From Lachnospiraceae bacterium (GTDB lineage Bacteria > Bacillota > Clostridia > Lachnospirales > Lachnospiraceae): a DNA stretch of 40,260 nucleotides. Positions 1-40,260 of the stretch are shown here, one piece after another. Both the position numbers and the translations under genes were made by a program. The notes beneath the pieces were generated by a model. That model saw nothing but the letters and a program-made list of their open reading frames with translations, made no database searches and had not been told where the DNA came from. Within the stretch, counting starts at the first letter, position 1; each line of letters starts with the position of its first letter. The stretch is from contig JAFWWB010000074.1 in assembly GCA_017518185.1 (NCBI GenBank), forward strand, positions 1-40,260. The letters are read 5' to 3'.

Positions 1-2
1 AG

Positions 3-2522
3 GAGGAGGAATTCGAGGATCAGGATACCCTGAAGCTCTTTATCATCTCCGCGGCCATAAGGGAAAAGTACAGAAAGAAGGAGTATAAGGCTTCACTGCA
101 GCTTTCCGATGCCTGGATCGCCTATATGAACGCCATACAGGAGAGCCTGGGCACGGAGATAGAGGCCATAGCGGCAGTCACCGTGTCCGAGGGCGGCCTG
201 AATTTCGTAAGGAGCAGGCAGTTCGGCATGGTGAGGCGCTGCCGGGACAGCGAAGGCAGTGTCGTATACTGCTGTGACGGTGATCGTCTTGCGAGGCTTC
301 TGGAGGACAAATATTACCTGAAGGGCTTCAGGGATGATGTCTGCATACTCCTGCCCTTTGAAACCGAGGAGGGGGAAAAGAAGATCTCGCATATACCTTT
401 AAGCCTTGACGACCTGCCGGATGAAGGGGAACTTCCCCTGTACAGCAGATACCTCCTGAACAACGTGAAGAACAGCCGTGACTTTGAGTGCCGGAATGAG
501 GTGCGAAGGGAGGTCACGGAGCATTACCTGGGAAGCTTTTACTTCCTGCATACACTGGACGATTATAAGGACGAGGAAGAGGACGCCTATGGGGAGTGCC
601 CCACCCTGATCGGTGAGGACAGGGTGGAGCTCAGTCTTCTCATGCACAGACAGACCCATATGTATGTGCTGCTCATGTTCTTCCCGGACTGCCGTTATTC
701 CACCTCACAGATACTGGACCAGGTGAGCAAGAACTACCTGAAGATACGTTCCGACGGCTGGGAGACCTGCGTTAAGGGCATGAAGGATGAGACGGAAATC
801 CTCGGGATAAAAAGCTGGAAAGAGCTGGGAATGTACGAAGACCCTTCCTGTCCCGAGGCTGAAGAATATAAGAAGAGGCTTCTGGAGAAGGAAATGAGGT
901 ATGCCCTGTTCCGGAAGCTGGATGATGAGGGCGCGCTGGATGCCGCCAGGCTCATGGAGAAAGCCGGGCTAGTCAGTATGTATACCGGAGGATCGGGAGC
1001 CGTTATCCCTGAAAAGCCGGGCAGCTGGCAGGAGCTCATAGCAAAGAGGCGGAGTGAGTATAAGAAAGAGGCCCTTAAGGACAGGGAAAGGATCACGGGA
1101 CTCCGTGAAGAGATAGAAAAGCTCCAGAAGGAGGCTGACAGGCTCCTGGAGGAGCAGCTTGAGATAAAGGATTTCAAAAAACGCGAGGCCGCATGCAGGA
1201 AATACAAGAAAAAACTGGGAGGCTTCCGGGAAGAGGGAAGCAGTGACCCCAAGGGTATCAATGACCTGAAGAGAGAGCTTAAGGAGCTGGAAGAGAAGGC
1301 CGGAGAGCGTGCCCACAGAAGAAGGATACTCAAAGCCCTGGCGGCGCTGGAGGAAGAGGAGCTGGCGGAGGCTTTTGAATGCATAGGCGGATTTGATCCC
1401 GATGAGGATGAGATAAGAACGGCGGAGCGCCGGGTGAACCTGCAATTCAGATACAGGCAGGAGGAGCTGGCAGCCCTGGGTAAGATAATTCTTTCACACG
1501 GCTGTTACCATTATGCCCATCTGGATGACTATGTTTACGCTATGTACGGTCTGGTGATGGCGGGTTACGGGAAGGTCTTCAGCTGTATGACAGGCGAGCC
1601 GGAGCCCCAGCCCGGAGAGGACTGGGTGCGGAAGGATGATAAGAAGACCACCAGGGAGATGATGAACATACTCTCGGGGGAGACTTATTTTTCACTGTTC
1701 CAGACCTTCAGGGTTTATAATGACGAGCTTATAGAGAAGGCCGTTACGGATGTTTCGGCTTATGATTACTACACGGCCTATATGTCAAGGCAGACGGTGG
1801 TGTTCATACTGAAGGACCGGGTGCTGAAGGAACAGCTCCCCGATGACGATTATGTGCTTGAGTGTGATGTCAGCAGGGATTCGAAGGAGTACGGGGTGCT
1901 CACCCGCATAGGACTTGCGGCTACCTGCCTCTTTATCATGGAGCTCATAATGTTCCAGAACACGGCCCTTTCCAAGATGACGGTCAGGGTGTCGAAGGCG
2001 CTGACCCAGGCAGGGCATGTGCCCTGGAAGTACATCAACAGGCTGTACGAGGATTACGGTAAGACCATAGAGTTCTGGAAGACGGATAATTTCAAATACA
2101 ACGGTACTGCCCAGGAGGCGGAGAAGATCCGCACGGCCTTTACCAACGATGATCTGAAGGCGGTATACGCGGAACAGCAGGAGTACCTGCAGAAGATAGT
2201 GGATCTGAACAGTGCCGAGCAGGAAAGACGGAACGGAGTGGTCATAAACATACTTGGTGTGGTCTTTGCCATCTTCGGCGTTAAGGAATATGTGGTGGAG
2301 GAGATCCTGACGAAGTTCTATGACGGCCTGCCGGATAACTGGATCGCCGACACCGCACTTGAGGCCAACCGTACCTTCAACGTGCTGGCTATCTGCGGTT
2401 TTGCCCTGGCGTTCCTGATCATTTATTTCCTGAACAGGAGAAGCTATTATTACCGTATGAGAAGGCTCAAGAATAACGGGAGCAGCGCGGCCGGAAACGC
2501 TGACGGGGAGGAACAGGCATGA
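3..2522 (+). CDS. Unrecognised coiled-coil protein with two C-terminal membrane helices (5' end outside window)
   Basis: The frame is open back to the first bases, so the first ATG at 126 is probably internal and the true start lies left of the window; 839 residues are visible. The protein is charged and mostly soluble. A strongly predicted coiled coil (Glu/Lys/Arg-rich) lies around nt 1040-1380. Two hydrophobic segments follow near the C-terminus (nt about 2235-2300 and 2385-2445), separated by roughly 26 residues and followed by a short basic tail, so the bulk probably sits on one side of the membrane, anchored by a C-terminal hairpin. The two-helix end is loosely like CorA-type proteins, but I see no GMN motif and do not assign it. 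It overlaps the next gene by 4 bp (ATGA), indicating translational coupling. I do not recognise the family. Confidence 0.85.
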   Translation, partial: EEEFEDQDTLKLFIISAAIREKYRKKEYKASLQLSDAWIAYMNAIQESLGTEIEAIAAVTVSEGGLNFVRSRQFGMVRRCRDSEGSVVYCCDGDRLARLLEDKYYLKGFRDDVCILLPFETEEGEKKISHIPLSLDDLPDEGELPLYSRYLLNNVKNSRDFECRNEVRREVTEHYLGSFYFLHTLDDYKDEEEDAYGECPTLIGEDRVELSLLMHRQTHMYVLLMFFPDCRYSTSQILDQVSKNYLKIRSDGWETCVKGMKDETEILGIKSWKELGMYEDPSCPEAEEYKKRLLEKEMRYALFRKLDDEGALDAARLMEKAGLVSMYTGGSGAVIPEKPGSWQELIAKRRSEYKKEALKDRERITGLREEIEKLQKEADRLLEEQLEIKDFKKREAACRKYKKKLGGFREEGSSDPKGINDLKRELKELEEKAGERAHRRRILKALAALEEEELAEAFECIGGFDPDEDEIRTAERRVNLQFRYRQEELAALGKIILSHGCYHYAHLDDYVYAMYGLVMAGYGKVFSCMTGEPEPQPGEDWVRKDDKKTTREMMNILSGETYFSLFQTFRVYNDELIEKAVTDVSAYDYYTAYMSRQTVVFILKDRVLKEQLPDDDYVLECDVSRDSKEYGVLTRIGLAATCLFIMELIMFQNTALSKMTVRVSKALTQAGHVPWKYINRLYEDYGKTIEFWKTDNFKYNGTAQEAEKIRTAFTNDDLKAVYAEQQEYLQKIVDLNSAEQERRNGVVINILGVVFAIFGVKEYVVEEILTKFYDGLPDNWIADTALEANRTFNVLAICGFALAFLIIYFLNRRSYYYRMRRLKNNGSSAAGNADGEEQA

Positions 2523-3334
2523 AGCTCCGATACAGCGATATCTTCGTGGACCGCGAGGATCTCATAGAAAACAGGATAAGGATCATACACGAGAGAGGAC
2601 GTAAGCGCTGGTGGGGACACCCTTCAAGATGGTTTGTTGCGATACTCATTGTGAGCATCCTGCTCTCATATGTTTACGTTCTGAAGATGGAACAGGGCGG
2701 AGAGGTCACGTTCTTAAGCATGCTGGCCCTGGCGGCCATAGGCTATATCTGCGGTCCGCGTTACGGGATTGCGGGAGCCCTTTTATTTGCCGTGATCAAA
2801 TACTGTCTGGATTATGTGCTGCCGGGATATGCGGTTACGGCGCTTATGGAGATCAGAAACGACCCCGGTGCTGTGGGGGCGTGGTTTGATCAGATGAAAA
2901 GCGTTGGTTATGAGGCCGCATCGCAGCTGGATACCATATATTTTGATGATCAGAAAGACCGCATACAGCTTGTGGGAGATCTTTTCGATTACATCTTCGG
3001 TTATGGCGTGGTGGGCCTTTTCGGCCTGTTCTGCGGGTTGCAGAAAGAAAAAAAGGGAAGGTGGAAGACGGTCTTTGCGTATCCGCAGCTGGCGTTTTTT
3101 GCGGTCATAGTGCTCCGTTATGCGGAAAGCGTGCTGAATTATATCCTCTTTTATCCGGAAAACGAGTCTTTCATACTCTTTGCAACGGAGGCGCTGACCT
3201 ACAGCTTTTCCTATGCGCTGATAGACGGCGTGCTGGCTCTCATAGTCTTCATGCTCCCCAGCGTGACTAACGTGATACTCTTCTTCAGGACCATAGCCCA
3301 CAACAGCTACGACGGTGATCTGGATGAGCTCTGA
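2519..3334 (+). CDS. ThiT-like polytopic membrane protein (possible ECF transporter S component)
   Basis: The 271-residue protein has about six hydrophobic segments after a basic N-terminal region. The stretch GYICGPRYGIAGALL, followed by a short loop and later by DYIFGYGVVGLFGLFCG, resembles ThiT, the substrate-binding subunit of energy-coupling-factor thiamine transporters, whose helices carry a similar GxxxG-rich pattern and a DYxxxFxxLG-type segment. It is longer than usual ThiT (about 180-200 aa): it has a 40-residue charged N-terminal extension and an insert of about 45 residues near 110-150. I see no TPP riboswitch or thiamine genes nearby, so thiamine as substrate is not supported. 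It is coupled to the upstream gene by an ATGA overlap and overlaps azlC downstream. The ThiT relation is a motif-level impression. Confidence 0.6.
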   Translation: MKLRYSDIFVDREDLIENRIRIIHERGRKRWWGHPSRWFVAILIVSILLSYVYVLKMEQGGEVTFLSMLALAAIGYICGPRYGIAGALLFAVIKYCLDYVLPGYAVTALMEIRNDPGAVGAWFDQMKSVGYEAASQLDTIYFDDQKDRIQLVGDLFDYIFGYGVVGLFGLFCGLQKEKKGRWKTVFAYPQLAFFAVIVLRYAESVLNYILFYPENESFILFATEALTYSFSYALIDGVLALIVFMLPSVTNVILFFRTIAHNSYDGDLDEL

Positions 3335-4052
3335 GGAAAGAGGAAAGCAGTTTAAGGAGGGGCTCAGGGACGGTATCCCCATCGGACTGGGATATCTGGC
3401 GGTGAGCTTTACCCTGGGGATACAGTGCCGTGAATCGGGCCTCAGCGCCCTGGAAGCTACGGTCATGTCTCTGGTGAACCTGACCAGCGCAGGGGAATTC
3501 GCGGCCCTGACCATTATACGTACAGCATCATCCTATCTTGAGATGGCCATAAGCCAGTTAGTGATCAATCTTCGTTACATGCTGATGAGCTTTGCCCTGT
3601 CCCAGAAGGTGGAACCCGGGCTTTCCGTCGGCCACCGCATGGGCATCTCCTTCGGAGTCACCGATGAGATCTTCGGCATATCCATAGGCCGGAAGGACAG
3701 GCTGAGCCCCTTCTATTCCTACGGAGCCATGGCTGTGGCCGTACCCGGCTGGACTGCGGGGACCTGCCTCGGGGTGATCATGGGTGATATACTTCCCATA
3801 AACATAGTAAACGCCCTGAGTCTGGCGCTCTACGGCATGTTCCTGGCCATCATAGTACCCAAGGCAAAAGAAGATAAGCATGTGGCGGCGATATGCATAG
3901 TGGCCATAGCCGCCAGCACGGTGTTTTCCTATGTGCCTTATCTCAAGGCGGTTTCAGCGGGAAGCCGCATAATAATACTGACGGTGGCGCTGTCGCTGCT
4001 GGCGGCCCTTATCTGGCCCGTAAAGGATGAGGAGGGTAAGGATGCAGCATAA
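3324..4052 (+). CDS. azlC: AzlC family branched-chain amino acid exporter, large subunit
   Basis: The protein of 242 residues, all hydrophobic helices, matches the AzlC family: an N-terminal FKEGLRDGIPIGLGYLAV segment, a conserved SAGEFAAL region and the QLVINLRYMLMS motif. AzlC works with the small partner AzlD as a branched-chain amino acid exporter (known from azaleucine resistance in Bacillus). A GTG at 3315 is in frame, but the ATG at 3324 is the more natural start; neither has a strong ribosome site because translation is probably coupled to the upstream gene, which ends at 3334. It overlaps azlD by 11 bp. Substrate range cannot be read from sequence. Confidence 0.9.
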   Translation: MSSEERGKQFKEGLRDGIPIGLGYLAVSFTLGIQCRESGLSALEATVMSLVNLTSAGEFAALTIIRTASSYLEMAISQLVINLRYMLMSFALSQKVEPGLSVGHRMGISFGVTDEIFGISIGRKDRLSPFYSYGAMAVAVPGWTAGTCLGVIMGDILPINIVNALSLALYGMFLAIIVPKAKEDKHVAAICIVAIAASTVFSYVPYLKAVSAGSRIIILTVALSLLAALIWPVKDEEGKDAA

Positions 4053-4359
4053 CGTTTGGATATACATAGCCATAATGGCGCTGGTGACCTATCTCATAAG
4101 GATGCTGCCCCTGACACTGCTCCGGAAGGAGATAAAGAACAGGACACTCAGATCTTTTCTCTATTACGTGCCCTATGTGACACTTACGGTCATGACTTTC
4201 CCGGCCATAATCACGGCTACGGGGGATCTGAGGAGCGGCGCTGCGGGCCTTGTCACGGCGCTGATACTCTCCTGGAAGAAGCAGAGCCTGCCGGTGGTAG
4301 CCTTTATATCCTGTGCGGTGGTATTCCTGGTATCTATGCTGTTAACCCTGATACATTGA
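4042..4359 (+). CDS. azlD: AzlD family branched-chain amino acid exporter, small subunit
   Basis: This small protein of 105 residues has about four membrane helices. The YLIRMLPL motif near the N-terminus and the YVPYVTLTVMTFPAI segment are characteristic of AzlD. It partners AzlC, encoded immediately upstream with overlap, to form the exporter. The ATG at 4042 is preferred over an in-frame ATG at 4027 because a GGAGGG ribosome site at 4031-4036 sits 5-6 nt in front of it and would lie inside the coding region of the longer form. The stop at 4359 is close to the atp promoter, so this gene probably ends its transcription unit, although no U-tract terminator is visible between the two. Confidence 0.9.
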   Translation: MQHNVWIYIAIMALVTYLIRMLPLTLLRKEIKNRTLRSFLYYVPYVTLTVMTFPAIITATGDLRSGAAGLVTALILSWKKQSLPVVAFISCAVVFLVSMLLTLIH

Positions 4360-4364
4360 TGCGC

Positions 4365-4393
4365 TTGCATTTTACCGGGCAGGGTTATATAAT
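4365..4393 (+). promoter_or_regulatory. Sigma-A promoter of the ATP synthase operon
   Basis: The -35 element TTGCAT (4365-4370) and a perfect -10 TATAAT (4388-4393) are separated by exactly 17 nt, 45 bp before atpB. An 8-bp perfect inverted repeat, TAACCCTG at 4343-4350 and CAGGGTTA at 4380-4387, straddles the -35 box and ends directly against the -10 box. Confidence 0.85.
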
Positions 4394-4437
4394 GTCCTTT
4401 ATGTTTTGGGATGACATCCGGAAGGAGATGACAGGAT

Positions 4438-5247
4438 TTGACTAAGAAACGCAGGACGGTAACTCTTATCATAGCGGCGCTGCTGCTGGCGGCAACGGTG
4501 GCTGCGATCATCATACTTCCGATTTCTGAAAAGCATGAGACCGTCAAGGAGGCCATGCGTGATGCGGTGCTCCATGATGCAAACAGGATAAACCTCTTCG
4601 GTCTTGCCGTGGATCCTTCCCTTATCTCGGGTTTTATCGTCACGGGCATACTGCTTCTCTTTGCCCTGATCTTACGCATATTTGTGATACCGCGCTTTCA
4701 GATGGTACCCGGAAAATTCCAGCTGGTCATAGAGACCTGGGTGGGCTTTTTCGATGACCTTGCCAGGACCAATTCCCCTCACAGGAACAAAGCCCTGGGA
4801 GCCTACATCTTCGGAGCGGGATCCTATATCTTCGCAGGCACCATGTTCGAGCTCCTGGGTATACAGGGCATCACCACTGAGGGACATTCCATATCCCTGC
4901 CTGCACCCCTGGCAAATATGAACGGCGCCATCTGCATGGGTGTCACCACCTATCTTTTCATAATGCTGGGCGGCATCGCCGGCAACGGCATCAAGGGCGT
5001 GGGAAAGACCCTGAAGGATTTCTCGCTGCCCATATCCATGACCTTCAGGCTTTTCGGAGCGCTGCTCTCCGGTATGCTGACAACGGAGCTGGTGTATTAC
5101 TACATAACCCTCTCCTTTGCTCTGCCGGTGGTGGTGGGTGTGCTGTTCACAGTGCTCCACGCCCTTATACAGGCATATGTGCTGACAATGCTCTGCAGCT
5201 TCTATTACGGAGAGGTCAGTGAAGTACATATAAAAAGTACAGAGTAA
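4438..5247 (+). CDS. atpB: ATP synthase Fo subunit a
   Basis: Subunit a (269 aa) forms the ion half-channels of Fo next to the c-ring. The essential arginine is R204 in the segment TFRLFGALLSG, and the conserved glutamine near the C-terminal helix is Q245 in LIQAYV. The usual RLFGN asparagine is replaced by alanine. About six membrane helices are visible, the first directly after a basic N-terminus. The start is a TTG at 4438 with an AAGGAG site at 4422-4427, 10 nt upstream; no in-frame ATG fits. It is the first gene of the operon, downstream of the 4365-4393 promoter; no atpI is seen before it. Confidence 0.95.
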   Translation: MTKKRRTVTLIIAALLLAATVAAIIILPISEKHETVKEAMRDAVLHDANRINLFGLAVDPSLISGFIVTGILLLFALILRIFVIPRFQMVPGKFQLVIETWVGFFDDLARTNSPHRNKALGAYIFGAGSYIFAGTMFELLGIQGITTEGHSISLPAPLANMNGAICMGVTTYLFIMLGGIAGNGIKGVGKTLKDFSLPISMTFRLFGALLSGMLTTELVYYYITLSFALPVVVGVLFTVLHALIQAYVLTMLCSFYYGEVSEVHIKSTE

Positions 5248-5281
5248 CATACAAACATAAACACGAACGGAGGATTTCAAA

Positions 5282-5587
5282 GTGAATGTATTGATGAGCA
5301 TTGCGGCAGCGCTGGCTGAGCAGGTGACGGATGCGGGAGTGCTTGCGGAGGCGGCAGGTGATGCCACCGGCAGCAAGGCAATTGCGGCGGCTATAGCCAT
5401 AGGACTTGCTGCCCTGGGCGGTGCCATCGCCATGGGTATGGCAATATCCAAGTCCAATGAGGGTGTGGCACGCCAGCCTGAGGCGGCAGGCAAGATACAG
5501 ACACAGCTGATGCTGGGCCTGGTGTTCATAGAAACCGTCGTCATCTATGCACTGATCGTTGCCATACTTGTTGTCTTCGTATTATAA
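5282..5587 (+). CDS. atpE: ATP synthase Fo subunit c
   Basis: Subunit c forms the rotor ring. It is 101 residues, longer than the usual 75-89, with an extra N-terminal stretch of about 25 residues before helix 1. The loop signature is VARQPEAAG (62-70). The ion-carrying carboxylate is E84 in FIETVVIY. Aligned with the Na+-binding Ilyobacter c subunit, T85 and Y89 fit the Na+-type positions, but the residue equivalent to Gln32 is M51, so a full Na+ site is missing and proton coupling is more likely (inference). Start is GTG at 5282 with GGAGGA at 5268-5273, 8 nt before. The 34-bp gap after atpB holds only this ribosome site. Confidence 0.95.
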   Translation: MNVLMSIAAALAEQVTDAGVLAEAAGDATGSKAIAAAIAIGLAALGGAIAMGMAISKSNEGVARQPEAAGKIQTQLMLGLVFIETVVIYALIVAILVVFVL

Positions 5588-5601
5588 GGAGGAAGCAGAA
5601 G

Positions 5602-6087
5602 ATGCCTTTGGGAATAGACTTCGTCCAGATACTGCTGCATTTCTTTAATGTGGTGATCCTTTTCGCGGGGCTTTATATACTGCTGTATGCCCCCGTAAAG
5701 AAGTTCATGGACAAGAGGCAGAAGTACTTCGAGGGGCTCCGTGAAGATGCGGAGAAAGCCCGGGAGGAAGCTGACAGGGAAAAAGAGGAATATGTCAGGC
5801 TCCGGGAGCAGGCCGAAGAGCAGATAGCTTCCGAGAGGAAGGCAGCCGCATCGGAGATCGAGGAGATGAAGAGGCATGCCAGGGATGAGGCACGGGAGGA
5901 GGCAAGGATCCTTCTGAACGATTCCAGGGAACAGGCCGAGAGGGAAAAGAAGGCGATCCTCAGCGGGGCGAAGGAGGATATCGCAGCCCTCATAGAGGAG
6001 GCTACACGCAAGGTGATGCAGGACAGCGGGGATTCCGATCCCTATGAGGACTTTGTAGAAGCGGAAAGGAGCCGCAGCGATGGCTGA
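5602..6087 (+). CDS. atpF: ATP synthase Fo subunit b (peripheral stalk)
   Basis: This 161-residue subunit has one N-terminal membrane helix (about residues 10-30) followed by a long, highly charged helix (residues 35-140) typical of the b dimer, which links Fo to the top of F1. Normally its C-terminus binds the delta C-terminal domain. There is no delta domain fused to b (unlike mycobacterial b-delta), and the acidic C-terminal tail ends with the overlap into atpA. Start ATG has AAGGAGG at 5586-5592, 9 nt before. The last 8 bp (ATGGCTGA) overlap the start of the fused alpha gene, so the junction is a compact natural coupling rather than assembly debris. Confidence 0.95.
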   Translation: MPLGIDFVQILLHFFNVVILFAGLYILLYAPVKKFMDKRQKYFEGLREDAEKAREEADREKEEYVRLREQAEEQIASERKAAASEIEEMKRHARDEAREEARILLNDSREQAEREKKAILSGAKEDIAALIEEATRKVMQDSGDSDPYEDFVEAERSRSDG

Positions 6088-7831
6088 GACCAGGCTTAAA
6101 AAGGCTTTTCTGTATGCTCCCGAGAAGCCGGATGAGCTTCAGGAGAAGCTGCTGAAGGATTTTCTCAGGGAGAAATACTCCGAAGGATATGAGATCGTAT
6201 GGCGGGAGGACGAGAGCTTAAGCGACGGCTTCCGCCTTGTGGTAGGTGACGATGTTTATGACCGTTCCCGTGAGGGACGGTTTAATCAGTTAAAGGAGAA
6301 GCTTCGCGCGGCCGTATCGATGGGCAGGGGCGGGGATGATGTCATCACTCTCTTTAAGGGAGTGATAGACGACTGGGATGCCCGGACAGTTGCCTCGGAG
6401 GAGGGGACGGTCCTTACCGTCGGAGACGGGATAGTGGTAGTGGAAGGACTCTCCAAGGCCGTATACGGTGAGATACTCATTTTCGAGTCCGGGATAAGAG
6501 GCATGGTCCAGGATATACGCAGGGATACCCTGGGAGTGATCCTTTTCGGAGAAGACGACGGCATCACCGAGGGCAGCAGGGTGAGGCGCAGCGGCAAGAC
6601 TGCCGGTATACCCGTAGGTGACGCTTTCATAGGGCGGGTTGTCAATGCCCTGGGTGATCCGATCGACGGAGGCGGCATCATACAGGCTGACGGCTACAGA
6701 CCCATCGAGGCCGCTGCTCCCGGCATCATAGAGAGGAAGAGCGTGGATACCCCCATGTATACGGGTATCCTTACCATAGATTCCCTGTTCCCCATCGGAA
6801 GGGGACAGAGAGAGCTGATCATAGGCGACAGGCAGACGGGAAAGACCTCCATAGCTGTTGACGCCATACTGAATCAGGAGGACGTGATCTGCATATATGT
6901 GGCCATAGGCCAGAAGGCCAGCAGCGTGGCCCAACTGGTGGAGAATCTGCGCAGGAAGGGCGCAATGAAGCATACCATAGTGGTGAGCGCCACTGCCAGT
7001 GAGACCGCACCTATACAGTATATCGCTCCATATTCGGCAACCTCCCTCGGAGAGTATTTCATGCACAAGGGAAAGGACGTGCTGATCGTCTATGATGACC
7101 TTTCCAAGCATGCTGTGGCATACAGGGCGCTTTCGCTTTTGCTGGAGCGTTCACCGGGCCGTGAGGCTTACCCCGGAGACGTGTTCTTCCTCCATTCAAG
7201 ACTGCTGGAGCGTTCCGCAAGGCTCTCCGATGAGCTGGGCGGAGGCAGCATGACGGCCCTTCCCATAGTGGAGACCCAGGCCGGAGACGTTTCCGCATAT
7301 ATTCCCACGAACATAATATCAATAACCGACGGCCAGATCTTCCTGGAGAGCGAGCTCTTCTTTGCGGGCCAGAGGCCGGCCGTCAATATCGGTCTTTCAG
7401 TGTCCCGTGTGGGCGGTGCCGCCCAGAAGCAGGCGATGAAGAAAGCAGCCGGTACCATCCGTCTGGATCTGGCACAGTTCCGGGAGATGGAGGTGTTCAC
7501 CAAATTCTCATCAGACCTGGATGAGACCACGAAGAAGCAGCTGGCCTACGGCACCAGCCTTATGAGGGTATTAAGACAGCCCCAGGGTCATCCGAGGTCA
7601 CTGCACGATATGGTCATACTGCTTGTTACGGCCAACGCTAAGCTGCTGACGGAAATAGATCCGGATCATATCACGGGCTTTAGCGAGGAGCTCCTGTCTT
7701 ACTTCTCATCCATGCATCCCGGCATATGCAGGAGCATAGACGAGGAGGGTACCCTGGATGATGCACGAAAGGCCGAGATACTGGAGAAGGCCCGGGAATT
7801 CATAGAGAAATGGCAAACGTCAGAGAACTGA
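6080..7831 (+). CDS. atpA: Delta C-terminal domain - alpha fusion subunit of F1 ATPase
   Basis: This 583-residue protein is about 80 residues longer than a normal alpha (about 500). Residues 81-583 are a standard alpha: nucleotide-binding loop GDRQTGKTS at 249-257, arginine finger R443 in SVSRVGG, and a recognisable N-terminal helix (about 86-102). Residues 1-78 match the C-terminal third of the delta subunit: a short strand, a helix (QEKLLKDFLREKY), strands EIVWRED and DGFRLVVGDDVYD, then SREGRFNQLKEKL, equivalent to the delta pattern GDxxIDGSxRGRLxxL. No separate atpH exists and the six-helix N-terminal domain of delta is absent from the operon. An in-frame ATG at 6320 (M81) lies exactly at the domain boundary but has no well-spaced ribosome site. 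It overlaps atpF by 8 bp and atpG by 22 bp. Confidence 0.95.
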   Translation: MAETRLKKAFLYAPEKPDELQEKLLKDFLREKYSEGYEIVWREDESLSDGFRLVVGDDVYDRSREGRFNQLKEKLRAAVSMGRGGDDVITLFKGVIDDWDARTVASEEGTVLTVGDGIVVVEGLSKAVYGEILIFESGIRGMVQDIRRDTLGVILFGEDDGITEGSRVRRSGKTAGIPVGDAFIGRVVNALGDPIDGGGIIQADGYRPIEAAAPGIIERKSVDTPMYTGILTIDSLFPIGRGQRELIIGDRQTGKTSIAVDAILNQEDVICIYVAIGQKASSVAQLVENLRRKGAMKHTIVVSATASETAPIQYIAPYSATSLGEYFMHKGKDVLIVYDDLSKHAVAYRALSLLLERSPGREAYPGDVFFLHSRLLERSARLSDELGGGSMTALPIVETQAGDVSAYIPTNIISITDGQIFLESELFFAGQRPAVNIGLSVSRVGGAAQKQAMKKAAGTIRLDLAQFREMEVFTKFSSDLDETTKKQLAYGTSLMRVLRQPQGHPRSLHDMVILLVTANAKLLTEIDPDHITGFSEELLSYFSSMHPGICRSIDEEGTLDDARKAEILEKAREFIEKWQTSEN

Positions 7832-8715
7832 AACAACGCATGACCAGCGTTCAGAATACCAAAAAGATCACCAGCGCCATGTATCAGATAGCTTCTGCAA
7901 AGCTGAGAAAGGCGAAGGCCGGGCTCGAGAAAGCGAGACCTTATTTCTCGCATACTGAGAGTGAGATCAAAAAGATCTTCCGTACCGCGGGTGATACCGG
8001 ATCGCGCTATTTCGCAAAGAAGGATGAGGAAGACGAAAGGCCCATGGGCTATCTCGTCATAACGGCGGACAGAGGCCTGGCGGGGGCGTATAACTACAAC
8101 GTTCTCAAGGCTGCGGCAGCGGAGATCAGGAAGAGGAAGCGCGTACGGCTCTACGTGATAGGAGAGTACGGGCGCAGGTATTTCAAAAAAAGGGGCGGCC
8201 CCATAGAGGAGGCATTTTATTATACGGCCCAGGATCCCAACCTTCACAGGGCAAGGGAAATAGCCGAAAGGCTCCTTATGGAGTATGACAGCGGGAGGAT
8301 ATGCGGCATAAGCGTTATCTACAGCGATATGGAAACGGAGCTTACCAGTACGGTAAAATGCTCCAGGCTCCTGCCGTTCGAACACGGCGACATCGCTGCG
8401 GAGGAAGGTGATAAAAGCAGGGTCAGGTATCATTTCGAGCCCTCACCGGCAGCAGTGATAGAGAGCATGATCCCCTCATATATGACGGGCTTTGTATACG
8501 GTGCTCTGGTGGATTCCTTCTCGGCGGAGCAGAATGCCCGCATGAATGCCATGAGCAACGCCAACAGGAATGCCGAGGAGCTCATGGGGAGCCTCAGGCT
8601 CGAATATAACCGCACCAGGCAGGCTATTGTCACCCAGGAGATAACGGAGGTGGCGGCCGGTGCCAGGGCACAGCGGCGGAAAAAGAAGAAGAGATCACAG
8701 GAAGAAGCTTCCTGA
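7810..8715 (+). CDS. atpG: ATP synthase F1 subunit gamma (central stalk)
   Basis: Gamma (301 aa) is the rotating central shaft of F1. The N-terminal helix with LKQRMTSVQNTKKITSAM and the C-terminal helix with ARMNAMSNANRNAEELM are the conserved coiled-coil halves that sit inside the alpha/beta hexamer; the Rossmann-like middle contains the conserved ITADRGLAGAYN. It is slightly longer than average (about 285), ending in a very basic tail (RRKKKKRSQEE) after the normal end. The ATG lies inside the atpA reading frame (22-bp overlap). Confidence 0.95.
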   Translation: MANVRELKQRMTSVQNTKKITSAMYQIASAKLRKAKAGLEKARPYFSHTESEIKKIFRTAGDTGSRYFAKKDEEDERPMGYLVITADRGLAGAYNYNVLKAAAAEIRKRKRVRLYVIGEYGRRYFKKRGGPIEEAFYYTAQDPNLHRAREIAERLLMEYDSGRICGISVIYSDMETELTSTVKCSRLLPFEHGDIAAEEGDKSRVRYHFEPSPAAVIESMIPSYMTGFVYGALVDSFSAEQNARMNAMSNANRNAEELMGSLRLEYNRTRQAIVTQEITEVAAGARAQRRKKKKRSQEEAS

Positions 8716-8729
8716 GGTGATGGAGGTAG

Positions 8730-10543
<1,814 letters not shown>

Positions 10544-10548
10544 CCGTT

Positions 10549-11448
10549 ATGAAGAAAAAGAGTACAAATCTCCAGCTGTTCAGATTCCTTGCTACCCTGG
10601 GAGTCATACACTGGCACAGCTATACACTTACATCGACCCCTGTAGAGGGTTATCATCTTTACGATCTGACCCGTGGCCAGCTTGGCATGTGGCATATCGG
10701 TTTTTATTTCCTTTTTCTGGTGGCAGGTTATTTTGCAGTGACTGGAATGGTCCGGAAGAGCGAGGGCTATATCCCCGCCAGGCTGAAAAGACTTCTGCCT
10801 GCGCTGGTGCTGACGGTACTGCTCTCTGAGATCATGGGAGCCTTTGTCACCACCCTTTCCTTTTCGGAATATATCTCATCCCCCGGCACATACCTGTATC
10901 TGCTGAACGCCGTGATGGTACCGATTCACGGCCTTCCGGGAGTTTTCCTGACCCATGAGAAGAGCACTGCCGTAAACGGGGCCCTGTGGACCCTGCCGGT
11001 GGAATTTGCTGGCTATGTAGGAGTATGGCTGCTCTGGAAGCTGAAGCTCCTTAACAAAAAGGCCATGACCATACTTCTTCCCGTTGTGATGGCAGCGGGG
11101 ATAGCGCTGGTGATATACGGAGGTGCATTCGGCATACGTTATATCCATATCTATCCGGTGATGTCCTTTTACCTGGGCATGACCCTTGCCATCTATAAGG
11201 CAAAGGTGCCCTGGCTCTGCTTTGGCTGTCCTGTGCAGGTGCCGGAGTGGCTGGCAAAGCCCGGCGATATCAGTTATGAGATGTATCTGCTGGGCTTTCC
11301 CATACAGCAGTGCATAGTGGAATATGCTCCCGGGCTTTCGCAGTGGCAGCATTTCCTGCTGGCGGCAGCAGTGGATATACCTGCGGCCTTCCTTCTTCAT
11401 CTGGCGGTACAGCGGATCTATCCCCTGTTAAATAAAAAGAAGGTATGA
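10549..11448 (+). CDS. Acyltransferase family 3 membrane protein
   Basis: A 299-residue protein with about ten hydrophobic helices, beginning LQLFRFLATLGVIHWHSY, the characteristic first helix of the OafA/YrhL acyltransferase-3 family with its histidine at the membrane face. The family transfers acetyl or other acyl groups to surface glycans. ARLKRLLPAL after helix 3 is the typical basic motif, and a D-I-S-Y-E-M-Y-L-L segment near 245 matches the family's late helix. The ribosome site is weak, consistent with coupling to atpC 5 bp upstream. It opens a run of surface-polysaccharide genes; substrate unknown. Confidence 0.85.
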   Translation: MKKKSTNLQLFRFLATLGVIHWHSYTLTSTPVEGYHLYDLTRGQLGMWHIGFYFLFLVAGYFAVTGMVRKSEGYIPARLKRLLPALVLTVLLSEIMGAFVTTLSFSEYISSPGTYLYLLNAVMVPIHGLPGVFLTHEKSTAVNGALWTLPVEFAGYVGVWLLWKLKLLNKKAMTILLPVVMAAGIALVIYGGAFGIRYIHIYPVMSFYLGMTLAIYKAKVPWLCFGCPVQVPEWLAKPGDISYEMYLLGFPIQQCIVEYAPGLSQWQHFLLAAAVDIPAAFLLHLAVQRIYPLLNKKKV

Positions 11449-11454
11449 TATAAT
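11446..11454 (+). promoter_or_regulatory. Extended -10 promoter at the DUF2142 start codon
   Basis: TGA-TATAAT (11446-11454) is a perfect extended -10 element without a good -35. The expected transcription start (about 11461) is only about 2 nt before the ATG at 11463, and there is no ribosome site in front of that ATG. Either the transcript is leaderless or the match is fortuitous. Confidence 0.45.
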
Positions 11455-11462
11455 AATCCTCT

Positions 11463-13514
11463 ATGAGAAAGCTTCCCTGTATACTCATAGTGATGATATC
11501 CCTGCTGCTGTCTGCCGCACTGTGCACCGACGGCCGCGGGCTGGGACTTTATGCCTATGATGCTGGGGATGTCAGTTCATCCGTAGATATAGATACTTCG
11601 GAATTTGACCGCCCGGACTGGGGCGTGGTGGGCTATGAGGTCAGCGGGGATGCCGGCGCAGCAGCCCTTTCCGTGCATCTGAGAGAGAAGAGCGACAGCA
11701 GAAGGAACATAGGGTTCAGGCTGGTATATGATGATGAGAACTACGAAGATGACATGGTGATACCGGCGGGAGAGGAGTACGGTTTCCTTCTGCTGCCCGG
11801 AGGGGCGGTGCGCCGCATAGAAGCGCCCGAATATGTCCAGCCCATGGCAAACAGGCTGGAGCTCCATTCGGGTATACCGGCGGAAAGGGCGGTGCCGGTG
11901 AAGATACGCTACAGGATACTTGTTCCGATCATAGTGCTGTGCCTGACTGCAGGCATCATACTATGGAGATCCGAAGATATCTACGGCTGGGGGGACAGGT
12001 TTATGAAGTCCTTGAAGGCCTGCATAAAAAAGCCTTCGATCCCTGTGATCGTCGCTGCCTGCTGCCTGCTGCTGCCGCTTTTACTGTTCGTGATACCGGT
12101 CCCCATGCACAGCAGGAAGCTTTTATTCTGTTTTATTACCGGCGTGATCCTCAGCGCGCTGATACTCTTTTTCAGGAGAGGGAAGCAGGATGTGGAGAAG
12201 ACCTTCCTGCTCCTTGCGATAACAGCCGGATGCACCCTCATACTGATAATGCCTGCAGCCGGAGGCGGCTGGGATACGGATATGCATTACCGCTATGCCC
12301 TTCAGGCTTCGGCAGTTCTTCCCAGGAGCATCAGCAGGGCTGACAGCCTTCTGACCGCCGGCGCGTCCAGGACCCAGCTTTCACCGGATCCGGAGCTTAA
12401 CGCCGCCAATGCGGTCATACTGGCGGGAGGAGCAAAGGAGTACGCCGGAAGCGTATCCGGCAGCCGGTATATCACCCATATACCTTCCGGAGCGGGACTG
12501 GCTGTCGCAAAGCTGCTGTGCCTGGGCTTTAAGCCTGCCTTTATGCTGGGGGAGCTTGTAAACCTGCTGGCATACTGTTTCCTGGTATATGCGGGGATAA
12601 AGAGGCTTAAGAGCGGTAAGTCGGTAGCAGCCGTAACAGCATTGATACCAAGCTGTATCTTCCTGGCCTCTACCTACGGCTATGATTACTGGCTCCTGGG
12701 CTTTTCGATATTCGGCATGTGCCAATACTGCGGCATAATGCAGGATGAGGGTCAGGCCCGGATGAAGGATGTCATCCTGATGACGGTATCCTTATCCCTG
12801 GCCTGCGTGCTCAAGCAGAACTATCTGCCTTTTGCTCTGATACCCTTTCTTCTGCCGAAGAAGAAGCTTAAAAAGCCGCTTCGTTACTATCTTCTGTGCG
12901 CGCTTCCCCCGGTACTGCTGCTGATATCTCTTGCGCTCCGCAGCGGCCAGGTCGCCGAAAGCGGGGGGGATATGAGAGGCGGTACGGGAGTAAATGCCGC
13001 GGAGCAGCTTAAATTCGTGCTCTCGGACATTCCGGGGTTCATACGCATGCTGGCGGCTGAAACACTCAAATGGTTCAGCCCCTACAATATCTCTAAGAGC
13101 GCCGGAAGCTTCGGGAATTTCGGCTTTACCGGCATAAAGCTGCTGGGGATGCTGCCCTTCGGGCTGGCACTTGCGGCGGCCTTTATCGACAGGGAGGAAT
13201 GTGATGCCGGAAGCGCCGGAGTGCTGATAAGAGGCTTCAACATTCTCCATCTCTTCGGGGGCATGGCTGTCATAGCGGCTGCGTTTTATCTGGTCTATAC
13301 GCCGGTGGGAGCGGCCGAGATACTGGGTGTGCAGCCCAGATACATACTGCCTTTCGTATACCCGCTTATGGCGGTTGTGGGAAACGGCGGGATAAAGGCG
13401 CTTAAGGAAAAGCCCAGGCTGAGAGGCGGACTTGTAACCGTGATACTTACCGCCTCCATGGCGGTGTTCTGGGCGGAAGCAGCGACACTGATACTTCCGA
13501 AGGTGATATACTGA
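11463..13514 (+). CDS. DUF2142-type large membrane protein (GT-C-like)
   Basis: The 683-residue protein starts with a hydrophobic signal-anchor (residues 3-21), then an extracytoplasmic region of about 125 residues, then about 12 membrane helices. The short motif GWDTDMHYRYALQ after a helix and the later GVQPRYILPFVYPLMAV fit the DUF2142 family, whose members carry a WDE/D...H motif in the first outer loop like GT-C glycosyltransferases that use lipid-linked sugars. An enzyme in surface glycan assembly is therefore likely, but no activity is proven for the family that I can name. It is followed with 1-bp overlap by a DPM1-like GT2 that could supply a polyprenyl-phosphate sugar donor. Confidence 0.82.
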   Translation: MRKLPCILIVMISLLLSAALCTDGRGLGLYAYDAGDVSSSVDIDTSEFDRPDWGVVGYEVSGDAGAAALSVHLREKSDSRRNIGFRLVYDDENYEDDMVIPAGEEYGFLLLPGGAVRRIEAPEYVQPMANRLELHSGIPAERAVPVKIRYRILVPIIVLCLTAGIILWRSEDIYGWGDRFMKSLKACIKKPSIPVIVAACCLLLPLLLFVIPVPMHSRKLLFCFITGVILSALILFFRRGKQDVEKTFLLLAITAGCTLILIMPAAGGGWDTDMHYRYALQASAVLPRSISRADSLLTAGASRTQLSPDPELNAANAVILAGGAKEYAGSVSGSRYITHIPSGAGLAVAKLLCLGFKPAFMLGELVNLLAYCFLVYAGIKRLKSGKSVAAVTALIPSCIFLASTYGYDYWLLGFSIFGMCQYCGIMQDEGQARMKDVILMTVSLSLACVLKQNYLPFALIPFLLPKKKLKKPLRYYLLCALPPVLLLISLALRSGQVAESGGDMRGGTGVNAAEQLKFVLSDIPGFIRMLAAETLKWFSPYNISKSAGSFGNFGFTGIKLLGMLPFGLALAAAFIDREECDAGSAGVLIRGFNILHLFGGMAVIAAAFYLVYTPVGAAEILGVQPRYILPFVYPLMAVVGNGGIKALKEKPRLRGGLVTVILTASMAVFWAEAATLILPKVIY

Positions 13515-14215
13515 TGCTGAAGACACTGGTGATCATACCGGCATATAATGAGGAGGAGTGCATAGCGGATACCGTAGCACAGGTGCGCTCCGCCGCGCCC
13601 TGGGCCGATGTGCTGGTGGTGAACGACTGCTCTTCGGACAGGACGGGAGAGATACTGAAGGATCTGAAAACGGCCCATGTGGATCTTCCGGTGAACCTGG
13701 GTATAGGCGGCGCAGTGCAGACGGGATACAGATATGCCGTGGAGAACGCTTATGAAGCTGCAGTGCAGCTGGACGGGGACGGACAGCATGATCCCATATA
13801 CTTAAAGGCTATGATAGATGAACTGGAGAAGGGGGCCGACATGGTCACCGGCTCCCGCTACATAAAGAAAGAGGGCTTCCAGTCCAGCGGCATGCGAAGG
13901 GCCGGCATACATTTCCTGAACGGTCTGATACGCCTCTGCTGCGGGGCGAAGGTGAGCGATGCCACCAGCGGCTACAGGGCCTGCGGGAAAAAGCTGATAG
14001 ACCTCTATGCAGAGGACTATCCCGCGGATTATCCGGAGCCCGAGGCAGCCGTGATGGCAGTGATGAACGGGGCAGTCATTCGTGAGATCCCGGTGGTGAT
14101 GCGTGAGAGGAGCGGCGGCAGGAGCTCAATACGTCCTCTTCACAGCATCTATTATATGACAAAGGTCTCCCTGGCCATACTGATACACAGGCTGACCTTA
14201 AGGAGGAGAAAATGA
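13514..14215 (+). CDS. GT2 glycosyltransferase, dolichyl-phosphate mannose synthase-like
   Basis: This 233-residue soluble GT-A enzyme opens with LVIIPAYNEEECIADTV and has the acidic motifs VVNDCSSD and QLDGDGQHDP (nucleotide and metal binding). GSRYIKKEGFQSSGMRR and the later DATSGYRA segment are characteristic of polyprenyl-phosphate sugar synthases of the DPM1 type, although the C-terminal membrane helices of some members are lacking. It probably transfers a sugar from a nucleotide donor to undecaprenyl phosphate. It is coupled to DUF2142 upstream and to DUF2304 downstream (ATGA overlap); GT2-DUF2304 pairs are a familiar arrangement. Confidence 0.9.
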   Translation: MLKTLVIIPAYNEEECIADTVAQVRSAAPWADVLVVNDCSSDRTGEILKDLKTAHVDLPVNLGIGGAVQTGYRYAVENAYEAAVQLDGDGQHDPIYLKAMIDELEKGADMVTGSRYIKKEGFQSSGMRRAGIHFLNGLIRLCCGAKVSDATSGYRACGKKLIDLYAEDYPADYPEPEAAVMAVMNGAVIREIPVVMRERSGGRSSIRPLHSIYYMTKVSLAILIHRLTLRRRK

Positions 14216-14565
14216 CGATCACCTTACAGATATCCATGATAGCGGCGGAGCTCATCTACTTTGCCCTGGTATTCTTTTTCCTGAAAAAGAAGATGCTGAG
14301 CCTTAAGTACACCCTGGTCTGGCTCATAGCGGGAGCAGTGATGCTGCTCTTTACCGTATTCCCCATGCTGATGATAAGATTTGTAAAGCTCTTCGGTGTG
14401 GAGTCGGCCATGAACGGCCTTTTCTCACTGCTGATCTTTTTCATACTCACTATAATCATGTCCCTGACAGCCATAGTCTCAAGGCAGGCAGAACGGATAA
14501 GGAGCCTGACACAGTCACAGGCCCTGCTTGAGAAGCGCATAAGGGAACTGGAGGAAAAAGAATGA
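14212..14565 (+). CDS. DUF2304 family small membrane protein
   Basis: The 117-residue protein has three hydrophobic helices (about 5-25, 35-55, 68-90) and a short C-terminal coiled coil (residues 92-116, SRQAERIRSL...LEKRIRELEEKE). The first helices with KKMLSLKYTLVWLIAG are the DUF2304 pattern. Its usual neighbour, as here, is a DPM1-like GT2, suggesting that it helps anchor that soluble enzyme to the membrane (inference). Overlaps of 4 bp on both sides imply strict co-translation. Confidence 0.85.
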   Translation: MTITLQISMIAAELIYFALVFFFLKKKMLSLKYTLVWLIAGAVMLLFTVFPMLMIRFVKLFGVESAMNGLFSLLIFFILTIIMSLTAIVSRQAERIRSLTQSQALLEKRIRELEEKE

Positions 14566-15368
14566 AGACATACACCGCAGCGGACTTAAGCTTTGTTATC
14601 TGCGCTTACGGCGAGAGCCCCTATCTGGAGGAATGCATACGTTCCCTGAAAAGACAGAGCGTGAAGGCGAAGACCGCCATAATGACCTCCACCCCCAATG
14701 TCCATATCTACCAGCTGGCGGAGCTGTACGGTCTGGAGGTTAAGGTGAACAGGGGGGAGAGCGGTATAGCCGGGGACTGGAATGCGGCTCTTGCTTCGTC
14801 GGATACGGAGCTCACCGTCATAGCTCATCAGGATGATATCTACGGCAGGGACTATGCGGCTTCGGTGCTGCTTGCGGCAAACGAGGCTGAGGATCCCATA
14901 CTGATATTTACGGATTACGGCGAACGCCGCGGCGGGGAGAATGTATATCACAACAGACTGCTGGGAGTAAAGCGTCTTATGCTGGCTCCCCTTAAGATAA
15001 AGGGCCTTGCTCCTTCGGTGGCAGCCAGACGGCTGGTGCTGTCCCTGGGATCACCCATCTGCTGTCCCTCCGTCTGCTATGTCATGGAGCATATGCCGGA
15101 GAAGCTCTTCGATCCGCTCTACAAGGTGAGCCTGGACTGGGATGCCTGGGAGAGGCTTTCAAGGAAAGAGGGAAGCTTTGTCTATGTGCCCGGCATACAT
15201 ATGCTGCACCGCATACACAAGGGCTCGGAGACCACGAAGCTCATAGAGGATCTCACCAGAAACTCAGAGGATCTGGGTATGTATGAGCGTTTCTGGCCGG
15301 AGAGCATAGCAAAGCTGCTGGAGCATTTCTACAGCCGCGCCGAGGAGTCGAACCGCCTGGATGACTGA
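14562..15368 (+). CDS. GT2 family glycosyltransferase
   Basis: A 268-residue cytoplasmic GT-A enzyme. The N-terminus has LSFVICAYGESPYLEECIRSLKRQ, the nucleotide-binding region of family 2; AHQDDIYGRDY around residue 88 supplies the DxD-like metal site, and the SLDWDAWERLSRKEGSFVYVP segment fits the acceptor region with its conserved acidic-aromatic motif. Sugar and acceptor cannot be inferred. It probably adds one residue to the repeat unit made by the neighbouring genes. It overlaps the next gene by 8 bp. Confidence 0.88.
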   Translation: MKTYTAADLSFVICAYGESPYLEECIRSLKRQSVKAKTAIMTSTPNVHIYQLAELYGLEVKVNRGESGIAGDWNAALASSDTELTVIAHQDDIYGRDYAASVLLAANEAEDPILIFTDYGERRGGENVYHNRLLGVKRLMLAPLKIKGLAPSVAARRLVLSLGSPICCPSVCYVMEHMPEKLFDPLYKVSLDWDAWERLSRKEGSFVYVPGIHMLHRIHKGSETTKLIEDLTRNSEDLGMYERFWPESIAKLLEHFYSRAEESNRLDD

Positions 15369-17649
15369 GAAGAAGAATGTTATCTGGAATATGATATACA
15401 GCCTTATGAGCGCCGGCCAGTCAGCGTTGCTGTTGCTGCTGGTCAACAGGACCCTTAAGGAAGAAGCAGCCGGGGTATTCGCCCTGGCTTTTTCCGTGGC
15501 GGTCTTTCTCATGTACATAGGCAACTACGGCATAAGGAATTTCCAGGTAAGCGATGTACATGAAAAATATACCCCGGGACAGTACTATTCCGGCAGGATA
15601 CTGAGCATGCTGTTCATGGCGGCAGCAGCCGCGCTGATACCCCTGTTCTCCCTCTACACCGGGGAGAAGCTCATGGTGCTGGCAGCACTTACCGTATTCC
15701 GCATGAGCGAATGCGCGGAGGATGTTTTCCACGGACGCTACCAGCAGAAGGGAGACCTGTATCTGGCCGGCATGCAGGGAACGGCGAGGCTTGTTATCTG
15801 CGATATCGTCTTTGCGGCCGCCCTTCTGGGAGGAGCGGCACTTACGCTGTCCTCCTGGATATTTGCGGGAGTGTCGGTGATCTGCGTGCTGGTCTTTTCC
15901 GCATTCAGCCTGAAAAACTACGGCGGCTTCAGGCCGGAATTCAGGGGCACCGGAGCTCTTATGAAAGAGACCTTCCCCCTCTTTCTCAATTACCTTCTCA
16001 TTGCATATCTCATGAACGTTTCCAAATATGCCCTGGATCATTTCTCGGACGATACCGTCCAGGCATATTACGGCATACTTTTTACACCGGTGTTCGTGGT
16101 AAATCTCCTGAGCACCATGATATTCAGGCCTATGATCGTGGGCATGGCGGAAAAGCTGAAGAGCGGGGATATAAGCGGCTACAGGAAGCTGGTGAGGCGG
16201 CAGGAGCTGATAATCCCGGGCCTCGGGATACTGATGCTGGCCTTCTGCGCTGTGGAGGGGCTCCCGCTCTTAAGCCTTGTCTACGGCAGTGACGTAACAC
16301 CCTTTATGCTGCCCTTTATGCTTCTCCTGGCGGGAGGGATATGCTCGGCCTATTCCAGCTTCCTGAATGTCTGCCTGGTGACTTTAAGGGGGCAGAGGCA
16401 GTGTTTTTATCTGACGGCGCTCACCGCGGCAGCGGCAGCAGCAGGTCATTATCTCATACCGCTCTTTGTGAAGGCGGATATCATGACCGTGACGGCAGCG
16501 GTATATCTGGGAGTGATGGCGCTGCAGGCGCTGCTTTACATGATACTTCACGCCCGGCTTCTTTGGAAAAGGGAAAAGCTGAAGGAGCATCATGTCCAGG
16601 TGGGACTGCTCACCGTGTATTCGTTTAATTACGGCTCCTTCTTCCAGGCAGTCTCCCTGTACCGCTGCATAGAGAGCCTGGGCTATGAATGCGAACTGGT
16701 GAATGAACGCTTTAAGAGATACCAGTGGGGGAACTTAAGGCTCCTATACGCATTCCATGATCTGCTGCCTTCCTTTGCCAGGGGCATGGTAGCGGGAATG
16801 CTGCCACAGTACAGGACCTATCTCAGGCTTGCGAAGGATGTGGCAGCCTACAGGCAGTCTCCGGAGAGCGAGGATATGGAGAGCCTTACGGCAGGGTATG
16901 ACAGACTGATACTGGGAGCGGACGAACTCTGGTCAGCGTCCCCGCGCTCTATAAGGTATACGCCGGAATACTTCGGCAGGGGCATAAGCTGCCCCCACTC
17001 AAGCTATGCGACCAGCGGCTGTCTCTTTGATCTGTCGGATGAGACGCTGAAGGCGCAGGTCAGGGACGATGTGAACAGCTTTGAACATATAGCGGTAAGG
17101 GATGAACATACCGCGGAACTGGTGCGTGAGCTTACGGGAAGGGAGGCTTTACTTGTGCCGGATCCTGCGCTGCTTTACCCCTGGTATGTAAAGAAAGCGG
17201 AAGCGCCGGAGCGTCCCTATGTGCTGCTCTACGGTTCCGAATATGATGAGGTACAGCGGGCTTTCATAAAGGAGAGGGCGGCGGAACTGGGAGCGGAGAT
17301 CTGCGCCCTGGGCTGGCCCCAGGATTTTGCGGACCGTTTCCTGGATCCTGAGAGCGCGGAGGAGTTCCAGAACTGTTTTGCCGCTGCGGCATACTGTTTC
17401 CCTGCCACCTTCCACGGCACCATTTTTTCGATAGTGCATCATAAGGATTTCGTCACCATGGGAAATGAACTGAGGGGAGCCAAGATAAATATGCTGCTTG
17501 AGCAGACAGGGCTTACGGACCGGCTTTACGGGGCCGGAAAGGAATATGGTCCGATAGACTACGCTGCAGTCGAAGAAAGACTTGACGGCCTGCGGCAGAA
17601 AGCATACAGGTATCTGAAGGAGGCGCTTAAGAGTGGAAGCCGTGCTTGA
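15361..17649 (+). CDS. Fusion of polysaccharide flippase and polysaccharide pyruvyl transferase
   Basis: The 762-residue protein joins two whole proteins that are usually separate. Residues 1 to about 398 are a Wzx-type flippase of about 12 helices (NMIYSLMSAGQSALLLLLVNR, then YGIRNFQVSDVHEKY). A basic linker follows. From about 411 the sequence is a soluble polysaccharide pyruvyl transferase domain (PF04230 type): VYSFNYGSFFQAVSLY, LGADELW, VRDEHTAELV, VPDPALLY and the C-terminal AYCFPATFHGTIFSIVHHKDFV. The transferase would decorate glycans with pyruvate ketals in the cytoplasm, while the flippase moves lipid-linked units out. An in-frame GTG at 16600 with AAGGAG 12 nt before could also give a free transferase. 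Confidence 0.9.
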   Translation: MTEKKNVIWNMIYSLMSAGQSALLLLLVNRTLKEEAAGVFALAFSVAVFLMYIGNYGIRNFQVSDVHEKYTPGQYYSGRILSMLFMAAAAALIPLFSLYTGEKLMVLAALTVFRMSECAEDVFHGRYQQKGDLYLAGMQGTARLVICDIVFAAALLGGAALTLSSWIFAGVSVICVLVFSAFSLKNYGGFRPEFRGTGALMKETFPLFLNYLLIAYLMNVSKYALDHFSDDTVQAYYGILFTPVFVVNLLSTMIFRPMIVGMAEKLKSGDISGYRKLVRRQELIIPGLGILMLAFCAVEGLPLLSLVYGSDVTPFMLPFMLLLAGGICSAYSSFLNVCLVTLRGQRQCFYLTALTAAAAAAGHYLIPLFVKADIMTVTAAVYLGVMALQALLYMILHARLLWKREKLKEHHVQVGLLTVYSFNYGSFFQAVSLYRCIESLGYECELVNERFKRYQWGNLRLLYAFHDLLPSFARGMVAGMLPQYRTYLRLAKDVAAYRQSPESEDMESLTAGYDRLILGADELWSASPRSIRYTPEYFGRGISCPHSSYATSGCLFDLSDETLKAQVRDDVNSFEHIAVRDEHTAELVRELTGREALLVPDPALLYPWYVKKAEAPERPYVLLYGSEYDEVQRAFIKERAAELGAEICALGWPQDFADRFLDPESAEEFQNCFAAAAYCFPATFHGTIFSIVHHKDFVTMGNELRGAKINMLLEQTGLTDRLYGAGKEYGPIDYAAVEERLDGLRQKAYRYLKEALKSGSRA

Positions 17650-18856
17650 GGAAAAAAACAGCTGCACCGGCTGCGGCGCCTGCGCTGCGGTATGTCCCCT
17701 CTCTGCCATCAGCATGAAGGCGGACGGAGAGGGCTTTCCCTATCCGCAGACGGATACCGGGAAATGCGTGGATTGCGGGCTCTGCAGGAAGGCCTGCCCG
17801 GCGCTTTCACCGGTTGAGCTTAAGCGTGGAGAGCTGTATTCGGCGATACATTCCGATGAAGGGGAGAGGCTGGCAGCCTCTTCCGGAGGAGCCTTCCAGG
17901 CCCTTGCAGCAACCGTCACCGCGGAGGACGGAGCGGTATGCGGAGCGGTATATGATGAGAGCTTTTCGGTAATGATGGAACTCAGCAGGTCCACGGAGGG
18001 ACTGAGAGCCATGAGGGGTTCCAAATACGTGGCCGCAGCGGGAAATGAGGAATGTATAAAGAAGGCCTTTGAGGCCCTCAAAACGGGTAGTAAGGTGCTT
18101 TACTCAGGCACACCCTGCCAGGTTGCCGGCGCAAAGAAAGCCATGGAGATACTGAACAAAGGCAGGGTACCCGAAGGCTTTTTTAGCTGTGACATACTCT
18201 GTCACGGAGTCCCTTCGCCGAAGATATTCGCGGAGTATCTGAGGCTTACGGAAGAGAAGAAGGGAAAGATACTGTCGGTCAATTTCCGCAATAAGGATAA
18301 GGGCTGGGAAAAGCAGGGACTGGAGATACGCTTCGAAAGCGGTGAGCGCTATCTGGCAGGAAGCGCGGAGGATCCCTATTACATACTCTATTTTGCCGGA
18401 GTCATGCTAAGACCCTCCTGCCATCAGTGTCCTTACGCCTGCCATGATCGTGCCGGAGATATAAGCCTCGGTGATTACTGGGGCAACGAGGATGCGGAGG
18501 AGCCCCAGCCGGAAAGGCAGAAGGGCGTATCCCTGGTGATGGTCAACACCGGAAAGGGTAAAGAACTATTAAAAGCAGCTGCCTCACTGAAGCTGCTTCC
18601 CGGAGATGAAAAGAGCGCCTACCAGCCGCTTTTCGATGCTCCCACAAGGGCTTCCGCCTCAAGGAGCGCTTTCTTCGGATGCGTGGAGCAGGAAGGCGCG
18701 GAGGCTGCCATAAAGAGATTTGGGAGGCTCAGTGCAAAGGATAAGCTGGTCAAGAAGGTCATAGGCCCGCTCACAAAGCGGCTGGGCATATATAAACTGG
18801 CCCAGAAAGTGTATTTCGGGAAAAGACAGAAGCTGGACAAAAAGGACAGTGTGTGA
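17633..18856 (+). CDS. FrhB-like iron-sulfur protein (coenzyme F420 hydrogenase beta subunit family)
   Basis: The 407-residue protein starts with a two-cluster ferredoxin domain: C11, C14, C17, C21 and C45, C48, C51, C55. The FrhB N- and C-terminal domains follow, with SSGGAFQAL, the YSGTPCQVAG motif, CHGVPSP and CxxCPYAC...DISLGDYWG. The family binds flavin and FeS clusters. In many gut bacteria such genes sit beside polysaccharide pyruvyl transferases, as here, so a redox role in glycan synthesis is likely, not F420 metabolism. The GTG start at 17633 (AAGGAGG at 17617-17623) lies inside the end of the fusion gene (17-bp overlap). Confidence 0.9.
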   Translation: MEAVLEEKNSCTGCGACAAVCPLSAISMKADGEGFPYPQTDTGKCVDCGLCRKACPALSPVELKRGELYSAIHSDEGERLAASSGGAFQALAATVTAEDGAVCGAVYDESFSVMMELSRSTEGLRAMRGSKYVAAAGNEECIKKAFEALKTGSKVLYSGTPCQVAGAKKAMEILNKGRVPEGFFSCDILCHGVPSPKIFAEYLRLTEEKKGKILSVNFRNKDKGWEKQGLEIRFESGERYLAGSAEDPYYILYFAGVMLRPSCHQCPYACHDRAGDISLGDYWGNEDAEEPQPERQKGVSLVMVNTGKGKELLKAAASLKLLPGDEKSAYQPLFDAPTRASASRSAFFGCVEQEGAEAAIKRFGRLSAKDKLVKKVIGPLTKRLGIYKLAQKVYFGKRQKLDKKDSV

Positions 18857-18862
18857 TAAAAT
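18834..18862 (+). promoter_or_regulatory. Sigma-A promoter before the small protein and flippase genes
   Basis: TGGACA (18834-18839, one mismatch to TTGACA), a 17-nt spacer and TAAAAT (18857-18862) preceded by TGA, giving an extended -10. It overlaps the end of the FrhB-like gene, 38 bp before the small gene. Confidence 0.7.
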
Positions 18863-18899
18863 ACCGCAGGATATGTTTTGCGGCAGAGGAGGAAGCAAA

Positions 18900-19115
18900 A
18901 TGGCAGAGAATAGAAACGAACAGGCGGAACTCGAGACATTGATGAACTCGCTTTCCTTTGCTGACGAGGGAGCGGGAGTGGTCTCATCCATGAACAGCGT
19001 CATGCGGCAGAAGGATGTGGACTTCCTTGTGGGGCTTCTTCAGGAGCTTCAGAGCTATCGTGAGATAGGAACGGTTGAGGAGTGCAGGGCCTATAAGCAG
19101 AAGGCTCTGGGCTGA
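18900..19115 (+). CDS. Small acidic protein of unknown function
   Basis: The 71-residue protein starts at ATG 18900, chosen because AGAGGAGG lies about 8 nt before it; an upstream in-frame ATG at 18849 has no site and overlaps the promoter. It is acidic and probably helical: MAENRNEQAELETLM then DVDFLVGLLQELQSYREIGTVEECRAYK. The final segment (helix, then YREIGTVEEC) resembles a short motif frequent in small Firmicute and phage proteins, but I cannot name a family. It has its own promoter and is followed after 9 bp by the SpoVB-type flippase gene. Confidence 0.75.
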   Translation: MAENRNEQAELETLMNSLSFADEGAGVVSSMNSVMRQKDVDFLVGLLQELQSYREIGTVEECRAYKQKALG

Positions 19116-19124
19116 GTACCGTAA

Positions 19125-20762
19125 ATGTCCCGTAACCTGAGAAAATCCCTGGTAGTACAGGGCAGTATCCTTGCCGTTGCGGGGCTTATAAGCAAAGTCA
19201 TAGGCTTTATCTACAGGGTGCCTATGGCAAATATCATGGGAAATACGGGCAACGGACTTTATTCCGTTGCCTTTGGTATCTATAACATAGTTCTCACACT
19301 TTCATCCTACAGCATGCCCCTTGCTGTGTCCAAGCTCATGAGCGCCAGACTGGCGAAGGGGGATATAAGAAATGCGGGACGGCTCTTCCAGCTGGCCATG
19401 CTCTTTGCTTTCTGTACCGGACTCACCGCGGCGCTGGTGCTTTTTTTCGGTGCTGAGGGTTTTGCGGCCGTATACCGCAAGGAGGGGCTTGAGCAGCCGC
19501 TGAGGATACTTGCACCCACAGTCTTCGTAGTGGCCCTTCTGGGCACCAGCAGGGGCTATTTTCAGGGGCACAGGAATATGATGCCCACGGCCATATCCCA
19601 GGTCATCGAGCAGATAGTGAATGCCATCGTAAGCGTACTGGCGGCTTCAGCCTTTGTTAAGACCGCGGCATCGGTAGGAGACGATCCTGCGGCTTACGGC
19701 GCCATGGGAGGCACCATGGGTACCCTGGCGGGGGCTCTTGCGGCACTTACGCTTTTTGCCGTACTGCTGCCTGCCGCAGCGAAGCGTGAGAAAAGGTACT
19801 TAAGGGTATCCAGGGATGAGAACGGGGAGGTACTGCCGGATGAGGACAGGAAGCTCCTGCTGAAGGCAATAGTGCTTACGGTGCTTCCGGTCATTATAAG
19901 CCAGAGCATTTACCAGCTGGGCTACACCCTGGACGATCTGGTGTTCGGAAACCTTAGCGCCCTTAAGGGGATGGAGGCCACGGAGGCAACCAGACTCCAG
20001 GGGGTCTTCAATACCCAGTATAACCAGATGATAAACCTGCCCACGGCCATTGCCACGGCCATGGCTTCGGCTACCCTGCCCAGCATCGTAGCCTCAAGGG
20101 CCAAGGGGGATAAGGAAGGGGTCAGCAGAAAGACAGATACGGTCATCAAGCTCAACATGCTCATCGCCATACCTTCGGCAGTGGGCCTCGCGGTGCTTGC
20201 GGAGGGCGTGATGGGAGTGCTCTTCCCCGGACTGGGAGATTACATGAACGTGGCTGTATGGCTTCTGAGGACCGGTTCCTCGGCAGTCATCTTCTATGCT
20301 CTTTCCACCATAACGACCTGCATACTCCAGGGCTGCGATAAGATGCGCATACCCGTGATACATTCGGGCATATCCCTGGCGATACATGTGGCGCTTGTAG
20401 CGGCACTGCTGTATTTTACGGATCTCGGTGTTTATGCGCTGATAATAGGAAATGTGAGCTTTCCTCTCATAACCTGTCTGCTTAACTGCATCGTTGTGAG
20501 CCGTCAGACGGGATATACCTTCAGGGTGGCGGATTCCTTTATAAAGCCTCTGCTGGCGGCGCTGGTGATGGGGGCTGCAGCCTGCGGCATCTACCGGCTT
20601 TTTGACGATGATCTGGGACAGCTCTTAAGCCTTATGATATCCATAGTCTCGGCTATCTTCATATACGCAGCCATGCTCTTTGTTTTCGGAGCGGTAAAGC
20701 GGGACGAGCTGGCGGCCATGCCCATGATAGGGCGCTTCTTCCGGAGGAAGGCTAAGACTTGA
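19125..20762 (+). CDS. SpoVB/MurJ-type polysaccharide (lipid II-like) flippase
   Basis: The 545-residue protein has about 14 hydrophobic helices. The N-terminus (SILAVAGLISKVIGFIYRVPMANIMG) and the GLYSVAFGIYNIVLTLSSYSMPLAVSKLMSARLAKG region are those of the Firmicute SpoVB/YtgP subgroup of the MOP superfamily, in which YtgP is the Bacillus MurJ that flips lipid II. RGYFQGHRNMMPTAISQVIEQIVNA is another hallmark. It probably exports a peptidoglycan precursor or related lipid-linked unit. It differs in sequence and type from the flippase half of the fusion at 15361. No sporulation genes are present nearby to support a SpoVB role. Confidence 0.9.
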   Translation: MSRNLRKSLVVQGSILAVAGLISKVIGFIYRVPMANIMGNTGNGLYSVAFGIYNIVLTLSSYSMPLAVSKLMSARLAKGDIRNAGRLFQLAMLFAFCTGLTAALVLFFGAEGFAAVYRKEGLEQPLRILAPTVFVVALLGTSRGYFQGHRNMMPTAISQVIEQIVNAIVSVLAASAFVKTAASVGDDPAAYGAMGGTMGTLAGALAALTLFAVLLPAAAKREKRYLRVSRDENGEVLPDEDRKLLLKAIVLTVLPVIISQSIYQLGYTLDDLVFGNLSALKGMEATEATRLQGVFNTQYNQMINLPTAIATAMASATLPSIVASRAKGDKEGVSRKTDTVIKLNMLIAIPSAVGLAVLAEGVMGVLFPGLGDYMNVAVWLLRTGSSAVIFYALSTITTCILQGCDKMRIPVIHSGISLAIHVALVAALLYFTDLGVYALIIGNVSFPLITCLLNCIVVSRQTGYTFRVADSFIKPLLAALVMGAAACGIYRLFDDDLGQLLSLMISIVSAIFIYAAMLFVFGAVKRDELAAMPMIGRFFRRKAKT

Positions 20763-20787
20763 TAACAAAACAGGAATAGGATATACT
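20759..20787 (+). promoter_or_regulatory. Sigma-A promoter before the 77-aa gene and ridA
   Basis: TTGATA (20759-20764), 17-nt spacer, TATACT (20782-20787), each one mismatch from consensus. The -35 box overlaps the stop codon of the flippase gene. The ribosome site GGGGAGGA follows at about 20797-20803. Confidence 0.8.
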
Positions 20788-20809
20788 TTGTTTTTGGGGA
20801 GGAAGAGAT

Positions 20810-21043
20810 ATGCGCAGCATGGATTTTAAAATGGAGAGGCCGGGGCTTCTTACGGAGGGACAGGAGGTCAGCGTGACCGAGGGACTGCTCCCCGGCAGCT
20901 ATTACTATACCATAGACCCTTCCCTTGCGATGTCGGGAAACTATAAGCTCAGGGACAGGCTTAAGAGCAGAAAAGGCAGGGTGAGCCGTGTGGAAGAGAC
21001 TGCCCGGGGCTTTTATGTAACAGTGGAATTTCAGGAAGATTAG
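20810..21043 (+). CDS. Small conserved-looking hypothetical protein
   Basis: The 77-residue soluble protein has no membrane segment. Its pattern suggests a small beta-rich fold: an N-terminal MDFKMERPGLL, GSYYYTIDPSLAMS, a basic middle (RDRLKSRKGRVSRVEE), and GFYVTVEFQED at the end. A GGGGAGGA site stands 6 nt before the ATG and a good promoter precedes it, so it is a real gene. It is followed 12 bp later by ridA. I do not recognise a family. Confidence 0.8.
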   Translation: MRSMDFKMERPGLLTEGQEVSVTEGLLPGSYYYTIDPSLAMSGNYKLRDRLKSRKGRVSRVEETARGFYVTVEFQED

Positions 21044-21055
21044 GAGGAGAGGATA

Positions 21056-21430
21056 ATGAAAAAGATAAGCACAGACAAGGCACCGGCGGCCATAGGGCCT
21101 TATTCGCAGGCAATAGAAGCAGGCGGTTTTCTCTTTGCTTCGGGCCAGATACCCATCAATCCCGCAACGGGAGCGGTGGAAGCCGAGGGGATCGAGGCAC
21201 AGGCCGAGCAGGCGATAAAGAACGTGGGAGCCATACTCGAGGCTGCAGGTACGGACTATGCCCATGTGGTGAAGACCAGCTGCTTCCTTGCGGATATGGC
21301 TGATTTTGCGGCATTCAACGCCGTATATGAAAAGTATTTTACCGAAAAGCCCGCACGCAGCTGTGTTGCCGTACGTGAGCTTCCCAAGGGAGTGCTCTGC
21401 GAAGTGGAAGTTACGGCCTATACCGCTTAA
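21056..21430 (+). CDS. ridA: RidA family reactive imine/enamine deaminase
   Basis: The 124-residue protein matches the RidA (YjgF) family over its whole length: APAAIGPYSQAIEAGGFLFASGQIP at the start, the helix QAEQAIKNVGAILEAAG, and ARSCVAVRELPKGVLCEVEVTA at the end, with the conserved arginine of the substrate pocket (ARSCVAV) and the terminal glutamate. Such trimers hydrolyse 2-aminoacrylate and related imines released by PLP enzymes. An AGGAGGAGAG site precedes the ATG. It is likely co-transcribed with the 77-aa gene. Confidence 0.95.
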   Translation: MKKISTDKAPAAIGPYSQAIEAGGFLFASGQIPINPATGAVEAEGIEAQAEQAIKNVGAILEAAGTDYAHVVKTSCFLADMADFAAFNAVYEKYFTEKPARSCVAVRELPKGVLCEVEVTAYTA

Positions 21431-21433
21431 GAC

Positions 21434-22531
21434 ATGCTTTCCGTACTACGCGTCTTTTTCGGCACCTTACTGATATTCAGTGTGTTTCCCCTTCTTTCCG
21501 GGATGCTTCTCATACGTCCCGGAAAGGATGAGCGCATCAGACCCGGGGCGCTCTATGTAAGGGGGCTCTTTTTCATGTTCGGCCTTTTTGAGGCCGTCAC
21601 CATGGTCTGCTTTTTTTTCACCAGACATCTCAGTGTGATCGCTGTCAGTTTTACTGTGATAATGGTCTTATCCTGCATCGCGGGGCTGGTCCGTTATTTC
21701 ATGAAGGGTTTCATGCCGGAGCTTCCGGAGGCTGCCGGGATGGAGAAGTCCGTACTGATCTCCTGGGTGGTATTTTTCGTACTGCTGGCGCTGCAGCTTC
21801 TGATGTCACTGCTCTTTATGACCTCGGACGGGGACGATGCCTATTTCCTGGGGCATGCGCTCCTTGCAGATGAAAAGGATCTGTGCTTTGTTTTCGAGCC
21901 CTATACGGGAGTTTATTCCTCTGCGGATTACCGGCATATGCTGGCGGCCTGGCCTGTGTTCATAGCCTATGTTTCAAGGATCAACGGCCTGCATACCGCC
22001 ATAAATGCCCATACCCTTATGCCGCTGTTCCTGATATCGGCCTCCTATCTGGTTTACGGCTTTATCGGGAGTCATATCTTTGAGGGCCAAAAGGAGAAGC
22101 TGCCCCTGTTCATGACAGCGCTGGCGCTGATCAATATCTTCGGAAACCAGTCCGTCTATACTGCACAGACCTTTTTCCTGACCCGTACCTGGCAGGGAAA
22201 GGCGGTGCTTGCAGCTCTGGTCATACCCGCAGTCTTTCTGGCAGGTCTCGAGCTGGCAAAAAGAGCTTCCGGGGAGGATAAGACAGGCTCCGGCGGGACG
22301 TATACATTTCTGCTTTTCGTGAACCTGGCAGGGGCCATGATGAGTACCATGTCACTGTTCCTTCTGCCTATGGCAGAGGCAATACTGACCGGCATCATTG
22401 CCATACGGTATAAGAAGCCGGGATATTTCGTCTATATGCTGCTCACTTTTCTTCCGCTCATGTACCTGCTGGCCGTCTATATGGCCGGGGAAGGTCTGGA
22501 AGTCATGGCGCGGAGCATTTTCGGAGGCTGA
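21434..22531 (+). CDS. Polytopic membrane protein, GT-C-like (DUF6077-like), first of a pair
   Basis: The 365-residue protein has about ten hydrophobic helices. Between helices it shows TSDGDDAYFLGHALLADEK, an acidic outer-loop motif of the type that binds metal and lipid-phosphate sugars in GT-C enzymes, and later FFLTRTWQGKAVLAAL, which I associate with DUF6077 proteins of Firmicutes. Enzymatic role is an inference. It starts 4 bp after ridA without a ribosome site. It ends abruptly after the last helix, and the following gene starts 3 bp later with more helices and a soluble end, so the two may form a single functional unit or be a split gene. Confidence 0.78.
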   Translation: MLSVLRVFFGTLLIFSVFPLLSGMLLIRPGKDERIRPGALYVRGLFFMFGLFEAVTMVCFFFTRHLSVIAVSFTVIMVLSCIAGLVRYFMKGFMPELPEAAGMEKSVLISWVVFFVLLALQLLMSLLFMTSDGDDAYFLGHALLADEKDLCFVFEPYTGVYSSADYRHMLAAWPVFIAYVSRINGLHTAINAHTLMPLFLISASYLVYGFIGSHIFEGQKEKLPLFMTALALINIFGNQSVYTAQTFFLTRTWQGKAVLAALVIPAVFLAGLELAKRASGEDKTGSGGTYTFLLFVNLAGAMMSTMSLFLLPMAEAILTGIIAIRYKKPGYFVYMLLTFLPLMYLLAVYMAGEGLEVMARSIFGG

Positions 22532-22533
22532 GG

Positions 22534-23340
22534 ATGGATGCGGTAAGAGGACTGGTATTTATGAGTGACAGCTACTTCGCCGCCGGCGGAGGGCTTGTAC
22601 TGTTCATGATCTCCCTTATGTTCATGTATAAGAGGCGGCCTGCGGAGCATGTACGGCTTGTGTTTTTCACAGGGAGCCTTCTTCTGCTGGCAGTCATCTT
22701 CTGCCCGGTCCTTTTTCATATCTTTGAGAATTACGTTGACCGCGGAACCTACTGGAGGCTTTTATGGCTTCTGCCGGTATCTCCGGTGATGGCCTATGGA
22801 GCGGCAGAGCTTTTAGATGGTGATAAGAAGGCCTTGACAGCGGTGATGCTGGTCCTTGTGCTGCTGGCAGGGGGGCGCTTCATGTACACAGGAGTCACCA
22901 ACGGGGAGCGGAGACTTGCGGAAAATCCCTACCAGCTCCCTCAGGAGCTTGTGGATATGGCAGATGCCATGGAAGGGGCGAGAAAAACGGATGAGACCCT
23001 TAAAGCGGCTTTCCCGCCTGAACTTCTTGTATACATACGCCAGTACGATGCGGATATCATCCTGCCCTACGGCAGGGAGGTACTCGATCCGGGCTGGGGA
23101 GGCTCAAGCGGTTTCTACCAGCAGATGAGCAGCCTCACCCTGGATTTCGATATACTGGCGGACAAGTGCCTTTATAACGATGTGCGCTTCATCGTGGTGA
23201 ATTCCACAAAGGCACAGCTGAACGCCCCGGAGGATAACGGCTTTGAGCTATTCGGTACATATGGAGGCTATTTGGTGTATGAGTATATATATGTCAGGGA
23301 TCAGAGCCTTATGAGCGGTACGGTGAGAGGGGAAAGATGA
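22534..23340 (+). CDS. Membrane protein with C-terminal soluble domain, second of the GT-C-like pair
   Basis: The 268-residue protein has about four hydrophobic helices (residues 15-30, 43-62, 70-90, 97-112), including NYVDRGTYWRLLWLLPVSPVMAYG, followed by a soluble domain of about 140 residues that should be extracytoplasmic (PELLVYIRQYDADIILPYGR, DKCLYNDVRFIVVNSTKAQL). It reads like the C-terminal half of a GT-C protein. It has its own GGAGG site (22523-22527) 6 nt before the ATG, inside the end of the previous gene, which favours genuine coupling over a sequencing frameshift. The frame of the upstream gene differs. Confidence 0.75.
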   Translation: MDAVRGLVFMSDSYFAAGGGLVLFMISLMFMYKRRPAEHVRLVFFTGSLLLLAVIFCPVLFHIFENYVDRGTYWRLLWLLPVSPVMAYGAAELLDGDKKALTAVMLVLVLLAGGRFMYTGVTNGERRLAENPYQLPQELVDMADAMEGARKTDETLKAAFPPELLVYIRQYDADIILPYGREVLDPGWGGSSGFYQQMSSLTLDFDILADKCLYNDVRFIVVNSTKAQLNAPEDNGFELFGTYGGYLVYEYIYVRDQSLMSGTVRGER

Positions 23341-23355
23341 ACCCTATCGTTTCGG

Positions 23356-23384
23356 TTGCAAAGCCCCAGGTTTGGGTGTATACT
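23356..23384 (+). promoter_or_regulatory. Sigma-A promoter of argG
   Basis: TTGCAA (23356-23361), 17-nt spacer, TATACT (23379-23384), 45 bp before the argG start. I saw no convincing ArgR box around it. Confidence 0.75.
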
Positions 23385-23428
23385 ATGGGGCGTTTGGAAC
23401 ATATAACAATTTTCGGAGGAATATAAAA

Positions 23429-24646
23429 ATGGCAAAGGAAAAGGTTATACTGGCATATTCGGGCGGGCTTGATACCACTGCGATCATTCCCTGGCTCAAG
23501 GAAAACTTTGATTATGAAGTGGTCTGTGTCTGTGTGGACTGCGGACAGGCTGAGGAGCTGGACGGTCTTGAGGAGAGAGCAAAGAGCTGCGGGGCAGAGA
23601 AGCTCTACATCCTGGATGTGACCGATGAATTCGCTGATGAGTATATAGTTCCCTGCGTGCAGGCTCATGCCGTATATGAGAACAAGTACCTGCTGGGTAC
23701 ATCCATGGCAAGGCCTCTTATCGCCAAGAAGCTGGTGGAGATAGCACGCAAGGAAGGCGCTGCAGCCATCTGCCACGGCGCTACCGGAAAGGGCAACGAC
23801 CAGATCCGTTTCGAGCTCGGCATCAAGGCACTGGCTCCGGATCTGAAGATCATAGCTGCATGGAGAAACGATAAGTGGACCATGGATTCCAGAGAGTCCG
23901 AGATCGAGTACTGCAAGGCTCACGGCATCCACCTTCCCTTCTCAGCGGATTCCAGCTACAGCCGTGACCGCAACCTGTGGCACATAAGCCATGAGGGCCT
24001 GGAGCTTGAGGATCCCGGTAACGAGCCCAACTTCGATCATCTGCTGGTACTGGGCGTTACTCCCGAGAAGGCACCGGATGAGGGCGAGTATGTGACCATC
24101 AGCTTTGAGAAGGGCGTACCCACCGCAGTGAACGGCGAGAAGATGAAGGTATCCGATGTTATACGCAAGCTCAACGAGCTGGGCGGCAAGCACGGTATAG
24201 GGATAGTCGATATAGTTGAGAACAGGGTTGTCGGTATGAAGAGCCGCGGCGTTTACGAGACACCGGGCGGAACCATACTCTATGAGGCACACCAGCAGCT
24301 CGAGGAGCTGATCCTTGACCGCGAGACCACTAAGACCAAGCTTGACATGGGCAATCTCTTCGCACAGATCGTGTACGAAGGAAAGTGGTTCACCCCTTTA
24401 AGGGAGGCAGTGCAGGCATTCGTGGAGAGCACCCAGAAGTATGTTACCGGTGAAGTGAAGTTCAAGCTTTACAAGGGCAACATCATAAAGGCAGGCGAGA
24501 CCTCTCCTTACTCGCTCTACAACGAGAGCATCGCATCCTTCACCACCGGCGATCTTTATGATCACCATGACGCTGAAGGCTTTATCAATCTCTTCGGCCT
24601 TGCAAGCAAGGTAAGGGGAATGAAGCATCAGGAGCTTAACGGCTGA
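23429..24646 (+). CDS. argG: Argininosuccinate synthase
   Basis: The 405-residue enzyme condenses citrulline and aspartate using ATP, the penultimate step of arginine synthesis. It starts MAKEKVILAYSGGLDTTAII with the PP-loop SGGLDTT; CHGATGKGNDQIRFE and the later GRDRN-like YSRDRNLWHISHEGLELE are family signatures. An in-frame ATG at 23372 is rejected because it lies in the promoter; the ATG at 23429 has CGGAGGA 8 nt before. Codon use is more biased (fewer rare codons) than in neighbouring membrane proteins, typical of a well-expressed gene. It stands alone between its promoter and a strong terminator; argH is not in the window. Confidence 0.98.
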   Translation: MAKEKVILAYSGGLDTTAIIPWLKENFDYEVVCVCVDCGQAEELDGLEERAKSCGAEKLYILDVTDEFADEYIVPCVQAHAVYENKYLLGTSMARPLIAKKLVEIARKEGAAAICHGATGKGNDQIRFELGIKALAPDLKIIAAWRNDKWTMDSRESEIEYCKAHGIHLPFSADSSYSRDRNLWHISHEGLELEDPGNEPNFDHLLVLGVTPEKAPDEGEYVTISFEKGVPTAVNGEKMKVSDVIRKLNELGGKHGIGIVDIVENRVVGMKSRGVYETPGGTILYEAHQQLEELILDRETTKTKLDMGNLFAQIVYEGKWFTPLREAVQAFVESTQKYVTGEVKFKLYKGNIIKAGETSPYSLYNESIASFTTGDLYDHHDAEGFINLFGLASKVRGMKHQELNG

Positions 24647-24656
24647 TATACTACCA

Positions 24657-24683
24657 AAAGGCAGGGCGGGTCCCTGCCTTTTT
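24657..24683 (+). terminator. Rho-independent terminator after argG
   Basis: A 10-bp perfect stem, AAAGGCAGGG (24657-24666) with CCCTGCCTTT (24672-24681), loop CGGGT, followed by a short T run. Confidence 0.92.
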
Positions 24684-24693
24684 AAGTTGTTTT

Positions 24694-24984
24694 ATGGATG
24701 TAATAAAGACCATCATCATTTACCTGGCGGTGATGAATGTCCTGGGCTTTGCCATCATGGGCATAGACAAGTGGAAGGCTGCCCACCGCCGCTGGCGCAT
24801 ACCCGAGCTGCATCTTTTTCTGGTATCGCTCCTGGGAGGGAGTCTCGGGAGCTTTATGGGTATGCACATTTTCAGGCATAAGACAAAGCACTGGTATTTC
24901 CGCATCGGATTCCCGCTGATACTTGCGGTGCACATACTTGTTGCCGCGTATCTTATTGGTTCCGAGTATGTGGTTATCATGTGA
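24694..24984 (+). CDS. DUF1294 family small membrane protein
   Basis: The 96-residue protein has three hydrophobic helices. The sequence NVLGFAIMGIDKWKAAHRRWRIPE followed by LLGGSLGSFMGMHIFRHKTKH is the DUF1294 signature (MDKxxA...RIPE...GGxxGxxxGMxxFRHKTxK). Function is unknown; in some proteins the domain is attached to cold-shock domains. It begins 10 bp after the argG terminator with no clear promoter. Its stop codon overlaps the first bases of the structured element at 24983-25168. Confidence 0.9.
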   Translation: MDVIKTIIIYLAVMNVLGFAIMGIDKWKAAHRRWRIPELHLFLVSLLGGSLGSFMGMHIFRHKTKHWYFRIGFPLILAVHILVAAYLIGSEYVVIM

Positions 24985-25168
24985 ACGATACCAGCCTCGA
25001 AAACCGGAACAAAAATACATGCTTGCATGAATTTTTGTTCCGACTTGAGAGGCGAACGAACATGAGCAAGTAGCGATCTTCATGTGCAACATGAAGATCA
25101 GCGGATTGCGAATGGTCGTAGGATCGCGAGAGTTGCTTAGCAACGGAGCGATCCGTCAGGTATCGTTC
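24983..25168 (+). ncRNA. Candidate structured RNA or repeat element: four-way junction with tandem G.A motifs
   Basis: Almost the whole 201-bp gap between the DUF1294 gene and trkA is structured. A perfect 10-bp closing stem pairs GAACGATACC (24983-24992) with GGTATCGTTC (25159-25168). Arm 1 (24994-25053): GCCTC/GAGGC, then a loop with GA/GA, then a perfect 12-bp stem (25005-25016 with 25031-25042) and a CATGC/GCATG tip. Arm 2 (25057-25118): short helices CGA/TCG, CAT/ATG, GCAA/TTGC and GC/GC, then an 11-bp hairpin (25075-25085 with 25089-25099). Arm 3 (25121-25154): GGATCGC/GCGATCC, GA/GA, GTTGC/GCAAC. Linkers between arms are 1-4 nt. Tandem G.A pairs in all three arms suggest RNA. It might instead be a MITE-like repeat with terminal inverted repeats. 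I do not recognise it as a known class. Confidence 0.65.
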
Positions 25169-25185
25169 TGTTATGAGGGATATTT

Positions 25186-26541
25186 ATGAAGATCATGATC
25201 GTAGGCTGCGGCAGGGTAGGCTTTTCCCTGGCCCAGCAGCTTTCAGAAGAAGGACATGAGATAACCATAATCGATCAGAAGGCTGACAAGCTGGAGCGTA
25301 CCCAGGCTGTGCTGGATGTGCAGTGCGTTGAGGGCAACGCCACTTCCTTCCGTGTACAGCAGGAGGCCGGAGTCAAAGAGAGCGAGCTCTGTATCGCGGT
25401 TACCGGCCAGGATGAGGTGAATCTGCTCTGCTGTCTGATCGCAAGGCGTTCCGGCATAGGACACACCATTGCCAGGGTGCAGAATCCCATTTACAACGAG
25501 GAGATAGGTTATCTTTCAAATGAATTCGGCCTGTCCCTTACCATCAATCCCCAGCTGGCCTGCGCCAGGAACATAGCAAAGCTCATCGAAGTCCCCGGAG
25601 CTCTGGATATAACCACCTTCGCGAAGGGACGTATAGACCTTGTGCGCCTGCCCATACCCGAGGGTTCGCCGGTAGACGGCATGACCATCATAGATTTTGC
25701 TTCCAAGATAAGCGGGGATACGCTGGTCACTGCCCTGGTGCATAAGGGAGAGGTCATCATACCCAACGGCCGTACAAAGCTCTCAGCGGGGGATGACATG
25801 TACGTTATACTCCGCCCGGCGAGGATCATCGAGCTGCTGCCCAAGCTGGGGATCAAGACAAGGCCCATCCGCAGCGTGCTCATAGCAGGCGGCGGGACTA
25901 CGGCGTACTATCTGGCAAAACAGCTGGCGCCTCTGCCTATAGACGTGAAGATAATCGAACAGGACAGACAGCGCTGTGAGCAGCTCAGCGAGATGCTCAC
26001 GAAAGCCATGATAATAAACGGCAATGCCGCGGACAGGCAGCTTCTGATGGAAGAGGGCATCGTGGATAAGGATGCTATGGTCGCTCTCACCAATCTGGAC
26101 GAAGAAAACCTTGTGCTCTCGCTCTTTACCGGCAAGGTGAGCAAGGCAAAGACCATAACAAAGCTGAACACGATATCCTTTGACGAGGCGTTCTCCGATC
26201 TTCCCATAGGAGTGGTGGTGAGTCCCAAGATGATAATCACCAAGACCATACTGCAGTATGTAAGGGCTCTGGAGAACACCCACGGCAGCAACGTAGAAAC
26301 ACTGTACCGTATCCTGGGTGAAAGAGTGGAGGTGCTGGAATTCAAGGTCACCAACGATGCCCGTGTAAGGGATACGGCTCTTATGAAACTGAAACTCAAG
26401 AAGAACCTTCTGGTATGCGCCATAATCAGGGGCGCGCAGATAATAACACCCGGAGGCCGCGACGAGATCTATTCAGGTGATAACGTTATCATCGTCACTA
26501 CCGAGCGCGGGCTCAGGGATATAAACGACATACTGGAGTAA
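25186..26541 (+). CDS. trkA: Trk potassium uptake system, NAD-binding subunit TrkA
   Basis: The 451-residue cytoplasmic regulator has two tandem RCK units. The first Rossmann domain begins MKIMIVGCGRVGFSLAQQL with the GxGxxG turn and an acidic residue ending strand 2 (IIDQ); the second begins VLIAGGGTTAYYLAKQL near residue 230. Each is followed by an RCK-C domain (LVRLPIPEGSPVDGMTI; VLEFKVTNDARVRDTAL). TrkA gates the TrkH channel in response to NAD(H)/nucleotides. The GAGGGA site is 5 nt before the ATG. It directly follows the structured element, so that element would lie in its mRNA leader if transcribed through. Confidence 0.96.
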   Translation: MKIMIVGCGRVGFSLAQQLSEEGHEITIIDQKADKLERTQAVLDVQCVEGNATSFRVQQEAGVKESELCIAVTGQDEVNLLCCLIARRSGIGHTIARVQNPIYNEEIGYLSNEFGLSLTINPQLACARNIAKLIEVPGALDITTFAKGRIDLVRLPIPEGSPVDGMTIIDFASKISGDTLVTALVHKGEVIIPNGRTKLSAGDDMYVILRPARIIELLPKLGIKTRPIRSVLIAGGGTTAYYLAKQLAPLPIDVKIIEQDRQRCEQLSEMLTKAMIINGNAADRQLLMEEGIVDKDAMVALTNLDEENLVLSLFTGKVSKAKTITKLNTISFDEAFSDLPIGVVVSPKMIITKTILQYVRALENTHGSNVETLYRILGERVEVLEFKVTNDARVRDTALMKLKLKKNLLVCAIIRGAQIITPGGRDEIYSGDNVIIVTTERGLRDINDILE

Positions 26542-26545
26542 GCCC

Positions 26546-27991
26546 ATGAATGCGGGAATGATCTTATATCTTCTGGGAAAGATCCTGGAGCTTACCGGCG
26601 GCATGATGGCCCTGCCTTTCATTGTGGGGCTTATATATCATGAACGCAGCGGTATGTATTTTCTTGTCTGTGGTGCGGTGATACTGGCGACAGGTTTTCT
26701 GCTCACCCACTTTACAAAACCAAAGAATACCTCTTTTTACGCCAGGGACGGCTTTGTGGTCACGGCCCTGAGCTGGCTCCTGCTCTCTCTTGCGGGAAGC
26801 CTTCCGCTCTTCCTGAGCGGTGAGATACCTGCCTTTGAGGACGCGCTCTTTGAATGCATCTCCGGCTTTACCACCACCGGAGCTTCGGTTGTGCCTGCGG
26901 TGGAGGAGCTTTCCAGATGCGTGAACTTCTGGCGCTGTTTTATACAGCTTATAGGAGGAATGGGGGTACTGGTCTTCATGCTGGCACTGCTGCCTTCTAC
27001 GGGAGGACAGGATCTGTACCTTATGAAGGCGGAGAGCCCCGGTCCCAGCGTATCCAAGCTGGCACCAAAGGTAAGGCAGACGGCTTATTATCTCTACATC
27101 ATCTATTTTGTACTCACTGCGGCCGAGGCAGTGTGCCTTGTCATCGCGGGGGCACCTTTATATGACAGTATCTGTACGGCTTTTACCACCACCTCTACCG
27201 GCGGTTTCGGAGTGAGGAATGATTCCCTCGGCTCATACGGCCCGGCGGTACAGTACGTGATATCGGTATTCCTTTTCCTGTCCGGTTTCAACTATAACTT
27301 CTTCTTCTGTATCTGGATGAAGAAATTCAGGGATGCCTTCGGCTCCGAAGAGATAAGGACCTATACGGGGATATTCGCCGTGGCAACCCTCTTTATAGCC
27401 GTAAAGCTTTTGGCGGACGGAGTGTATGGAGGTGAGGAATCCTTCAGGCATGCCTTCCTGCAGGTGGGCTCCATAATGACCACTGCAGGCTATTCCTCCG
27501 CAGACTTTGACCAGTGGCCGGCCTTTTGCCGGGAGATACTGATATTCATGATGCTGATAGGCGGCTGCGCAGGCTCTACCTGCGGCGGCATAAAAATATC
27601 GAGAGTGCTGATCTATCTTAAGACTGTGGGCAAAGAGGTCTCGCAGCTCTGCCATCCCAGGAGCGTGAAGGTGCTGAAGATGGAGGGCAAAGCCATCCCC
27701 CATTCCGTGCTCAGATCTGCCAATATCTTCCTGATAACCTATAGCTGTCTTTTTGCACTGTCCATGCTCCTGATATCACTTGACGGACATGATTTCACCA
27801 CTAATTTTACGGCCGTTGCATCGGCCATGGGAAATATAGGACCGGGCTTTTCACTGGTAGGGCCCACACATAATTTTGCCTTCTTTTCGGCTCCGGCAAA
27901 GTATGTGCTTATGTTCGACATGCTGGCAGGAAGGCTTGAGCTCTTCCCGCTCCTGGTACTCTTAAGCCCGGCGACCTGGCGGAGGAACTGA
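26546..27991 (+). CDS. trkH: Trk potassium uptake channel TrkH
   Basis: The 481-residue membrane protein has the four pore-loop repeats of the SKT superfamily: SGFTTTGAS (loop 1), TTTSTGGFG (loop 2), MTTAGYSS (loop 3) and SAMGNIGPG (loop 4), each holding the filter glycine. GGCAGSTCGGIKISR after loop 3 is the conserved basic/glycine segment. It forms a dimer gated by TrkA, encoded 4 bp upstream, and imports K+ with the membrane potential. Length is normal. Confidence 0.97.
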   Translation: MNAGMILYLLGKILELTGGMMALPFIVGLIYHERSGMYFLVCGAVILATGFLLTHFTKPKNTSFYARDGFVVTALSWLLLSLAGSLPLFLSGEIPAFEDALFECISGFTTTGASVVPAVEELSRCVNFWRCFIQLIGGMGVLVFMLALLPSTGGQDLYLMKAESPGPSVSKLAPKVRQTAYYLYIIYFVLTAAEAVCLVIAGAPLYDSICTAFTTTSTGGFGVRNDSLGSYGPAVQYVISVFLFLSGFNYNFFFCIWMKKFRDAFGSEEIRTYTGIFAVATLFIAVKLLADGVYGGEESFRHAFLQVGSIMTTAGYSSADFDQWPAFCREILIFMMLIGGCAGSTCGGIKISRVLIYLKTVGKEVSQLCHPRSVKVLKMEGKAIPHSVLRSANIFLITYSCLFALSMLLISLDGHDFTTNFTAVASAMGNIGPGFSLVGPTHNFAFFSAPAKYVLMFDMLAGRLELFPLLVLLSPATWRRN

Positions 27992-27995
27992 TGAT

Positions 27996-29213
27996 ATGAA
28001 GGATATGATCTTTTATAATAACGCCGGCGGCGGCATCCTTAAGGAAATGGCCGAGGCCGCAAAAGCCGGAGAGGCAAAGCCGGAGCTTAAGGAAAAACTC
28101 TTTTCAAGAGCCGCAGGACTCGGACTGGAGGGAGATGCCTGGTGCGGGATAATAGCGGAAAGCCTTCTTCTGGACGAGAATACCTACAGCCTGAGCAAAG
28201 AGCGCAGGAAGATAAAGAGCAGCCTGGATGAAGCAGTTATGGGTGATATGAAGGCCGTTTACAGGCTCATAAATGCCCGTATCCCGGAGGGGCTTGAACT
28301 GCTTTCCGGATTTGTTCCGCCTGTGAAAAGCCCTTATCCCGCGCAGGCCGCGGAAGCCGTCAAAAAGCTGGCAATGGCACTGAAGAGCGCCGGAGGAGCG
28401 GCTGAGGTGAAGGAGGCGCTGGATGAGACATATCAGCGCTTCGGAGTGGGCGAGGCAGGGTTTTATGAGGCATTCTGTCTTGACGCCGCTAATGAGATCA
28501 TCCCGCTTAAAGGCCTCCGTGAGAGCAGCCTTGACGAGCTGGTGGGCTATGAAAAACAGAAAGCACAGCTTTGCGGCAACACCGAGGCCTTTGTGAGGGG
28601 CGGAAGGGCAAATAACTGCCTTCTGTACGGCGAGGCCGGTACCGGAAAGAGCAGCAGCATACGGGCTGTACTCCACAGATACTATGCGGAGGGACTGCGC
28701 ATGGTGGAGGTCTACAGGCATCAGTACAGGGAACTTGCGGAGCTTATCCGCGGGCTGAGCAGCAGGAACTACCGTTATGTGATATACCTCGATGATCTTT
28801 CCTTTGAGGAGTTCGAGGTTGAGTATAAATTCCTTAAAGCGCTGATAGAGGGCGGTCTTGAGGAGCGGCCGGAGAACGTGCTCATCTACGCCACCTCAAA
28901 CAGGCGGCATCTGGTGCGGGAGAGCTTCGGTGACAGACCCGAAAGCCCGCTTGACAAGCATCAGAACGAGACTGTGCAGGAGAAGCTTTCCCTCTTCGGG
29001 CGTTTCGGACTCAGTATCTATTATCCGGCTCCCGCTTATAAGGAGTACCTTGGGATAGTGCGGGAACTGGCACTGAGGAGCGGGCTTACGCTTTCGGCTG
29101 AGGAGCTGGATGCGTGGGCGAAGAAATGGGAGCTTCAGAATAACGGGCCCTCGGGCAGGAGCGCAGCGCAGCTCATAGAACAGCTTCGCTGGCAGGAGGA
29201 AGGGAATGGCTGA
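27996..29213 (+). CDS. DUF815 family AAA+ ATPase
   Basis: The 405-residue protein has an alpha-helical N-terminal half (about 1-170) and a AAA+ core: Walker A GEAGTGKSS, Walker B YVIYLDDLSFEE, sensor IYATSNRRHLVRESF and an ENETV-like HQNETVQEKLSLFGRFGL segment, all DUF815 hallmarks. The N-terminal LVGYEKQKAQLCGNTEAFVRG is the usual lead-in. Function of the family is not established; it is a soluble ATPase. GGAGGA lies 9 nt before the ATG. It is sandwiched between trkH (4 bp) and ppx (8-bp overlap), so it is co-expressed with K+ and polyphosphate genes. Confidence 0.93.
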   Translation: MKDMIFYNNAGGGILKEMAEAAKAGEAKPELKEKLFSRAAGLGLEGDAWCGIIAESLLLDENTYSLSKERRKIKSSLDEAVMGDMKAVYRLINARIPEGLELLSGFVPPVKSPYPAQAAEAVKKLAMALKSAGGAAEVKEALDETYQRFGVGEAGFYEAFCLDAANEIIPLKGLRESSLDELVGYEKQKAQLCGNTEAFVRGGRANNCLLYGEAGTGKSSSIRAVLHRYYAEGLRMVEVYRHQYRELAELIRGLSSRNYRYVIYLDDLSFEEFEVEYKFLKALIEGGLEERPENVLIYATSNRRHLVRESFGDRPESPLDKHQNETVQEKLSLFGRFGLSIYYPAPAYKEYLGIVRELALRSGLTLSAEELDAWAKKWELQNNGPSGRSAAQLIEQLRWQEEGNG

Positions 29214-30750
29214 AAAAAACGCGCCGCGCTGTTTTGCGGCACTGGATGTGGGAAGCTTTGAGCTGTGTCTTAAGATCTTTGAGATCTCACCCAGAGGGAT
29301 AAGGCAGATAGACCATCTGAGGCACAGGCTTGCCCTGGGCACTGACAGCTATACCACGAGGAAGATCTCGCTTTCCAAGATGGAGGAGCTCTTCAGGGTG
29401 CTCCAGGATTTCAAGGCCGTGATGAAGAGCTATAAGGTCAGTGATTACCGGGCCTACGGCACCTCGGCCATAAGGGAGACGGAGAATACGGAGATACTGC
29501 TGGACCAGATCAAGAACCGCAGCGGCATAGTGCTCAAGGTCCTTTCCAATTCCGAGCAGCGTTTCCTGGACTATAAGGCAATAGCGTCAAGGGGAGAAGA
29601 GTTTGACAGGATAATAGCCAAGGGAACCGCCATCGTGGATATTGGCGGCGGCAGTATACAGCTCTCCCTTTTTGACAAGGGCAGGCTGATCATAACACAG
29701 AGTCTTAAGCTGGGCGTTATGAGGATACACGAGCGCCTCATGACCATAAGCCCGGGGACCAGACAGGCTGAGGAACTGCTGGATGAGATGATCTCCGGAC
29801 AGCTGGGGGTCTTCAAAAAGATGTATATGAAGGACAGGGAGATAGAGAACATAATCCTGATGGACGATTATCTTGCACCCTGTTTCAGCGATGCCGTGAA
29901 GGGGACGGGAAAGGACCGTACCGCTACGGCGGAGGATTTCCTGGGCTTCGCGGATGCGCTGGTCACGGAGGGCAGGGAGGACGTGGCGGAGAGGCTTTCC
30001 CTTTCCGAGGAGAGCGTGCCCCTTCTCAAGCTTTCCGCAGGGCTTCTGAAAAGAGTGGTGAGAGCCTTCGGGGCAAAGACCATATGGGTGCCAGGGGCGA
30101 CGCTCTGCGACGGCATAGCCTACGAGTATGCGGAGGGAAAGAAGCTGAAGAGCGCCAGCCGTGATTTTGAAGCAGACATACTGGCCTGCGCAGGCACCAT
30201 AAGCAAGCGTTTCATGGGAAGCCGGAAGAGGGGCGAGACCATAGAGCGCATAGCTCTGGCGATCTTTGACGGCATGAAGAAGGTCCACGGCATGGGGGAC
30301 CGGCAGAGGCTGCTGCTCCGCCTTTCGGCCATACTTCATGACTGCGGCAAATTCATAAACATGACCAATGTGGGAGAGTGTTCGGCCTCTATCATAATGA
30401 ATACGGAGATGATAGGCCTTTCCCATCTGGAGCGTGAGATAGTGGCCTTTGTGGTGCGCTTTAACCATGATGAATTCCAGTACCTGGAGGAGCTTTCCTC
30501 TTATACGGAGATAGGGGAGAGCGATTATCTTATAATCGCCAAGCTGACAGCCATACTCCGCATAGCCAACGCCCTGGACAAGAGCCAGAAGCAGAAGATA
30601 AAAGAGATAAGCTGCAGGCTTACGGAGGACGGACTGGAGATAAGCATAGACGCAGGCGCGGATCTGCTCTTCGAGCAGGAGAGGTTTGCGGCAAGGTCCG
30701 CATTCTTTGAGGAAGTGTACGGCATACGGCCGGTCATAAGAAAAAGGTGA
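29206..30750 (+). CDS. ppx: Exopolyphosphatase, Ppx/GppA family with HD domain
   Basis: The 514-residue protein has the actin-like two-lobed Ppx fold: FAALDVGSFELCLKIFEI (phosphate-1 loop), YGTSAIRETEN, NSEQRFLDYKAI (catalytic glutamate region) and IVDIGGGSIQLSLF (phosphate-2). The C-terminal part is an HD-type domain (LRLSAILHDCGKFINM, and LRIANALDKSQ), as in longer Ppx proteins. It removes terminal phosphate from polyphosphate or pppGpp; which one cannot be decided here. The first loop has DVGSFE where many have DxGSNS, so Ser-Asn is replaced by Phe-Glu. The partner ppk follows 4 bp later, favouring polyphosphate. Confidence 0.93.
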   Translation: MAEKNAPRCFAALDVGSFELCLKIFEISPRGIRQIDHLRHRLALGTDSYTTRKISLSKMEELFRVLQDFKAVMKSYKVSDYRAYGTSAIRETENTEILLDQIKNRSGIVLKVLSNSEQRFLDYKAIASRGEEFDRIIAKGTAIVDIGGGSIQLSLFDKGRLIITQSLKLGVMRIHERLMTISPGTRQAEELLDEMISGQLGVFKKMYMKDREIENIILMDDYLAPCFSDAVKGTGKDRTATAEDFLGFADALVTEGREDVAERLSLSEESVPLLKLSAGLLKRVVRAFGAKTIWVPGATLCDGIAYEYAEGKKLKSASRDFEADILACAGTISKRFMGSRKRGETIERIALAIFDGMKKVHGMGDRQRLLLRLSAILHDCGKFINMTNVGECSASIIMNTEMIGLSHLEREIVAFVVRFNHDEFQYLEELSSYTEIGESDYLIIAKLTAILRIANALDKSQKQKIKEISCRLTEDGLEISIDAGADLLFEQERFAARSAFFEEVYGIRPVIRKR

Positions 30751-30754
30751 TATT

Positions 30755-32878
30755 ATGGATTACAGCAACAGCAGATACTACACAAACAGGGAATTAAGCT
30801 GGCTCCGCTTTAACGAGAGGGTGCTCTCGGAGGCGGAGGATGAGGAGATCGAGCTCTTTGAACGGCTGAAGTTCTTAAGCATCACGGCATCGAACCTTGA
30901 CGAGTTCTTCATGGTCAGGGTGGCGTCGCTTAAGGATATGGTACATGCGGGCTACAGCAAGAAGGATATCGCCGGACTTAAGCCTGAGGGACAGCTGGAG
31001 CTCCTAAACGGAAGCCTTCATGAGTTCGTGAAGCGGCAGTATGACTGTTACATGTCCCTGGCGGCGGAGTGCGCAAAACACGGCTTATCAATAGTGGAGC
31101 ATCATGAGGAGCTGAGTCCGGAAGAAGGGGAGTTCGCGGACAGATACTTCGAGAGCGATGTCTATCCCGTGCTGACACCCATGGCGGTGGATGCTTCCAG
31201 ACCTTTCCCCCTTATAAAGAACAAGTCGCTTAACATCTGCGCCCTGCTGTCAAAGAAGGGCGGTAAAGGCGGAAAGCATACGGAATTTGCCACCGTGCAG
31301 GTGCCCAGCGTCCTGCCGAGGCTTGTGCAGCTTCCTTCTGAGGAAGGCTGCGTAAAGGTGATCCGTCTGGAGGAAGTGATAGAGAGAAATATCACCAAAC
31401 TCTTCCTGAATTACGATGTGATCGGAGCTTCGCCTTTCCAGATCATGAGAAATGCCGACCTTACCATAGAAGAGGAGGAGGCGGAGGATCTGCTCAAGGA
31501 GATCGAAAAGCAGATAAAGAAGAGACAGTGGGGAGAGGCCATACGTCTGGAGGCCGAGAAGGGCATGGACAGACGGCTTCTGAAGATACTCAAAAAGGAA
31601 CTGAACATCTCTGAGGACGATATCTATGAGATAGACGGGCCTCTGGATCTGACCTTCCTTATGAAGGTATATTCACTGGAGGGCTTCGGGAGTTACAAGC
31701 ATAAGTCACCCGCGCCCAGGGAGGTGCCGGAGGCACCTTCGGGCTGCAATATTTTTAACGCCATTAAGAAGGGAGACATACTGCTGCATCATCCCTACCA
31801 GTCCTTTGAACCTGTGGTGGAATTCATAAAGCAGGCAGCCAAGGATAAGGATGTGCTGGCTATAAAGCAGACACTCTACCGTGTCAGCGGAAACTCTCCC
31901 ATAGTGCGGGCCCTTGCGGAGGCAGCGGAAAACGGAAAACAGGTGTCGGTGCTGGTGGAGCTGAAGGCCAGATTCGACGAAGAGAACAACATAGGCTGGG
32001 CCAGGATGCTTGAGAAAGCGGGCTGCCATGTCATCTACGGTCTTGTGGGCCTTAAGACACACTGTAAGATAGCCCTTGTGGTGAGACGTGAAAAGGACGG
32101 TATACGACGCTACGTCCATCTCGGTACCGGGAATTATAACGATGCCACGGCGAAGCTCTATACTGACCTTGGCCTGCTTACCTGCAAGGAACCGGTGGGA
32201 GAGGATGCCACGGCGGTGTTCAACATGCTTTCGGGCTATTCCGAGCCTCTGCGCTGGAACTGCTTAAGCCTGGCACCCCTGTGGCTGAAGAAGAGGCTTA
32301 TAAAGCTGATCAGGCGGGAGACCGAGGCCGCCCGGAATAACAGGGCAGCGGGCATCAGGGCCAAGATGAACTCCCTCTGCGATCCCGATGTCATACAGGC
32401 ACTTTATGAAGCTGCCGAGGCAGGAGTGAAGATAGAGCTGCTGGTAAGGGGCATATGCTGCCTTAAGACCGGTGTGGAGGGCACGGGCGATAATATAAAG
32501 GTCTATTCCATAGTGGGCGATTATCTGGAGCACGGGCGCATATTCATATTTGAAAATGACCTGGAGCCGGAGGTATATCTGGCAAGCGCGGACTGGATGC
32601 CCAGGAACCTGGAGCGAAGGGTGGAGATCATGTTCCCGGTGGAGGATCAGAAGCTGAAGGAGAGAGTGATATCCATACTGGATCTGCAGTTTAAGGATAA
32701 CGTGAAGAAGCATGAGCTTATGCCGGATGGAAGCTATGTAAAGGAAAAGAAGCCGGAGGCGGCGAGGTTCTCCTGCCAGAGGGCTTTTGAGAAGAAGGCT
32801 GTGGAATACGAGAAGAAGAATAAGGAGCCGGGCATAAAGGATAGCAGGCGTTTTAAACCACTGGAGGGGATCGAATGA
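30755..32878 (+). CDS. ppk: Polyphosphate kinase 1
   Basis: The 707-residue enzyme makes polyphosphate from ATP, reversibly. The N-terminal domain starts YYTNRELSWLRFNERVL; FLSITASNLDEFFMVRV is the family signature. The autophosphorylated histidine is H436 in GLKTHCKIALVVRRE, equal to E. coli H435, and the second essential histidine is H593 in DYLEHGRIFIF (E. coli H592). SADWMPRNLERRVE closes the active site. Length is typical. The 3' end overlaps maf by 4 bp (ATGA). Its location right behind ppx lets the cell make and degrade the polymer from one message. Confidence 0.98.
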   Translation: MDYSNSRYYTNRELSWLRFNERVLSEAEDEEIELFERLKFLSITASNLDEFFMVRVASLKDMVHAGYSKKDIAGLKPEGQLELLNGSLHEFVKRQYDCYMSLAAECAKHGLSIVEHHEELSPEEGEFADRYFESDVYPVLTPMAVDASRPFPLIKNKSLNICALLSKKGGKGGKHTEFATVQVPSVLPRLVQLPSEEGCVKVIRLEEVIERNITKLFLNYDVIGASPFQIMRNADLTIEEEEAEDLLKEIEKQIKKRQWGEAIRLEAEKGMDRRLLKILKKELNISEDDIYEIDGPLDLTFLMKVYSLEGFGSYKHKSPAPREVPEAPSGCNIFNAIKKGDILLHHPYQSFEPVVEFIKQAAKDKDVLAIKQTLYRVSGNSPIVRALAEAAENGKQVSVLVELKARFDEENNIGWARMLEKAGCHVIYGLVGLKTHCKIALVVRREKDGIRRYVHLGTGNYNDATAKLYTDLGLLTCKEPVGEDATAVFNMLSGYSEPLRWNCLSLAPLWLKKRLIKLIRRETEAARNNRAAGIRAKMNSLCDPDVIQALYEAAEAGVKIELLVRGICCLKTGVEGTGDNIKVYSIVGDYLEHGRIFIFENDLEPEVYLASADWMPRNLERRVEIMFPVEDQKLKERVISILDLQFKDNVKKHELMPDGSYVKEKKPEAARFSCQRAFEKKAVEYEKKNKEPGIKDSRRFKPLEGIE

Positions 32879-33444
32879 AGTATATACTGGCATCCGGATC
32901 CCCCAGACGGAGGGAGATACTGAGCCGGATGGGATTTGATTTTGAACTCTGCACCCCGGAGGTATCAGAGGAACACGGCGACATACCGGTGTGGCGCCTG
33001 GTCTGCGAGCTGTCGGCCAGAAAGGCCTATGCGGCTGCAGAGCTGTGCGGACGGGACTGCGTGGTGATAGCGGCGGATACCATGGTAGCGGCAGAGGGGA
33101 AGCTTCTGGGAAAGCCGAAGGACAGGGCGGAGAGCGAGCGGATGGTAAGGATGCTTTCCGGAAACACCCACCAGGTCTATACGGGCGTGTGCCTTATCAG
33201 GCTGGATACAGAGGAGATGAGCTGCTTTTCGGAACGAAGTAACGTGATGGTGCGTGAGCTTTCCGAAGAAGAGATCAGGGAATATGTAGACAGCGGCGAG
33301 GGCGATGATAAGGCCGGAGCCTATGCCATACAGGGAGCTTTCGGAAAGTATGTTACGGGCTATACCGGGGAGCGGGACAATATCATAGGCCTGCCTTCGG
33401 AAAGACTCAAAAAAGAACTTGAACTTCTTATGAAGGAGGAATGA
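32875..33444 (+). CDS. maf: Maf family nucleotide pyrophosphatase (septum formation/housecleaning)
   Basis: The 189-residue protein begins MKYILASGSPRRREILSRMG, the Maf loop with SxSPRR; VIAADTMVAAEGKLLGKPKD (catalytic aspartate in ADT) and DKAGAYAIQGAFGKY complete the family pattern. Maf proteins hydrolyse non-canonical nucleoside triphosphates such as dTTP/UTP or modified bases to monophosphates. GGAGGGG lies about 6 nt before the ATG. It is coupled to ppk upstream and to a small acidic protein downstream. Confidence 0.96.
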   Translation: MKYILASGSPRRREILSRMGFDFELCTPEVSEEHGDIPVWRLVCELSARKAYAAAELCGRDCVVIAADTMVAAEGKLLGKPKDRAESERMVRMLSGNTHQVYTGVCLIRLDTEEMSCFSERSNVMVRELSEEEIREYVDSGEGDDKAGAYAIQGAFGKYVTGYTGERDNIIGLPSERLKKELELLMKEE

Positions 33445-33446
33445 TC

Positions 33447-33713
33447 ATGACAGAAGTATTTGATGATGAAGTGCTGGATGTATTCTTAAGGGATCAGGGA
33501 AGGCTGTTTTCCGAAGAGGTGGCAGCTGACCGTGAGGAGGCCAGGGATTTCCTTACCGACTGCATGGCAGTGGTGGTGGATTCCGCAGAGGAAGCGCTGG
33601 AGTATTTTGATGAGGCCGGCATGGATGTCGAGGAAGAGGATGCGGGCAGCATTCTGGATGCCGACGAAGTCTTCGATATCGGAGACGGAAGATATCTCAT
33701 AGTCAACGGATAA
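33447..33713 (+). CDS. Small acidic protein of unknown function
   Basis: The 88-residue, very acidic protein reads MTEVFDDEVLDVFLRDQGRL, then EEARDFLTDCMAVVVDSAEEALEYFDEAGMD, and ends VFDIGDGRYLIVNG. The helix-rich body with a single cysteine and the final GDGRYLIV strand look like a small conserved protein that I recall only as uncharacterised in Lachnospiraceae. The ATG at 33447 is preferred to 33441 because AAGGAGG (33433-33439) is 7 nt before the former and only 1 nt before the latter. It is the last gene of the trkA-to-terminator run. Confidence 0.82.
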   Translation: MTEVFDDEVLDVFLRDQGRLFSEEVAADREEARDFLTDCMAVVVDSAEEALEYFDEAGMDVEEEDAGSILDADEVFDIGDGRYLIVNG

Positions 33714-33757
33714 GCCGATCAAAAGTGGAACGGAGTTATTATAATGCTCTGCCATCA

Positions 33758-33785
33758 AAAAAGCTCCCCCGCGGGGGAGCTTTTT
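33758..33785. terminator. Strong bidirectional terminator
   Basis: A perfect inverted repeat, AAAAAGCTCCCCC (33758-33770) with GGGGGAGCTTTTT (33773-33785), with A-tract on one side and T-tract on the other. It ends the trkA-ppk run on the plus strand and the zinc-ribbon gene on the minus strand. Confidence 0.95.
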
Positions 33786-33812
33786 CAGTTATTGCTCAGC
33801 AGCTGTTACTTA

Positions 33813-34850
33813 TCAATAGAGGAACTGTGACAGTTCACCCCATACCCTCTCTCCGAAGCAGCTGTACCTGCCGTAGTTGAAGTAGTCCTTCTCACCGGAA
33901 TCCACGAAGTACCACTTGCCGTTAAGCTTGACAAACTCTGCGTTGCGGAGCTTGAGGGTAGAGTCCTTCTTGCGGCCCTTGATGGTGATCTCCAGGTCGG
34001 CATAGACGCCGGCGGTGACCTTAAGCTTATCGAAGGACTTGACGTACTCACCGGCTGCCTTCTGGATCTTGTCAAGGTCGCTGTCCTTCAGGTCGGCGCC
34101 GTCCTTAAGATCGCCCATGTAGTCCTGGAAATCTTCGTAAGCGTCATCGTCATCCCATTCAAACTTCTCATAGTATTCGGCCATATCCTCAAGATCTTCG
34201 TTCATATCGCGGATATCACGGTCACTCATCTTCTTCTTGTCCTTCCACTTGACGGAGAAGCGCACGTGCTCACCGTAGGTGTCTTCGAGGCTGTCGTACA
34301 TATCGTCGTAGGAATCGGCCATATCGTCCTTCCAGTCTTCGTAGTAGTCGCTCTTCTTAAAGCAGCCTTCCACTGAATTTCCGAACTTTACGGCATTGGG
34401 CTCCAGATATGAGGAGAAATATTTAGAATCCATCTTGTGGCCGTTAAGAGACTTTATGATGTCATTCATGGGCTTCTTGTAGCCGCCGCCCAGAACGTTT
34501 ATGAGTATGATGATGACTATGACGGCAGCCACCACGCCACCGGCTGCGATGCCTATCATGGCGCCAAGCTTGGCACCGGATCCGCTTTTCTTGGGAGCAG
34601 CTGCTCCACCCTGTGCGGGAGCCTGCTGGGGAACGGGAGGAGGCAGGGGAGCGCCTGCTCCGGGCGCAGAGGCTTCGGGAGCCTTTTCGGGAGCGGGAGC
34701 GGCAGGAGCGTTATCTCCTGCGGGTGCAGAAGGCACGGCATCACCTGCTCCACTCTCTGCGGGAGCCGTCTGGTTCAGTGGTCTTCCGCAGTTCATACAG
34801 AAAGCGGCGTCATCCAGCTGCTGTGAGCTGCAAAACGGACAGGTCTTCAT
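33813..34850 (-). CDS. Zinc-ribbon membrane-anchored protein with acidic external domain
   Basis: The 345-residue protein begins with a zinc ribbon (C4, C7, C18, C21: CPFC...CMNC), then a Pro/Ala/Gly-rich linker (about 28-95), one membrane helix (about 96-118, AMIGIAAGGVVAAVIVIIILI) and a highly charged, Asp/Tyr/Lys-rich domain with short repeats like YEDWKDDM, YDDMYD, YEDFQDYM. The last 90 residues look beta-rich (VYADLEITIKGRKKD, LNGKWYFVDSG). The zinc ribbon should be cytoplasmic and the rest outside. Similar architecture is common in Clostridia with unknown function; the end resembles DUF4878/lumazine-binding-type folds only in outline. It has an AAAGGA site and a consensus promoter. Confidence 0.9.
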   Translation of the reverse strand: MKTCPFCSSQQLDDAAFCMNCGRPLNQTAPAESGAGDAVPSAPAGDNAPAAPAPEKAPEASAPGAGAPLPPPVPQQAPAQGGAAAPKKSGSGAKLGAMIGIAAGGVVAAVIVIIILINVLGGGYKKPMNDIIKSLNGHKMDSKYFSSYLEPNAVKFGNSVEGCFKKSDYYEDWKDDMADSYDDMYDSLEDTYGEHVRFSVKWKDKKKMSDRDIRDMNEDLEDMAEYYEKFEWDDDDAYEDFQDYMGDLKDGADLKDSDLDKIQKAAGEYVKSFDKLKVTAGVYADLEITIKGRKKDSTLKLRNAEFVKLNGKWYFVDSGEKDYFNYGRYSCFGERVWGELSQFLY

Positions 34851-34907
34851 AGTTGATCATCCTTTCTTTATTTGTTATGGTTAACAGATACTTATGTAAC
34901 CCAGTCA

Positions 34908-34936
34908 ATTATACATTTTTGCCTTCCTTATGTCAA
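34908..34936 (-). promoter_or_regulatory. Perfect consensus sigma-A promoter of the zinc-ribbon gene
   Basis: Read on the minus strand: TTGACA (34936-34931), a 17-nt spacer, TATAAT (34913-34908). Both boxes match consensus exactly. The gene starts about 58 bp downstream of the -10 box. Confidence 0.88.
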
Positions 34937-34941
34937 ATAAC

Positions 34942-34970
34942 TTGAAAAAAAAACGCTCTGCATATATAAT
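34942..34970 (+). promoter_or_regulatory. Sigma-A promoter of the ABC-F gene
   Basis: TTGAAA (34942-34947), 17-nt spacer, TATAAT (34965-34970). Its -35 box is only 5 bp from the -35 box of the divergent minus-strand promoter, so the two polymerases would compete. Confidence 0.88.
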
Positions 34971-35016
34971 CTCTTTTTGTTGCGCGAGATAAGGAAGTGT
35001 AATAAGGAGTAAGAGC

Positions 35017-36657
35017 ATGATAGCAGCAAATAATGTGACCTACAGGGTAGGTAAGAAGGCACTGTTCGAGGATGTTAACATCAAGTTCACCGAAGGGAAC
35101 TGCTATGGTCTCATAGGGGCCAACGGAGCGGGAAAATCCACTTTTCTTAAGATACTCTCCGGAGATCTGGATACCACCAACGGTGAGATCTCCATCACGC
35201 CGGGCCAGAGGCTCTCGGTGCTGGAGCAGGATCACTTCAAATATGATGAGTATCCCGTTATGGATACGGTCATAATGGGTAATAAGCATCTTTATGACAT
35301 AATGAAGGAAAAGGAAGCCATCTACGCAAAAGAGGACTTCACCGATGAGGACGGCATGAGGGCCGGCGAGCTGGAAGCTGAATTTGCCGATATGAACGGC
35401 TATGAGGCTGAAGCTGATGCAGCCACCCTGCTGAACGGTCTTGGCATAGATACCGGGCTTCATTATTCCATGATGAAGGATCTTAAGGGCAGCGAGAAGG
35501 TGAAGGTGCTGCTGGCAAAGGCTCTTTTCGGCAATCCGGATATACTGCTTTTGGACGAGCCTACAAACCACCTGGATCTGGATGCCATAGCCTGGCTTGA
35601 GGAGTTCCTTATCAACTTCGATAACACCGTCATCGTGGTGAGCCACGACAGATACTTCCTTAACAAGGTCTGTACAGCCACCGCGGATATCGATTACGGC
35701 AAGATACAGCTCTATGCCGGAAACTATGATTTCTGGTATGAGTCCAGCCAGCTCCTCATCCGTCAGATGAAGGAAGCCAATAAAAAGAAGGAAGAGAAGA
35801 TCAAGGAGCTGCAGGAGTTCATCTCACGTTTCTCAGCAAACGCTTCCAAGTCCAAGCAGGCAACCTCCAGAAAGAGGGCTCTGGAGAAGATACAGCTGGA
35901 TGAGATCAAGCCCTCCAGCAGGAAGTATCCTTACATAGATTTCAAGCCTGACCGTGACATAGGAAACGAGGTGCTCTTCGTGGAGGATATCTGCCTGAAG
36001 AATGAAGACGGCAGCATGCTTCTGGATCATGTGAGCTTCACACTGGGCCATGATGACAAGGTGGCCTTTGTGGGCGGCAACGAAATGGCAAAGACCGCGC
36101 TTTTTGAGATACTAATGGGAGAGAGGGAGCCGGACAGCGGCAGCATCAAGTGGGGCGTTACCACCTCACAGGCATACTTCCCCAAGGACAACTCAAAGGA
36201 GTTTGACAACGACTATACCATAACTGACTGGCTCATGGGCTATTCCCCTGTAAAGGATGTGACCTACGTCCGCGGATATCTGGGACGCATGCTCTTCCCC
36301 GGTGAGGACGGAGTGAAGAAGGTTAAGGTGCTCTCCGGAGGTGAGAAGGTGCGCTGCATGCTCTCAAAGATGATGATCAGCGGCGCCAACTGCCTGGTGT
36401 TTGACGAGCCTACCAACCATCTGGATATGGAATCCATCACGGCTCTGAACAACGGCATGCAGAAGTTCCCCGGCGTTATCCTCTTCGCCTGCAGGGATCA
36501 TCAGCTGGTACAGACCACGGCCAACAGGATAATAGAGTTCCTGCCGGACGGCACGATCATCGATAAGGTCTCCACCTACGACGAGTACCTGGAGAACGAT
36601 GAGATGGCAAGAAAGCGTACCATCTACAGTGCACAGACCGAGGAAGACGAGAATTGA
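35017..36657 (+). CDS. ABC-F family ATPase (YbiT/YkpA-like)
   Basis: The 546-residue soluble protein has two ABC domains. Domain 1: Walker A GANGAGKST, signature LKGSEKVKV, Walker B LLLDEPTNHLDLDAIAW, switch VVSHDRYFL. A charged helical linker (about residues 245-310) follows. Domain 2: a deviant Walker A GGNEMAKTALF (last Gly of GxxxxGK is Ala), LSGGEKVRC, VFDEPTNHLDMES and the switch CRDHQLVQT. ABC-F proteins act on ribosomes. The linker lacks an obvious antibiotic-resistance type extension and the leader is short with no attenuator, so a housekeeping translation factor is likelier than drug resistance. AAGGAG lies 7 nt before the ATG. Confidence 0.95.
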   Translation: MIAANNVTYRVGKKALFEDVNIKFTEGNCYGLIGANGAGKSTFLKILSGDLDTTNGEISITPGQRLSVLEQDHFKYDEYPVMDTVIMGNKHLYDIMKEKEAIYAKEDFTDEDGMRAGELEAEFADMNGYEAEADAATLLNGLGIDTGLHYSMMKDLKGSEKVKVLLAKALFGNPDILLLDEPTNHLDLDAIAWLEEFLINFDNTVIVVSHDRYFLNKVCTATADIDYGKIQLYAGNYDFWYESSQLLIRQMKEANKKKEEKIKELQEFISRFSANASKSKQATSRKRALEKIQLDEIKPSSRKYPYIDFKPDRDIGNEVLFVEDICLKNEDGSMLLDHVSFTLGHDDKVAFVGGNEMAKTALFEILMGEREPDSGSIKWGVTTSQAYFPKDNSKEFDNDYTITDWLMGYSPVKDVTYVRGYLGRMLFPGEDGVKKVKVLSGGEKVRCMLSKMMISGANCLVFDEPTNHLDMESITALNNGMQKFPGVILFACRDHQLVQTTANRIIEFLPDGTIIDKVSTYDEYLENDEMARKRTIYSAQTEEDEN

Positions 36658-37460
36658 AGCTTTTCTTCTTTGACCTGGACGGAAGTCTCTTAAACAGCGA
36701 AAAGAAGATCACGCCCGAAACCTATAAGGCGCTTGAACAGTGGCACGAAGCCGGCCACAGGATAGCGATCTCCTCGGGAAGGCCTGCAGCCAGTGTGCTG
36801 ATGGTGATAAGAGAGCTTAAGCTGGATGTCTTTTCGCCCTATGCGATAGCTTCCAACGGTACACAGATAAAGGAATATGCCACGGGAAAGGATCTCTGGA
36901 GAAAGAGCCTTTCCATGGAGGATGTGAAGCGCACCGTAGCTATTGCGGCGGAGAGAGGGATATACTGCCACGCCTACGATGATGACCATATCCTGACGCC
37001 CCGGGAGGGTGAGGAGCTTAAGTTCTACACGAGAGTGGTGAAGCTCCCGTTCAGGATACTGCCGGATTTTCCGGAAGGCATGGCCATGGAGCCCTGTAAG
37101 ATGCTGGCTATAGACCTTACGGAGAAGAAAGGCATCGATGAGCTTGGAAGGGCAGCAGAGGCTGCCTGTGAGGGACGGATATGCTGTGTGCGGTCAAATC
37201 CCTGGTATCTGGAGATCTTTCCTTCTGATGCGGGAAAGGGAGCGGCAGTGACTGCCCTGGCAGCTCACCTTAACGTGGATATTAGGGACACATACGCTAC
37301 CGGTGATGCAGCCAATGACGTTTCCATGCTAAAGGCTGCAGGACTTGGTATAGCCCCGGCAAATTCGGATGAGTATGCAAAGGCTGCTGCGGATGCAGTA
37401 AGTGAAAAAGATAACGATCACGATTACCTTGCGGGATTCATAAAAAAAGAAGCCGTCTGA
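36654..37460 (+). CDS. Cof-type HAD superfamily phosphatase
   Basis: The 268-residue protein begins KLFFFDLDGSLLNSEKKITPETYKAL. Motif I is DLDGS (catalytic aspartates 8 and 10 by position; Ser replaces the usual Thr), motif II ISSGRP, motif III lysine in the GKGAAVTAL segment and motif IV GDAANDVSMLKAAG. The cap is of type IIB, as in sugar-phosphate and flavin-phosphate phosphatases of the Cof group; substrate unknown. The start is TTG at 36654, overlapping the ABC-F stop by 4 bp (TTGA). Confidence 0.93.
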   Translation: MKLFFFDLDGSLLNSEKKITPETYKALEQWHEAGHRIAISSGRPAASVLMVIRELKLDVFSPYAIASNGTQIKEYATGKDLWRKSLSMEDVKRTVAIAAERGIYCHAYDDDHILTPREGEELKFYTRVVKLPFRILPDFPEGMAMEPCKMLAIDLTEKKGIDELGRAAEAACEGRICCVRSNPWYLEIFPSDAGKGAAVTALAAHLNVDIRDTYATGDAANDVSMLKAAGLGIAPANSDEYAKAAADAVSEKDNDHDYLAGFIKKEAV

Positions 37461-37476
37461 TCACAGGCGGCTTTTT
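37450..37476 (+). terminator. Rho-independent terminator after the HAD gene
   Basis: Stem AAGCCGTCTG (37450-37459) with CAGGCGGCTT (37464-37473), one G-U pair, loop ATCA, then T6. It includes the gene's stop codon. An A-tract precedes it, so it may also work for the minus-strand gene. Confidence 0.88.
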
Positions 37477-37485
37477 TATATTTCT

Positions 37486-38613
37486 TTATATTATTTCTTC
37501 ATCGGGGGCCATTAAGAACACTACCTGGTTCTTCCCGTGTTTTTTACCGTAATAGAGTTTATCGTCGGCCTGCTGTATAAGATGTTCTATCCTGTAGCCG
37601 GGGATGGATTCCGCTATACCGAAGGTCATGGTAATGCGGATCATCTTATCCTCAAAGACGATATCCTTCTCTTCTATATTCCGGCGTATACGCTCGGCTG
37701 TGGTTGCGGCTGTCTCCATAGGTTCCTGGACAAGGATGAGTATCTCTTCACCGCCCCAGCGGCATACGGCATCGTCTTTCCCGACGGTAGAGAGTATGGT
37801 GTTTGCTACGGTCACAAGAACCAGGTCACCGGCGTCATGGCCGTAGGTATCATTTACACGCTTGAAGTCGTCTATATCTCCCAGCACCATGGTGAAGCGT
37901 TTTCCTGAACGCTTCAGGAGTTCCATACGTTCGTTAAGGATCTCGTTCATGCAGCGGCGGTTCAGCAGTCTGGTAAGAGGATCCTTGTGTGCCAGCTCGT
38001 CCAGCTTTTCGTTCTGTCTGGTAAGCTCGTTTGATTTACTCTGTATCTCCCACACAAAGAGGTAGGAGAACACGATCATGATCGCAAAAGCACAGGCGGT
38101 ATTGAACACGTTCAGGACCACCAGCCAGAATTCCTTCTTTACCGGGAAGATGGGATCTATGTATTTCATCAATGCAAAATCTATGAAATAACAGAGTATC
38201 ACTATAAGAGAGAGCATAAGGGGAAGAGAGTGGTTCTTCTTCTTCTCCTTCTGGTTCACATAGGTAAAATAGAAGGCCGTGCTCACGGCGGATATGAGGT
38301 ACGAATGAAAGCCGCTGTCCCAGCCTACGGTCAGCGTACTGAAGAATACCATTGCTATTATCTCTGTAAGTGTGATCAGATAGACGGAAATCAGACTGTC
38401 CTTATCTATCATGGGGGTAAGAGTTGTAATTATCAGGGCTGCCGCGATGAGATGCACGGAGAGCAGTACAAAATTACCTGCACACAGAAAAAGCATTGCA
38501 TTCAGGAAATGCAGGCCGGAAAGAACATATATGCAGTATTTACAGATCAGCTTGGCTGTAAAAAAACTGTTGCCTTTGATCAGCTCGTCAATATAGTGTT
38601 TAAGGTTACTCAA
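37486..38613 (-). CDS. Membrane-bound diguanylate cyclase (GGDEF)
   Basis: The 375-residue protein has about six membrane helices (roughly residues 15-190) and a cytoplasmic GGDEF domain. Visible motifs are DPLTRLLNRRCMNEIL, the metal site GDIDDFKRVNDTYGHDAGD and the active loop WGGEEIL. It should make c-di-GMP. The usual inhibitory RxxD site before the loop reads GKDD, so product inhibition is probably lost. I place the start at a TTG (38613) with AAAGGTG 7 nt before. A longer form from ATG 38658 is unlikely, because an extended -10 element (TGG TATACT) lies within its first codons, so the message begins after that ATG. Confidence 0.88.
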   Translation of the reverse strand: MSNLKHYIDELIKGNSFFTAKLICKYCIYVLSGLHFLNAMLFLCAGNFVLLSVHLIAAALIITTLTPMIDKDSLISVYLITLTEIIAMVFFSTLTVGWDSGFHSYLISAVSTAFYFTYVNQKEKKKNHSLPLMLSLIVILCYFIDFALMKYIDPIFPVKKEFWLVVLNVFNTACAFAIMIVFSYLFVWEIQSKSNELTRQNEKLDELAHKDPLTRLLNRRCMNEILNERMELLKRSGKRFTMVLGDIDDFKRVNDTYGHDAGDLVLVTVANTILSTVGKDDAVCRWGGEEILILVQEPMETAATTAERIRRNIEEKDIVFEDKMIRITMTFGIAESIPGYRIEHLIQQADDKLYYGKKHGKNQVVFLMAPDEEII

Positions 38614-38648
38614 GACCCCGCACCTTTCAGTGAGTTTGTTTCCAAGAA

Positions 38649-38677
38649 AGTATACCATTTTTCGGGATGAATTGGAA
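38649..38677 (-). promoter_or_regulatory. Extended -10 promoter of the diguanylate cyclase gene
   Basis: On the minus strand, TTCCAA (38677-38672), 17-nt spacer, TATACT (38654-38649) preceded by TGG. The -35 is poor but the extended -10 is good. The expected start of transcription near 38641 leaves a leader of about 28 nt before the TTG at 38613. Confidence 0.65.
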
Positions 38678-38823
38678 GAGTTTCATAAAAGAAAGTTTTG
38701 TGAAAAAGGCATTGTTGTGAAAAATAAACATGGCAAAAGAAAGAGCAGTATGAAAAACAGAGTAAAAGCGAGAAAATACAAGAAAATGAGAGTAAAATGC
38801 ACAAATTTGACTGTTTTTCGGCC

Positions 38824-38852
38824 TTGCATATAAAGGCAAAAATAAATATATT
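38824..38852 (+). promoter_or_regulatory. Sigma-A promoter of groESL
   Basis: TTGCAT (38824-38829), 17-nt spacer, TATATT (38847-38852). The CIRCE operator lies just downstream, over the predicted transcription start, as expected for HrcA repression. Confidence 0.8.
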
Positions 38853-38862
38853 ATCACGTGAA

Positions 38863-38889
38863 GTAGCACTCAACCATAATGAGTGCTAA
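38863..38889 (+). promoter_or_regulatory. CIRCE operator (HrcA binding site)
   Basis: GTAGCACTC-N9-GAGTGCTAA matches the CIRCE consensus TTAGCACTC-N9-GAGTGCTAA with one substitution (first T is G). HrcA bound here represses groESL until heat stress. hrcA itself is not in the window. Confidence 0.95.
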
Positions 38890-38925
38890 CAAAGAAGGAA
38901 CATAAATCAAAAGGAGGCGTATATT

Positions 38926-39198
38926 ATGAAGTTAGTACCCTTAGGTGACAGAGTCGTACTGCAGCAGCTGGTTGCAGAGGAGACTACCAAGTCGGGCATA
39001 GTGCTGCCGGGCGGAAGCAAGGAGAAGCCCCAGCAGGCAAAGGTCATCGCTGTAGGCCCCGGAACCGAAGAGGTAAAGATGGAAGTCAAGAAGGGCGATG
39101 AGGTCATCTATTCCAAATATGCAGGGACCGAAGTCAAGCTTGGCGACGATGAGTATATAGTCGTAAAGCAGTCCGATATTCTGGCTATAGTAAAGTAA
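38926..39198 (+). CDS. groES: Co-chaperonin GroES
   Basis: The 90-residue protein begins MKLVPLGDRVVLQQLVAEETTKSGIVLPGG, with the mobile loop (EETTKSGIVLP) that binds GroEL, and continues with the typical beta barrel (GDEVIYSKYAGTEVKL, ending ILAIVK). The heptamer caps GroEL during folding. It is slightly shorter than the usual 94. AAAGGAGG precedes the ATG. It is followed 21 bp later by groEL. Confidence 0.98.
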   Translation: MKLVPLGDRVVLQQLVAEETTKSGIVLPGGSKEKPQQAKVIAVGPGTEEVKMEVKKGDEVIYSKYAGTEVKLGDDEYIVVKQSDILAIVK

Positions 39199-39204
39199 AC
39201 TTAG

Positions 39205-40260
<1,056 letters not shown>

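Follow-up and report, generated by a model that had tools for sequence, protein, structure and literature searches.

The window, by which we mean the whole stretch of 40,260 nucleotides analysed here (contig C54), belongs to a Lachnospiraceae genome of 3.3 Mb that is 99.77% complete. It contains an operon for an F-type ATP synthase, with the genes for a, c, b, alpha, gamma, beta and epsilon in this order and all on the + strand. Residues 86-577 of the alpha gene product are ordinary alpha, scoring 707.9 bits with TIGR00962 (cut-off 484.45), and beta, gamma, epsilon, a, b and c are encoded in the same operon. As an earlier note on this DNA had claimed, the gene order lacks atpH, and atpF overlaps the alpha ORF by 8 bp; moreover, the operon leaves no ORF space for a delta N-terminal domain. 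Identity as an N-ATPase was excluded, since alpha reached 574.3 bits against the TIGR03324 cut-off of 750.5 and passed as an ordinary atpA. The following features were assigned.

4438..5247, + strand: atpB, subunit a, 269 aa (Pfam ATP-synt_A, 3.5e-16), containing FRLFGALLSG, which we take to be the region of the essential arginine
5282..5587, + strand: atpE, subunit c, 101 aa, extended at its N-terminus (Pfam ATP-synt_C, 4.6e-17)
5602..6087, + strand: atpF, subunit b, 161 aa, the sole b gene of the operon (Pfam ATP-synt_B, 1e-11)
6080..7831, + strand: alpha ORF, a delta-alpha fusion of 583 aa (ORF, Pfam and NCBIfam profiles)
6080..6313, + strand: delta C-terminal (b-binding) domain, fusion residues 1-78 (Pfam OSCP at residues 12-75; hhalign; structure model)
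6320..6322, + strand: ATG of M81 at the junction, not conserved
6332..6370, + strand: retained alpha N-terminal helix, residues 85-97, belonging to the stretch to which delta binds in ordinary enzymes (low-confidence model, pLDDT 46-48; N-termini of unfused alphas)
6395..7831, + strand: alpha barrel, nucleotide-binding and C-terminal domains, complete with stop codon (TIGR00962, residues 86-577)
7810..8715, + strand: atpG, gamma, 301 aa (TIGR01146, 259.2 bits)
8736..10124, + strand: atpD, beta, 462 aa (TIGR01039, 790.8 bits)
10121..10543, + strand: atpC, epsilon, 140 aa (Pfam ATP-synt_DE_N, 1.3e-16)

The delta domain at the N-terminus of alpha

The earlier note had matched the extra N-terminal residues of alpha to the C-terminal third of delta and had proposed a profile comparison of residues 1-80 with the OSCP/delta family. 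This comparison bore out the match. Fusion residues 12-75 aligned with positions 108-172 of the 172 positions of PF00213 (E 9.6e-7, 29.5 bits versus a gathering score of 22.3), that is, with the C-terminal third of the family, and no PF00213 match of the fusion was found to positions 1-107, where the six-helix N-terminal bundle of a whole delta would lie. The best score with NCBIfam full-length delta models, 26.3 bits, was below the whole-protein cut-off of 115 bits, as is expected of a lone domain. Used as a single sequence against the PDB, residues 1-107 gave weak delta matches (E 0.095-0.57), among them an engineered delta-alpha chain (E 0.095) and PS3 delta (E 0.36). A profile of 14 fused domains was aligned by hhalign to one built from seven canonical deltas, over the 76 C-terminal columns of delta (probability 96.5, E 9.9e-10); a control with a two-sequence profile of subunit b gave a probability of 0.2. 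Residues 56-71 of the fusion read GDDVYDRSREGRFNQL. Both Pfam and hhalign thus support the view that a b-binding domain is fused to alpha. The arrangement is the delta-deltaN-alpha architecture of Ueno et al., in which the delta C-terminal domain lies in frame before a complete alpha, here in an operon without another delta.

The delta domain is under purifying selection. Its dN/dS was usable in 12 of 16 pairs, among which one genome pair occurs twice, and had a median of 0.088 and a maximum of 0.185; this median excludes a degenerate, unselected domain; the median for the alpha core was 0.042 (16 pairs).

A structure model of the fused protein, built with 47 sequences (mean pLDDT 74.5), showed the succession strand-helix-strand-strand-strand-helix at residues 7-81. 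Confidence stood at pLDDT 81-88 in blocks within residues 11-60 and dropped towards residue 80, with values of 72 and then 62; the helix at the alpha N-terminus (85-97) lies within a low-confidence stretch, and such stretches also occur inside alpha, e.g. at residues 399-445. By sequence, 9jc1 was alone among the best 60 of 131 PDB chains in having a match that begins within the delta domain (residues 8-544). The engineered 9jc1 was also the best match in Foldseek, its three chains ranking 1, 2 and 5 over 569-571 columns with an rmsd of 8-9 Angstrom and a TM of about 0.7, which indicates that the domains are differently set or loosely modelled. VIA-align returned ordinary alpha chains, without 9jc1, among its best 50 entries. 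The rankings of both Foldseek and VIA-align are dominated by the alpha part of the fusion.

Distribution and history of the fusion

In a search of 144 genomes, the fusion, taken as a match running from query residue 1-8 into alpha, was found in 24 of the 35 genomes of the window's genus. This excludes an assembly deletion or a frameshift, in agreement with the earlier note, which had argued against an assembly error and suggested a survey of relatives in the Lachnospiraceae. Further genomes of the family were fused in 13 of 54 cases, six with the C-terminal domain only (CTD-only) and seven with a whole delta. The class sample yielded a single ORF covering both parts in at least 35 of 391 genomes, from 15 families; this count is a lower bound, as it covers the matches listed, beyond which the weak end lies. 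Outside the class, at least 13 genomes of a phylum sample of 398 had the fusion in an unbroken frame among the matches listed, and ten of these, from six families, all carried C-terminal-domain fusions with no separate delta nearby. The main locus set contained 136 fused loci out of 174 (125 CTD-only and 11 with a whole delta), and a separate delta-like ORF near the fused alpha was found in none of the 136. The b gene is in view in 122 of the 125 CTD-only loci, and in these 122 the distance from the b stop codon to the delta domain is never more than 169 nt; this is too short to encode a bundle of some 100 residues and supports the proposed loss of the delta N-terminal bundle. Lachnospiraceae bacterium NC2008 (L138), NK4A179 (L145) and NE2001 (L106), which we take to be cultured strains, carry the fusion, the first two within the window's genus.

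We scanned 76 genomes, nearly all of them fused, with PF00213 at E 0.01. A CTD-only fusion was the only match over the cut-off in 19 of the 76 (G137, G116, G076, G465, G222, G518, G234, G246, G356, G270, G417, G424, G167, G158, G265, G146, G476, G478 and G373). Completeness was at least 95% in 15 of these 19, and two, G167 and G417, consist of a single contig each. Two of the 19, G222 and G518, have no atpD at E 1e-50, their fused gene being on a short contig, and in two more, G424 and G476, the beta of the fused operon itself is truncated where the contig ends. Among the 19, the remaining second matches to atpD scored about 194-217 bits, far below the cut-off of 462.85. Outside the class, a CTD fusion is the only delta found in G549, a single contig. 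G003, G024 and G006 also had a fused delta only and were left uncounted because the genome is incomplete or, for G006, because a second operon lies near a contig end. Moreover, a full-length fusion was the only delta in seven more genomes (G083, G379, G414, G338, G248, G194 and G159). The fused enzyme appears to be self-sufficient in the 19 of 76 genomes, without another delta detectable by PF00213 over the cut-off; this profile, run at E 0.01, failed to detect even the fused domain of G021, G077 and G154, so that a very divergent extra delta could escape as well.

For a tree of alpha cores, 176 loci were examined, of which 174 had alpha; four with fewer than 440 residues of core were dropped, and the 170 kept gave 159 distinct cores and, after thinning at 95% identity, 147 rows. 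All our trees are of the quick kind and unrooted and do not separate gain, loss, lateral operon transfer and vertical descent. The window fell in a 90-row clade (SH-aLRT 99) with 88 CTD-only fusions. The two other rows were L039, a doubtful split form (genome G023) excluded as evidence owing to unread bases at the junction, and L234 (G394), labelled 'none' in the tree. L234 shares with the window the 8-bp overlap of alpha and b, and its alpha is preceded by about 25 additional residues; a delta-like ORF was not found nearby, and a full delta lies on another contig of G394. This operon seems to have lost even the delta C-terminal domain.

In other clades, CTD-only fusions were neighbours of full-length fusions or nested within them. 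An alpha-plus-beta tree (69 rows) grouped L075, a full-length fusion of 675 aa, with the CTD-only L077 (99), and L216 with L081 (99), and it placed L072 beside L076 and L215 (91); these last belong to a group of six rows (97), four of them full-length and two CTD-only fusions. An alpha tree with phylum-wide rows (103 rows) kept L075 with L077 (99) and L072 with L076 and L215 (96) and left L081 unresolved; here the window clade stood among these fusions (31 fused rows, 90), whereas it stood apart in the 147- and 69-row trees. Further CTD-only fusions (L204, L207, L208 and L209) sat among alphas of the kind found in a second operon of the window's genome, on contig C46, and the ten fused genes from outside the class (L270-L279) had alphas of this C46 type as well, with the window clade separate. 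Placing all 40 fused rows in one clade was rejected (AU p 8.5e-31), as was placing all 29 CTD-only rows in one clade (p 6.9e-37), and the 103-row tree required eight changes between fused and unfused, at least four of them forced by starred branches. The fusion appears to have more than one origin and, on the simplest reading of these sequences, a whole delta would have been fused first and its bundle shed later, two or three times in the group that holds the full-length fusions.

The median identity of the N-terminal domain was 0.29 in the 11 full-length fusions versus 0.31 in 19 free deltas, and that of the C-terminal domain was 0.34 versus 0.35. Since full-length fusions with a conserved bundle exist, fusion is not always coupled to bundle loss. 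These full-length fusions are puzzling: their N-terminal domains are conserved, yet three of them would compete for a single central place.

Coupling ion and number of peripheral stalks

The window's genome also contains a full atpH (182 aa, 166.2 bits) on contig C46, as part of a second complete operon with the order a-c-b-delta-alpha-gamma-beta-epsilon. A full atpH elsewhere in the genome had been named beforehand as a finding that refutes the idea of delta reduced to a domain of alpha, and by the letter of that statement it does; we do not take it as a refutation, because the C46 delta has its own enzyme. A cell without any delta function is excluded by the complete C46 operon. Alignment of the two c subunits revealed the pattern PxxxQ...ET in C46 c, which we take to be Na+-type, and G and M at the corresponding P and Q positions in window c, followed by E-T. 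With the ligand positions assumed in this way, the helix-1 glutamine of Na+-type rings is present in C46 c, and M stands at its place in window c. The C46 operon is thus probably Na+-type and, since window c lacks the glutamine, the coupling ion of the fused enzyme is probably H+. In our first locus set, which includes some genomes twice, the glutamine was found in 0 of 130 fused operons, in 0 of 18 of their unfused sisters and in 14 of 15 unfused operons of the C46 kind. A proton-type ring would thus track the clade more than the fusion. Among the fused operons from outside the class, 2 of 10 had the Na+ glutamine, and the other eight had Asp or Asn at that position.

A design of the same kind is available for comparison. 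Ueno et al. (2025) removed the N-terminal domain of delta from the Bacillus PS3 enzyme and fused the C-terminal domain to alpha, residues 2-30 of which are the delta-binding stretch in ordinary enzymes (PMC12229609). These authors argue that the delta N-terminal domain, lying on the pseudo-three-fold axis, restricts the enzyme to one stalk; the engineered enzyme bound as many as three b dimers, an a subunit coming with each of them, and cryo-EM showed one to three stalks (PMC12229609). The a/gamma and b/gamma ratios rose 2.2-fold and 1.8-fold, respectively, and H+/ATP was 5.8 versus 3.0; the enzyme, in which epsilon was truncated too, had two stalks on average, and few particles had three (PMC12229609). 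The difficulty seen by the earlier note, that three b-binding domains would face one b dimer, is probably none, given the number of b dimers bound by this engineered equivalent.

By sequence and by analogy with this design, it is likely that the window encodes a natural multi-stalk F-ATPase, which is probably proton-coupled. By its sequence and predicted fold, delta survives there solely as its b-binding C-terminal domain on the N-terminus of every alpha and, with the N-terminal bundle gone from the three-fold axis, each of the three alphas would offer one site for a b dimer. Two or three peripheral stalks may then assemble, and every stalk would place an a subunit of its own against the one c-ring. 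As the ions per turn equal the number of c subunits times the number of a subunits, ion/ATP would go up two- to three-fold, which could permit ATP synthesis at low membrane potential and, in reverse, the pumping of many ions per ATP. An H+-coupled fused enzyme would thereby work beside an ordinary Na+-type enzyme in the same cell.

The direction of work may also be the opposite one. A multi-stalk enzyme serving mainly as an ATP-driven ion pump in a fermenting cell, with the Na+-type operon acting as the synthase, overlaps with the reading just given and differs in direction; we regard it as a serious, if tentative, possibility. The genome carries rnfC, so that ATP could come from the Na+-type operon and a Na+ gradient, and NiFe hydrogenase (PF00374), which might pump H+ and is the sole kind of proton pump that we sought, was not found in the genome at E 1e-5. 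However, wherever the fused enzyme is the sole F-ATPase, it would need to do both jobs, and the sequence is silent on direction.

An enzyme that incorporates one b dimer and one a subunit, in which the fusion just tethers the stalk more firmly and two of the domains stay empty, seems unlikely. It would suit the window operon, which has one b gene and one a gene like those of ordinary enzymes, and to our knowledge the solved F-ATPase structures include a single natural case with more than one stalk. With the bundle absent, however, no known limit on the number is left, and the engineered equivalent carries on average about two stalks and up to three (PMC12229609). That the fused enzyme borrows the C46 delta, whose bundle would cap the fused F1 and keep it at one stalk, is very doubtful: a full atpH does exist in this genome, and the same-clade L234 operon of G394, without a delta domain and with a full delta elsewhere in its genome, would fit, but the 19 of 76 genomes with a CTD-only fusion as sole delta over the cut-off indicate that borrowing is not needed by the type.

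The earlier note had rightly placed the ATG of M81 (position 6320) at the junction; its suggestion that an internal start there restores a 1:2 ratio did not hold. A junction ATG of any kind was found in 43 of 109 fused genes, and a junction ATG or GTG with a ribosome site of at least 5 nt at a fitting distance in 6 of 109, versus a ribosome site near an N-terminal ATG, GTG or TTG in 23 of 38 unfused alpha genes. As a further yardstick, a ribosome site accompanies the first start codon of 41 of the 109 fused ORFs, although translation may in truth begin at another codon. The window's M81 lacks a ribosome site of 5 nt or longer. Since junction starts are rarely conserved or provided with a ribosome site, an internal start lies outside the type, and a mixture of one fused and two plain alphas, produced from a start at or near M81, is hardly credible even with an ATG precisely at residue 81.

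It is almost a textbook rule that an ATP synthase has a single peripheral stalk and a single a subunit, and this number sets the ATP yield of a gradient. The fusion is present in most sampled genomes of a gut Lachnospiraceae genus and in at least 15 families of the class, together with intermediate forms. We lean slightly towards the wider view that two- and three-stalk synthases with several a subunits are common in anaerobic Clostridia and beyond, that they arose repeatedly through fusion of a whole delta followed by bundle loss, and that they serve as a low gear at weak gradients, beside a Na+ enzyme or as the sole F-ATPase. The breadth of the fusion, its intermediates, its more than one origin, its presence in presumably cultured strains and the genomes with the fused enzyme as sole F-ATPase make the natural use of multi-stalk synthases directly testable.

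Comparison with known systems

This kind of fusion has been in print since July 2025, both as a design and in a remark on Acidaminococcus fermentans, a precedent for joining delta to alpha of which the earlier note was unaware (PMC12229609). Among the open-licence papers that we opened, a delta-alpha fusion is described in that one alone. The open-licence literature yielded nothing on the fusion in Lachnospiraceae or on its breadth, nor on full-length delta-alpha fusions, repeated bundle loss, multiple origins or the fusion as the only F-ATPase; subscription papers may hold more on all of these.

More than one delta per F1 is also seen in PDB entry 9itj and those following it, where six entries together comprise 12 delta chains for 18 alpha chains. 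We take this series to be the two-stalk enzyme of Chloroflexus aurantiacus, on which no paper was found in the open-licence literature. Its delta differs from that of the window in being a separate, shortened protein of 157 aa, unfused. In mycobacteria and Gordonia, a stalk subunit is likewise fused to delta, but the partner is b instead of alpha (PMC5709465). The N-ATPase, as described in the same paper, is likewise without a delta gene, and its gene order is unlike that of the window (PMC5709465).

The engineered PS3 enzyme (9jc1) resembles the window's fusion in having the C-terminal delta domain joined to alpha through a short linker, with 580 versus 583 aa. It differs in being man-made and in the removal of the epsilon C-terminal domain, and its stalk number, structure and H+/ATP were measured, whereas the window enzyme is known from its genes. 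Among natural proteins, the paper of Ueno et al. names a delta-deltaN-alpha fusion in A. fermentans and in the UniProt entries G4Q3K6 and A0A1I2C5T3 and predicts multi-stalk enzymes (PMC12229609). Compared by this published description, the A. fermentans fusion, although found in other bacteria, is like that of the window: delta and alpha are fused, and the N-terminal domain of delta is absent.

Subunit c and the coupling ion

Subunit c of the window operon (5282-5587, 101 aa) has an N-terminal extension, and this extension was also observed in the c genes of the clade to which the window belongs. Counted from the putative ORF starts, the median length of c was 126 aa in 114 loci with the CTD-alpha fusion, compared to 73.5 aa in 18 unfused sister loci. 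In fused operons from outside the Clostridia (L272 to L279), helix 1 of c carries Asp, or Asn in L277, at the position occupied by Gln in Na+-type rings, and the helix-2 Glu is also present. The window genome harbors two complete F-ATPase operons, one in the window and one on contig C46 (L086). The coupling ions of these two operons are predicted from their sequences to differ. The same genome encodes rnfC on contig C14.

Window genes outside the operon

We also inspected two regions of the window beyond the ATP synthase genes:

126-3331, two ORFs of 798 aa and 271 aa, upstream of AzlC/AzlD
11463-20759, four scanned downstream ORFs with matches to DUF2142, glycosyl transferase, pyruvyl transferase and polysaccharide flippase families

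The 798-aa and 271-aa ORFs had no Pfam match at 1e-5. Given the four family matches, the downstream region is likely a surface-polysaccharide cluster.

Gamma-beta fusion in two CTD-alpha operons

Gamma and beta form a single ORF in two genomes that carry the CTD-alpha fusion and belong to different families. This ORF has 786 aa in L220 (genome G270, 5597-7957) and 794 aa in L228 (genome G396, 5515-7899), and in each case an entire gamma is followed by a linker and then by an entire beta. Both linkers contain an in-frame ATG GAC CAR AAG, with an AAGGA-like sequence 5' of the ATG. Free beta may thus be produced from this internal start; without it, a rotor subunit would be tied to three stator subunits, which would be nonsensical.

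Other arrangements of delta

Whole delta is fused to alpha in 11 loci (L074, L075, L076, L079, L080, L083, L084, L215, L216, L218 and L219; 669-690 aa), and the N-terminal domains of these fusions look normal. Such a fusion was the sole delta found in seven scanned genomes, including those of L083, L218 and L219. The L234 operon (genome G394) belongs to the window's clade, and its b and alpha genes overlap by 8 bp. It encodes an alpha of 530 aa (1998-3590) with an N-terminal surplus of only ~25 residues; no delta domain was detected on this alpha and no delta gene in the vicinity, and a full delta of G394 lies on another contig. Finally, in L235 and L236 (genomes G395 and G498), delta is a separate gene preceding alpha, encodes just 150-151 aa and has an N-terminal domain ~20 residues shorter. 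This short separate delta resembles that of PDB 9itj, which has 157 aa and is present at two delta per three alpha.
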